Of a stretch of 64,000 bases of DNA, positions 1 to 64,000 are shown piece by piece. Made by a program: the position numbers and the translations under genes. Under the pieces are notes generated by a model. That model did no database searches, was not told the origin of the DNA, and saw nothing but the letters and a program-made list of their open reading frames with translations. The stretch spans positions 4,588,001 through 4,652,000 of the forward strand of contig JAWNGF010000002.1 in assembly GCA_037039685.1 (NCBI GenBank). The letters run 5' to 3'. The DNA comes from Ceratobasidium sp. AG-K (lineage: Eukaryota; Basidiomycota; Agaricomycetes; Cantharellales; Ceratobasidiaceae). Numbering within the stretch: the stretch's first letter is position 1; the number at the start of each line of letters is the position of its first letter.

Positions 1-1577
1 ATTGCCAGGAGTTCCTTATCAAAAATATCGTAGTTTCACTCCGCTGGTGATAGGCTCTTGGACATGAAAGTGACAGGATGCAGTTTGCTATCCGTTCCAT
101 ATTGACTAAGGACCGCTCCCGTGGCTTTGTCTGATGTGTCACATTCAATGATGAACCCTTTTTCTTGATCCAGTTGTAACAGGATGGGTGCTTGTAGAAA
201 TTCCTGGATCATTCTTTCAAAGCTAGCCTGTGTCTCTGCATTCCATTCCCACGGTTTCCCTTTCATAGTGAGGTCATAGAGAGGTCTGGCAATGTGCGTA
301 TAACCCTTGATGAACCGCCTGTAGAAGTTTGCGAATCCCAGAAAGGTTTGAACATTGGTAACATTCCTTGGAACTGGCCATTTTTTGATTGCCGACACTT
401 TTTCTTCCTGCATCTCAACTGCTTCTCCCGAAATTACCCAGCCTAAATAGTCCACTTTTGGCACATGGAACGAACATTTCTTGAGGGAGCAATAGAGGCC
501 CATCCGTTGTAGTCTACACAGTACTTCTTTGACATGAGCGGGGTGTTCTTCTGGGTTTTTGGAGAAGATCAAGATGTCGTCAATGTAAATTTCCACATAG
601 ACTCCTTTGATGTCCCTGAATTCTGCGTCCATCATGTTCTGGAAGGTTGCTGGTGCATTGGTCAGACCGAACGGCATGACCTTGGTTTCATAAAGGCCGT
701 ATTTTGTTCTAAACGCCGTTTTGTATACGTCTTCTTCAGCGACCCTGACCAGGTTGTAACCAGATTTTAAATCCAATTTGGTGAAGATCTTGGCTCCTTT
801 AACTTGTTTGATGAGATCATCAGTCCTTGGGAGTGGGTAACGGTTTTTCTTTGTCCACCTGTTTAAGTACCTGTAGTCCATGCACAGTCTTGGTGGTTGG
901 GGAACGCCGTCAATATCATGGCGACGGACAAACATGACTGGTGACGCCCATTCAGAGGTGGATGGAACAATGAATCCCTTTTCCAAGTTTTTGTCAATCC
1001 ATGCTTTCAGGATTCGGTCTTCTTCTTTGGTTAACGAATAGACCACCCCAATCTTGGGTTTAGCGCCAGGTTCCAGTTCAATTTTGAGGTCATAGGGTCG
1101 ATGTGGTGGGAGTTTATCAACTTCTTTTGCGACAAAAACGTCCTGAAACTCCAGATACTTGTTGGGAAGTTTTCCCACTACCCCCCCTTCTAAAGTGCTG
1201 CACTCTCCGTAAAGACATTCAGACGCACAGAAGTGTGAATTGAATTCTAGTGTTCCTCCTGTGCAATCGATTTGTGGATTATGCTTTTTCAACCATGGTA
1301 TACCTAAGACTACTGTGTGTTGTCCCAAAGGTGCTACATCGCAAGTGATTTCCTCCACATGATTGTTCATAATAATTTGGAAGGTGGCCTCCCACTCAAT
1401 AAGTCCATTTGCTATTGGCCGTCCATCAATGACCTGCACCCGCCACGCCACTTTCTTCTTTTTTGTAGGGATTTTATGTTTAGCAATATATTCGGAATTA
1501 ATGAAGTTTCCGGAGGCACCGGAGTCAATCATAGCAACTGTGATAAGGTTTTTCAGGCTTTCGATTGTTATTGGCAC
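1..1577 (-). pseudogene. pol: pol of E1: protease, reverse transcriptase, start of RNase H
   Basis: Pol polyprotein. In order: aspartic protease with MIDSGASGNF near the N-terminus; reverse transcriptase with intact motif A (IFTKLDLKSGYN) and YIDD box (VEIYIDDILIFSK); then RNase H beginning IIECDTSDKATGAVLSQ. The frame is open from 1577 to a TGA at 36, where P has an Arg codon (AERNYDIFDKELLA), and it continues to base 1 beyond the stop. One nonsense change therefore separates this from an open pol. Compared with P, the catalytic Asp of motif A is retained. Confidence 0.88.
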
Positions 1578-1690
1578 ATGGAGTTGGTCTGCGTATTTGG
1601 TGGAACATAAATATATTTCGTTTACAGACTGATTTCAATTCTCCATGGCAACATGATCTAATTCTGTCTTCAGGGCGCCTGATGCTCCCT

Positions 1691-3383
1691 TCAGACACTG
1701 CCTTTTCCCAATTCCTCATCAGAAACTTCCTCCAAAGCGGCTATTTTGACGACGCAATTTTTGGCAATATGACCCTTCTTTTGACAGCGGTAACAGGTGA
1801 GTTCCGAACTGCTGGACGCTGCCACCTCCACTCCTGCCATTGTGCAAGTGTTTAAGCGTAGGTAGGGGAATGGAAGTTTGCTTTCAGATCCGTCTTCCCA
1901 TTTGATAGTAGGAATCTTGAACCCTTTCTTGTTCTTGCCAATCTTTGTAATTTGTCCCCTGGTTGCGCCTTTTGGTCCCATGGTGTAAATCTTGTCCCCT
2001 TCCTTGAATTCCGTCTTCTGTGCTGTTGCGCTCGTGGTCACCTTTTTGAAGGTTCCGCTCGGTGTTGCCTTCTCCAGGCCCTTGGCCTTTTTCTCCAAAT
2101 TTTGTGCAATAAGGTTTGCATCAATCCTAGACGCATGATTCATCAACTGTGTGAGGGTAACAATGTGGCAATCAATGTTTTGAATTGACATGACATCTTG
2201 GATTTTGTCCTTGAGGCCAGAATAAAAATCGTCTTTGAGGGTAGTCTCATTGTAGCCCAGAGCACTGGAATAAGTTCGGAAATTTGAAATATAATCGACC
2301 ACCAACTTGGTTTGTTTCAGATTTCGATATTTCTGCCGGTAAACTTCTGCTTGCTCTACCTCGCCAAAGGCCTCTTCAAAGGCTTCTTCAAAGAGGGTCA
2401 TGTTGTTAAGGATTGGTTGAGGGACACCAGCCATTTCCTGCTTGAGGAAAGGACAAATCCATTCCCTGGCTTCCCCCCTCAGGTATGAAATGATGAAGAG
2501 GATCTGCTGATCCACCATATTGTAACGCAGGTCTGAAGTACTGATGTAGAGGTTGCAGGCAAAGGTAAAGTCCCTAGCCTTCTGACCGCGTTTGCCGTTG
2601 TACTCAGGGGGTTTGCTGGCCAAACTTTTCTTGGAAGTCCGGGGGGCAGCAGGAGTAGTGCTAGTGGCAGGTGGAGCGGCGGGGGCTGGACCAAGTGTAA
2701 ATTGCCCAATAGACCTTCCTAGTGCTTGTTGATTAAGAGGGGCCCCGCCCTGAGGTTGCGATGCGTCGAGATTCCCCCCTCTTCCTTGGTTACCAGGCTG
2801 ATAAGTGCCCCCCAGCCTGGCGAATCAGAATGTCCATATCATTTTGCATAGTATTGAGGAGCGCTTGATTGGTTTGAACGTCGGCTTGAGTGGCTTGAAT
2901 GTTTTGAAGATTTAGGTTGCCATCCCCTGAATTGTAGAGTATCCATTGGTGGATATTATCGACACGTCTACTAGTGATTTCGACTCGTTGTGCGATTCTA
3001 AGTAGGAAGGCAGCGATATCCTCATTGGTGGTCCTGCAAGTGTTGTACCATTGACCACTTTCTAGATGGCTCTCAATATATTGGTCTGATGGTCTGGTTT
3101 CCACTTGTCCACTTGCTTCTGGTTCTTGGGCTTGGAGATCCCCAGTGCGCATGGAGGCATTATTGCGGTTTGCATTGGGTGGCAACGATGTAGCCGCTGG
3201 GGCCCCTACACCAAATGATACTTGATACAGCTTGGTTCCCTGAACTGTAGGATCCGATCGAGAGGTCCCTGTCTCGCCTGACATGATGCTGGTTGCACTT
3301 GGAATCTGGGATGTTGAGCGTCCTAGGCCGAAAGTTCTACTGATGCGTCCTGAAACCGATTCCCCCTGTGGGTAAACCAACAT
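1691..3383 (-). pseudogene. gag: gag of E1, one frameshift
   Basis: Gag polyprotein forming the retrotransposon particle. The N-terminal part (3383-2790) is low-complexity and Gln/Asn-rich with a coiled-coil-like stretch. The second part (about 2800-1691) has the Retrotrans_gag core and a C-terminal zinc knuckle, CYRCQKKGHIAKNC (CX2CX4HX4C). The two parts are in different frames. The switch falls in a run of six C at about 2808-2813, so a one-base indel there (real or a sequencing error) is the simplest cause; the second frame reads on smoothly from that point. P carries the same domain order. Confidence 0.8.
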
Positions 3384-3795
3384 GAGCTATAATAAGTGCG
3401 TTTCCTGGTGCGCTGCGACCAAATATGGCTAGTAGTGTTGATTATCACAAAATGAAAAGTCCCCTGGGTAGAGATAGATAGAAGGGGGAACCTAGTCGAC
3501 AGTAGGTTCAAGGCAAAAGTGTCAGAGGTCCTTGTTCCAATAGAATATATGAGTGGCGCTTCCTGATTAGGTGGCAATGGCTCAGTGATATCAGAGGATA
3601 GGGGACGTCGTCAACGTGCTAATGGATGCGAGCTGCAATATGCCTCGACGTGTAAATGATGCAGGGGAGAGATAGGCGTATTAGCTATCAATGGTGAAGG
3701 GTGTGCAGTGCTCAGAGATAACCTGGTGATGATAAACCTGGTTCCGACAGCGACAAAGGCTGTGTCCGCGACAAAGGCGAGAAGACTTGTTCTAG

Positions 3796-4218
3796 TGTCA
3801 CAACCCTAACCGAACCTTGGAGGCCGAGACTCCACAGGCAGTGAGAAATGGGGGTTGGGACGACAGCAAAGGTTGAATGGATGGCAACTAAGGCCTAAGT
3901 GAGTCACGCGATGAGTGATGGGAAAACAACAAGAGAACAAGTCTTGTGGTAGCAAGACTTGTGTTGCTGGTATATGTACTATCTACTGTGGCTATGTACA
4001 ATAGAGAGTATGTGACAAAGGGGAGAAAGCAGGAGTCCGAGAGAAGCAATGACAGAACAAAGGAGGCGTGACAAGTCCATGGAAAGCGAGGACAGAGTGA
4101 AGCTAGCCAGGCGAGCATGTCCCGCGGTCATGGCTTACATAATAGCGACTAAATGCGCCAAGGTGAGCAGAACGAGACCAAACAGAGCAACAAACGAGGC
4201 AAACAAAAGGTCGTGACA
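3796..4218 (-). repeat. 5' LTR of E1 (423 bp)
   Basis: On the minus strand it starts TGTCACGACC and ends GGTTGTGACA, the TG...CA form of an LTR. It aligns along its length with the 445-bp LTRs of P. On the plus strand, 3934-3945 is the exact reverse complement of 3782-3793 just inside the element, which would be the primer-binding site (12/12). Confidence 0.88.
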
Positions 4219-4223
4219 AAGGT

Positions 4224-5164
4224 AATGGATAGGCATTCTTCCTGGCCTTGCTATTGGCATCCCTATAGTCCACCACCAATCTCCATTCTTTAAATGTCCT
4301 GTCATCCTTTTTCTTCAGAACAAAATGGGCAGGTGATGCTTGTGGAGAGATGGATTGGTGGATTAATCTGTTTTGCAGCATCTTTGTGATTGTGTCTTTC
4401 AGGACCTTGCCTTGTTCCATGCTGTGACTATATACTGGACCATGCTTTGGTTTTGCATCTGGAAGTCAGTCTATCTTCATGTCATAATCTCTGTGAGGAG
4501 GGAGTTTCGCCACCTCTTCTTTGGAGAAAACTTTTGCAAATATGGAATGTCCTTCAGGTAATTCTTCTAATCCTGACACCTGGATGATTGGGCTTGAATC
4601 AAATCAGTTTTTGGCGCAGTGCTTTGAGTCAAATTGAATTGTCATTTCTTTCCAATTTATGGAGGGATTATGTCTTTTTAACCAAGACATGCCTAGCACA
4701 ATGCTATGTCTGCCAATGTCCACAATGTGGCATTCCAATATTTCCTTATGCCCTTGGACTGTGAATTTGAAAGATGTATAATGGGTGACTAGTCCTGAGG
4801 AAACTTCTCTTCTGTCAATCACCTTTAGTTATTTAGGAGTAATGTGCGCTTTTTTGGGTAAGCACATGGTGGAAACAAGTGTGTTAGAGATAAAACAGGA
4901 TGTTGCACCACTGTCTATCATTGCAGATCCTTCAAAAGAACATGGATTAAAACTAGATTTTTTATTAGGAGTGCTGGCTAACAGATTAGCAATGAAATTT
5001 ATATTGAATTGTGGTTTATTTGATATCGATAATATTCCACAAATTTTGTTTGCATTCTCTATATCAGCCAGTATTTTGGCCAGAACAGTTCTCCTGTTTA
5101 CTCCTGGGCTTCCCCTTTCCTGACTCATCATCAGATTCCAACAGTATCTCTTCTTCATGGCCAC
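4224..5164 (-). pseudogene. pol: pol of N: protease and start of RT, cut by E1
   Basis: 5164-4829 carries the aspartic protease (SAMIDSGATSCF); 4822-4604 continues with IVLGMSWLKRHNPSINW, typical of Gypsy proteases. About 4420-4224 is the RT start, with WRLVVDYRDANSKARKNAYP followed directly by the E1 insertion. Frameshifts and stops separate the pieces. The order matches Q pol. Confidence 0.78.
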
Positions 5165-6057
5165 TCATAAGGGCTGATGGGCATTTATTTGCCATATGGC
5201 CTCTTCCACTGCAACGGAAGCATTTGAGGATTGTTTTCCCTTTCCCATCCAATTCCATGGGTCCAGGGCCTCAAGAGTCTGGTTGCATTGTTTTTGTGGT
5301 AGTTGTGGTGTATGTGAATGGTGCTGGAGTTGTATTATTATCCTTACAGATAACTCTGAAAGAGTCCTTGGTTGCTGTTTTAGCTCTATCCAATACACAT
5401 AAGGTGTTTTCATGTTATTAATTGTTTCAATGTGAGATATGCTTCTTTTGAAGTTTCTACCATGTTTGTTTTTGTAGACTTTATCTCCTGGGTACAAAAG
5501 TGTGCATCTATTTCCTTGGTTTTGAGTATTTTGAGTGGTTGTAGTTGAGGAACCTTGGGTTTTACCCCCCCTTGAGATCATTGTGACTTCTGTTCATCCT
5601 CAAAAGCCATTTGCTTAGCATCAATTTCCAAGGCCTGTGAGAACAACTGTCCTTCAGTTTTAGTTGCATAATCCCAATTTGGCTATAGCAGAGTTCCCTT
5701 GATATCGACTTTGAGACCTTTGTAGACATGGTCCCTTAGATCCACATCACTGTATCCCAAAATAGAGGAATAAGTTTGGAAATCTTTGAGGTATTCTTGC
5801 ACTGTTTTTGTCTGTTCCAGTGCACAATATTTCTGTCTGTATTTTTGCACCCTGTCTGTCTCCTGGAACTGACATTCAACTTCTGTCCAAAACCCAGCCC
5901 AATCTGCTAGCCAAGTGACTGATGGCTTTGCAGGGTTGTGGTGACTTGTTAAAAAAGGTTGTAACCATTTGTGTGCTTTTCTTGTCATATAGGAAATGGC
6001 AAAATTTAGCTTTTCTGTATCTGTTGCTGATGGCTTTTGGACCGCTATGTAACCCAT
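5064..6057 (-). pseudogene. gag: gag of N, broken
   Basis: Fragments of Gag in several frames. 6057-5683 carries the Retrotrans_gag-like core (HKWLQPFL, EYLKDFQTYSSILGYSD); 5581-5165 is the linker; 5258-5064 has the zinc knuckle CFRCSGRGHMANKC (CX2CX4HX4C). Stops and shifts separate the pieces. The order matches Q gag. Confidence 0.75.
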
Positions 6058-6824
6058 AATTTGGTTTTTGAATATTGGAGTCTTATCCCAATTTTCACCT
6101 TAGAATGCATCTGGTTTCTTTGCTTTGAGGGGCTTTGATGCTGCTACTGTTGGTGCTGACAACTTTGTGATTTGTGACTGTAAGTAGTTTATTATAGATT
6201 CCACTCATGTGGTTTCTGAGCTATAAAGTTGACTGTCGACAAGGGCTAATGAAGCTTTACTATCTGCTTCAGTAACAGTTTTTTTTTAATCCTTCAATTT
6301 GTTGACAGGCATAGTTTAGTCCTCCTGCAACATTGCTTTTACTGGAATTCTCTGTAAAAGCACTGTGAGGTGGTGGATAAGTGCTTACGGGTGTTGTGGC
6401 CATGATAAGACTGTGACAAGTGGAATTTTATTGAGAACCAATTGCATACAGAACAGTATTTCTAATTTCTTGATGCCTTTTTCTGTCCTTTATGAAATGT
6501 ATACATCTCAAATATTTAAGGTTAAGTCCTCCTTGTCTAAGAAGAATGTGTTCTTGTTGCCTATGAAATCAAAAGAAGAATATGTGTAATTGTTGTAGAT
6601 GTCTTCTTTGAAGGCAATTAGCAATTGTATGTGCACTTGTCTTCTTTCTTGTTGATATTGTCCAACAAGCTACTTGATGTGGTGGGGTAATGTGGCTCCC
6701 ACTGCAAGAAAGGTTGGTTAATTGCGATTTTTGTAGATTGGACTCCAATGCCTACTGATGTGTTGTTGGATTGGCTATTTTTCCAAGTAAGGAGCTCCTC
6801 AATTTTCTTCCAATGCTGCTTCTC

Positions 6825-7214
6825 TCATTGTTTGAGCTTCTCCATCTCCTTTGTTTGGTGCTCAATATTGGCTGTTTGCTGGTTAATTATCTCTAACAAG
6901 CTGCGGTTATGTTTGTTCAGGGGATTGGCAGTGTTTTTGAGACTATTTGTATCGATTTTTGTTTCTTTGATTTTGCTATTGAGCTCTTGTTTGCTCTTTT
7001 CACAACACTGATGTAGGTACTGGATGTCCCACTCTATTTGCATGTTATCTTCCTCCCTTGCTTCTTGGATACCCTTAACAATGTAAATTTGTTCAGTAAG
7101 GGTCCAATCTATGTTCTCAACCTTTTCTTTGACTTGGTCAACATATTGGTCAACTAAACCAATGGTTTCACCAATGATAGTGATAAGGCAAGAGGGCATG
7201 GGAAGATCAAACAC
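6825..7214 (-). CDS. Upstream coiled-coil ORF of N (ORF0 relic)
   Basis: 130-codon open frame between the 5' LTR and gag. The protein is rich in Glu, Lys, Gln and Asn with heptad-like spacing, as expected for a coiled coil. Sequence and location match the 204-residue ORF at 49715-50329 in Q: both start MF, and both have an IKE/IKI-NIDTN type region followed by a long helix ending in KVENLI/KEMEKL. No domain name can be given. It is probably not functional here, as the element is broken. Confidence 0.5.
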   Translation of the reverse strand: MFDLPMPSCLITIIGETIGLVDQYVDQVKEKVENIDWTLTEQIYIVKGIQEAREEDNMQIEWDIQYLHQCCEKSKQELNSKIKETKIDTNSLKNTANPLNKHNRSLLEIINQQTANIEHQTKEMEKLKQ

Positions 7215-7693
7215 TGCAAGGAGTTAGATCTAGTTGTGATGTGGTCACACCAGACCTATTACTTGTAGTGATGACTTTCTTGATAAAAAATTTGATGATC
7301 ACAATTGAATCACTAATACCTTGCTTCTAATACCTACCATTGGACTATCCCTACTGATAATCAACAGCCTTGGATGGGCATGATGTACAGCGGGTTTTTT
7401 GCAAGTGGGTAATTCAGCAGTCTAGGGACGCTAAACATGTTTGCCTTAATGGATGATTGGAACATTCCTAAGCAATGCTTTTACACCCTGGTGTTCTAAA
7501 CCAAGATCATTGGCTATGCTAACAGTTTAACTAGTGTCTAAGCCAGTACTGCGCTATTGCCCATGGTAGTAGCTCTGTTGATCTCAAAGGATTGGCAACA
7601 AAGTGCACAACACCAGTCTCAAACAGGAAGTGGTAGACAAAATATGGAAAGCAATGACCTAAATATGGCAATAGCTGAAACAGCTTTACCTAA

Positions 7694-8105
7694 TGTCCTG
7701 ACTCAACAATTAGGTAGCTAAAAGTTATTGTTAAGAAGCTCAATCGCAAATGTGCAACAGCTTAAGGAAGTGCAATGGTTTAGATAGATAAGTAGTAATT
7801 GGCAAATTGTATGGAAAGGAGGTCAAGCTGTGTTGTTTACCAGCTTGCCCTCCAAGTTTATATACATGAATGTGCACTGCCCTGTATCAACAGGGGCAAT
7901 GTGGGAAATCCTTATCTATATCAAACACATGATCCAATTCAATATGACTTGGCTTATCAGAAGCACTACAGATTGCCAAAGGAAAGACAAGTACATCACA
8001 TGACCTGGACAAGACAATTGTACCAAAAAAGGAGAGTGTTTCGGAAAAAAGATATAGAATTGGAATAAATGTTATGAGGTCAAAACAAGTTTTCATCCTA
8101 TGTGA
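7694..8105 (-). repeat. 5' LTR of N (right edge approximate)
   Basis: Aligns with the Q LTRs: TGTCCTGACTC at 7694 matches TGTCCCGACTT of Q, and a TATATA-containing block and the segment GGAAAAAAGATATAGAAT near 8043 also match. The right end has diverged, so 8105 is an estimate. The presumed primer-binding site next to 7694 still matches the LTR segment near 7821-7832 with one mismatch. Confidence 0.7.
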
Positions 8106-8186
8106 AATGTAGCAGCCACTGATACTCAAAATCCATCAGCCAGGAACCTACAGGAAGAGATGGAAGCAGCCAGAAGGGAGGCAGTA
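8106..8186 (+). mobile_element. Element R, left piece (integrase C-terminal part)
   Basis: Only 81 bp, translating to an acidic helix (NLQEEMEAARREAV). Joined to the sequence at 33182 it reads on into the region between the integrase core and the GPY/F module of a Gypsy integrase. CAGTA at 8182-8186 is the left target duplication of M. This shows that M split a plus-strand Gypsy element whose 5' part lies left of N and the window. Confidence 0.8.
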
Positions 8187-8722
8187 TGTCACAACCCCCT
8201 ATGCCAGTTGACCAACGTCCATGTCTGTTTGTGCCATATAGGCCCCAAGCTGCCTTAGAGGCTCTGTTACCATATGCTAAGTTGCTAGTGCAACCTTAGC
8301 AACTTTATGACAATGGCCTGGGGCCCTCTTTGTGTTTATATCATGGCCTAAAGGCCTGGTGACTTAGTTGCACTTGAGGGGAGAGATGACATGGCAAAGT
8401 GAGCTGGAGTAAGTCCATGCTTGCAAGCCAGTATATATAGGCAGAGGCATAAATGCCTCAAAGTTGTATGATACATTATGTTGCCAATCAGGTGCCATGC
8501 TCAGTCAGCAAGTCACAAAGACCTTCTAGATGGAAGTTCTAGAAGGTTGACCTTTCCAAAGGAAAGATCCAGAAGGCAGCTCAGCCACATGGGCTGCAGG
8601 GACAAGTCATCCATACACCTCATGAAACAAGGGAGAGCGCCGCATCTATGTACATTGGGTGCTTAAGGCTCAGAGAGTCCCAGTCAACAGTCAGAGTTGT
8701 TGTTGTTGTAGATGGGTCACAA
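8187..8722 (-). repeat. 3' LTR of M
   Basis: 536 bp. Minus-strand ends are TGTTGTGACCC and GGGTTGTGACA, with CAGTA outside. About 85-90% alike by eye to 32639-33176, including a shared TATATATA block and the GCAAGCCAGTATATATAGGC segment. Confidence 0.92.
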
Positions 8723-8764
8723 CATTGCCCTCCCTTTAGCTTGGGCATAGGGGACTGCACACAA

Positions 8765-10027
8765 CTACTTTTGTGCAATCCATTCCTTAATTGCAATCCA
8801 GCCTTCCCATTCTGCTAGCACCCTCATGCCTCCTTCAAGCTGCTTGTTACAAGGGTCCCACTTGGCCTGTTTGAAGCCTTGCTCTTGTTGGCACAAGTGT
8901 TGTAGCACCTGGGTGCATTGGCACTCTTGTTCAATGAGGTGGGCTTGCTCTTGGTTGACCCATTCCTGTTGGCACACATTGCACCAGTGCTTGAGTCCCA
9001 GGGGGGACATGATTCCCCTTTGGACAGCCTTGTATGCTCACACACCTGCTCATCACATGGCATTTGGTCCCAGGCAGGGGCCAGGGAGTCTCTTCAAGGT
9101 CTTGCTTAGCTTCAGCAAGTAGCTGCTTGATCCGTCCTTGCACTTGTGCCACTGCCTCATTGAATTGTTCTTCCAGAAGGCAGCAGTTGGTGGGGATCTC
9201 AAGGAGAGGAGGCAATTCATTGCCCCCAGGGGAGGGGACAGGGACCATGGGCACAAGGGGGGTCCCTAAGGACTGCTGCATAGGAGGGTTGGCTGGTGGG
9301 AGCTCCCCAAAAGGGGGCTGGGCAGGTGTTGGGATGGTGCAGGGTCCCCAAGTCATTTGACTACTTATGGCCTGCTCAACAGCAGGCCACTTGTTGTTGG
9401 CTTTAGTGGTAGTCAGGGGCCATGAGTAGTTGTCAGTTAGGAAGGGGTTAGGCATACCTGGTTTGGGTTTAGGGATTTGATATCCCATCCTGACTTGGTG
9501 TCCAGTTCTGTCCACATCCATGCAACTCTGTCCTCCCATTGCTTGGCTATGTTGTGAAGGTGGGGATCCTGGACCCCCTTCCACCATCCATCACTGCGCC
9601 ACTTATGCCATGTGTCAATGTTCCAGCTGTTGGTGCTTTTGAGGCCCTCATTGTGGACAGTGTGGACAATGCAGCCCTAGCAGGTATACAATTTGTGCCA
9701 CATGATTGTGGCTTGGTCAAGGGGCTTGGTTTCTGGGTTGCCAACCCAAAGGAGCACCCCATAGTTAGGGAGCTGCATTGATTCTTTGTCTTTGAACCAC
9801 CTAAGGGGTCCTTGTGCCTTGATGGGGATGTACCCCAGTCTACAGCCAGGGTTGAGGAGCTCAGCAAGCTCCTTTGCCTCCTGGAAGGTCCAGGGGGCCG
9901 TGTTGTGGTTGTGGAAGGCATACTCACCAGGCCCAGCAAGACAGAGGCCACAGCTGAAGGCCATGGTGGAGGCATTGGCCCTGCAGGCAGTGCAGATGGT
10001 GGCCTTGGAGGCTTGGACAGCAAGCAT
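8765..10027 (-). pseudogene. Third ORF of M, decayed, Trp-rich
   Basis: Region between chromodomain and 3' LTR, about 1.2 kb, too long for a mere linker. From ATG 10027 it reads TICTACRANASTMAFSCGLC (Cys pairs) and LRWFKDKESM; after a stop at 9677 the same frame continues with a Trp-rich tract (WNIDTWHKWRSDGWWKGV, KQWEDRVAWMWTEL). 9010-8765 gives another Trp/Gln-rich helix. Clear similarity to ORF3 of Y was not found, only shared Trp richness and location. A purine tract (AAAGGGAGGGCAA) follows before the LTR. Confidence 0.5.
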
Positions 10028-10089
10028 GTTTGAGGAGAAAAAGATTGTTGGGTGTGGTTGGGCGAGCTGGTTAGGGTGAGCTGAGTAGG

Positions 10090-11384
10090 TGGAGCAATGA
10101 TTTCTGCTGCTCTGCCCTTGGTATTTTTATCTTTGGTCAATTTTGTATTTGGAGGTAGTGGTGCCAATGGGAAGTCCTTCTGGAATTTTCTCAGAAGTTC
10201 AGTCATTTCAGCAAACTTTTCTGCCTGTTCTTCTGTGTCTTCTTGGGTGCTATAGCCCTTCCACCTAATGCAGTACTTTAGCCCACCAGGGTCTTGATAC
10301 CATCCTACAATCTTCTCGACTTTGTATTCTTCCTCCCCTTCTTCTGTTAATATTGGCAGCAGTTGGGGTTGGTTCCTCCCAAAGTATGCATCTTCCTTGT
10401 ATCCTGAAAGCATGCTTGTGTGAAAAACATTGTGTTTCTGCAGTGATTTTGGGATTCTGATTTCATAAGTGTGTGATCCCATGACCTTTGTTATTTTGTA
10501 TGGTCCCGTTTTCTTGTCATCAAGTCTCTTGATGGGTTGCTTTGTTTTGAAGTTCATTGTAAGGAGCCACACATGGTCCCCTTCCTTGTATTGTTGTTTA
10601 GGTTTTCTTTGGTGATTCTGTGTTATTCCATCATTGCTTTTGTTTCCTCCCATATGGAGCTGAGATCTTCTGTCCACCAGTTTGCTTCTGGTGCTTTGGT
10701 GATATATTCTTCCATGGTCCATTTGGGTTTCTTTCCAAAGACCACTTCAAAGGGGGTTTTGCTGGTTGTTTGATTAATGTGGCTGTTATGGCAAAATTCC
10801 CCTATTGGTAGCCATTTGGCCCAGTTGTCTTGGCTGTAGTTGCAAATTCTTAGGAAGCCTTCTAGCCATTTGTTTGTCTTTTCTGCTAGCCCATCTGTTT
10901 CCAGGTGATAGCCTGTGCTGAAAGTAGGGTGTATTCCTAGTTGCTTGTACACTGCTTCTAGGAAGTGTGACTTGAAGGTTCTTCCCCTGTGTGACACTGT
11001 ATTTTTGGGGAATCTGTGGATTCTCCATATGTGTTGGACAAAGATCTCTGCTAGTTGCTCTGAGTTTTTTGGCTCATTACAGGTGATGAAATGTGCCATC
11101 CTTGAGAAGCAATCAATTACTACTAGGATGCTATCCTTTCCTTCTGATTTGGGTAGTTTGACAATGAAGTTGTATGCGATGTCTTCCCAAGGTTTCTCAG
11201 GCATGGGCAATGGCTTCAAAGGGACTGATTGTTTGTGTCCCTTCCCTCTTTGGCATGTTTTGCATGAGTCAACATATCAGTTGACTTGTGCTTTCATGCC
11301 TGGTCAGCTGTATTTCCTTGATATTAATTCAAGCGTTCTGGCTTGTCCTTGGTGTCTGGCTATTGGACTATCATGATATAGCCT
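10090..11384 (-). pseudogene. pol: pol of M: integrase and chromodomain
   Basis: After the Y insertion the integrase zinc-finger end (QARTLELIS, CKTCQRGKG) reads into the catalytic core 11219-10623 (KDSILVVIDCFSRMAHFI; FPKNTVSHRGRTF, where the usual SDRG is SHRG, so the second catalytic Asp is lost). Then GPY/F (DDKKTGPYKITKVMGSH) and chromodomain (EEEYKVEKIVGW, YCIRWKGYSTQEDTEEQ). Frame changes occur near 10640-10720. Confidence 0.85.
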
Positions 11385-11833
11385 TGTCGTGAGCCATGCT
11401 CCCACCATCGGACTCGTCTACGTCTCGTCCTTCCTCTTGTGTTTGTTCTTTGTCTTTCTTTCATGCCGCGTTGCCCCCTTCTTGTGGTTATGTGTTACAC
11501 TGTGTAACGCGGCTGTGCTTTGTAGGAGTCATGTCTGTTCATACAGCATGACTCACATGGACACTCCTGATTGGTAGACTGTTATGACTCTTGTGGCTGC
11601 GCTCTGTATGACTCGGCCATGTCTTGATTATATATAGAGGACCAACAAGCCTGGAAACCCCAGCTTGTTTTGTCTCGTCAAACATCCCCTTTGAGTGCCA
11701 CTCTGAACCACCCCTACCCTCGAGAGCCTACAGACGCTTAAGTGTGTTGCGGTTCAAGAGGTCACTTAGGTCTTAGTGCCGTCCACTCTCCATCGCGGCT
11801 TGTTTCATAGCCACCAAGAAGAAGCTTACGACA
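11385..11833 (+). repeat. 5' LTR of Y
   Basis: 449 bp, TGTCGTGAGC...CTTACGACA, identical by eye to 18152-18600. TATATATA at 11629-11636 is the likely promoter. Confidence 0.96.
11629..11636 (+). promoter_or_regulatory. TATA box in 5' LTR of Y
   Basis: TATATATA. The segment AGCTTGTTTTGT begins 33 bp downstream, at the expected distance for transcription start. It is this segment that is complementary to the primer-binding site. Confidence 0.7.
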
Positions 11834-11835
11834 TT

Positions 11836-11847
11836 ACAAAACAAGCT
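11836..11847 (+). other. Primer-binding site of Y, self-priming type
   Basis: ACAAAACAAGCT, two bases after the LTR, is the exact reverse complement of 11662-11673 within the LTR. In the Tf1 family the mRNA 5' end folds onto such a site to prime reverse transcription. The same relation holds in Y2, E1, M and Q, and with one G:U pair in P. Confidence 0.72.
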
Positions 11848-11862
11848 TAACAACATACAACC

Positions 11863-13860
11863 ATGTCTATTCAAGAAGATGGAGGGTCACGCCCCTCATC
11901 CTCCATATCAACAAGAAGAGGACCCAGTCGGGCAGCAAGGCCCACAGGATCACTAAACGAACAAGATATTGCACAAACTCAAGCGGGAGGTCCCGCCCGA
12001 TCACGCCCTCAAAGTCAAGCATCAATGCCGGGATCTTTCGGCATTGCTGACATGACAACCGTACAAGAGGAAGAACCCACTATCACAAATAGAGAACCAG
12101 GAGATCTTACAAATGACCCCACTCCAGCTGTAATTCGCATTTCAACTGGAAGTCCAGGACCATCACGTCCCTTGTGGCCATCAGGGATTAGAAGACAGTT
12201 CTTTTCTCCCCAACCCGAAGCTCATGGGGGTGTGTCGCTTGTTCCCATTAGACCCCCACCTACACCACACATTCCCAATGTCCCCACAGTCCCTCAAATT
12301 GGAGGAACCATCACCAACGCAGGACCAATCCCAATGGCTTCCCAGCCAGTCACACCAGTAATTCCAGCACCACCATATGTCCCACAGGGTTACTCCCAGC
12401 GACCAGCTCCGGTACAGCAAAGCACCGGTGATCCAGGAAGTTCAAGTTCAAGTTTCAGCTCCAGCGCCAGAACTGTAATCAGTAACCTAGACGACCTGGA
12501 CGACCTTCTAGAAGGAAGACACAACGCCACCCTTAGGGTTATAGACAGAATGAGGGTCACCATAGATCGAAGGCTTAGCGGTCTAGAACAAGCTACACAA
12601 GTCCTAGCAAACAACCAGCAAATCTTCAATGACTCCATCAACACCCTACAGGGCACCCTGACAGACATTCTGAACCCGGCAAGAAACGGCGAACATAATT
12701 CCTTCCTAGTTGGTCAAGACGTAACCCGCCTTTGAAATGAGGTCACCAACACTCAAGGACTAGTAAACAACGTACGCGAAGAACTCAACACTACCAGACA
12801 AGGGCAACTCGAATGGAACGAGGCAGTAACACAAGGACTAGAAACTCTACGACAGGAAGGAACCTCCTTCACTGCCAAAATCACGGAAGTTCAGGAAGCT
12901 ATCAACAATATGCGAGAAGAAATGGACGAAGCATCTCTGCACGGGATCCCCTCTAGACGATCAAATTCTCCACCACACCCAGACGCGGAATCTACCAGGA
13001 TCGACGAATTAGAATTAAGAATCCAACGACTGACCGAGAACCCAAACATTGGTAGCGGTTCACGCCGTCCCAAGGTGACTCGTCCAGAAGCCTTTGACGG
13101 AAAGAAAGGAGAAGGTGCCGAAATGTTCATCACACAAATGGAGAGCTACTTTTTACGCCTAGGCGATCAATACACTTCCAACGAAGAAAGGATCCGCGAA
13201 GCTTTAGCAAACTTCAAATCCGAAAACAAGGCCGCCACTCACTGGGCACAAGTACTCTTAAGATCGCTTAACCAAAGGGAAAACAACCAAAACCTCGCCT
13301 CATGGGAAAGTTTCAAGGCACACTTCATGGAACAGTTCAGTGACCCCAACAAAAAAGCTAAAGCCGAATCGGACATCCGAAAATGCAAACAGAACAATTC
13401 AGTAGCAAACTATGCGTCGGAGTTCCGATACCTTCTGGTAGACGTAAATTGGGGACAGGAAGCTCTAATCAACCAATTCAAGGAAGGATTGAAATCTGAA
13501 GTCAAAACCGAACTAGCTCGTTTCGAACTAACCCTGATCAACGAAGATGGGACAGAACGAGAATTATCCCTTGACCGATGGATATCAATCGCAATCTCCA
13601 TTGATCAGAAACTACAAGCAATCAAAAACACGACAGGGAAGAAGACAGCAACAGCATCCTCTAGCTCTACAAAGAGACTCCCAGACGAGGTTTACAAGGC
13701 CAGGATTGCCTCGAAACACTGCTTGAAGTGCGGATCAGACAAACACATGCTTGCCAAGTGCCCAGAGAAGGAATGGAAAAAGGAGGAACCTAACCTCAAA
13801 GGAAGGGAAGGAAAAATGGAGGAAGAATCCGAATCGGGAAAAGGTGAGGTCTCCCTCTAA
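11863..13860 (+). CDS. gag: gag of Y (one in-frame TGA)
   Basis: 666-codon frame from ATG 11863 to TAA 13858-13860, broken only by TGA at 12733-12735, where Y2 has Arg (AGA). The N-terminal third is Pro/Ser/Thr-rich and disordered. A helical segment follows (ITEVQEAINNMREEMDEASL), then the capsid-like Retrotrans_gag core (about 13075-13600; MEQFSDPNKKAKAESDIRKC, LINQFKEGLKSEVKTELARF) and a zinc knuckle CLKCGSDKHMLAKC (CX2CX4HX4C). Pol starts 2 bases after the gag stop in the -1 frame, so pol could be made by frameshift or reinitiation. The stop may be real or an assembly error. Confidence 0.9.
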
Positions 13861-13862
13861 CC

Positions 13863-16800
13863 ATGTGTGGAGAGACCAACGAACCAGTAATGGAAACAAT
13901 GTACCTTAGAGCTACTAGCGAATCGACAATTGTTTACACAAAAATTACTGGAATCACGGAACCCATTGCTACTCTCATTGACTCAGGAGCATCAAGGAAC
14001 TTCGTCGACATCACTTGGGCACGAAGAAATAAAGTGGCCCTAATTGAACTGCCAACACCCAGGAAAATCATTGGAATCCAAGGGAAGGAACTGTCACATC
14101 AAATCCGATTCAAAGCAAATCTGGAATTTGAGTTACATGGAAAAAACTTCAAGCAAAACTTCTTCGCCATGCCTACTGGAGATACACACCTGATTCTAGG
14201 GTTAGAATGGCTAGAGGAAGCCAATCCAATAATCGATTGGCTATCGAAAGAAATTTCCTGGCGACCAGACAACATCCTTGGAAAAGCCGCAGAAATCGAA
14301 GACATACCTAAAGAATTCAAAGATTATGCAGAAGTCTTTAGTGAAGAAAAGTTTAAACGGATACCAGACCATCACCCATACGACTGTTGCATTGATCTGG
14401 TGGAAGGATCAGAACTTCCTAAACCGCCTAGGCCAATACCACTCTCACCCGCGGAATCCATAGCTCTCAGAAAGTACCTAGATGAGGAACTAGCAGCAGG
14501 CAAAACCCGACCGAGCAAGTCACCTGTAGCCGCAGCAACCTTCTTTGTCAAAAAGGGACAAGACCCAAAGGACCCGGAAAAACCTCCAGAACTCAGGTTG
14601 GTTCAACATTTTGGTCCGATCAACGAAATAACAAAAGACGACCGCTTCCCTATGCCACTGATGGAAGATCTTCTTGACAAGATCAAGGACGCAAAAATCT
14701 TTTCTAAAATAGACTTGCGTATGGGATTCAACAACATCCGAGTTAAGGAAGGAGATGAATGGAAAACAGCATTCCGAACCAAGGAAGGCCTATTCGAATA
14801 TATTGTCATGCCCTTCGGACTAAAAAACGCCCCAGCAACTTTCCAACGATATATGAATCATATTTTCCATGACCTAATTGACATCTGTGTCATTGTCTAC
14901 ATCGATGACATATTAATTTTCTCCAAGGACCGAAGCCAGCACGTGGAGGATGTTCAAAAGGTACTCAAAATTCTGTTGGACAACAACCTCTTTGCGAAAC
15001 TCCCGAAATGTGAATTCTTTGTCAAGAAACTTGTCTACACAGGAATAAATATCAGCGAGGAAGGGATATCAATGCAAGAGGAAAAGGTCAAAGCAATCAA
15101 AGAGTGGAAGGAGCCAAGGACAGTCAAACAGGTCCAAGCCTTCCTAGGATTTGCAAACTTTTACAGGCGATTCGTACCAAACTTCAGCGGCCTAGCGAAA
15201 CCCTTAACCATTCTAACAAGAAAGGACCAGAAATGGAAATGGGAAGTAGAACAACAAGAGGCCTTCGATAACCTGAAAGGGGAAATATGCAAGGAACCAT
15301 TACTGCGACACCCAGATCCAACAAAACCTTACGTATTGGAAACCGACGCAAGCGGCGTTGCTATGGGATCAATACTCTCTCAAAGACAAGACGACGGTTA
15401 CTTACATCCCATTGCTTTCCTTTCAAAATCCTTCAACGCTGCACAAATGAACTACAATGTTCACGATAAGGAACTAATGGCAATTGTGGAATCACTAAAA
15501 CACTGGCGATTACATCTGGAAGGAACTAGAGAACCGATAACTATCTACACTGACCACCGTAACCTGCAATACTGGAAGAAGGCAACTACGTTTAACCGAC
15601 GTCACGCTCGATGGCATCAAATCCAGGCTTCCTACAACTTTGAGATAGTTTACCGTCCGGGGAACATGTCAACAAAGCCAGACCTACTATCCAGAAGAGC
15701 GGATCATAGCGAGATACCAACAGCAGAGCAAATCATGATCAAAGAGGAACAGTTCAAAGGATTTGCCGGAGAAGTCAAGACAGACATCATTGCTGACATT
15801 AGGGAAGCACAAACCGAAGACAAGAGCATCAGGAAGATCATAGAATTGTGCAAAGACAAGGAGACCCTACCCAAATCCGTGCAACAAGGAATTAGGAACT
15901 ACAACTTCGAGGAAGACCTTCTCTGGATAGATGGGAGAATCTACGTGCCAGAAGACAAGGACACTCGGCTGAAGATACTCAGATTTCACCATGATTCACC
16001 AATAGCAGGACACCAGGGTCAAGCCCGAACGCTAGAGCTTATCTCAAGAAAATACTACTGGCCTGGACTTAAGGCAACAGTAAACAAATACGTTGATTCT
16101 TGTGAACAGTGCCAAAGGGCGAAAGGAACAAAAACCCAAGTACCACTAAAAGCGCTCGAAATCCCGAACAGTCCGTGGGAGGACATCACATACGATTTCA
16201 TCATAAAACTTCCAAAATCACAGGGCAATGACAGCATTCTAGTAGTAGTGGATCGGTTCTCCCGCATGGCACACTTCATAGCCTGCAAAGAATCAACAAC
16301 TGCAGATCAACTTGCCGATCTTTTCCTGAAGAACATTTGGAGATTACACGGCTTCCCACGGAGTACGGTTTCGGACAGAGGAACAACTTTCAACAGCAAG
16401 TTCCTGAAGGCCCTCTACCAAAAAATCGGAACGACACCCACGTTCAGCACGGCATATCATCCACAAACAGATGGAATAACGGAACGGATAAACCAGTGGA
16501 TAGAAGCATGGCTTTGTACATTTGTTAACTACAGGCAAGATAACTGGGCCGAACTGCTTCCCATTGCAGAATTCTGCTACAACAACCAACAACATGGGAT
16601 CACGGGAAAAACCCCATTCGAGATTGTGAACGGCAGGGAACCACTATGGAATGTTCTAAGAGAAGCTACTACGATTCCTGAAGCAGATAACAAAGCAAAT
16701 AACTGGCAGGAAGTATGGGATGAAGCAAAAGCAGCTATGGAATGGCACAGAAGAAAGGACACAGTGGAACACCAACCAAAATACAAAGAGAACGACCTTG

Positions 16801-17729
16801 TCTGGCTTTTCGGACAAAACATAAAGACAAACCGCCCCAACAAGAAACTTGACAACAAGAAACACGGTCCCTTCAAAATCAAGAAAATCATATCAAGCCA
16901 CGCCTACGAATTGGAGCTTCCAAAAACCATGAGAATACACCCTGTGTTCCACAGCGATCTTCTTAGTCCGTACAAAAAAGACGAGAACTTCCACAGAAAC
17001 CAACCCCGACCACCGCCAATCACAACAGAAGAAGGAGAAGAAGAATACGAAGTGGAGAAAATCGTGGACTGGAAGGAAACAAAGGACGGGTTGTTCTACA
17101 GGGTCAGATGGAAGGGTTATGATGAAAAAGAAGATACGGAACAACGGGCAGAAGATTTCGGTCACCTCGGAGTAGTAATGAAGAAGTTCTTGAGGGATTT
17201 CCCAAACGCCCCAACACCATCAAACTACAAGACAAGAAGTATTAAAGGGAGGGCGGAGCGGGACGACAACGCAACTTGCAGAACTTGCCCACTTTCCAAC
17301 TCACTCTACACACTCTACGCACTTAACCTTTTTTGCACAACATGCCCGCCATCACCCGTGCCACGATCGCCAACAACCTTGTCCGCGTTCTCAACGGACC
17401 AGCCTTCCAGACGGCTCGCATCCTTGACTCGGGAGCAGCCCTCTACGTCTTCAAAAGGTCCCAGCAGAGTCCAGGGCGCCTCCAATTCCGTGCTTCCGAC
17501 GACGTCCTACACTCCGACCTTGGAGAATTCGAATGGGTCGGCAAGAAATGGCCAACACGCATGCAACTCCAACGAAAGGACATCTACGTATGCCGAGGAT
17601 GTGCGGCCTTCCAGGTGTCCGAAGTCATCCTGCTATCCATGCACAAGCTCGGGGTGGTCGAATGGGGACAAGAAGGAGCTTACAGCAGCGAATGGGTGCC
17701 AGGATATGAAGGTTGCCCGCCTACTCTAA
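13863..17729 (+). CDS. pol: pol of Y: protease-RT-RNase H-integrase-chromodomain
   Basis: 1288 residues, fully open. Protease LIDSGAS with catalytic Asp about residue 40. RT motif A FSKIDLRMGFNNIR, and YIDD at 346-349. RNase H LETDASGVAMGS, then NYNVHDKELMAI and YTDHRN. Integrase zinc finger HHDSPIAGHQGQ...CEQCQ, catalytic core with D (YDFIIKLP), D (TVSDRGTTF) and E (ITERINQWIEA). GPY/F module KKHGPFKIKKI, then chromodomain EEEYEVEKIVDW...YRVRWKGYDEKEDT. The ATG lies 2 bases after the gag stop. The last 130 or so codons run past the chromodomain and overlap ORF3 (17342) in another frame; this tail is Ser/Thr/Pro-rich and poorly conserved compared with Y2, so it is probably incidental. Confidence 0.95.
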   Translation: MCGETNEPVMETMYLRATSESTIVYTKITGITEPIATLIDSGASRNFVDITWARRNKVALIELPTPRKIIGIQGKELSHQIRFKANLEFELHGKNFKQNFFAMPTGDTHLILGLEWLEEANPIIDWLSKEISWRPDNILGKAAEIEDIPKEFKDYAEVFSEEKFKRIPDHHPYDCCIDLVEGSELPKPPRPIPLSPAESIALRKYLDEELAAGKTRPSKSPVAAATFFVKKGQDPKDPEKPPELRLVQHFGPINEITKDDRFPMPLMEDLLDKIKDAKIFSKIDLRMGFNNIRVKEGDEWKTAFRTKEGLFEYIVMPFGLKNAPATFQRYMNHIFHDLIDICVIVYIDDILIFSKDRSQHVEDVQKVLKILLDNNLFAKLPKCEFFVKKLVYTGINISEEGISMQEEKVKAIKEWKEPRTVKQVQAFLGFANFYRRFVPNFSGLAKPLTILTRKDQKWKWEVEQQEAFDNLKGEICKEPLLRHPDPTKPYVLETDASGVAMGSILSQRQDDGYLHPIAFLSKSFNAAQMNYNVHDKELMAIVESLKHWRLHLEGTREPITIYTDHRNLQYWKKATTFNRRHARWHQIQASYNFEIVYRPGNMSTKPDLLSRRADHSEIPTAEQIMIKEEQFKGFAGEVKTDIIADIREAQTEDKSIRKIIELCKDKETLPKSVQQGIRNYNFEEDLLWIDGRIYVPEDKDTRLKILRFHHDSPIAGHQGQARTLELISRKYYWPGLKATVNKYVDSCEQCQRAKGTKTQVPLKALEIPNSPWEDITYDFIIKLPKSQGNDSILVVVDRFSRMAHFIACKESTTADQLADLFLKNIWRLHGFPRSTVSDRGTTFNSKFLKALYQKIGTTPTFSTAYHPQTDGITERINQWIEAWLCTFVNYRQDNWAELLPIAEFCYNNQQHGITGKTPFEIVNGREPLWNVLREATTIPEADNKANNWQEVWDEAKAAMEWHRRKDTVEHQPKYKENDLVWLFGQNIKTNRPNKKLDNKKHGPFKIKKIISSHAYELELPKTMRIHPVFHSDLLSPYKKDENFHRNQPRPPPITTEEGEEEYEVEKIVDWKETKDGLFYRVRWKGYDEKEDTEQRAEDFGHLGVVMKKFLRDFPNAPTPSNYKTRSIKGRAERDDNATCRTCPLSNSLYTLYALNLFCTTCPPSPVPRSPTTLSAFSTDQPSRRLASLTREQPSTSSKGPSRVQGASNSVLPTTSYTPTLENSNGSARNGQHACNSNERTSTYAEDVRPSRCPKSSCYPCTSSGWSNGDKKELTAANGCQDMKVARLL

Positions 17730-18106
17730 GGCCTCGATGGAACAATGCATGGGACAAGAACTTCGAGGCGGACTTAGCGGATTGGAGGATGGAGCGGGGA
17801 CGATACCAGAGAGAGAAGTTCGAGTGGAAGCCATTCTGGTGGCAGGAGAAGGATGCGGACTTATCGGAATGGAAAGAGGCCGAGCCAGACATACGACAAT
17901 GGGACAAGAACCATGTGGAGGAGCAGGAGAGGGTCATGGACTGGTCCAAGGCGGACTGGACGGACGACAAAACCTGGGAGAGGTGGGAGGAGCACTGTGA
18001 CAAACCAGGTAACACGGCGTTCAACCCCATCGATCTTACGGAGGAAGAAGAGGACGAGGTTGACTCCCTGGTCGAGAAGGTCGAGAAGGACTGCTGGGTG
18101 CAGTAA
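17342..18106 (+). CDS. ORF3 of Y, conserved protein of unknown function
   Basis: 254 residues, placed between pol and the 3' LTR where retroviruses keep env, but with no signal peptide or membrane segment. N-terminal half has RILDSGAALYVFKRSQQ and a CxxC pair (YVCRGC, Cys 84 and 87). The middle is very Trp-rich with a 10-15 residue spacing (WNNAWDKN, ADWRMERGRYQ, WKPFWWQEK, WSKADW, WERWEEH). The C-terminus has NPIDLTEEEEDE (about 228-240), resembling a SUMO-interacting motif, and ends KDCWVQ. Start chosen at ATG 17342, matching the ATG of Y2 ORF3 at 41683; both are exactly 255 codons. About 80% identical to Y2 over the N-terminal half. Overlaps pol by 388 bp in the -1 frame. I know no described family for it. 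Confidence 0.82.
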   Translation: MPAITRATIANNLVRVLNGPAFQTARILDSGAALYVFKRSQQSPGRLQFRASDDVLHSDLGEFEWVGKKWPTRMQLQRKDIYVCRGCAAFQVSEVILLSMHKLGVVEWGQEGAYSSEWVPGYEGCPPTLRPRWNNAWDKNFEADLADWRMERGRYQREKFEWKPFWWQEKDADLSEWKEAEPDIRQWDKNHVEEQERVMDWSKADWTDDKTWERWEEHCDKPGNTAFNPIDLTEEEEDEVDSLVEKVEKDCWVQ

Positions 18107-18151
18107 ATCGGTCCTTTCGGGTTCCCCTCAAGGACCTTAAGGGGGGAGTAA

Positions 18152-18600
18152 TGTCGTGAGCCATGCTCCCACCATCGGACTCGTCTACGTCTCGTCCTTC
18201 CTCTTGTGTTTGTTCTTTGTCTTTCTTTCATGCCGCGTTGCCCCCTTCTTGTGGTTATGTGTTACACTGTGTAACGCGGCTGTGCTTTGTAGGAGTCATG
18301 TCTGTTCATACAGCATGACTCACATGGACACTCCTGATTGGTAGACTGTTATGACTCTTGTGGCTGCGCTCTGTATGACTCGGCCATGTCTTGATTATAT
18401 ATAGAGGACCAACAAGCCTGGAAACCCCAGCTTGTTTTGTCTCGTCAAACATCCCCTTTGAGTGCCACTCTGAACCACCCCTACCCTCGAGAGCCTACAG
18501 ACGCTTAAGTGTGTTGCGGTTCAAGAGGTCACTTAGGTCTTAGTGCCGTCCACTCTCCATCGCGGCTTGTTTCATAGCCACCAAGAAGAAGCTTACGACA
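18152..18600 (+). repeat. 3' LTR of Y
   Basis: Identical by eye to 11385-11833. Preceded by the polypurine tract AAGGGGGGAGTAA and followed by the duplication AGCCT. Confidence 0.96.
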
Positions 18601-18605
18601 AGCCT

Positions 18606-19179
18606 TAGGATATTCAGTCATTAGTCTTTATCTTCAGGGACAACAATTTTCCCTTGGTACCAGGGAAGGTTTTTGTTGTACTCATACTCCCTGAATTGTT
18701 TCTTTGCAGTTGGGGGTAGGTTGTCCCTCCCCTTGACTGTGGCTATCAGGGTACTAAGGTTTCTGTCCTTGTCTTGTCCTTGTTTGATTGCTGTTACAAT
18801 GTCGACTCCCAGGGCAGCTGAGAATCCTTTGAAGGTTTCAGCAGATACCATGACCTGCTCTGCATTAGGTATATTGTTGTAGTTGCTTCTTCCTGATAGT
18901 ATGTCTGGCTTTGTGGACATTTTTTCTAGCAGATAGTGTATCTTGTAGTTGTATGAAGATATTAGTTGGTACCATCTGCTGTGTCTTCTATTGAAGATCC
19001 TTGTATTTCCCAGTAAATGATGTTTCAGTGATCTGTGTAGACAATTACTTGAAGCTTTGTTCCTTCAAGATCTATATGCCAGTCGGTCAGGGCTTTGATG
19101 ATGGCTAGAAGCTCCCTGTTGTGTGTGTTGTAGTTGAGTTCAGCCAGTTTAAATCTCTGGGATAGGAAGCCAGTTGGGT
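18606..19179 (-). pseudogene. pol: pol of M: rest of RNase H and integrase linker
   Basis: Continues RNase H after solo LTR A: AELNYNTHNRELLAIIKALT and a TDH-stop-N where Y has TDHRN. Then MSTKPDILSGRSNYNNIPNAE and LPWYQGKIVVPEDKD, the segment before the integrase zinc finger. Interrupted at 18605 by Y (AGCCT duplication) and resumes at 11384. Confidence 0.85.
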
Positions 19180-19184
19180 GTAGA

Positions 19185-20454
19185 TGTTATGGATACTGAC
19201 TTCCATTGGTATCTATACTTAGTCTAAACTCACTATACCCAAGGATCGGAAAATGTACAAAATATGTCTTGTTTCGTATTGCTTGTAACAAATGTGTTAC
19301 GAATTGCATTGTATATACAAGAGTGCAAATCGATACTTCTAATGTTTCTATATCAGTCATGACTTTCAGCAACTTGGACGATTTAGAATTCATTTAGTTA
19401 CAAATTGTTTAAGTTTAATCAATTTGTTCCTTTGTGAAATACAAGTATTTCTGGTATATCGTCCAACTTGCTGAACCAATTGACTTGATTTCTTTCTGCG
19501 CTCACTAACGCACAGCCTCGCACATGTATCGGCGGAGTTTCATGTATTTCTATACAGCAGCTTCGGAGATATTATCTTATCAGTGTTCAAATATTGATAG
19601 CCACATGATACATACTTTGAACACAGCATATCTCCACAACCACTGCATGGAATTCCACGATCAGACTTGCGTTGGAGTCGCACTGCCTTGCGCTATTTTT
19701 GTAAATAGTCTTTATCTAGTAGTTTCCGTGTTCTGGGAAGCTCTTGCAGAACGGTTACATGCATAGCCACACTATGTATGGAGTTTGTACCTTTAATATG
19801 TACTTTGAGCAGCACTGCATGATCTAGCTATAGCTACAGAGCTATTCTTAGGCTGCTCCACACTATCTAGTGGCCTGGAAATTACAGTTAGAATATGTAC
19901 ACTTGAGTATTCATACCTGTGCGCTCTAAGGTATATAAACTGGCCTCTGAGAGCCTCCAGAGATCACCTCTCAATTTACTTTCAATACATCTTTACCAAG
20001 TTTATCACTTGTGTGACAGCTTTACAGCTTATTCTAAGACCTAAAGCAGTTCTCCCAATAACACTCCTTAACTGTTGAGTTTAACTCCAATTAGGTTGCA
20101 GTTGAGGTTGAGATAACTTTAAGAGTTCTACAGTAAGCACTAAGCACTGCACAACAGATACTTGTGTTAGAGAAGTATATTAAGTATTAACTTGATTCTA
20201 GCAATCAGGGGGGATATCTTAAATACAACTTATAGGGAACCTTGCCTTGTAGCATTGCTCAAACAGTTGTAACTTAAGTGTACCTCTACAGTTAAGAAAG
20301 ATATATTGTCTTTAGTAACAAATACTGTTAGTAACAGCATATTAGTGCCCTCTGAGGATCTAGTAAAGTTTACTTTACCCTCTGGCTCCATAAAGTTGTG
20401 ATACAGACAAAGTATATTCTATACTTTAGGATATATTTACACTGAACCATAACA
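19185..20454 (+). mobile_element. Solo LTR A (1270 bp)
   Basis: Begins TGTTATGG and ends CCATAACA, an 8-bp perfect inverted terminus, flanked by the duplication GTAGA (19180-19184 and 20455-20459). It contains no gag or pol. A TATATAAAC motif near 19932 is followed by a GC-richer segment, as in an LTR promoter. It is nearly the reverse complement of 30982-32257. Inserted in RNase H of M. Solo LTRs arise by recombination between the two LTRs of a full element. Confidence 0.9.
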
Positions 20455-20459
20455 GTAGA

Positions 20460-21262
20460 TAGCACTCCAACTGCCTCTGGGACAGTTTTGCTCCCATTGC
20501 TACTCCTGAAGCGTCTGTCTCCAGATAGTATTGCTTTGATTCATTGGGATGTGCAAGCACTGGTTCTTCTGATATGAGTTGTTTTAGTTCATCAAAGGCT
20601 TTTTGATGCTCCTCATTCCATTCCCATTTCTTGTCCTTGTGTGTCAATTGTGTTAGGGGCTTGACAACCAACAAGAAGGATGCTACAAATTTTCTGTAGA
20701 AGTTGGCAAATCCTATGAAGGACTGTAGTTGTTTCACCATATTGGGTATTGGTCATTCCTGGATTGTTTTGACTTTGTCCCTGTGCATGGAGATTCCATG
20801 TTCAAGTATGACAAATCCTACCCAGTCAGCCTGCCTTTTGTAGAAGTGGCATTTCTTGATGTGCCTGTAGAGGTGGTTTTGTTGTAGCCTTTCTACAACT
20901 TCCCTCACATACTTTGTGCAATGTGATCTTCCTCTGGATATGACAAGGATATCATTGATGTCAACTATGTCTGATATTCCTTTCATATCCATGAAGATAT
21001 TATCCATGTATCTTTGGAAGGTGGACAGTCTGTTCTTGAGTCCAAAGGGCATTACCTGATACTCAAATAGGCCTTCTGAGGTTCTGAAAGCAGTCTTCCA
21101 TTTGTCCTTTTCCTTTATTCTGATGTTCCAGAAGCCTTTCTTCAAGTCCAGGGTGGAAATGAAGCATTCTTCCTTTGTTTCTTCTCCTGTTTTCTTGAAG
21201 ATGTTGAGTAACTCCTCCAGGAGTGGTACAGGGTGCCAATCAGCTTTTGTTATGGCATTCAC
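20460..21262 (-). pseudogene. pol: pol of M: reverse transcriptase and start of RNase H
   Basis: 21262-20753 is RT with FISTLDLKKGFWNIR (motif A), QVMPFGLKN, and VDINDILVIS in place of the YIDD box, so the catalytic pair is destroyed. 20740 onward gives QSFIGFANFYRKFV and RNase H starting YLETDASGVAMGAKLSQRQ, cut by solo LTR A at 20454. GTAGA at 20455-20459 is the duplication of that LTR. Confidence 0.85.
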
Positions 21263-21285
21263 CCTGGGATAGTCTACTTCACTCC

Positions 21286-21945
21286 TTAGGTCTGGTTGGT
21301 TTGTCCAGGTTTTTGGGCTTTTTCTACAAAGAAGGTTCTGGCAGCAATTGGGGATTTGCTTGGCCTGATCCTTTCTGTAGTCAATTTGTCTTCAATTGTT
21401 TGTTTCAAGGCTTCCTGATCCCTTGGAGAGAGTGGATATGCCTTTTTAGGTTTTGGTAGATCTGCTCCTTCCAGGAGATCAATTGTGCAATCCCATTCTT
21501 TGTGCTCAGGTAGTTTAGCATATTGCTCTTCATCAAAGATGTCTGCATAGTCCATGAGTTCTTCTGGTACTTCATCTAGTTCTACTACTTTCCCTTGTAT
21601 GGCAGTTTCTTGCCAGTTGATCTGGAAGGGAGACCATGTGATGTCTGGGTTGACTTCTTTAAGCCAAGTCGTTCCCAGGATCATTGGTTGAGTGCCTGTT
21701 GGCATGCAGTAGAGTTTCTGTGTGACAGTTCTTCCCTCTAGTTTGAAAGTGACTTTTTTATGGAAGCAGATAGTTTCTTTTTCTGTTTTTCCATTGATCA
21801 TTTCTATGCATCTTGGTGTTTGTAGTTCAATGAGTGGGAGATTGTTTCTCCTAGTGTATTTGATATCCATGAAGTTTCTAGTAGATCCTGAGTCAATGAG
21901 TGTTGGTGTTTTGTCTGTGATTCCCACTATCTTTGTGTATACCAT
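21286..21945 (-). pseudogene. pol: pol of M: protease
   Basis: 219-residue open segment: aspartic protease with LIDSGSTRNFMDI, then GTTWLKEVNPDITW and the linker into RT (DLPKPKKAYPLSP). Very similar in layout to pol of Y (LIDSGASRNFVDI). Broken by a stop at the start of RT. Confidence 0.85.
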
Positions 21946-22031
21946 AGGTGATTCCTTTGACGCTTTGCACTAATATACATTTGATAGTGGTACTTTATGG
22001 GTATTGCTAGACACCGTACTAGGACACCTAT

Positions 22032-22633
22032 CTAGTTTTCCCACTCAGAGGAGGTTGAGGTGACTTCCTCAATTGTGGTGGTAACCTCCACTGCTTTTCC
22101 CTTGATTGGGTGTTTCCCTTTGTCTGTGTTGGTCCACCCTGATTGGCAATATTTGAGCATGTGCCTGGGTTTCCCACACTTGACCTGTAGGTTTTCCTTC
22201 TTTCTGTGTTCTGTTTCTTTGTTTGGGACTGGGATTAAGTCTTCCAATTTTGATGTTCCTTGATGTTTGTGTTGGTTCCTTCCTTTCCCCTTGTCTTGGG
22301 ATTTTGATGGGTTCAGCCTTTTGCCTTTGAGTGCTAGTTGCATCCATTTGTGCAGGGATCTTGCGTGTTGCCTATTGTAGTTGCACATTTCCTCCCATAT
22401 GAATTCCTGTTTGATAGTCTGTTGGAGTCCATGCCTGAAGCAGGCAATGAGCACATCTTTGTGTCACTCTATGTCTTGCTGGAGTAGCTGGAAGTCCATG
22501 ATGTATTCCAGTACTGTCTTGTTCTGGTAGAGTTTCTGTATTTTACTCTTAGCTTCTAGTCATTTAGCCAGGTCCATCCATTGTTTGATCAAAGCAGTTT
22601 GGAGTTCTTCCCAATTGTTTAGCCATAGGTGTG
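22032..22633 (-). pseudogene. gag: gag of M, C-terminal piece with damaged zinc knuckle
   Basis: Continues from 29754 across element P. Reads NNWEELQTALIKQWMDL then a stop and IKQEFIWEEMCNYNRQ, as in Gypsy Gag capsid C-termini, then VKCGKPRHMLKYC, a CCHC knuckle whose first Cys is lost. Ends with acidic VEVTTTIEEVTS. Confidence 0.7.
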
Positions 22634-22638
22634 GGCGC

Positions 22639-23083
22639 TGTCATGACCTTTTTCTTGTTCCCTGTCTTTTGCTCTGTTTGCCTTGTGTTTGGTCTCTTTC
22701 TGCTCGCCCTGGCCCATTTAGTCGCCTTTCTGTAAGCCATGATTGCGGGACATGTCTGCCTGGCCTGTTCCCTTGTCTCCTTGGTGTCCATGGACTTATC
22801 TTGTTTCCTTTGTCTCATCCTTGCTTCTCTTGAACTCTTGCCTTTCCTCATTTTGGTTCCCTTTGTTGCGTGCTCTCTATTGTACATAGCCACAGTAGTT
22901 AGTATATATACCAGCAACCCAAGTCTTGTCTCCACCAGACTTGTTCTCTTGTCATTTTCCCAATCACTTGTTGCATGACTCACTCAGGCCTTAGTGCCAT
23001 ACATTTGACCTTCATAGTTGTCCCAAGCCCATCCTCACCACCTGTGGAGTCTTGGCTTCTAGGGTTTGGTTAGGGATGTGACA
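22639..23083 (+). repeat. 5' LTR of P
   Basis: 445 bp, TGTCATGACC...GATGTGACA. Differs from 29304-29748 at many sites, mostly C/T or G/A changes. TATATA lies near 22905. The primer-binding site 23086-23096 (AGAACAGGTCT) pairs with LTR 22937-22947 except for one G:U. Confidence 0.94.
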
Positions 23084-23485
23084 CTAGAACAGGTCTTCTT
23101 GCCCTCATTGCAAATACAGCCTTTGTTGCTGTTGGAACCAGGTCTTTTATCACCGGGGTATCTCTGAGCACTGCACGCCCTTCTTCATTGATTAGCTGAT
23201 CTCCCCAACTCTCCCCCTGCATCATTTACATGTCGAGGCACATTGCAGCTTGCATCCATTAGCTTGTTGACAATGTCCCCTATCCTCTGATATCACTGAG
23301 CCGTTGCCACCTATTCAGGAAGCACCGCTCATATATTCTATTGGAACAAGGAGCTTAGATACTTTTGCACTGAACATACCGTCAACTAGGTTCCCCCTAA
23401 ACATTCCATCTCCACCCAGGGGATATTTCTTGATTGCCACTAGCCACTGCTGGTCAAAGCACACCAAGAAGCGCACTTATAACAA

Positions 23486-25150
23486 ATGACCACCAAGAGT
23501 TGTTCCAGCTCAGTGGAATCCTTTAGACAAACCATGGCATCTTTGACTGCTCCATCTACATATCAGAAAGGAAAAGGCCCTATAGCCCCATCAGCCCCAG
23601 AAACTCCACTCCACCAAACACGCTTCTCTGAACCACTCCCATCACACACAGGAGACAAAGAAAATGAGGGCAATCCCACTATTTGATTGCAACCAAACCC
23701 ATACCCTACTTTTGATGCTGAATCAAGACCCTCTTCCCCAGCCATGGAAAGTTATACCGGCAAAACATGGTGGGAACCCCATGAAAGCAATCATCAAAAA
23801 CAAATCCTTTTCATCCTGAAGGAAATGGTGTTGCAGCAAAGCCTTATGGCTCAGCGTTTGGAGCATGTGGAAAGTTGGATCCTACACAACAGGGATGACA
23901 GAAATATTTGCATTGGGCAATTGTCAGAAATCCTAGACCAAAACCATCTGCTGTACAACATGGTGGTAGATCAACATGCAACCACCAAAGACACAGTTTG
24001 GGCACATGGTTTCCTTGCAAACCCTACAGGAGGAAGTGGAAGCAGTGCTACTAGGACTAGTGCACTGACAACAAGCCAATTAGGACTGTCAGTTGGAGGA
24101 GGAGCAAACACTGGAGCACAAAGTTTAAGGGGATCAATGATGCATTTTGCACCACCCTCATCAGGGAGGACGGCACCCCCCACCTCATCAATATTCTCTT
24201 CAGGAAGGACCAAGAAATCAGCTGCCTCCAAACCAACCAAATTAAACGGTGGACATGGAGCTAAGGCCAGGGATTTTACTTATTCCTGTGCAAATTGTAT
24301 TGCCGACTCCCATTATGCCACTGCTTCTGATGAAAAGAAGATCCGGCTCATTATCTCCTATCTACATGGACTGGCAATAGATTGGATCTGGCCTTTCCAA
24401 GACCTACACAACGCAGGGGTGCCACAAGTCATTTTCACAGATCTAGATGTCTTTCAGCATGAATGGGAATTAGCGTTTGGCAAAATCAAACAGGTCAAAG
24501 TTTATTGACAGAAGTACAAGGCGTTGACTCAAATCAAGACAGTGGTTGAATATATTACTCAATTCAGAATCCTGTTGGCACCACTAGGCTACAATGAACA
24601 AACTTTGAAGGACAATTTCTATGCAGGTCTCAAAGACAACATCAAGGACATGCTCACTTCCCAAGCCTATAATTGCCATAATGCCATGTTGCAGGAATTA
24701 TTCACCAGGACCCAAGAAATCGATGCAGCCCTCATTGCTAGGAATATGGAGAAATGAAGTACTGGTACTTTGGAGAGGGCAACACCAAGCGGCACCCAGA
24801 AGCGGGTAACCATGAACACAGCAGTGCACAAATTCCAGAAAGGAGAAGCAATTTACATGGTGACTGCTCAGGGTAGCAAGAAGGGGACAATAGAATTGAT
24901 TGGCAAAAATAAATGAGGATTCTTGACACCCAAGGTCAAATGGGCTGATGGAACAACAACCAAAATCCCCTTTAGTTTCATTAAACCAGACACTTGTCAA
25001 GCCAAAGTAGAGGTAGCAGCTGTCACCAGTGAAACCACCTGCTATTGTTGCCAGAAGAAGGGTCACATGGCCAAGGATTGTCATGCACAAAATGCAGCCC
25101 TGGAGGATGCTGATACCAGCAATTCAGAATCAGGAAAAGGCAGGGACTGA
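23486..25150 (+). pseudogene. gag: gag of P, several stops
   Basis: Single frame continuing past TGA codons: 23684-23686, 24506-24508 (Arg in E1: VYRQKY), 24755-24757, and 24914-24916. Domain order: low-complexity N-terminus, helical stretch (EHVESWILHNRDDRN), Gly/Ser/Thr-rich hinge, Retrotrans_gag core (ARDFTYSCANCIADSHYATA...LGYNEQTLKDNFYAGLKDNI), and zinc knuckle CYCCQKKGHMAKDC. Matches E1 gag throughout. Confidence 0.88.
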
Positions 25151-25191
25151 GGGGAGCATCAGGCACCCTAAAGTCAGAATTAGACCATGTA

Positions 25192-28100
25192 ATGTTGGAG
25201 AATTGGAGACAGTCTGTAAACAAAATATACCTTTGTTCCACCAAATATGCAGACCAACTTCGAGTTCCTATCACAATTGAATGTCTGAAACACCTTATTA
25301 CTGTTGCCATGATCGATTCAGGAACATCAGGAAATTTCATTAATTCTGAATGCATCAAGAAACACAAAATTCCTACAAAAAAGAAAAAAACAGCAAGACA
25401 AGTCCAAGTAATAGACAGACAGCCAAATAGCAAACGGACTAATTGACAAAGAATGCACTGTCCAAATCATCATGAATGACCACATAGAAGAAATTACATG
25501 CAACATAGCACCATTAGGACGACACACAGTTGTACTAGGAATTCCTTGGTTAAAGAAACACAACCCAAAGATCGACTGGATCATAGGTTCCCTTGGAGTT
25601 TAACTCAGATTATTGCGCAGCAGAATGCTTATGCAAAGAATGCAATGCTGCAGAAGGGGGGGTAGTGGGTCAATTACCAGAAGAATATTCGGAATTCAAA
25701 GATGTTTTTGTTGCCAAAGAGGTGGATAAACTGCCCCGCACTGGCCATATGACCTGAAAATTGAATTGGAACCTGGTGCGAAGCCCAAGATCAGTGTGGT
25801 ATACTCCCTCACCAAGGAAGAAGACCAAATTCTGAAGGCATGGATTGACAAAAACCTGGAGAAAGGATTCATTGTTCCATCCACATCTGAATGGGCGTCA
25901 CCAGTAATGTTTGTCAAGCGCCATGATATTGATGGGGTCCCCCAACCACCAAGATTGTGCATGGACTATCAATACTTGAATTGCCACACCAAGAAGAATC
26001 GCTATCCACTGCCTAGAACCAACGACCTCATTGAACAGGTTAAAGGTGCCAAAATCTTCACCAAACTCAACCTCAAGTCTGGTTACAATCTGGTCAGGCT
26101 AGCAGATGAGCATGTCCACAAAATGGTGTTCAGAACCAAATACGGGCTTTTCAAAACCAGGGTTGTGCCATTTGGTCCCACCAACGCCCCGGCAACATTC
26201 CAGAACTTGATGGACGCTGAGTTCAGGGACATCAAAGGAATCTATGTCGAAATCTACATTGATGACATTCTGATTTTCTCCAAAAACACCAAGGACCACC
26301 CAGACCATGTGAAAGAAGTACTGCGTCGCCTACAATGCATTGGCCTGTATTGCTCCCTCAAGAAGTGCTCTGTCCATGTACCAATGGTTGATTATTTAGG
26401 ACTTGTTATATTGGGAGAGGTGGTGGAAATGCAGGAAGAAAAAATTAGCACAATCAAAAAGTGGCCCACCCCAAAAAATGTCACAGAGGTCCAGACTTTC
26501 CTTGGCTTTGCAAACCTCTACCGATGGTTTATCCGGAATTACACCCACATTGTGCGACCATTATATGACCTGACCATGAAGACCAAACAATGGGAATGGG
26601 GACTGGAGGCAGATCTTCCATTCCAGGGATTAATCAAAGAATTCATCAAGGCTCCCATTCTGTTGCAACCAGACCAAGACAAAGGATTTATCATTGAATG
26701 CGACGCATCAGACAAAGCAACTGGGGCAGTTTGCAGTCAATCTGGGTCTGATAACAAGCTTCACCCTGTGGTGTTCATGTCCAAAAGCCTATCCCCAGCA
26801 GAGCGAAACTACAACATTTTTGATAAGGAACTTCTGGCAATCATCAAGGCTTTCAAGGAATGGTGCCATCTCCTAGAAGGAATGGAGATTCCTGTGTTGC
26901 TCATCACCAATCACAAGAATCTGGAATATTTCATGACTTCCAAAGTGTTAACAAAATGACAGAACAGATGGGTGGTTTTCCTTCCTGAATTCAATTTCCA
27001 AATCAAGTATAGGGCCAGCGGACTCAATGGCAAGGCAGATGCACTCAGCCGACAGAGCAACCACAACCTGGAAGGGGGGGTAGTCCCTCAAAAACCCCTA
27101 CTTTCTCCACACATCTTCATCAATTCAGTTGAAACAGAACCACAGGGCATGGCATCAACTATGGATATTTGACAGGCAATCAGAGATCAGATGCAGAAGG
27201 ACGATTATGTTACATCAATCTGGGCCTTCCTTAGCAACCAACCAGAGAAAGCTCCCACCTCAGTCCAGAAGGAATTCAAAGACTGGAAGATAAGGGACAA
27301 CTTACTCTACTGCAAAGGAAGGATTTATGTCCCAAGCAGCAACAAAATCAAGCGTCAGATTTTAGAACTCCATCATGACAACAAAGCAGTAGGACACATG
27401 GGGCAAGCAAAGACACTGGAATTGGTCAAAAGGCAATATTGGTGGCCATCCATGAAGGCATACATCAACAAATATGTGTCATTGTGCAACTTGTGCCAAT
27501 GTTCTAAGCCAATTAACCAGCAAACCCTTGGAGAATTACAACCACTTGAACTTCCTTCCAAGCCCTGGCAACACATTTTGGTCAATATGATTGTCACACT
27601 ACCACTTTCCAAAGGTCTAGACTCCATACTGGTGATTGTTGATACCTTGACCAAGATGGCGCACTTCATTCCCTGCTCTGAGAAGACCACATCCCCTAAA
27701 CTCACAGCATTATTCATGGAACACTGTTGGAAATTACATGGCACCCCAGAAACAGTAGTGTCGGATTGCAGGCCCACCTTTGTGTCTAGATTCATGAAAG
27801 AACTCTATCAAGCCTTGAACATTTGGCCCAGACTCTCCACTGCATATCACCCTGAAACTGACAGACTAATGGAGCGCATCAATCAAATGGTCAAAGCCTT
27901 CATTTGGACATATTGCTCATTCAGACAGCATGATTGGGCATTGCTACTACTGTTTGCTGAATTTGCATACACAACTCTTTTCACTCCAGCATTGGCATGA
28001 CCCCTTTCTTCACAAACACCGCTTGCCACCTGTCAATTGAAGGAACTCCAGTGGAAGATGGATCAGTGCTGGAAGCCGCAGCCCATGCACAACAGATCTG

Positions 28101-28713
28101 AGACAACCTGGAGGAAGCCAAGGATAGCCTCATCCTGAGCAAGGAACAGGACAGGGAATATGTGGATTGGAAGTGTTGGGAAGATTCCTTCATCATAGGC
28201 AATAAAGTTTGGCTCAGCCACAATCATATCACAACCAATCCACTGTCCTTGAAACTCTTGCATAAATGCCTTGGACCATTCACAATTCTGGAAGCAGTAG
28301 GAAGGAATGCATATCGACTGGAACTCCAACCTTCCATGAGCATGCACCTGGTGGTCAACATCTTGCGACTGGCCAAGTATGAGGAGGACAAGATTGAGGG
28401 TTGCCATGTGGAACTGCCCCCTCCTATAGAAATACCTGAAGGGGAGGAGGAATGTGAGGTCAAAAAAATACAGAGCTCCAGGATCAAGAAGGGAGTTTTG
28501 GAATACTTTGTCAAGTGGAAAGGTTACACTTTGGAACATGATTCTTGGGAACCTTTGGAAAACCTGGCAACGCATCAGAACCCATTAAGGAGTTCCATCT
28601 GGAACATCCCAAAGCCATCATGGAAGTCCCCAAGATTACCAGGAAGCGGAGCCATGAGGAAACAAAGGATGACTTGGCGGCCAAATGGCCCATTAGGCAT
28701 TCTAAGCATATAA
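25192..28713 (+). pseudogene. pol: pol of P, decayed
   Basis: Protease 25192-25446 (MIDSGTSGNFINSE), then a frameshift near 25430. RT and RNase H 25766-26959 with YIDDILIFSK intact, but motif A reads FTKLNLKSG where E1 has FTKLDLKSG, so the first catalytic Asp is lost. Stop at 26957 where an Arg is expected. RNase H tail 26972-27172. Integrase 27191-28000 with HHDNKAVGHMGQ...CNLCQ; the second core Asp is kept (VVSDCRPTF). Chromodomain in 28162-28713 is of classic form: YFVKWKGYTLEHDSWEPLEN. Several stops lie between 28000 and 28162. Confidence 0.9.
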
Positions 28714-28843
28714 AAGAGGCGGCCAGGATCCAAGTCCCTCATCATAAAGTTTTCACTTTTCTCCCTACCACACTAAAACCACCTCCTACCCTTCCTTCAT
28801 TCACTATGCAATTTCCACTTCTACCCTCTCCCCCAACACCTGC

Positions 28844-29278
28844 ATGGTCCGCATCTACCAGGACCTCTATACATGCTTGGCCTCCTTCAAGCGGACGCTT
28901 GAAGCCATCCCCCCCCTCAAAAACAGCCAGTATAGGCACCCTGGGATGCAGCAGGCGTTCTACTTCATCATTGGAGCTCACTCACGTCACTGCCACCCCC
29001 CTTGTTTGTTTGTTGGCCACCCCCTCGCCCAGTGGAACAACTGGATTGCCCACAAGGCCCAGGACATCCACAATGCCTGGGAAATCATGGACACCTCCAG
29101 GCGTTCCAGGCTGGGTCTCCAAGACCCCTTCCAGGTCATTGACCTCACCAAGGGTCCTGGGTGCAAGGAGAACGTCTGGCAAGGTACTGGAACAGCAGAG
29201 GACCCTTTTGTGTTGAACAATGAGGAGGAGTTTGTTTTGGTTAGTTGCAGGTGGTCTGTTTTGTCCTGCGCAGAATAA
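28844..29278 (+). CDS. ORF3 of P, 144 residues, unknown function
   Basis: Open frame between chromodomain and 3' LTR, ATG 28844 to TAA. Reads MVRIYQDLYTCLASFKRTLE, then AQWNNWIAHKAQDIHNAWE, and near the end FQVIDLTKG followed by acidic LNNEEEF. Only the IDLT segment and Trp pattern recall ORF3 of Y; overall homology is not evident. A second frame, 28545-29216, overlaps it and continues from pol. It remains open although gag and pol are broken, but at this length that could be chance. Confidence 0.5.
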   Translation: MVRIYQDLYTCLASFKRTLEAIPPLKNSQYRHPGMQQAFYFIIGAHSRHCHPPCLFVGHPLAQWNNWIAHKAQDIHNAWEIMDTSRRSRLGLQDPFQVIDLTKGPGCKENVWQGTGTAEDPFVLNNEEEFVLVSCRWSVLSCAE

Positions 29279-29303
29279 GCCCCATCCTGAAAGGGGGGGG
29301 TAG

Positions 29304-29748
29304 TGTCATGACCTTTTTCTTATTCCCCGTCTTTTGCTCTGTTTGCCTTGTGTTTGGTCTTGTTCTGCTTGCCTTGGCCCATTTAGTCGCCTTTCTGTAA
29401 GCCATGATTGCGGGACATGCCTGCCTGTCCTGTTCCCTTGTCTCCTTGGTGTCCATGGACTTATCTTGTTTACTTTGTCTTGTCCTTGCTTCTCTTGGAC
29501 TCTTGCCTTTCCTCATTTTGGTTCCCTTTGTCACGTGCTCTCTATTGTACATAGCCACAGTAGTTAGTATATATACCAGCAACCCAAGTCTTGTCTCCAC
29601 AAGACTTGTTCTCTTGTTGTTTTCCCAATCACTTGTTGCATGACTCACTCAGGCCTTAGTGCCATACATTTGACCTTTGTCATTGTCCCAACCCCATCCT
29701 CACCACCTGTGGAGTCTTGGCCTCTAGGGTTTGGTTAGGGTTGTGACA
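29304..29748 (+). repeat. 3' LTR of P
   Basis: 445 bp, same length as the 5' copy. Preceded by a polypurine tract (GAAAGGGGGGGGTAG) and followed by GGCGC. Confidence 0.94.
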
Positions 29749-29753
29749 GGCGC

Positions 29754-30976
29754 CTATCATTATATGCATTCAGGGCTGGTTGTTCCCTGTTTGCTCATTG
29801 TCCTTCCTTCATATTGATCAAAAAAGCAGAGATTTTTTTTGGTCTGTGTCGTAGTAGGTTTCATTGATGTGGAAATATGCCTTAATTTGTGAGAGGAAGG
29901 TTTCTGCAGCTGTTCCTCTGATGCTGTCAAAGGGTTTAGGCATTTTCTGTTTGGAGGTTGATCCTCCTCCATTTCCTCCTTGGGTTTGGATGATGATTGT
30001 TCAATATTGTTGTTGTACACAGTGTCCTGACTGATTTTCCACATGGAAGGATGGAGTGGATGGAGAGGATGGTGGGCTTAGTGCCCTCTGGGATCCTCTT
30101 CCATGCCCTGCAGGTTGGGGCGGTGGTGTTGGCAGATTTCTTGGAGGTGGAGTTTGTCTGCTTTTCTCCAACCTCCTCTCATCTCTATCTTCCATTTGTT
30201 GCTTCTACATCAGCTATTTGCTGAGTGACAGCAAGTAGTAGCTGTCTGTGGTCATCAGCCCAGACTTGTTCTTCTCATTGTAGTTGTTGTATAGTTGCTT
30301 CCATAGTTGCCAGTCTTGTATTTTGCCCACTTATGGAAGCTGTGGTCCAAGCTTGATGTCTGTTGGAAGTCCTGTCAGTTTGTTCCATTGTATTCAGCAT
30401 GGTGATTCCCTGATTCTGGATCCTTGGGAGGACAGTTTTGACTGTTGTTATCCTTTCAAGGAAACTATTGACTGTGTCTTCTGTCCTTCTGCCAATTTGT
30501 TCAAGGATCTGCAAATAGTTAGCATTTTCTTCCATTTATGTGACCCACCTTCATTCAAGAGATTCAATCCTTACTGCCATGATGGCATTGTTTTCCATGT
30601 ATTCTTGTTGTATCCTGTCAAAGATGGCCTGGAGGACTTCTACCTCTCTTCCCTGTGTATTGACAATTGTACTTTGGTGCTTTATGTTTTTGTCTATAGA
30701 GGCTGTGTCAATTGAGACACTGGCACTTGTTGCAGAAAGTGCTCTTGACAGTGTACTCTGGCTGGATCTCCTTCCATATTTGCAAGAGCAGGGATACAAC
30801 TCTCTTTTTTATAGAAGGGATAGGGGGCAGGGACGGAGCTTGTACCATCAGAAGAGTGGGACATTATTGAGAAGGTAAGAGGGGATCTTTGTGCCATGAT
30901 TCTGGGTTGAGAAGGTCCTGGGGTAGGATTCCTCTGTTCCCTTCTGATTTGTATTGTTCATTGAGCCACCAGTGAT
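29754..30976 (-). pseudogene. gag: gag of M, middle piece
   Basis: Lies between solo LTR B and element P. Open segments at 30799-30551, 30535-30275 and 30044-29760 show a Gln/Thr-rich helical region (EVLQAIFDRIQQEYMENNAI; TTVKTVLPRIQNQG) and a following acidic/basic stretch. Frames change several times. The sequence continues at 22633 on the far side of P, consistent with the GGCGC duplication. Confidence 0.6.
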
Positions 30977-30981
30977 GCAAC

Positions 30982-32257
30982 TTTTATGGTTCAGTGTAAA
31001 TACATGTATATCCTAAAGTATGGAGTATACTTTGTCTGTATCACAACTTTATGGAGCCAGAGGGTAAAGTAAACTTTACTAGATCCTCAGAGGGCACTAA
31101 TATGCTGTTACTAACAGTATTTGTTACTAAAGACAATATATCTTTCTTAACTGTAGAGGTACACTTAAGTTACAATTGTTTGAGCAATGCTACAAGGCAA
31201 GGTTCCCTATAAGTTGTATTTAAGATATCCCCCCTGATTGCTAGAATCAAGTTAATACTTAATATACTTCTCTAACACAAGTATCTGTTGTGCAGTGCTT
31301 AGTGCTTACTGTAGAACTCTTAAAGTTATCTCAACCTCAACTGCAACCTAATTGGAGTTAAACTCAACAGTTAAGGAGTGTTATTGGGAGAACTGCTTTA
31401 GGTCTTAGAATAAGCTGTAAAGCTGTCACACAAGTGATAAACTTGGTAAAGATGTATTGAAAGTAAATTGAGAGGTGATCTCTGGAGGCTCTCAGAGGCC
31501 AGTTTATATACCTTAGAGCGCACAGGTATGAATACTCAAGTGTACATATTCTAACTGTAATTTCCAGGCCACTAGATAGTGTGGAGCAGCCTAAGAATAG
31601 CTCTGTAGCTATAGCTAGATCATGCAGTGCTGCTCAAAGTACATATTAAAGGTACAAACTCCATACATAGTGTGGCTATGCATGTAACCGTTCTGCAAGA
31701 GCTTCCCAGAACACGGAAACTACTAGATAAAGACTATTTACAAAAATAGCGCAAGGCAGTGCGACTCCAACGCAAGTCTGATCGTGGAATTCCATGCAGT
31801 GGTTGTGGAGATATGCTGTGTTCAAAGTATGTATCATGTGGCTATCAATATTTGAACACTGATAAGATAATATCTCCGAAGCTGCTGTATAGAAATACAT
31901 GAAACTCCGCCGATACATGTGCGAGGCTGTGCGTTAGTGAGCGCAGAAAGAAATCAAGTCAATTGGTTCAGCAAGTTGGACGATATACCAGAAATACTTG
32001 TATTTCACAAAGGAACAAATTGATTAAACTTAAACAATTTGTAACTAAATGAATTCTAAATCGTCCAAGTTGCTGAAAGTCATGACTGATATAGAAACAT
32101 TAGAAGTATCGATTTGCACTCTTGTATATACAATGCAAGTTGAAACACATTTGTTACAGGCAATACAAAACAAGACATATTTTATACATTTTCCAATCCT
32201 TGGGTATAGTGAGTTTAGACTAAGTATAGATACCAATGGAAGTCAGTATCCATAACA
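30982..32257 (-). mobile_element. Solo LTR B (1276 bp)
   Basis: Inverted copy of solo LTR A. Minus-strand start TGTTATGG; the far end has one change (CCATAAAA for CCATAACA). Flanked by GCAAC at 30977-30981 and 32258-32262. Inserted in the 5' part of M gag. Intact separate duplications show that A and B were independent insertions and not arms of one transposon. Confidence 0.9.
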
Positions 32258-32262
32258 GCAAC

Positions 32263-32577
32263 CATTGGTACCCCTACTCTAAGAGGGGCTGAGGGGATTG
32301 TGATTGCCCCTGCGTTGGTGGTGCTTTCTGTGGTTGGTATTACCACTATTGTTGGAGATGCATTCTCCAACCTTTCTGCTTCAGCTGAGTTTTTGCCAAT
32401 ATCTCCCAGCCCTCCTGGGATGGTTCCAGTGCTGGGATGCCTTGATTGTTGCTGTGGTCTTAGTGACTCTGTGAAGTCTTGTGAGGGCCTTGCCCTTTGT
32501 GGTGGGTTTGCCCATACTTCCTGTATCCTTGCATGGAGCTCATCCACTTCTGCTTGTGATGAGGGCCTTGAGGGCAT
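32263..32577 (-). pseudogene. gag: gag of M, N-terminal piece
   Basis: Begins with an ATG at 32577 and reads MPSRPSSQAEVDELHARIQE, a low-complexity N-terminus, then stops being M sequence at solo LTR B. The next piece is at 30976-29754. Confidence 0.65.
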
Positions 32578-32638
32578 AGTTTTCTGTGTCCATGTGAGTT
32601 TTTCTTGTGGCTAGCAGTGTATGTACCTTGCTTTGCAA

Positions 32639-33176
32639 TGTCACAACCCTCTATGCTGGTTGACCAATGTCTGTGTCCATTTGCACCTTATTGGCCTTGA
32701 GCTGCTGTAGAGGCTCTGTTACCATATGAGAGGATGCTAGTGAAACCTTAGCAACCCCATGAAAATGACCTGGGGCCCTCTTAGTGTTCAGATGATGACC
32801 TAAAGGTCTAGTGACTTAGTTGCACTCAAAGGGAGAGATGACAAGGCAAAGCAAGCTGGAGTAAGTCCATGTTTGCAAGCCAGTATATATAGGCAGAGGC
32901 ATAAATGCCTCAAAGTTGTATGATACATTATGTGGTCAATCAGGCACCATGCTCAGTCAGCAAGTCACAAAGACCTTCTAGATGGAAGTTCTAGAAGGTT
33001 GATCTTTCCTTTGGAAAGATCCAGAAGACAGCTCAGCCATATGGGCTGTGGGGACAAGTCATCTATACACCTCACAAAACAAGGGAGAGGGCCACATCTA
33101 TGTACATTGGGTGCTTAAGGTGCCAAGAGTCCAAGTCAGCAGACAGAGTCATTGGTGACATAGACAGGTCATGACA
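32639..33176 (-). repeat. 5' LTR of M
   Basis: 538 bp, paired with 8187-8722; CAGTA follows at 33177. On the plus strand GCAAAGCAAG at 32846-32855 is the reverse complement of 32627-32636 just inside the element, the presumed primer-binding site (10/10). Confidence 0.92.
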
Positions 33177-33181
33177 CAGTA

Positions 33182-33775
33182 GCAGCAATGCAATTCCATG
33201 AGGAACAAGCAAAGGAACCCAGAGAGAAATATTAATCAGGGGTTCTTGTCTGGAGCTTGGCGACCAACTTCAAAACAAAACAACCCATGAGGAAGCTTGA
33301 TGACAAGAAATTAGGAACCTTCAAACTCCTAAAAGCAATTTCTTCTCATGCATACAAAGTTGAACTCCCCAAGTCAATCAAGAAGCACAATGGGTTCCAT
33401 ATTAATCAACTATGGCAATACAAGGAAGATAAATAATTCAACAGAAACCAAGTGTGACCACCTCCCATAGAAACAGAAGAGGATCAGGATGTTTACAAAG
33501 TTGAAAAGATTGTTAACTGGAAGGATACCATGGAGGGACGTAAATATGTTATCCAGTGGAAGGGATATCCACCCAGTGAAAATATGGAAGAAAGGGCAGA
33601 GAAGATTGCAGGACTGCTACCCATCATGAAGAAATTCCTCAAAGAAATTCCTTTGGCACCTATACCTCCAAATTTCAAACAGCAAGAGGATGAAAAGACC
33701 AGGCAAAGAGTGGCAAAGCTCAACTCAAACAGCTTTCTCCAACCTTTTACCACTCTGAAGCCACTTCCAAAGTAA
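33182..33775 (+). pseudogene. pol: pol of R, C-terminal end: integrase GPY/F-like module and chromodomain
   Basis: Reads KLDDKKLGTFKLLKAISSHA (GPY/F-type module), then EEDQDVYKVEKIVNW and YVIQWKGYPPSENMEERAEK, a divergent chromodomain as in Y and M. There are in-frame stops near 33436 and 33450. Chromodomains on Gypsy integrases are known to direct insertion to heterochromatin. Confidence 0.82.
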
Positions 33776-33803
33776 CCAACCACTTTAAAAAACTCTTTCA
33801 AAA

Positions 33804-34569
33804 ATGTCTGCTGCTTGTTGTTCTGTCACCACCAGCAAACCCCCTTGGGTCACAGGCACAGCCCAAGAAATTGCCAAGTGATTCAACTCAGGTGTCATAT
33901 TGTACCATGTCCCACAATGCATGCAGCATCCAGGTCAATGCTAATACTATCATGGGGGCAATGTGCTCCACTTGGCAGCAGCAGGAGAGTTCAAATGGGT
34001 GGGACACAAACTGCCCATGAAGCACCAACTCAGGGAGTGTCCCAGCATCTTGTTCCCAAGGGGGGTGTGGGCTTCTCTGCCCAGGAGGCAAACCTGGGAT
34101 CAGTCAAGAAAGCAACAAGCAAGGAGTGGGGGATCACTGCATCAACAACCCCCATGTATGGCAGTCCAAGTGGATATGGGAGGAGAAGGAGGGAAGGGTG
34201 TGCCTATGCAACAAATGGAAGTGGGATGTGGCTTGGGACCAGGACTTGAAGGACTGGATGGAGGATCAAGGTTGATGGGCCAAGGAGATCAAGTAGCAGC
34301 CATAGTGGTGGGACAACAGTCCCAATCCAGACCAATGGGCGGAAAGGGAGGGTTCACCAACAGAGTGGATGCCAGAGGAAGAGAGGGTCTGGGTCAAGGA
34401 CCAGCCCACCTGGGAGGAAGGGTGCAATGACATGCCCATTGAGTTGAAGGAAGAGGTGGGGGACTCAAGGGAGAACCCCATATGTGTGGAGGGAGATGAG
34501 GAGGCAATTTGGTCCTAGGGGGACAAAGCAGCCTTTGAAAAAATGGTGAACAATTGTAAATTACAGTAA
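33804..34569 (+). pseudogene. Third ORF of R (ORF3 relic)
   Basis: Sits between the chromodomain and the 3' LTR, exactly where Y and Y2 carry ORF3, and spans 766 bp against 765 in Y and Y2. Frames are broken, but parts align: GEFKWVGHKLPMKHQL with GEFEWVGKKWPTRMQL of Y; MPIELKEE with NPIDLTEEE; and the end EKMVNNCKLQ with EKVEKDCWVQ. It is therefore a decayed member of the same family. No known function. Confidence 0.65.
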
Positions 34570-34610
34570 TCACCATTTAGGTCCCCTAAATGGGCTCTTA
34601 AGGGGGGTAA

Positions 34611-35190
34611 TGTTGTGACCCAAGGCTCTTCCATGGACTCTGTCTCCTTTGTCTTGGTTCCCCTTTGTTGTGCTTCTCTTGTGTGCTGTCTTCCTTGTCC
34701 TTGCACAGCCTTATGCTGCTTCTCTTTTTTTTGTCTTGCAAATTCCTTTCTTAGCAAGTCATATTCCTTTAGAGGATATGACTCATAGTGCTCTCTGATT
34801 GGTTAGCCTGTTTGACTCATTTGCTTGGTGTGAGTAGAGTATGACTCATGCCTTTTCTGAATATGTATTGAGGCAATAACAAGCATGGTATCCCCATCTT
34901 GTTTTGCCTCATCAGCTCCCCAACAAACAGTCCCTCACTGGGTTTCCCTCAGGGTTACCTTGGATCCTCAGGTCTTAGCACCGTTCACAGTCTACAGTCA
35001 ACAGTCTTTTGGGTGCCAAGTCTTTCTAAGACTTGACTTGTGCACATCTAGTTTTAGTTGGCCACCATCATAGTGTTGGGTTGCTACTACTTGGGACTTA
35101 GTCTCTCACAGTCAATTAATCACAGGCCCCATAGTGCCTCCCATAGTCTATAGCCATCTCTCTCCTCACTAAACACAGTGGGCTGCAACA
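34611..35190 (+). repeat. 3' LTR of R (right edge uncertain)
   Basis: Starts TGTTGTGACC directly after the polypurine tract. Contains a GAATATGTATTGAGG block in the TATA position and a CATCTTGTTTTGCCTC block resembling the R-region start of Y and Y2 LTRs. The other LTR is not in the window, so the end is inferred only from a possible GGCTGCAACA terminus. Confidence 0.5.
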
Positions 35191-35719
35191 CTGTGCACCT
35201 ACCATATATGGTAGCATTCAACCCAGATAGGAAGTTCTTATGGGTTTGTCCTCCCTCTTTTTTGAGACAAACCTCTGAACTAGCCAGCAGTTTTCCATCC
35301 CCTTTGCACCAATGTGACTAAATGCTATAAACTACACCTGAATGTAACATGGGGGATGCTGTGGGGGTGTGGCATGGAGGGGGAAATGGAGGTTCAAGAG
35401 GCCAAGTGGCACTTGGAATTTGAAGTCAGCTGAGTTCCAAAACAGGTGTGATTGGCATCCCATACAGGAATTTCCAATGGTTCCCAATATAGCAAATTTC
35501 AAAATCAATCATGGGAAATTATCCCAAATATGGTAATGATTTCTGCCTATTTTGGACAAATGGATTGCCTTATATGGTAAGTGCACAGCCACAATGTCCA
35601 AAGACAGTTGACTAACCAGAAATTTGGGATCTGCTACATCTCAGCTACATGCTGCTAAATACCACTACATTTCACTATATTTTACTGCATCTTGATACAT
35701 TCTGGGGGAATCTGCTACA
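35191..35719. other. Spacer between R and Y2, no gene seen
   Basis: AT-rich, no coding frame supported. Contains a palindromic ACCATATATGGT near 35202 and, at 35630-35719, a degenerate CTACAT/TACTACAT simple repeat into which Y2 inserted. Confidence 0.5.
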
Positions 35720-36196
35720 TGTCATGAGCTAGCTCACTCCATCAGTCTCGTCTTGCATCTTGCCCCTCTGTTCTCTTTCTTGTTGTTCTGTTTGTATGTT
35801 GTTTGTATGTTGTTTATCTTTTCCTGTGCCGTGTTGCCACGTCCTTGTGGTTATCTGTTACATTGTGTAATGCAGTTGTGCTTTGTATGAGTCATGACTG
35901 CCCGCACAGCATGACTCACTTGGACACTCCTGACGGGCTCTTTTGTGTGACTTGTGTGGCTGCGCCTTGTATGACTCAGCCACTTCCTGAATATAGATAG
36001 AGGACCAACAAGCCTGGTAACCCCAGCTTGTTTTGTCTTGTCAAACATTCCCTTTGAGTGACACTTTGAACCACCCCTACCCTTAAGAGTCTACAGCCAC
36101 TTAAGTGTGGTGTGATTCAAGAAGTCTCTTAGGTCTTAGTGCTGTCCACTCTCCCTTGCAGCTTCCCCCATAGCCACTAAGAAGAAGCTTATGACA
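35720..36196 (+). repeat. 5' LTR of Y2
   Basis: 477 bp, TGTCATGAGC...CTTATGACA. The primer-binding site ACAAAACAAGCT at 36199-36210 is exactly complementary to LTR 36025-36036. Confidence 0.94.
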
Positions 36197-36218
36197 TTAC
36201 AAAACAAGCTTAACAATC

Positions 36219-38201
36219 ATGTCCATTCAGGAGGACGCGGGGTCACACCTTGCAACACCATTATCAACAAGGAGAGGACCAAGTAGGGCTTTGAGACCTA
36301 CAAGTTCCCTCAATGAACAAGATATCACACAAGCACGGGCCGGAGCACCAGCAAGGTCTCGCCCACAAAGCCAAGCTTCTATGCCCAGAACATTCAACAC
36401 TGAGAACGTTTCAGTCATTCAGGAAGAACCTACCATTGTTACTAGGGAACCAGGGGATATTACCAACGACCCCACACCAGTCACAATTTGAATCCCAATT
36501 TCAAATGCAAGTCCAGGTCCATCACGTCCTCTATGGCCTATGGGATCCAGAAGACAGTTTTTCTCCCCCCAACCTGAAGCTCACGGGGGCGTACCCCTTG
36601 TTCCTATCAGACCGCCTCCCACACTGCACATTTCCCATACTGCTCAAGTGCCCCAGATTGAGGGAACCATCACCAATGCCAGTCCAATCCAATTAAACTC
36701 TCAGGCCGCGACTCCAGTTAACCCAGCACTGCCTTATGTACCACAAGGGTATTCCCAGCAACCAACAACATCTGAAGGCCAAGATGCCCCCGGGATTCCC
36801 AGCTCAAGTTCTAGCTCCAGTAGTAGAACCATGATTAGCAATCTTGACAACCTTGATGATCTTCACCTTGGAAGACACAATGCACTCTTAAGGATTATTG
36901 ATGGAATGAGGATAACAATCGACAGAAGACTTAATGGGTTAGAACAATCCACTCAAGTGTTGGCCAACAACCAACAGATCTTCAATGATTCCCTCAACAA
37001 CCTACAGGGAACCCTCACAGACATCCTTAATGCTGCACAAAACAGCAAACATAACAGCTTCCTGGTTGGACAAGACGTTATCCACCTAAGAAACAAAGTT
37101 ACAAACACACAAGGACTAGTTAACAATGTTCAAGAAGATCTTAACACCACGAGGCAGGGACAGTTAGCCTGGAATGAAGCAGTCACCCAAGGACTAGAAG
37201 GACTAAGGGGAGATGGAAGGATCGCAATCGAACAAATTAACACCATGCAAGAGGCAATCAACAACATGCGCAAACAGATGGATGAAGCATCCCTACATGC
37301 TGTATCACCTCCCCACCCCAAAGCAGAATCTACCAGACTTGATGAACTGGAACAAAGGTTACATCAGCTTACAGAAAACCCCGACAACAGAAGGGAAACT
37401 AAGCATCCAAAAGTAACTAGACCAGAGGCTTTTGATGGGAAGAAAGGAGAAGGAGCAGAAATGTTCATCACCAAATGGAAAGTTACTTTGTCAGGTTGGG
37501 CGACCAATACAGCTCAGGACAAGAACAGATTAGAGAGGCATTAGCCAATTTCAAATCGGATAACAGATCCGCTACACATTGGGCACAGGTGTTGCTATGA
37601 TCTATGAACAATGGAGTTCCAGACCCAAAACCTAAGGTCGTGGGAAACGTTCAAAACACACTTCATGGAGCAATTCAGCGACCCTAACAAGAAGGCCAAG
37701 GCAGAGGCTGATATCCAAAAAAGCAAACAGGTCAACTCAGTAGCAAATTATGCAACGGAATTCCGCTTTCACATGATCAATGTCAATTGGGGAGAAGAAG
37801 CTCTTATCAACCAATTCAAGGAGGGACTCAAGCCGGAAATCAAAACAGAACTGGCACGATTCAAGCTGTCCCTTATCAACGAGGATGGAACCAAAAGGCA
37901 CCTTAACCTTAATCATTGGATCATTCTTGCAATCTCCATTGACCAGAAATTACAACAGATCAAGGCCTCTACCAGGAAGAAGACACCCCAATTGACCACT
38001 AGCGGGCAAACCTCTACAAAACAACTACCAGATGAGGTATACAAGGCAAGGATAGCATCAAACCGATGTCTGAAGTGCGGACAAGAGGGTCACCGTTCAC
38101 CCAAATGCTTGTCCAAGGAGTGGATAACAACCAAACCCAGCATAAAGGGAAGAGAAGCAACTATCATAGAAGAATCAGGAAAAGAAGGGGTCTCCCTCTA
38201 A
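36219..38201 (+). pseudogene. gag: gag of Y2, broken
   Basis: Same frame at both ends, as in Y. TGA at 36489-36491 where Y has Arg; a one-base loss near 37472 (Y: ITQMESYF) shifts the frame, and it is restored before 37611. The core is MEQFSDPNKKAKAEADIQKS and the zinc knuckle CLKCGQEGHRSPKC. Closely matches Y. Confidence 0.9.
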
Positions 38202-41200
38202 CTGTGTGTGGAGAGACCAAAGAACTTGCAGTGGAAACAATGTACTTTAGAGCAACAAACGAATCAACCATTGTCTACACAAGCATTGCCAGAATCACAG
38301 AACCAATCCCTACTCTTGTTGATTCAGGAGTGTCAAAAAACTTTATGGACATCTCCTGGGCCCGCTCCAACAAATTTCCACTCATTGAACTTCCTACTCC
38401 GCATAGAGTTATTGGCATCCAGGGAAAAGAACTCTCACACCAAATACATTTTAAAGCCAAGCTAAAACTAGATGTAGAAGGAAGAACCTTTGAACAAGTC
38501 TTCTTTGCTATGCCTACTGGGGAAACCAAGCTGATACTAGGCCTAGAATGGTTAGAAAGGGCAAATCCCATTATCGACTGGAAAACAAAGCACATATCAT
38601 GGCGACCAGAACCCATACAGGCAAGAACAGCCTCAATAGACAACCTACCGGAAGAATTCAAGGAATTTGCCGATGTGTTCAGCGAGGAAAAATTCAAGAG
38701 AATTCCAGATCACTGTCCATATGACTGTGCCATTGACTTCAAAGAAGGGGCGGAACTTCCAAAACCGGCCAGACCAATCCCACTCTTGCCAGCCAAATCA
38801 ATTGCACTAAGGGAATACCTGGATGAGGAAATCGTGGCTGGAAAGATCCAACCTAGCAAATTGCCTATTGCCTCACCCTGTTTTTTTGTAAAAAAGCCTA
38901 TTGACCCAAAGAACCCAGAAGCAGTATGCCAGTTACAACTAGTCCAAGATCTCAGAGGAGTAAACACCATTACAAAGGACGACAGATTCCCAATGCCATT
39001 AATGGAAGATCTTTTGGACAAAATCAAGGACACAAAGATTTTCTCCAAAATCAATCTGCGGATGGGGTTCAACAATATCAGAATCAGGGAAGGGGACGAA
39101 TGGAAAACAGCTTTCAGAACCAAGGAAGGCCTGTTCAAATATGTTGTCATGCCATTTGGACTAAAAAACACACTGGCCATATTCCAAAGGTACATGAACC
39201 ACATCTTCCACGACCTTATCAATGTATGTGTCATAGTATACATTGATGACATCCTGGTCTTCTCCAAGAACAGAAGTCAACATACTTTGGATGTCAGGAA
39301 GTTGTTGAAGATCTTACTGGATGAAAACCTCTTTGCAAAACTCCCAAAATGCGAATTTTTTGTCACCAAGTTAACATACACTGGACTTGGAATCAGCAAT
39401 TCAGGCATCTCAATGGACAAAGAGAAGGTCAAGGCAATAAAGGAATGGAAAGAACCAAGAATGGTCAAACAAGTTCAAGCATTCCTAGGATTTGCAAACT
39501 TCTACCAAAGATTTGTGCCAAATTTCAGCCAACTAGCAAAACCCTTGACAACCCTGACAAGAAAGAACAGCAAATGGGATTGGGGGAAGGATCAACAGGA
39601 GGCTTTTGATGCCTTGAAAGCAGAAATTAGCAAGGAACCCACACTATGCCACCCTAATCCTGACAAACCCTTTTTCCTGGAAACAGATGCAAGTGGAGTG
39701 GCAATGGGGGCAATTCTGTCTCAAAAGCAAGATGACAGATACCTACACCCTATAGAGTTCCTATCAAAATCCTTCAACAAGGCCCAGCTCAATTACAACA
39801 TCCACGACAAAGAACTTATGGCAATCATAGAATCATTAACACATTGGAGGTTATACCTTGAGGGAACAAAGGATCCTATCACTATCTACACCAATCATAG
39901 GAACCTATAGTTCTGGAAGGAGGCAAGAACGTTCAACCGGCGGCACGCAAGATGGCATCAACTACTAGCTTCCTACAACTTTGATATCATATACCGCCCT
40001 GGTATCCTTTTGTCTAAACCAGACCTATTATCTAGAAGATTGGACCACAAGGATATTCCCACTCCAGAACAAGTTATGATATCTGCCGAAACATTTAAAG
40101 GATTTATGGGCCAGATGGACATGGACATTATAGTGACCATCAAGGAAGCACAGGAAACAGATGAAGGACTGGCAAAAATCAAGGAAATCTGCGAATCAAG
40201 GGAAATATTACCTAGAACTCTGCAACACAGCACAAAAGATTATGACTTCAAGGAAGGTGTACTATGGTTCAAAGGAGGGATTTACATCCCAGAGGATAAG
40301 GAGGCCAGACTATCCATCATGCGACTACACCACGACTCAAAAATTGCGGGTCATCAAGGACAAGCTAGGACGTTGGAACTAATATCAAGAAGATACTTCT
40401 GGCCAGGGATGAAGCAGAGCATAAACAGATACGTGGAATCCTGCGAGACTTGCCAACAAACAAGAGGATCAAAATCCATAGTTCCTATCAAACTGCTAGA
40501 AATTCCAAGAGGTCCCTGGGAGGATATAGCATTTGACTTTGTGGTAAAATTACCAAAGTCCAGAGGATTGGATAGCATCATGGTGGTAGTAGACCAATTC
40601 TCAAGAATGGCTCATTTTATACCCTGCAAAGAATCCCACACAGCTAGTGGCCTCGCAAATCTTTTTGTCACTAATGTTTGGAAGTTACACGGTTTCCCTA
40701 AAAGCACTATCTCTGACTGGGGGACTACTTTCAATTCAAGACTAATGAAGGCCATCTACAAAAGAATTGGAACCAGCCCGAATTTCAGCACTGCCTACCA
40801 CCCCCAAACAGATGGGATAACGGAGAGAATCAACCAGTGGATGGAAGGCTGGCTGCAATCCTTTGTAAACTACCGACAGGACAATTGGGCAGACTTGCTA
40901 CCAATTGCAGAGTTTAGTTATAACCTGCAGAAGCACCGTGTAACGGGTAATTCCCCCTTCGCAATAGTCTACGGCAGGGAACCACTGTGGAACATTTCAT
41001 CAGAAGAGACAACGGTTCCTGAAGCTAACAAAATTACAGAAAAATGGTGTAACATCCACAATGAAGCAATCGCATCTATGGAAAGACAAAGGCTGCCGGA
41101 AGAAAGTCCAAAGAATGAGTACCAAGAAGGAGAGCTAGTATGGTTACTGGGAAGAAATATCCAAACAAAAAGACCCTCAAGGAAGCTGGATAACAAAAAG

Positions 41201-41650
41201 CACAGGCCGTTTGTTGTGAGACAAAAGATAGGGTCACACGCTTATGAGCTCATTTTGCCAGCAACAATGAGGGTACACCTTGTTTTCCACATTGACTTGC
41301 TCACCCCTTACAAAGAAGACCCGGAATTCAGGCGGAACCAAGCCCGACCACCACCAATCATAACAGAAGAAGGGGAAGAAGAATAAGAAGTAGAAAAGAT
41401 CCTGGACTGGAAGGAAACAAAGGATGGACTCTTTTACAGGGTCAGATGGAAAGGTTACGGAGATGAAGAAGACACGGAACACAGGGCAGAAGATTTTGGT
41501 CACCTGTCAGGGATCATCAAGGACTTTCTACGCCAACACCCCGAAGCTCCGACACCATCTAACTACGCTCCAGGGAAGATAAAAGGGAGAGGGAGCACAA
41601 TCAGTAGCGACATCTGCAAAACTTGCTCATTGTCATCCTCCAACTACAAC
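38202..41650 (+). pseudogene. pol: pol of Y2, decayed
   Basis: Same order as Y. The pol frame is open from 38066 (overlapping gag end) to 39910. Protease LVDSGVSKNFMDI. RT motif A FSKINLRMGFNN has Asn in place of the catalytic Asp; YIDDILVFSK is intact. RNase H FLETDASGVAMGA. TAG at 39908-39910 where Y has CAG (NLQYW). Integrase 40010-41386: HHDSKIAGHQGQ...CETCQ, ITERINQWMEG; the second core Asp is SDW instead of SDR but retained. Then TAA at 41384-41386 where Y has Tyr (GEEEYEVEK), followed by the chromodomain. The frame then stays open through the ORF3 overlap to 42070. Confidence 0.92.
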
Positions 41651-41682
41651 CTTTGCACTCTTAACCTTCACTGCAACTCACA

Positions 41683-42447
41683 ATGCCCACTGTCACCCAC
41701 TCCACTATCACCAACAACCTCATCCGCGTCCTTGAGGGACCAGCCTTCCAGATGGTACGTATCCTGGACTCAGGAGCCGCCCTCTACATATTCAAACGCT
41801 CCCAACAAGGTCCGGGACGCATGCAATTCCACACATTGGACGACGTGCTCCACTCAGACCTGGGCGAATTCCAGTGGGTGGGAAGGAAATGGCCAACCTG
41901 GATGCAGCTGCAGTGGAAGGACATATTTGTGTGCAGAGGATGTGCCACCTTTCAAGTCTCAGAGGTCGTGCTGTTGTCCACCCACATGCTCAGGGTGGTG
42001 GAATGGGGCCAAGAAGGGGCCTACAGCAGCGAATGGGTCCCTGGATACAAAGGGAGGCCACTGTCTCTGAGACCCCAATGGAACAACGCATGGGATGCGA
42101 ACTTCGAGAAGGACCTGGTGGACTGGAGGATGGAGAGGGGGCGCTACCAAAGGGAGAAGTTCAAGTGGAAGCCATACTGGTGGCAGGAGAAGCATGCAGA
42201 TGTGTCACAATGGAAGGAGGGAGAGGGGGACGTATGACAGTGGGATAAGGAGTTTGTGGAGGAGCAGGGGAGGATTTTGGACTGGTCTAAGGTGGACTGG
42301 ACAAAGGAGGAGACATGGGAAGAGTGGGAGAAGTTCTTGGATGAACCAGGCAATACTGTGTTCAACCCGATTGACTTGACCATCAAGGAGGATGAGGGGC
42401 TGGAAGAGCACATGCTTGCCAAAATCAAGGATTGCGAGTTCCAATGA
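41683..42447 (+). pseudogene. ORF3 of Y2, one stop
   Basis: 255 codons, identical in length to ORF3 of Y, with one TGA at 42235-42237 where Y has Arg (DIRQW). Keeps LDSGAALYIFKRSQQ, the CxxC pair (FVCRGC), the Trp-rich block (MERGRYQREKFKWKPYWW), NPIDLTIKEDEG and the end KDCEFQ. Much better conserved with Y than the overlapping pol-frame reading, which supports ORF3 as the frame that was under selection. Confidence 0.78.
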
Positions 42448-42489
42448 AGCCCATCCAGGTCCCCTAGATGGACTCCTGAGGGGGAGTAA

Positions 42490-42966
42490 TGTCATGAGCT
42501 AGCTCACTCCATTGGTCTTGTCTTGTGTCTCGCCCCTCTGTTCTCTTTCTTGTTGTTCTGTTTGTATGTTGTTTGTATGTTGTTTGTCTTTTCCTGTGCT
42601 GCGTTGCCACGTCCTTGTGGTCATCTGTTACATTGTGTAATGTGGTTGTGCTTTGTATGAGTCATGACTGCCCGCACAGCATGACTCACTTGGACACTCC
42701 TGACTGGCTCTTTTGTGTGACTCGTGTGGCTGCGCCTTGTATGACTCAGCCACTTCCTGAATATATATAGAGAACCAACAAGCCTGGTAACCCCAGCTTG
42801 TTTTGTCTTGTCAAACATTCCCTTTGAGTGACACTTTGAACCACCCCTACCCTTAAGAGTCTACAGCCACTTAAGTGTGGTGTGACTCAAGAAGTCTCTT
42901 AGGTCTTAGTGCCGTCCACTCTCCCTTGTGGCTTCCCCCATAGCCACTAAGAAGAAGCTTACGACA
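42490..42966 (+). repeat. 3' LTR of Y2
   Basis: 477 bp, same length as the 5' copy with scattered, mainly C/T and G/A, differences. Preceded by GAGGGGGAGTAA and followed by CTACA. Confidence 0.94.
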
Positions 42967-44281
42967 CTACACTTCAGATACATAGCATTATATATTGAGA
43001 TGATAATTTGAGTAAATTTAACATACTACATGAGCTACAGTTCATACATAGTATACATACCACCCTGCAGCATATGACTAGTTTCCAGATGTGAATGTTG
43101 CAGTCTGCATCAGCAAAAAGGACAAAGTTATATAGAATTTCAAAATTGAAAAGATCTACTTCCCAGCTTCCCTTTCTATGAGTGGCTTTAAAGGAGCTTC
43201 AGTATCATACAGAGCTATATAGCACCATATAGCCCACCATAGATTGAACACCTGGAAGTGCTTAAAAGGGCAATAAGCATGGGTGGATGGTTTAGTTCAC
43301 TCATGTGATGCCCTGTGCACTGGAAACAAAGCCAGCCAAGGCAAAAACAAGCACACAAAAGCAGTTTACAAGGTGGAAAGTGGTACCAGGGACAAATGTG
43401 CCAAGTCAACCTCTCTCCTGGGCACCTCCCTAACTTTTGCAGCTGTGACCTTCAAATTTGGGGATTGGGTACTCCTATAACACAGATCACCACTTCAATT
43501 TTATGTACAATTTTTGAACCATCCTATGTATCTCTGTGATGTAATCTATGTTTGTACAATTTTTGGTGGGCTCAAATGATGACATATCACTCTGAGGGTA
43601 TTTTTACAGGTGTGGAATTGCAAAGGCTATGGCTATGTATTTTTCACTTGTTTTTAACTGCAGTCGGTAGTTGCAGAGATATTGAGCAATCTCTAAAACA
43701 GGTTTGAAGTGTTATCACCTAGCATGGGAGGTTATTGTCAAGGCCTAATGGTCTAGGGGTTGGCTCTCCCTATAATCCCTGCTTAGATAAGCAGAGTATC
43801 AGGGTCACTGCTGGTCCCAGGTTCAATCCATGCCTTGGGTATACTTCTTGGACTTTTCAGAAATTTGCCTGTTTGACCAATTTGGCACAATTTGATATTT
43901 TGTCTTAAATAATCTTACATAATATTTCCTCATAAGGAAATGTGTAGCCCCCAATAAGGCAATTCTCTTATTCTGAGACTGTCTATGGTCATCTATATGG
44001 ATCTGTATAGACCCCCATAGCACCTTTAGTTAACCTATGAGTATACTATGGAGGGCTATTGAGTGCTACCCACAATTGCACTTCTAATATGTCAGGGAAG
44101 CTGCTGTTTTGTCTATGGGTCTATGGAGCACTGTACAGTGCCATGCAGCTGCTACCATGGTTGCTGAAGTGGAACTCAAGCATGACTCAAGGACCAGGTG
44201 ATGCCCTAAACACAAGACAGGAAAAGGACAAAATACCAGCAAGAGAAGTGATAGCAAGTGGAACAAGGAATGATGAAGGAG
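42967..44281. other. Spacer between Y2 and Q
   Basis: No gene supported. AT-rich, with degenerate CTATATAGCACCATATAG-type repeats near 43215-43245 and again near 43985-44060. Contains the tRNA-like segment at 43738-43838. The last five bases, AGGAG (44277-44281), are the target duplication of Q. Confidence 0.5.
43738..43838 (+). tRNA. tRNA-like segment (pseudogene or SINE head)
   Basis: TGGTCTAGGGGTTGG fits a tRNA A box/D arm and GGTTCAATCC fits a B box/T loop. The ends TCAAGGC and GCCTTGG can form a 7-bp acceptor stem. Length is 101 nt with an internal hairpin (CTGCTTAGATAAGCAG), so an intron would be needed. The T stem pairs in only 3 of 5 positions. No anticodon can be assigned. It could be a decayed tRNA or a tRNA-derived SINE. 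Confidence 0.35.
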
Positions 44282-44697
44282 TGTCCCGACTTGGGTCAAT
44301 TAGGTGTATAGAAGGTTAAGGGGTTCAACTTGGACAAGTCTTAGAACCCAAGGAGTAGTGATAATAAAGAGTAGTTGATTTAGCAAGTCCTAGTGGAGAG
44401 GAGGTCAAGCCTTGTCATTAACCGGCTTGACCTCTGGGTTTATATACATGAGGGATCAGTGCCACGTCATCAACTATCAGTGTGAGAAAGCCAAGTACAA
44501 CCGATGATAAGTGAGATAAGAGGTATGACTCAACTTTCTGGAAGTTCCGGAAGCAGCACCAATATCAAATGAAAAGACAAATACATCACATGATACAAGT
44601 TTAAGCGCCAGAGGACATTTGTACTAAAAAAGGAAAGTGTTCGGAAAAAAAGATATAAAATCACAATAAAATGTCTGAGCTTAGTCAGCTCATGACA
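44282..44697 (-). repeat. 3' LTR of Q
   Basis: 416 bp, same length as the 5' copy. Ten of eleven differences from it fall at CpG/TpG/CpA positions. The minus-strand polypurine tract TTAGGAGGGGGTAA precedes it. Confidence 0.94.
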
Positions 44698-44707
44698 TTA
44701 CCCCCTC

Positions 44708-47700
44708 CTAAGGGCCTGGTGTGGTGGGGTGGAGTCTGTGAAATTTATCAACTAGTTCAGGAGCATTCTTGAGGTCTTCCTTTGATTGCCAAGAATTGTC
44801 TGCATGAGAGTATCCTTTCCATTTGACGTAATATTGGAGTTGACGGCAAATTTTCTTGGAATTAAGGATCTCCTTGACTTCCCACTCCTCTTCTCCTTCT
44901 TGTGTGAGAATAGGAGGTGGTTGAGCGGGTTCGCAACCGTGGGGATCAGAGTGAAATTTCTTGAGCAGCATGACATGGAAGACAGGATGAATCTTCATTG
45001 ATTTTGGTAACTCCAGTCTAAAGGCGTGAGTCCCTACTTTTTCCAGCACTTTGTAAGGGCCTAAAACTTTGTGGGAGAGTTTTACTGAAGGTCTATCTGT
45101 GGATATGTTTTGATGACTAAGCCAGACTTTATCTCCAGGGTTTATCTCTTCTGGTTCTTTGGCTCCTTTATCAAAGTAGTGTTTGTAGGATTGGTTTGCT
45201 AGAATGAGAGCGGCTTTGACTTCATCATATCCTTTCAACAGGAATTCCGCGTGGACATCAGCTTCAGGAACAGTATAGTCTGATTCTTCCCTGATGTTCA
45301 TTCTGGGGTTGAAACCTTGGCAGATCTGGAAAGGGGTTTTGCCAGTGGATGCTTGGATTCCATTGTTGTAGGCAAATTCTGCCATAGGGAGTAGGGCTAC
45401 CCAGTTGTTTTGCCTATGGTTGACAAAAGCCCTGATAAAAATTTCAACAACCTGGTTTGCCTGTTCTGACTGTCTGTCTGTCCTTGGATGGTAGGCTGTG
45501 CTGAAGGTGGGTTTTACATCCAACTGTTTGTACAGATGCTTAATGAACTTTGAGTTGAAAGTGGATCCTCTATCCGAGACTGTTGCTTTTGGGGTACCAT
45601 GAAGTTTCCAAATGTTTGCGACAAAGATATTGGCTATATCTACTGCTGTGGCCATTGATTTGCAAGGGAGTTAATGTGCCATCTTGGAGAACCAATCTAC
45701 AACTGTCAAGATTGCATCATATCCTTCTGACTCTGGGAGCCCTACAATCATGTCGTAGGAGATCTCTTCCCAAGGTCTCTCAGGAATATGTAAAGGACGC
45801 AGTAGTCCTGTGGGAAGTTGGTTCAATGGTTTAACTCAAATGCATGTTTTGCAGTGTGACACATAAGAGTTGACAAATTTCTTCATGGTTGGCCAGTAGT
45901 AAGTTCTTGAGACCAATTCCAATGTTCTTGCTTGTCCCAGATGCCCAGCTGTAATATTGTCATGGCACAATTCCAATATCAGGTTTCTGACTGTTTCATC
46001 CTTGGGGACAAAGATCTTCCCTTTGAACATTAGGAGTCCTTCTTTGTATTCCCAATCTTTGACTTTTTCTCTGTTTCTCAGCTTATTGTGAGCTTCCTCT
46101 AATCTGGGATCTTCAAGGATTGCTTCTCTGATTAGGTCGTTAATCTCCTGGTCAGGGGTAATAGCCAAAATGAAAATGTCTGGTTTGAGGAGAACTTGGT
46201 TCTCTACCCCCCCCCCCAAAGGTTCTAGGTCGTATCGCCTCAAGAGAATGTCTGCTTTTTTATTCTGGTTTCCTGGCCTGTACATGATTTGGAAGTTGAA
46301 GTCCACCAAGAAGTTCATCCAGTGGATTTGGCGTTGGTTCAGTTGTTTGGATGATGAGAAGTATTCCAAATTTTTGTGATCTGTTATAACTTGAATGGCT
46401 TTTTCTGTGCCTTGAAGTAAGTGCCGCCATTCCTTGAAGGCTCTAATAATTGCCAATAGTTCTTTGTCGAAAATGTCATAGTTTTGTTCAGCTGGATTTA
46501 GCAATTTGGAAAGGAAAGCTACTGGGTGTAATTTCCCTTCTTCATCTTTTTGAGATAAAACTGCTCCCGTGGCAAACCCTGACGCATCTGTCTCAAGGAA
46601 AAACTCCTTATTTTGATTGGGCTGCATCATTACAGGTGCGACCTTAAGAGCTTCCTTTAGTGCATTCATGGCGTCTTGTTCTTTACTTGTCCACTGCCAC
46701 TTTTGATCCTTCTTGAGTAGGTTGTATAGAGGTCTGGCTTTGCCAGCAAAGTCTTGAATGAATCTTTGATAGAAATTGATGAATCCTAGGAACTCTTGAA
46801 CTTGTTTAATGTTCTTGGGTGCTTTCCAATTCATAGCCGCCGTGACCTTTTCCTGATCCATTTCAATTCCCTTATTGGAAATGACCAGTCCCACCCAGTC
46901 CAGTTTGGTTTGGTGGAACTTGCATTTCCTCAGTTTCGCAATCAACTTGTGTTCCCTTAGTCTTTTCAGCACCTCCTTGACATGTCCTGGATGATCTTCG
47001 ACTTGTTTGGAAAAAATGAAGATATCATCAATGTATACGAGTACAAAAACCCCCATAATGTCCCTGAATATAGAGTTCATTAGGGACTGGAAGTTTGATG
47101 GGGCGTTTTTGAGACCAAAGGGCATGACTTTCCATTCATACATGCCGTACCAAGTTTTGAAGGCTGTTTTCCATTCATGTCCTGCCGCTATTCAGGTTTG
47201 ATGGAATCCTTGTGCCAAGTCCAGAGTGTTGCCAATGACAAATCCTTCCAGGGCCTTTAACCATTGATCCAGTAGAGGGATTCCGCTCGCATTGAATTTG
47301 CACAGCAAATTCACATATCTATAGTCAACGCAAAAGCATAGCTCTGGGTTGTTTGGATCTTCTGGATGGGGTTTTTTGACGAATAGAACCGGTGATGCTA
47401 AAGGAGACTTGGAAATTTGAATGTGTCCCCTTTGGATGAGGGTTTCCAGTACTTTCTTCATTTCTTTGTCTTCAGCTGGGGACGTTTTGTAAATAGGGCC
47501 ATGCTTTAATTTGGCTTCTGGTAGGAGGTCCAGTGTAATGTTGGTTGGTCTGTGAGGTGGGAGTTCTTCCAATCTAGATTCATCAAATACATCTGCAAAC
47601 TCCTTGTATTCTTTGGGTAATGTGGTTTCAGCTGCAATCTGGAGTGTAGATGGGACTTCTAGGCAGTTTTTTGAGCAGAATTTGCTTGTGCATGCAATTG

Positions 47701-48109
47701 TCCTATTTTTCCAATTAATTTGTGGGTTATGTTTCTTGAGCCATGACATCCTGAGTATGATGGGGTGTCTTCCAATGTTTGTGACATGACATTCTATTTC
47801 GCTGGAATGTGTTCCCATGACAAGTTTAAATTTGGTATAGTGGGTGACCTTTCCAGACGAAACTTCTTGCCCATCTATAACTCGCAGAGTCTTTGGTTTT
47901 TCGTGTTGAAAAAGGGGAAGGTTTGCTTCTTTTGCTAGGGAAGGGTTGATGAAGCAGGAGGTTGCGCCGCAATCAAGGAGTGCTTGTCCAGAGAATTTTT
48001 TTGCTTTGTTAACTGACTTAGAATCAGGAGCCATAGCTAGTGGATGAGCGGTGAAATCAAGGTATAATTGGTTTTCATTTGATATTGACATGATTTCTAG
48101 TTCATCCAT
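44708..48109 (-). pseudogene. pol: pol of Q: protease-RT-RNase H-integrase-chromodomain, three stops
   Basis: One frame throughout, interrupted by TGA just below 47195 (HQT-stop-IAAGHEW), TGA near 45836 (CKTCI-stop) and TAA near 45671. Protease LLDCGATSCFINPS; RT NTLDLAQGFHQT (motif A intact), VLVYIDDIFIFSK; RNase H FLETDASGFATGAVLSQ; integrase zinc finger HDNITAGHLGQ...HCKTC; core TVSDRGSTFNS; chromodomain YVKWKGYSHADNSWQSKEDL. Ends at 44708, eleven bases before the 3' LTR, so no third ORF can fit. Confidence 0.9.
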
Positions 48110-48144
48110 ATTACTAGCTAATATATCACCAAGTACTTGGCTCC

Positions 48145-49497
48145 TTAATAAGCCTCGGTGACGTCTTTTCCCGACTCAATGTCTGAAGAGATTTCTTCAA
48201 TCTGGGCTTCAAACCCTGAGGCTGTGTTCTTGGAAGGACAAACTCTTGCTGAATGTCCCTTGCTGCCACAGGTGAAGCAGATCATGGGTGTCTTTCCCTT
48301 GCCATCAAGATCCATTGCATTGGGGTCTTTAGCAGGAGTAGATGTCTTGGGCGTTTGGGTTGTGGGAGTAATGAAGGCAGTGGTTCTGGTGTCCTTTTGA
48401 ATTGCTCCAAACAGAACATTTCCATCAGTTCCATCATCCCAGGAAATTTGTGGAACTGGGCAACCCTTGGCGTTTCTGGTAATGCTTGAGATTTTGCCGT
48501 ATTGCACCCCTCCTGTAGGTTTTGACATAAAGACGCGGTCATTTACATTGAATCTTTGCCCTAGCACTGTGCTCGGGGTGCTTGTAGCTGCCTTAGACGT
48601 GGCTTGTTTTGAAGTGCTACTTTGCAGATTTTGGGTCTTCTTGGGTGCATTGATGGCGTTCATTGTGGAATTGATTTCCAAGGCTCTTTCGCGGACTTGG
48701 TTGAAGGTTCTTGTTGCTTCATGGGGTTTAAAGTTTTGTGATACCATGGCCATCTTGATTTCGTCTTTTAGACCATCATAGAAATCATCACGGAGTACTT
48801 GGTCGATGTATCTGAGTACTGATGAATAAGTGATAAAGTCTCAAAGATAGTCTTGGACTGAATTCTTTTGGATCAGCTTCTTGTATAGTTGCCTGAAGCA
48901 ATCGATCTTGTGAATGTCACCAAACCTGGCTTGCATTTCATTCCAGAATTCGTCTATATCATGTAGCCAATTTGTTGCTCCCCTTTGTGCTGTGTCCACA
49001 TCGATTCCCAGTTGCATCCATACGTAGGCGGGTCCTTTGCAATAACCCACGATGTAGGTGATTTTCTGTTCTGTGGTTGCTTGTGGGGATGTGTGGTTTA
49101 TGTACAAGGTACATTGTGATTTAAATTCATTGAATTTGTCCATATCTCCAGAGAATTCTTCTGGGGGGTGCATTTTGAGTTTGTACCCTGGGGTGGTTGT
49201 TGACGTGGTGGTGGAAGGTGTTGCACCCAGGTTTGTAAGTGACTGAGACACCACATTCATTAATTGGTGAAGGGGTGCGATTTGTGCAGTTTGATTCTGA
49301 ATTGCAATGATATCTGCAATGTTGTTGTCAATTCCCTGTTCTAGGGTAGAGGTGATACCATTTAAGGCATTAATGTGGCCGTTAATTTTTCAGACTTTGT
49401 CTATTAAAGCATTAATTGCGTGTGCAACTACATCGGGTCCAGATGTTGCCAAAATCTGGGTAAATCCCCCTTGACTGGGTGATGGGGCTCTTGACAT
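48145..49497 (-). pseudogene. gag: gag of Q (two in-frame TGA)
   Basis: 451-codon frame from ATG 49497 to the stop at 48145, broken by TGA at 49390-49392 and 48841-48843. The Retrotrans_gag core spans about 49200-48750 (MHPPEEFSGDMDKFNEFKSQ, AYVWMQLGIDVD). Then a linker with DRVFMSKPTGGVQYGKIS and a zinc knuckle CFTCGSKGHSARVC. Otherwise open. Confidence 0.88.
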
Positions 49498-49714
49498 ATA
49501 GGGCAGGGAAAAAAGATTTATTGGGATCCGAGGCCGTACAAAATATTGCGGATTCTTCTCTGAACCTTTCTATCTTTAATGAAGTGCAAACTTTTCAAAA
49601 ATACCAATTCAAGATTTTTGTCTTCCAAGAACAACATGTTGATTACTCCTAGTTTGTTGTACTGTTTGTATATGTAGTTACGATGAATGTCTTCAATAAA
49701 GAGTTTTAGGGATT

Positions 49715-50329
49715 CTAGTCTAAGCTGTTCCCTGTGTTGTTCTTGTGTGAGTCAAGGTCTTGGTCCCACTGAAAAGGGTTGGGTGCAATGGTATTAAGGT
49801 GATTTAGAAGGTGGTAATCCTGGTTAATAGGAATACACACTTCTGCTGCGAGATGACAGTATTTGCCCTTGATTTTGTCCTTAAGGGTTTTGATCATGCG
49901 CCACTGACGTTTATCGTTGTTGATGAGGTTTTCGACCTTCTGAGTATGTTTTTCTTGGATTTTAATAAGTTGGTCGCAATTTTCAATCAGGACACGGGTT
50001 TGTTCTTGTAGGCGCTTGACTTCGATATTGGTGTCAGCTAGGTTTATGCTTTGGACACAATCTTGATTGGCTTGTTGCTTGTTTGTGTTGTCGATGTTTA
50101 TTTTGATGAACTCAAGCCTTGAATGAAGTGCTTGATAATTGGCTTCAAGTTGATTGTGGTTTTTGTTGTTCCTGGTACGTTTGACCCTTAGTTCCTCTAC
50201 TTGTTCGACTTGATCTTCTTCTAGTACCTCAATTTGACTGTTTAATTTGTCGACTTTAGTGTCTAGATCAAGTACAAAGTCCTTTAGTCTAAAGACTGCT
50301 TTGCAGAGGCTAAAAAATGCGGGGAACAC
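49715..50329 (-). CDS. Upstream coiled-coil ORF of Q (ORF0)
   Basis: 204 residues, intact, about 480 bases after the 5' LTR and 218 bases before gag, in a different frame from gag. Nearly all predicted helical and coiled coil: VDKLNSQIEVLEEDQVEQVE, RLEFIKINIDNTNKQQ, QEKHTQKVENLI. The C-terminal 50 residues lose the heptads (NPFQWDQDLDSHKN). N has a recognisable relative at 6825-7214. No signal peptide or catalytic motif. Possibly a split N-terminal Gag domain, as E1 and P gag begin with a similar helical part; this is inference. Confidence 0.7.
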   Translation of the reverse strand: MFPAFFSLCKAVFRLKDFVLDLDTKVDKLNSQIEVLEEDQVEQVEELRVKRTRNNKNHNQLEANYQALHSRLEFIKINIDNTNKQQANQDCVQSINLADTNIEVKRLQEQTRVLIENCDQLIKIQEKHTQKVENLINNDKRQWRMIKTLKDKIKGKYCHLAAEVCIPINQDYHLLNHLNTIAPNPFQWDQDLDSHKNNTGNSLD

Positions 50330-50810
50330 TCTTAAGGTTAATTAGTTAGTTACTAATTAATCCTTTTTTAGTGCGTACTGATGGAAACAACGAGTTGATT
50401 TGGTTCTTGATGGGTGTGAGTGTTAACTTGAGTGGTGCTCTGACCACTTTCCAGGTTGACTTGAGAGGATCTGGCTTCCTCAAGATGTTGATTTGGATGT
50501 GAAGGGTGCTAGACACTAAGCTTTTGCTTTATATACTCCTTATCTGATCTTATCAATTATCAACAGCCTTGGGCAGGCGTGATAGTGACAGTGTATGACA
50601 GAGTAAGGGTGTATTTAGCTGACTAAAGCCGCTATGACCCGAAAGAGGATAACAATTGGGTTCACTGACAGCGTATAGCAACATGGGACTACTGGTCTAT
50701 ATCAAGTATAGCTCGTCGTCCGTTGTACTATGCCTGTTTTCCCATGTACGTTCTATCTACTTGGTGGAAGAGCAGGGGCTTAAGGCTGATGCTAGAAAGG
50801 CTTGACCTAA

Positions 50811-51226
50811 TGTCCCAACTTGGGTCAATTAGGTGTATAGAAGGTTAAGGGGTTCAACTTGGACAAGTCTTAGAACCCAAGGAGTAGTGATAATAAAGAG
50901 TAGTTGATTTAGCAAGTCCTAGTGGAGAGGAGGTCAAGCCTTGTCATTAACCGGCTTGACCTCTGGGTTTATATACATGAGGGATCAGTGCCATGTCATC
51001 AACTATCAGTGTGAGAAAGCCGAGTACAACCAATGATAAGCGAGATAAGAGGTATGACTCGACTTTCTGGAAGTTCTGGAAGCAGCACTGATATCAAATG
51101 AAAAGACAAATACATCACATGATACAAGTTTAAGTGCCAGAGGACATTTGTACTAAAAAAGGAAAGTGTTCGGAAAAAAAGATATAAAATCAGAATAAAA
51201 TGTCTGAGCTTAGTCAGCTCATGACA
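50811..51226 (-). repeat. 5' LTR of Q
   Basis: Minus-strand ends TGTCATGAGC and TTGGGACA. On the plus strand, AGGTCAAGCCTT at 50931-50942 is the reverse complement of 50797-50808 just inside the element (12/12): the presumed self-primer. A TATATAAAC box sits about 30 bp upstream in transcription sense. Confidence 0.94.
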
Positions 51227-51231
51227 AGGAG

Positions 51232-52037
51232 GGGGTTCAGGTACAACCACATACTTTCAGAGCCAAGGCCAAAACTACATTAACAGGGGGGTTCACATCA
51301 CACACTCACAATATGTTCAGCTATGCAAAGCTTTGATCAATGCAAGTCAAAACAAAAGTTATCCCAGCAAGGTATACATGCACAGGGAGTGATGGGTGGA
51401 TAAAAGTGTGCTATTCTGGGAGTCATTTCAGGTTAATTGCATCTCCTGCAAGCAATTGGCTCATGACATGCTGCATTGGTTGCACATTGGCTGCTACCCC
51501 CTGGGCCAGCTGTTCAAAAGGTCTTGAAGCCATGGTTCTGACAAATGACCAGTTGCTGTGCTGCTGTCCGGGCTTGGAACAAGGTGCCCAGTTACCCAGT
51601 GATGCCCCAATCATTTTGCAGCCACATTTTCCTGATAAGCCAGGGAGAGCTGTGTCAATAGGTTAACCCACAATATGGCTGTGAGTATACCATCCTACCA
51701 CATTGAAGACTCATATTTCAGGACAATTGGCAGGTAAACTGGATGCTCCCAGCAGTTACAAACACCCAGGGAGAAGTTGGTGCTAGGCTCAAACAGACCT
51801 GCAACAAATCCCTAGTGCCTGTCTCCTTCAGTTACCTGGAGATCTGGGAATCTCAGGGTGAGGCTATGGACAGCCTCAAGAACCACTTGGACCTACAAGA
51901 CACACCCTGAGGATGTAAGGATGCAGGCAGCTGGCCTTTCTTGGCACTGTATATATGTATGCTCATCCTCTGCTTTTCTTTATCTTTGGTCAACTAATTG
52001 CTCAGTCAAGATCTCATTCAGCATCTTTCTTGCAGTG
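51232..52037. other. Region between Q and the pogo relic
   Basis: No coding frame can be supported. Continues the sequence interrupted by Q at 44276. CpG-poor, like the older elements, up to about 52050, after which CpG becomes common. This is the compositional edge of the gene island. Confidence 0.45.
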
Positions 52038-52505
52038 TCACTGCTGCTCAAGCACATATATATATTTCTCAATGTCTACAGGCTTTTCACCAAGATTTGA
52101 TGGAGGCACCGCTTTCAGGGAGGGCTGACTAAGCAAGGTTTGTGCCGCGACAACGGCGCTCCTCGAGTAGTTGAAATACAACAAAATGGAGTGCACCATC
52201 CACTGGCATGCTCTGCTATTCCAGAAGTAACAGTAGCCCAGTTGACGGTCTTCGAACTTCTTGAAGCAGTGTGGCCTGCGTGCTTGACCCATTATAAGAG
52301 GTGGTCGCTTGTCCGAACCGTCCATATTCACACAAAATACGTAGGTAATCCGCTTCTGGTCAAGCATAACCATGGGCATCTTTGGCACAGCAAGACCACT
52401 GGTGGGTACAAGGCAATACAGCAAAGCTGTTTTGTTGATGTTGTAGATATCCCACGGATTGTAGAGCCCGATGTACGACGGCGCTGTCACAAGGTCAGCG
52501 TGCAC
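52038..52505 (-). pseudogene. Pogo/Tigger-type transposase fragment (DDE_1)
   Basis: 155 codons resembling the DDE core of pogo/Fot1-type Tc1-mariner transposases: DIYNINKTALLYCLVP (family: IYN-DETGL), then ITYVFCVNMDGSDKRPPLIMGQARRPHCFK. The first catalytic Asp is Asn (NINKT for NxDET). Only the front half of the catalytic domain is present; no helix-turn-helix or terminal repeats were found. It lies about 160 bp past the stop of the RanBP3-like gene, on the same strand. Confidence 0.72.
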
Positions 52506-52664
52506 TTCTCCTTTACCTCGATCCTACACGAGATCATGCCTTTTTGCTGATGCACCAACAAGGTCTCCACGCTGCAACCCACAAACGAAAAACATCCTAT
52601 CGTAACATCGTCGGTGCTTGTATTATGTGCGTACATAGCCGAGAAAGCAGAAATTAGCAGTCAA

Positions 52665-54490
52665 TCATACTGGCGGAGTGTATGATTTCGTGGGAATGTT
52701 GTCTGATAAATGGTCGTAAAGTTCTTGTGCGAGCTTGGCACTTCCCACCTGCAAATGTTCGCGGTTAATAATCACGGAAGGAAACGATTCGCACTAACTT
52801 TTATAGCGTGCAATCTTCGTTCGTTGTGCGTGATCTCCGCCACTTTCACAAATTTGGGGTCGGGTCCTAACTCGCAAATCAGACCAGGGTAGAGTGCCAT
52901 GTTCAAGAGCAATCGTAGCACGCCCTCCGCTCGCATGACTGTCAAAATGATGCAATTAACTTTTCAATGATTTATTGAACGAACGCATGCGTACCAATCC
53001 TTGCCCCCTCTCCGTCACGACGGCGGACATTAACTTTGAGTAATCCGGTGCCGCGTTCCTTGTACGCAAAGTTTTCATCCGGGTGTACAACTTTGCCCTA
53101 GTTTGGAATACGGTAAGGTCGTCTTCTTCTCCCGTATTATCTAGCCGGAATTCCTGTGAGATCGAGCCAATCCACTTATTTTGCGCCAGAACTCACAGTG
53201 TACTTGGTGGATATCAGGCTTCGAGGCGGCTTCATCCAAACTCGATGTCTCCTCGCCCTTGGCTTTGAGCATATCCTCGAAATCTGGTTGGCCGCTAGCC
53301 TCGGCCTGGGCCCCATCATTCACCTGGGCAGACGACTCTCCTTGAGCGAACTTGCGCACACTGGGCGTGCCGAAACGAGAAATCCCCGCACTGTACTGGC
53401 CAAACGCTTGATGCTTCCCAACTGGCGACTTTGACCGTCGAACGGGTCCTGCAAGTGACGATCGCTGGGGAGACGTGGGGTTTACGCTTGCTGCAGGTTG
53501 CGTCGGGACTACTGCGTTCTGGAATGGGGACGATCCCGCAAATGCAGCAAACCCTCCGAATGTCTTTTTGGGCGTTGGAGGCGGTTGAACCTTAGACGAG
53601 GTGTCCGGCACCTCAGAATCAGCAACAGCAGTATTCTTCGGTGCTTCCGATGGAGCAGGTGCCGTGTGGCTCTCAGGTTTCGGTGAGGAGGTTCCCGTAC
53701 TAGGTGTGCTCTTTGAATCCCAAGTTATTAACCACCGAGGGCAATTGCAAACAGGCTGTACGCACGTTTTGAGTCGACGCAAACGGTGATTTAGCTGAAG
53801 CAAAGGCCCCAAATCCAAACTGGGAAACCGTGTAGGCTTTAGAATACCCTCGTGGAAACACAGGATCCAACTCACCACCTGCGTCGGCTTGGGTGGACTC
53901 TTGGGAATCAACACCGCGGCTGCTGTATCCTCCTCGGCGTCCTCCTCGCGCTCGGGAACGTCGCTCTCTTTGGGTCGCTTCATATGTTGTCTGGCTGCTG
54001 CCTCAGTGGCAACGCTGCTTCTACTAGACAGCTTGCGTTTGCGACTGTTCTCTTTGTCTGAGGAATCGCCATCCGAGCCCGAATGCGAAGGGTGTGTGGC
54101 GAGCTAGCAATACGCAGTTTGATTATTACTCAACTGAAATTCATACAAAAACCATACCTCTGGAGGCATAATATCCGTATCAGGTTGGGCAACGTCGGCC
54201 GGCAGTGAGATAGACTGGCCGCGAATCTTGTCGGTTACTTTTTCGAGGGTAGCACTGTGTTCTGACGATTCGCCATGTTTTGTTTCTGTCTCGGAGATTG
54301 TCTGATATAGTACTCGATCAGCCACGACGCGCGCAAGGGTACAATGGCAGACTTTACTAACAGGTGGGTCACCAAGTGGCTCTATGGGTTGCTTTCCGAA
54401 TGAGTCTGGGTCAATTGGTTCAACTTCTAAAGTAGATCCGTTACATGCCTGAAATACTTGGCCGCTTCTCGATTCCACCACACTCACCAT
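52665..54490 (-). CDS. RanBP3/Yrb2-like Ran-binding protein, frameshift in the Ran-binding domain
   Basis: Nuclear Ran-GTP-binding cofactor of the RanBP3/Yrb2 type, which helps Crm1-dependent export. Seven exons: 54490-54158, 54103-53876, 53819-53766, 53710-53204, 53153-52995, 52938-52799, 52748-52665, with introns of 50-56 bp and GT-AG ends. Basic RKRKL patch; FG-type repeats GFGAFASAKSPF and FGGFAAFAGSSPF; then a C-terminal RanBP1-like domain (EEDDLTVFQTRAKLY, FAYKERGTGLLKVNVRR, MRAEGVLRLLLNMALYPG, GSAKLAQELYDHL). Those parts are in two frames: exon 5 needs one more base, near the G run 53081-53083. Start is uncertain: ATG 54490 is followed directly by GTGAGT, so a 39-bp in-frame intron (54487-54449) is possible. 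About 500 residues if the frame is restored. Confidence 0.85.
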
Positions 54491-57400
54491 GAGGAATGGC
54501 CGAATTATGAGCGTAGTCAGTTGCTCCTTTGATTACTTCATTAGTAATTGCGCTTTCACAGTTCGACTGTTTGGACGCGTCGGCTTCGCTCTGCATGACC
54601 CTTATCTGCACTTAGCGCGGTGTCGATCAGAGCAGGTGAGCTCGAACGGATGATGAAGAGTCTGAAGCGACGAGTTTGGGCCGAGCACGTGCTACTCCTG
54701 CCACGTGACCCGCCTTTTACGAATGCTTAAATGGGGCCGGCAGCCCAATAGGAAACGTAAACAAATGATGGCGTTGGATTTTGCGCAGCCTTTCATGCAG
54801 TATCAAAGGGTTTTGATGTGTTTTCCGTGCTGCACATGTGCAAGCTTGGTGCGAGTTATCTATCCCTCGTGTATGCCATTATAACAAGCTAAGTACAGGC
54901 GAAGCACTGTACCACTCAGAATTTTTGTTCATCTCTTATCAGCAGGTCCGTACGCTAACTGGCTAACAGAGCTCCATAAAAAAATTCTAAGCGGTATACT
55001 GATGCGCAATTGATCCTAATCACTTATGCTACTCTTTTTATCTATTATTGTACGAGTCGGCCCGCACATCTGCAGGAGTGCATCGTGTTTTCTGTCAGAA
55101 CTTCACTTACATAAGCAGACGGCCACACGAGTCTCCCACACAACCGTCCCTTCTCTCCAGCGATTAGCACCTAAGAAATGAATAAATATACCCATGGAAC
55201 TCTTAGGAGAGTCTACTTATTTATCGGGAACGATTATCAAAGTATGAACATCATCCGGTTGTTTGTCAAGCTATCAAGCGCATACAAGTTGTTGGAGAAT
55301 GAGCACAGCGATCTCTTAGGTATTACCATACTATAACTCGTAAAGATCTTATGAGGGGTATCATGCCGTTCAATAGTAAGGTAGGCTTTCATTAAGCTTT
55401 TTTGATAGGCTCATCCGTTACAAGAGCATTTGGTAGAGGGGGAAGGGAGCCAAACGGCCAGAAAGTGCTTGTGTGAATAACAAACGGGAAGCGAGCCATA
55501 GGAATTAGCTCACAAGTGATTCAAAGTTGTGACCACTTAGTAAGTGCGAGAGCAATTAATGTCAATGAGAATATTAACGAGCGACGAGAAGTGTTCGGCT
55601 GCGGCTGTATGCGCCCCGAGAGTTGACTACATCAGGAAAAAGCACTTTGCAAATTTGTGCCACACTGCCCAAATTAGCGCGAAACACGAGTCAACCTTCC
55701 CTTATTGGTGCGGAAGTCCTCTTTTTGTGCTTGATTAGTGCCTGTTCTGTGGCAAGGTCCCTAGGTATGTCGAATTTTGGCACGGAGGGCATTATTAGTA
55801 CCGCCCGTGCCTTTTTCTCGCCGATTTTTGCCATTAGTTCTGTTTTACCCGTTTCAGTGCCGCCAGCCACTTGCATCACATCACAAGCATTCCCTTCGCA
55901 CTTCACTGCCTTTTCTTTTCTTTTGTTTCTCTGAGTTGCTCGTAAGACAACATGAACTAACAGCGCCTTCAATCCCCTTCGCATTCACCCCCGGGCCCAT
56001 GCATTACATACGTTCGCAAGTTGAATGCTTCCACTAACTGCCGGTCTTTGTGTAGGTGGGCTGAGAGTCACTGTAGTTACTTGACTGCCTTGTGTGTACG
56101 TTTAGTTGTCTTGAACCCACCTATCTCAACCTCAATGACACCTTCGACACTGTTTCCATCCATCCTCAGCCCTCGGCGCTTACGACTTAGCGATTTTTCA
56201 GCTCGAATCCAAAGCGGCTGTTTGGCTCAGTCGCGTGTATTTTGGAACTCATTTCGTTGCTGAACCTACCCATCACAGCACCCCGTGGATTCATTCATTA
56301 GTCCCACTCGTCAGTTGCTCTTTTGAGTTCTTGGTGTGTGTGTAACCCCACCTACTCATTCCCTCATTGTTTTTGTAGATCCGGTGCCTAATGTGGTAAA
56401 CGGCCCAACTTCAGTCAGTACTCCCCTCCAGCATGACCAACACATTAGATGTTCCCGATCCTCTAGCTCCAATTGTGGTACGGAACTTATTAACGAGCCA
56501 TGCAACAACGTAAGTGCCACTAACTAAAATCTCACGGTTAGTAACCCATTATCTATGCTTGCATGTTTTAGACAAGCACGCTGACCCTCAGTTAGACTTT
56601 GACTGCAGATAATGCGGCAACAAACAGGTCTTACGGTGGTAAAAGCTTACGTTTGTCCACTGCCTGCAAAGCCTGAGTAAGAGCAAAAACACTGTAAACA
56701 GAGGGACACTGACCCCGTTGTACAGGTTTCAAATCAGGTGATACCCTTGAAGTTGCAGCACCCGACAAAACCGGCAACAAGGAAAGTGACGATGTGGACA
56801 GCGGGAGCTCTTATTTATAACAATAATTGACATGTGTAATAATATATGTATATACAACGATCAGTGTCAATGCCCGGAATTGAACTATTAGTGCTAATCG
56901 CACTAATTGAGACAAAATGGCGGTAATGGCATAAACACAGGTGGCATGGTAGAAATTAGGTGTCTGAGTAGAAACGTCAATAATTTGGGCTTTATGGTTT
57001 CTTGTGGAACTAATGAGGGAATGGCAGCAAAAATTAGGCTGAAACACGCCTTGACCTTCCATCCTGGCACAAATGGCAATTTTTGGCAGAAATAGGCGCT
57101 GCCTCTTTTCCTGATGTAACAGCGGGAAAGTGAGGTTAGAGCCAATGTAGAACACATGAAAAGGGCCCTATGTATTTATGAGCTGTTGAGGAGGGGCATT
57201 CAAAGTCACCATAGCGTAGACACACAACTTTGCTCATCCATAGGGGTGGTGGGGATTAACTGAGTTGGTGATGTTGAGACGTTTTCTGATGATTGATGAA
57301 TTCTCACTGAGCAAATATCGAAATTTAGTTCGCTTTGTAACATGTAGCGCATAATGCCTTATATCATGTGCACATATCATGAATATACCCCAAGTATACG

Positions 57401-58316
57401 AGTCGGCACGCGGCATCGAAAGTATTGGCTAGTACTGTACCGAATTGTTGCTAACATCGGTCCCATGTCCCAGTGGTCTGCAACGACGTGGGACAGGTTA
57501 TTTCCATATATAGCAACACTATAAAATCGATAGGCAAACATATAATCGGCAGTATATGCAGATACAACATATTAGCGACACTGCAAATCAGGCCCGCTGT
57601 GGTGTAGAGAGTGCTCCACACCCGTATCATTTACGTGAAGGGCTCGGCCGAGCATCCCATAACATAACCGCCGACGTTCCCGGTAAATTTGTCCCACATC
57701 TTTCAGCGGACGACGCAGAGGGACATATGGGACAAGCATACACCTAAAGTCTCTAGCGCCGAGCGCCTTTATGTCAGCAACGCTAGCAACGGTTCGCTAT
57801 AAATTAGTAGATTGCGGCTTAGTCATGGCACGTGGTCTGGACACGCCAGACATGAGGGTTACCGACCCCCATTGGATTGATAATTAGTATGTTGTCGATT
57901 GTCGTCCAGCAGCTTACATAGTTATATGATCCCGCAGAAGTCGGAAATCAGCCTTGCACAGATTTCCATGAGGGAAAACTACCCGTCACTGCAATACCAT
58001 AAACACTGAAGCCTCTAAGTGATGGATGAGGTTTGGGAATAAACTCAATGCAAGGAAAACAAACAGTGGTGCGCATTTACGTCTCTTACTTGACACAGCT
58101 TCACTTTCGGGTCGTTATGCGTTTTCGCCGATGCCGGCCTACTAGAATCTAAATCTGCCAATTGTCCGCCCCTGAATTCTATTGCAAGCAGTGCTCATTG
58201 CTCAGTCCATATCACCGTTCCCAGATGGATGGACTACAGTCGGCCAGGAACTAAGCTACGCTCGGCGAAGAACTTCGATACAGCAACCAACCTCAAACAG
58301 AAAGCCCCAAGTCGCC
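54491..58316. other. Intergenic region between RanBP3-like gene and DGAT2
   Basis: 3.8 kb. The first 200 bases should hold the RanBP3-like promoter. No protein-coding gene was recognised; frames are short. On the plus strand, 56336-56600 shows intron-like signals (see separate entry). Otherwise nothing was identified. CpG content is normal, so it differs from the repeat block. Confidence 0.5.
56391..56596 (+). other. Possible spliced transcript segment, low support
   Basis: A candidate exon from about 56381 to 56510 is preceded by CATTGTTTTTGTAG and followed by GTAAGTGCCACTAACTAA and, 62 bp on, TGTTTTAG. These are good donor, branch-point and acceptor signals for this genome's intron size. 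The exon translates to a Ser/Asn-rich peptide (SRSSSSNCGTELINEPCNN) and reaches a stop soon after the next junction. No homology recognised. It could be a non-coding or small-protein gene. Confidence 0.25.
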
Positions 58317-60061
58317 TCATGCAATCAGCCGCAACTCCCTAAAACGATTGCGCTTAATTTCGATCATAATCGTACTAGTTGTACTCACCGTGTCCTGTCC
58401 CTCGCATAAAGATCCTTGTATGTATTCCAGATCCTTGGCGCCACTGTTAACCTTCGGTTCGCATACAGACATTAACCCCAAAGCCTACCTCATTAGTTCC
58501 TCGATGTAGAGCTTTTGCGTTGCTTCGACCTGGCTCTTTGAGGGATCTGCTATTTTCGTTACATGAATTGGTTTCCCAATCACAGATACTATTGGCCTTC
58601 GGTATGGCATAAGGCCAAAATTATCTGTTGTATTCTCATGACAGCTGTGATCCAATACGAAACTCGACTACTTACAATTGAGCAAGCCTCGTCCATGAAA
58701 GAGTGGGAGTGTGAAGCCAAAAACGGCTTGGAACTTCTTTTGTAACTCATATACCGTTGTCCCTTTCTCGTTTGAGAGTTGCTCGTATATCTACCCCAAA
58801 GAAGATTAGCAGTGACAGTATCATTGGAGTATATATCTCACATCATTTTCGCCAAATGAGAATACTGGTACTAGATCCGCTCTATATACTCGGTCAGTCG
58901 ATTACGGCAAGCTGTGTTGTTTGCATTACCCGTGCTGCATCGCAATCTTGACGAACCTGGTGGAAATACCAATTCCTGGTCATAAACCAGCGCGGTCTAT
59001 CAACACGCCACTCACCCAAGGCGTCGCTTTAGCGTCAGGTCTGCAGTACCAGGGTGCGCACTCAGACTTTCAGCGGCTCCTCCAATCACAATGCCTAGAC
59101 AATGCGTCATTCTAAACACCTTGGACAGCTGATAACTACTCACAAATGGCGGACCCCGGTCCCTGTTTTAGAATATTTGCGCATGACCGTTTGCTTACAG
59201 AGCAGATACCCAGATGAAGCAAAATGTCACGATAAAACGGAACATGAAAATTCGAGGTGAGTGTCAATAGATGAGGATTGATGCCCGGAAAATGTTGCGT
59301 AAAGTTGGTAGCTATTTTATATGATATCAGCACGTGATAAACCGTTTTTATAATAATCGTGCGAGAATCAAGCTTACCCTCAGTCGCGAATGTGGCAAAT
59401 GCTCCCCTGGAAGGACAATGAGTGAGGTTCTTGTACAAAAGTTACGAGTTTCACTTGCATCCCAATAATTCCATGTGGGTGATATCCAAAAAGATATGGT
59501 CGATCCGGAGGCAGGTCGGCTTCCTGCGGCGGAGTCATACATGCACACCTGAGAACGCTAGCTGGGAAGACATACCTTGACGATACTGCCAGGGCGATAT
59601 CAGTAAAATGATTTAGGTACGTGTTCCTTGAACCAGCGATCATTACTCACCGGGCTGGGTAATACTCTGCAAAATACTTCCAAATCCTCCACCGGCGGAA
59701 CCATTGACTTGGCCTTCCACCTCTTGCTGGACCTTCGTCGAACCCAAGAGCCCAAATCAGGTAGGCAATGATGAATGGCCATAGAATTGGTATCGAGCTG
59801 CATCCATTTGTTTCATTTCAATCGTGAACTCGCCGGAACCTCAAATGTCACGTACCAGGACAGGAAGAAGGAGGCCATACAGAGAGGAATCATCAAGGCC
59901 CAGATACAAACTGCCGCCGTCTGTAGCCGTCGAGTACGAGGAATATGACGTGGAGCCCAACTAGACACCACTAGATTTAGTTTTGTCGTTCAAGCACCAG
60001 CCTCGCAAGCGCACCGTATCCTCGCCAAGTGGCTCGACGACGACGTAGATGTAGTAGACAT
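58317..60061 (-). CDS. DGA1: Diacylglycerol O-acyltransferase, DGAT2 family
   Basis: Makes triacylglycerol from diacylglycerol and acyl-CoA at the ER and lipid droplets. 344 residues from 14 exons: 60061-60015, 59960-59856, 59797-59651, 59585-59576, 59523-59459, 59406-59378, 59311-59144, 59094-59016, 58956-58930, 58881-58842, 58790-58676, 58624-58489, 58433-58389, 58338-58317. Two adjacent membrane segments at about 30-50 and 52-70. The active-site motif YHPHGIIGM has HPHG at 118-121. Further family blocks: PGINPHLLTLTSNFHVPFYR, ICSVSKRSCANIL, GGAAESLSAHPG, VPVFSFGEND, GLMPYRRPIVSVIGKPI. It ends YKDLYARDRTRELRLIA. Exon 4 is only 10 bases, and the intron after exon 5 (59458-59407) uses a GC donor. 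The start is 200 bp from the CDC48 stop, same strand. Confidence 0.93.
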
Positions 60062-60260
60062 GAGTGTTGCAATCTGATAATGCACCACCTATCAACGTGG
60101 AAGTAGGCAAAGCGATCAGGTCTTCAGAATAACCGTCGACAACTGTGACACACACGGTCAAGTGAAAGCCGGTGAATATCACGTGGCACTGATGTGATAC
60201 AGCAATCGTATACATTTGATATTTAAGCACTATAGAAATGACATTTTGTGACGCGCAGAA
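60062..60260. other. Short gap between CDC48 stop and DGA1 start
   Basis: 199 bp must hold both the CDC48 3' end and the DGA1 promoter. No clear TATA box. Overlapping transcripts or transcriptional interference are possible. Confidence 0.5.
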
Positions 60261-63122
<2,862 letters not shown>

Positions 63123-64000
63123 GGTTCGGACGGCGAGAGGTGGCGTGTATGGCTATTTACCGCGAGGTTTTATAGGTGCTGGCACGTGTAGAATGAGGTC
63201 GCGGATACAAGACGCCCCTGGAACGTTCGCAGGACGCGCAAGCTTTGAAGGTCTCGTAAGCGGTCAGGGTCCCATTGACTGACGTGAGCATGGCGCTTTG
63301 CGTCAGGTAGATCATTGCAAAACGCTTATCCACACCGGGTATATATGTGACAAGTAGTCCCAATATTAGCATGCATTCAGGCCTTGCAGCACTTTGCATC
63401 GCTTGGTGAGATCTGTGCGCAACTCGTTCAAATCCATCCAAAACACGCCTGCCTGCGTGTCCCCACCGGTGGAGTTCTCCTGCGCCCGGGGCTCTCCAGA
63501 GCAGGACAGGCCAGGTATTTTAAGTCCCCCAGTTTAAGAGGAAAGTGCATTTCTCACGGCAGGTTCCAGAGTGCTCCGGAGATCCCCCTTGGTCTGGAAG
63601 AATGGCGCTTGAGTCGCTATATGCAGTAAATTCAGTTTCATGGTCAAATGAGTCTCATGTAGATTAATTAAGCCCATGGGATTCGAGGCATAGGAAAAAA
63701 AGCTAATTGGCGTCGGTCAGAGGTCATTCCACGACGAACCAACAGTGACCGCGAAATCACCTATTATGCGAACCTTGCGGGGAAACATATCCGCTCGTAA
63801 AAATTGTGTCACCAAATCTCGCTGGCTCTGAGCGTGTGCTTTGTAACGCTGGAAGAAAACTCTATAGGCACATCCAGGCATGGGAATCAATTTCCATCAC
63901 TCACCTCCGATCAAGTATATTAGGAGATGGATAATAAACCAAGCCAGCCCACACTGCAAAGGCGCACCCGTGCTGGATTTGGCCCCATGCAATTGAAAAG
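63123..64000. other. CDC48 upstream region
   Basis: Likely CDC48 promoter. GGTATATATGTGAC near 63337 is a possible TATA element. No other gene was recognised; the short frames here have no homology that I can see. Confidence 0.45.

What the first reader, a model, noticed from the sequence alone, without database searches (positions are those of the whole stretch)
17342..18106. A conserved third ORF (ORF3) in chromodomain Gypsy elements, with a SUMO-motif-like tail
Y (17342-18106) and Y2 (41683-42447) carry an ORF of exactly 255 codons between integrase and 3' LTR; R (33804-34569) carries a 766-bp relic. All three share GEF-WVG, a PI-D/E-L segment followed by acidic residues, and an ending of K/N-D/N-C-x-x-Q. 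Y and Y2 also share a CxxC pair and a dense Trp array. Canonical SUMO-interacting motifs are a short hydrophobic core plus acidic residues, and PIDLTEEEEDE fits. An element-encoded protein that binds SUMO could help target silent chromatin or escape silencing. I know of no description of this family.
Basis: partly seen in the sequence, partly recalled or inferred. Interest (0 to 1): 0.88.

Follow-up and report, generated by a model that had tools for sequence, protein, structure and literature searches.

The report
Retrotransposon third gene with SUMO-reader tail
Jumping elements in this (likely fungal) genome carry a conserved third gene that starts about 100 bases after a TATA-like signal, which would give it its own promoter, and ends in a short motif predicted to grip the host's SUMO tag, so it likely helps the element deal with host chromatin.

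Summary
The ORF is real. Y ORF3 (17342-18106) is intact; Y2's copy has an in-frame TGA and R's is frame-broken. The own genome lists 149 matches of 74% identity or more. In 30 copies plus Y2 the median dN/dS is 0.10 for ORF3 and 0.12 for the nearby end of pol, and codon periodicity switches frame at the ORF3 ATG. R-type is a full-length homologue, E4-type shares a WVG...GC segment, E3-type is a different ORF at the same place. New here: in all four types a G-poor leader precedes the ATG, and a TATA-like box lies at -102 in 30 of 30 Y and 9 of 11 E3 copies; in Y it is the longest invariant stretch in 1200 nt upstream. The frame relation to pol differs between types, so frameshifting cannot be the general route. 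The tail PIDLT-acidic fits a published SUMO-interacting pattern; FNPIDLT is encoded at 528 places, control 0; 8 of 10 E3 rows have VIDLT and/or IIDLT. SUMO binding, promoter and function are untested. The CxxC pair is not conserved in R-type; the fold prediction was uninformative.

The parts
11385..11833 (+). 5' LTR of element Y (449 bp, identical to the 3' LTR; TSD AGCCT on both sides)
12910..13860 (+). gag (Retrotrans_gag)
13863..17729 (+). pol open frame (protease, RT, RNase H, integrase, chromodomain); its last 388 nt overlap ORF3 and show no protein-level constraint
17046..17156 (+). chromodomain match in pol (residues 1062-1098)
17237..17248 (+). AAGTATTAAAGG, TATA-like box (TATTAAAGG at -102 from the ORF3 ATG); longest invariant run in 1200 nt upstream among 30 copies; candidate internal promoter
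17267..17341 (+). G-poor leader immediately before the ORF3 ATG (median G 8% in 30 Y copies against 23% elsewhere)
17342..18106 (+). ORF3 (P0001, 254 aa, TAA stop)
18026..18058 (+). PIDLT + EEEEDE: SUMO-interacting-motif-like tail (residues 229-239)
18139..18148 (+). AAGGGGGGAG, polypurine-tract-like stretch before the 3' LTR (label from recall)
   Evidence: sequence printed
18152..18600 (+). 3' LTR of element Y
41683..42447 (+). Y2 ORF3, 255 codons with an in-frame TGA at 42235
33804..34569 (+). R-type ORF3 relic, frame-broken; relatives with a full open frame exist elsewhere in the genome (L046, L051)
28709..28716 (+). TATAAAAG box before E3-type ORF3
   Evidence: C2:4616709
28844..29278 (+). 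E3-type ORF3 of the third element (VIDLT at about 29135-29149); the upstream start Met of its relatives reads Ile in this copy
9677..10027 (-). E4-type ORF3, first part, of the minus-strand element into which Y is inserted
44282..51226 (-). comparison element: chromodomain Gypsy whose pol ends at 44708, 10 nt from its LTR, with no room for an ORF3

Best explanation
ORF3 is a conserved third gene of these chromodomain Gypsy elements that is likely transcribed from its own internal promoter in the end of pol and makes a small accessory protein predicted to bind SUMO through a conserved PIDLT-acidic tail. Shown: it is a protein-coding gene under purifying selection; its coding signal starts at a conserved ATG; its relation to the pol frame varies between types; in Y and E3 a TATA-like box sits at a fixed place before the ATG, and all four types have a G-poor leader; the tail motif is conserved in Y. 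Inferred: a separate capped mRNA starts between the box and the ATG; the N-terminal part (WVG...GC) and the acidic Trp-rich middle bind an element component or a host chromatin factor; the tail docks on SUMO-marked chromatin proteins. Together with the chromodomain this would steer integration to SUMO-rich silent chromatin or blunt SUMO-dependent silencing.
For: Selection: ORF3 dN/dS median 0.10 (465 pairs, 30 top copies + Y2; ratio of means also 0.10), against a median of 0.12 for pol 761-1390 (450 pairs; ratio of means 0.22); the pol-tail frame over the overlap gives 1.36 and the third frame 2.06. Diversity periodicity flips from pol phase to ORF3 phase at the ATG. E3 (11 loci) and E4 (14 loci) ORF3 give 0.27 and 0.29, other frames 0.88-1.31. 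Family: Y~R full length, hhalign probability 99.4, E 1.8e-21; Y~E4 residues 24-103, probability 93, E 3e-7. Expression: TATTAAAGG at -102 in 30 of 30 Y copies, and [TA]ATAAAAG[AG]GG at -102 in 9 of 11 E3 copies, one more at -120. AAGTATTAAAGG is the longest invariant run upstream and holds the only run of 4 invariant pol third positions among 400. Median leader G is 6-8% in the four types against 23% elsewhere. Pol minus ORF3 frame is +1 in Y (30 of 30), E3 (10 of 11) and E4 (9 of 14, 5 unreadable), but +2 in 12 and 0 in 2 of 15 R copies; the pol stop lies from -79 to +1180. Motif: PIDLT = published SIM pattern [PILVM][ILVM]DLT, which had the highest precision (81%, at 8.6% sensitivity) of the nine motifs compared in that paper; it appears in at most 0.4% of shuffles of 14 proteins. 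PIDLT is kept in 22 of 25 Y-type proteins (23 of the 30 copies that read full length, plus P0002 and P0003), is the best conserved 7-mer of residues 190-254 as FNPIDLT, and FNPIDLT is encoded at 528 genome places, reversed control 0. P0004, from another organism's record, keeps VIDLTQDDE and IIDLTDEED.
Against: No transcript, binding or localisation data. The TATA-like box overlaps pol codons, and the patterns were chosen after seeing the sequences; it is degenerate in E4 (GATAAAA, 12 of 14, -104 to -116) and R (11 of 15 with a loose pattern, -108 to -114), and in E3 it is only the third longest run. Runs of 4 to 6 invariant third positions also occur inside ORF3 itself, so such a run is not unique to the box. 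Single loci depart from the G-poor leader (maximum 28% G in E3, 25% in R). R~E4 similarity is weak (probability 22). Y and R tails fail the strict hydrophobic-core SIM definition; that definition is met by chance in 20-57% of shuffles of the 14 proteins tested. E4-type has no SIM-like motif in the three frames examined. Among ten E3 rows, VIDLT is exact in 7, IIDLT in 4, neither in 2. The structure model is meaningless (pLDDT 33). A spliced mRNA is not excluded: one AG near -66 in Y is not conserved, but others were not tested.
Confidence: 0.5

Rival explanations
1. ORF3 is a transcriptional activator of the element's own LTR, comparable in role to foamy-virus Tas. The acidic, Trp-rich second half would be an activation domain and the PIDLT tail part of it rather than a SUMO site.
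For: Residues 131-254 hold 13 Trp and 37 Asp/Glu, net charge -18. The candidate internal promoter arrangement resembles foamy viruses, whose internal promoter drives Tas (passage read in PMC3185757).
Against: No DNA-binding domain found (no Pfam match for P0001; none above cut-off for R, E3, E4 and outside relatives; PDB profile hits only at E 0.54 or worse). FNPIDLT is the best conserved 7-mer of residues 190-254.
Confidence: 0.2
2. ORF3 is made from a spliced or otherwise shared pol mRNA and acts as a cofactor of integrase or of the particle; the leader and TATA-like box are by-products of pol coding and of a scanning-friendly leader.
For: In bdelloid rotifers ORF3s are typically separate units expressed from spliced messages (PMC5408684 passage). 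The box overlaps pol codons that read IK(G/E) in Y and E3 (my reading of the sequences).
Against: Candidate 3' splice AG at -66 in Y is replaced in several copies and in Y2. In Y the pol third positions under the box are a run of four invariants, the only one among 400 upstream.
Confidence: 0.22
3. ORF3 is expressed as a frameshift or stop-readthrough extension of pol.
For: In Y, E3 and the readable E4 copies the frame is consistently -1 relative to pol.
Against: Homologous R-type uses another frame (+2 in 12, 0 in 2 of 15). A start Met, mostly as MPA, is shared by Y, R and E4. The pol-frame phase signal stops at the ATG.
Confidence: 0.05
4. ORF3 is an env-like protein.
For: Position between pol and 3' LTR; the usual default label for such ORFs (PMC5408684).
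Against: No strongly hydrophobic segment: maximum 19-residue Kyte-Doolittle mean is 1.36, 1.12, 0.75 and 0.53 in one protein each of Y, R, E3 and E4.
Confidence: 0.02
5. The open frame is a chance product of composition.
For: None remaining.
Against: dN/dS and phase tests and copy retention.
Confidence: 0.01

Closest known systems
Fungal chromoviruses (chromodomain Ty3/Gypsy; Novikova et al. 2010, PMC2864245, section 5 read)
   Same: LTRs, gag, PR-RT-RH-IN-chromodomain order; [quoted passage not shown]
   Different: The section says most elements have one or two ORFs; it describes no sequence family, SIM motif, selection test or promoter for the extra ORF. The figure itself was not held, so I cannot say whether its add. 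ORF is related.
ORF3s of bdelloid rotifer LTR retrotransposons (PMC5408684, abstract and passages)
   Same: Extra 3' ORF after pol, several unrelated ORF3 types in one genome.
   Different: Those are GDSL esterase, DEDDy exonuclease, coiled-coil, TM or env-like proteins, reported as typically expressed from spliced messages; here no such domain was found and a TATA-like box precedes the ORF in Y and E3.
Foamy virus internal promoter and Tas/Bet accessory genes (PMC3185757, passages)
   Same: A promoter inside the coding body would drive a 3' accessory gene.
   Different: The foamy virus promoter is experimentally shown and lies in env; here it is inferred and lies at the end of pol; no sequence relation tested.
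SIM-bearing proteins (review PMC8616421, GPS-SUMO PMC4086084, passages)
   Same: PIDLT / VIDLT / IIDLT and PI[VI]LEEE fit published SIM patterns; PIDLT, IIDLT and PI[VI]L are followed by acidic residues.
   Different: No SUMO binding shown; Y and R tails lack the strict three-aliphatic core.

Membership tests
Chromovirus (chromodomain Ty3/Gypsy) | LTRs with TG..CA ends and target duplication | tested here: met
   (449 bp identical LTRs, TGTCG...CGACA, AGCCT duplication)
Chromovirus (chromodomain Ty3/Gypsy) | RT-RNaseH-integrase order with C-terminal chromodomain | tested here: met
   (chromo 4.9e-8)
SUMO-interacting-motif protein | match to a published SIM pattern with acidic flank | tested here: met
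   (PIDLTEEEED; patterns from PMC4086084)
SUMO-interacting-motif protein | strict hXhh/hhXh aliphatic core at the tail | tested here: not met
   not met in Y or R tails; IIDL met in three of four E3 rows shown (not in L031), VIDL and IIDL in P0004
SUMO-interacting-motif protein | non-covalent binding to SUMO | not testable with these tools
   needs a pull-down
Env-like ORF3 | transmembrane segment | tested here: not met
   hydropathy maxima 0.53-1.36 (one protein per type)
Rotifer-type enzymatic ORF3 (GDSL, DEDDy) | GDSL or exonuclease domain | tested here: not met
   no Pfam family above cut-off
Foamy-virus-like internal promoter | promoter element at fixed distance before the accessory ORF | tested here: inconclusive
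   sequence signature only; clear in Y and E3, degenerate in E4 and R
Foamy-virus-like internal promoter | internally initiated mRNA | not testable with these tools
   no RNA data

The most novel reading that the evidence does not exclude
These retrotransposons run a separate SUMO-reader gene from a promoter hidden in the last codons of pol. The promoter-leader cassette is older than the proteins behind it: Y/R/E4-type and E3-type ORF3s share no detectable overall sequence similarity yet sit behind the same box-and-leader layout, and Y, R and E3 converge on SIM-like acidic tails. LTR retrotransposons would thus have evolved a regulated, separately transcribed interface with the host SUMO-chromatin system.
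Probability: 0.35. Interest if true: 0.85.

Novelty: new variant of a known kind. Interest (0 to 1): 0.62.

Why it matters
Extra 3' ORFs in LTR retrotransposons are known, but their functions are often unassigned or assumed to be env-like. Here the extra gene is as constrained as pol, abundant, and has two concrete, cheap-to-test handles: a short SUMO-binding motif and a predicted internal start site. If right, it would link a retrotransposon protein directly to the SUMO system that helps build silent chromatin, and show that an LTR element can control an accessory gene separately from gag-pol.

Tried and rejected
Structure: AlphaFold2 on P0001 with four sequences I judged permitted gave pLDDT 32.9 and pTM 0.21, so no fold search was run. 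Protein look-up: three searches of the 5.8-billion set gave only P0002 and P0003 (metagenome) for Y-type and P0004 for E3-type. Viral contigs: two pattern matches, no relative. PDB profile: best E 0.54, ignored. CxxC zinc site: not supported, because R-type lacks the first Cys. Pol tail as a second constrained overlapping protein: rejected on dN/dS 1.36, although the pol frame stays open somewhat longer than synonymous shuffles give (P 0.019-0.163 in the five of 30 copies tested), which I leave unexplained. Frameshift, readthrough and reinitiation: rejected as general routes. Env-like: rejected. Literature for an earlier description (held library only): none found beyond the 2010 legend; PMC3411680 (Laccaria) had none of the six terms I looked for. 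PMC5741268 mentions SUMO only in its reference list.

Samples: dN/dS for Y used the 30 best copies of 149 listed (781 first-look candidates) plus Y2; codons with stops or gaps were skipped. E3 used 11 of 12 loci, E4 14 of 20 and R 15 of 20, those where the start pattern was found. The protein alignments used 23 of 30 Y copies (seven with an early stop dropped), 10 of 20 R, 10 of 12 E3 and 12 of 20 E4 loci, some of them partial.

Full report
OBSERVATION. The window lies in an unnamed 53.6 Mb genome. Element Y spans 11385-18600: identical 449-bp LTRs, TG..CA ends, target duplication AGCCT, gag, and a pol with protease, RT, RNase H, integrase and chromodomain. ORF3 runs 17342-18106 and ends 45 nt before the 3' LTR. 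The pol open frame runs on to 17729, so ORF3 and pol overlap by 388 nt in different frames. Y2 has the same 255 codons but a TGA at codon 185. R is frame-broken. Y is inserted into an older minus-strand chromodomain element, and a third element lies at about 22.6-29.6 kb. Both have their own ORF after the chromodomain, called here E4-type and E3-type. That the host is a basidiomycete-like fungus is inference; no call names it.

IS IT A GENE? Searching the own genome with the Y protein scored 149 of 781 candidates, all at least 74% identical; 106 of 149 show no stop by my count of the table. In 30 copies plus Y2, diversity upstream is highest at pol third positions. From the ORF3 ATG onward it is highest at ORF3 third positions, already inside the stretch where the pol frame is still open (overlap 0.058/0.024/0.203 at ORF3 positions 1/2/3). 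Median pairwise dN/dS is 0.10 for ORF3, 0.12 for pol 761-1390 and 0.13 for pol 2-1480 (as ratios of means 0.10, 0.22 and 0.29), 1.36 for the overlapping pol tail and 2.06 for the third frame. E3- and E4-type ORF3 give 0.27 and 0.29. A chromodomain element in the same window without an ORF3 (pol ends 10 nt before its LTR) shows that the gene is not universal.

FAMILY. R-type relatives with an open frame (L046, L051) align with Y over the whole length (hhalign probability 99.4, E 1.8e-21). E4-type aligns over Y residues 24-103 around WVG and the GC pair (probability 93, E 3e-7), but R against E4 gives only probability 22. E3-type shows no global similarity to Y or E4 (probability 1 or less), only a weak tail match with R (probability 12, E 0.0025). 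Y, R and E4 proteins mostly begin with MPA. Pfam shows nothing above cut-off and the PDB profile nothing below E 0.54. Outside this genome there are two metagenome proteins for Y-type and one UniRef protein filed under Globodera pallida for E3-type, which may be a contaminant (inference).

EXPRESSION. The frame of pol relative to ORF3 is +1 in Y (30 of 30), E3 (10 of 11) and E4 (9 of 14; 5 had no readable chromodomain frame), but +2 in 12 and 0 in 2 of 15 R copies. The pol stop lies anywhere from -79 to +1180 relative to the ATG. A frameshift, or a reinitiation that needs a nearby stop, cannot be the common route. The 75 nt before the ATG are on average the most G-poor part of the surrounding 2.6 kb in Y, E3 and E4, and nearly so in R (lowest at -90): median 6-8% G against 23%, with single outlying loci in E3 and R. 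TATTAAAGG lies at -102 in 30 of 30 Y copies. A TATAAAAG-type box lies at -102 in 9 of 11 E3 copies, one more at -120 and one without. E4 and R have weaker A-rich variants at -104 to -116 (12 of 14) and -108 to -114 (11 of 15) (patterns chosen after seeing the sequences). In Y the 12-mer AAGTATTAAAGG is the longest invariant run in 1200 nt upstream and contains the only run of four invariant pol third positions out of 400; inside ORF3, runs of up to six occur. So it appears constrained at the DNA level beyond pol coding, but not uniquely within the element. In E3 the box is only the third longest conserved run. A possible splice acceptor near -66 in Y is lost in several copies. I infer an internal promoter; that TATA boxes and G-poor leaders mark fungal transcription starts is general knowledge, not tested here.

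THE TAIL. [quoted passage not shown] in the former the DLT pattern had the highest precision (81%) of the nine motifs listed, at 8.6% sensitivity. In shuffles of 14 ORF3 proteins that pattern appears in at most 0.4%; the R pattern in about 2% of R shuffles. PIDLT is exact in 22 of 25 Y-type proteins, and FNPIDLT is the best conserved 7-mer in residues 190-254 (1 of 59; 12 of 248 overall). FNPIDLT is encoded at 528 places in the genome, in several synonymous spellings among the places listed, reversed control 0. In ten E3 rows VIDLT is exact in 7 and IIDLT in 4 (at least one in 8), the rest one residue off or deleted. The outside relative P0004 keeps VIDLTQDDE, IIDLTDEED and PFVLDD while a middle block is missing. 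Against: Y and R tails fail the stricter core given in the SIM review (PMC8616421 passages; test), and E4 has no such motif in three frames tested.

MECHANISM. I commit to an accessory protein, separately transcribed, that uses its tail to bind SUMO on chromatin proteins. SUMO is reported to promote silent chromatin in yeast, plants and animals (abstract of PMC8131101 in the listing). With a chromodomain on the integrase, an element protein that reads SUMO would help find silent chromatin or interfere with silencing there; which of the two cannot be told from sequence. The acidic Trp-rich middle also fits an activation domain, a main rival.

NOVELTY. Searches of the held library found no description of this family; a 2010 survey draws an additional ORF of unknown function in its element figure (legend only). 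Extra ORF3s as a kind are known (PMC5408684, abstract and passages). I rate this a new variant of a known kind.

Noticed in passing
8931-11219 (-) and 18621-18920 (-): Y is inserted into an older minus-strand chromodomain Gypsy element whose pol pieces flank it on both sides.
   Followed up: partly
17342-17729 and L001-L030: The pol frame stays open for 385 nt into ORF3 in 27 of 30 copies, somewhat longer than synonymous shuffles of ORF3 give (P 0.019-0.163 in five copies), although its protein shows no constraint.
   Followed up: partly
44282-51226 (-): A chromodomain Gypsy with 97.4% identical LTRs and pol ending 10 nt before the LTR: a natural element without ORF3.
   Followed up: partly
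P0004: A UniRef protein filed under Globodera pallida and named 'TLDc domain-containing' is a relative of E3-type ORF3 and has no Pfam match here; possible contamination or misnaming.
   Followed up: no
11863-12735: An open frame of 290 aa without Pfam match sits between the 5' LTR and gag, separated from gag by a stop; Y2 has a similar one (36219-36491 and 36540 on).
   Followed up: no
60399-61100 (-): Vps4-like AAA ATPase exon, probably a host gene.
   Followed up: no
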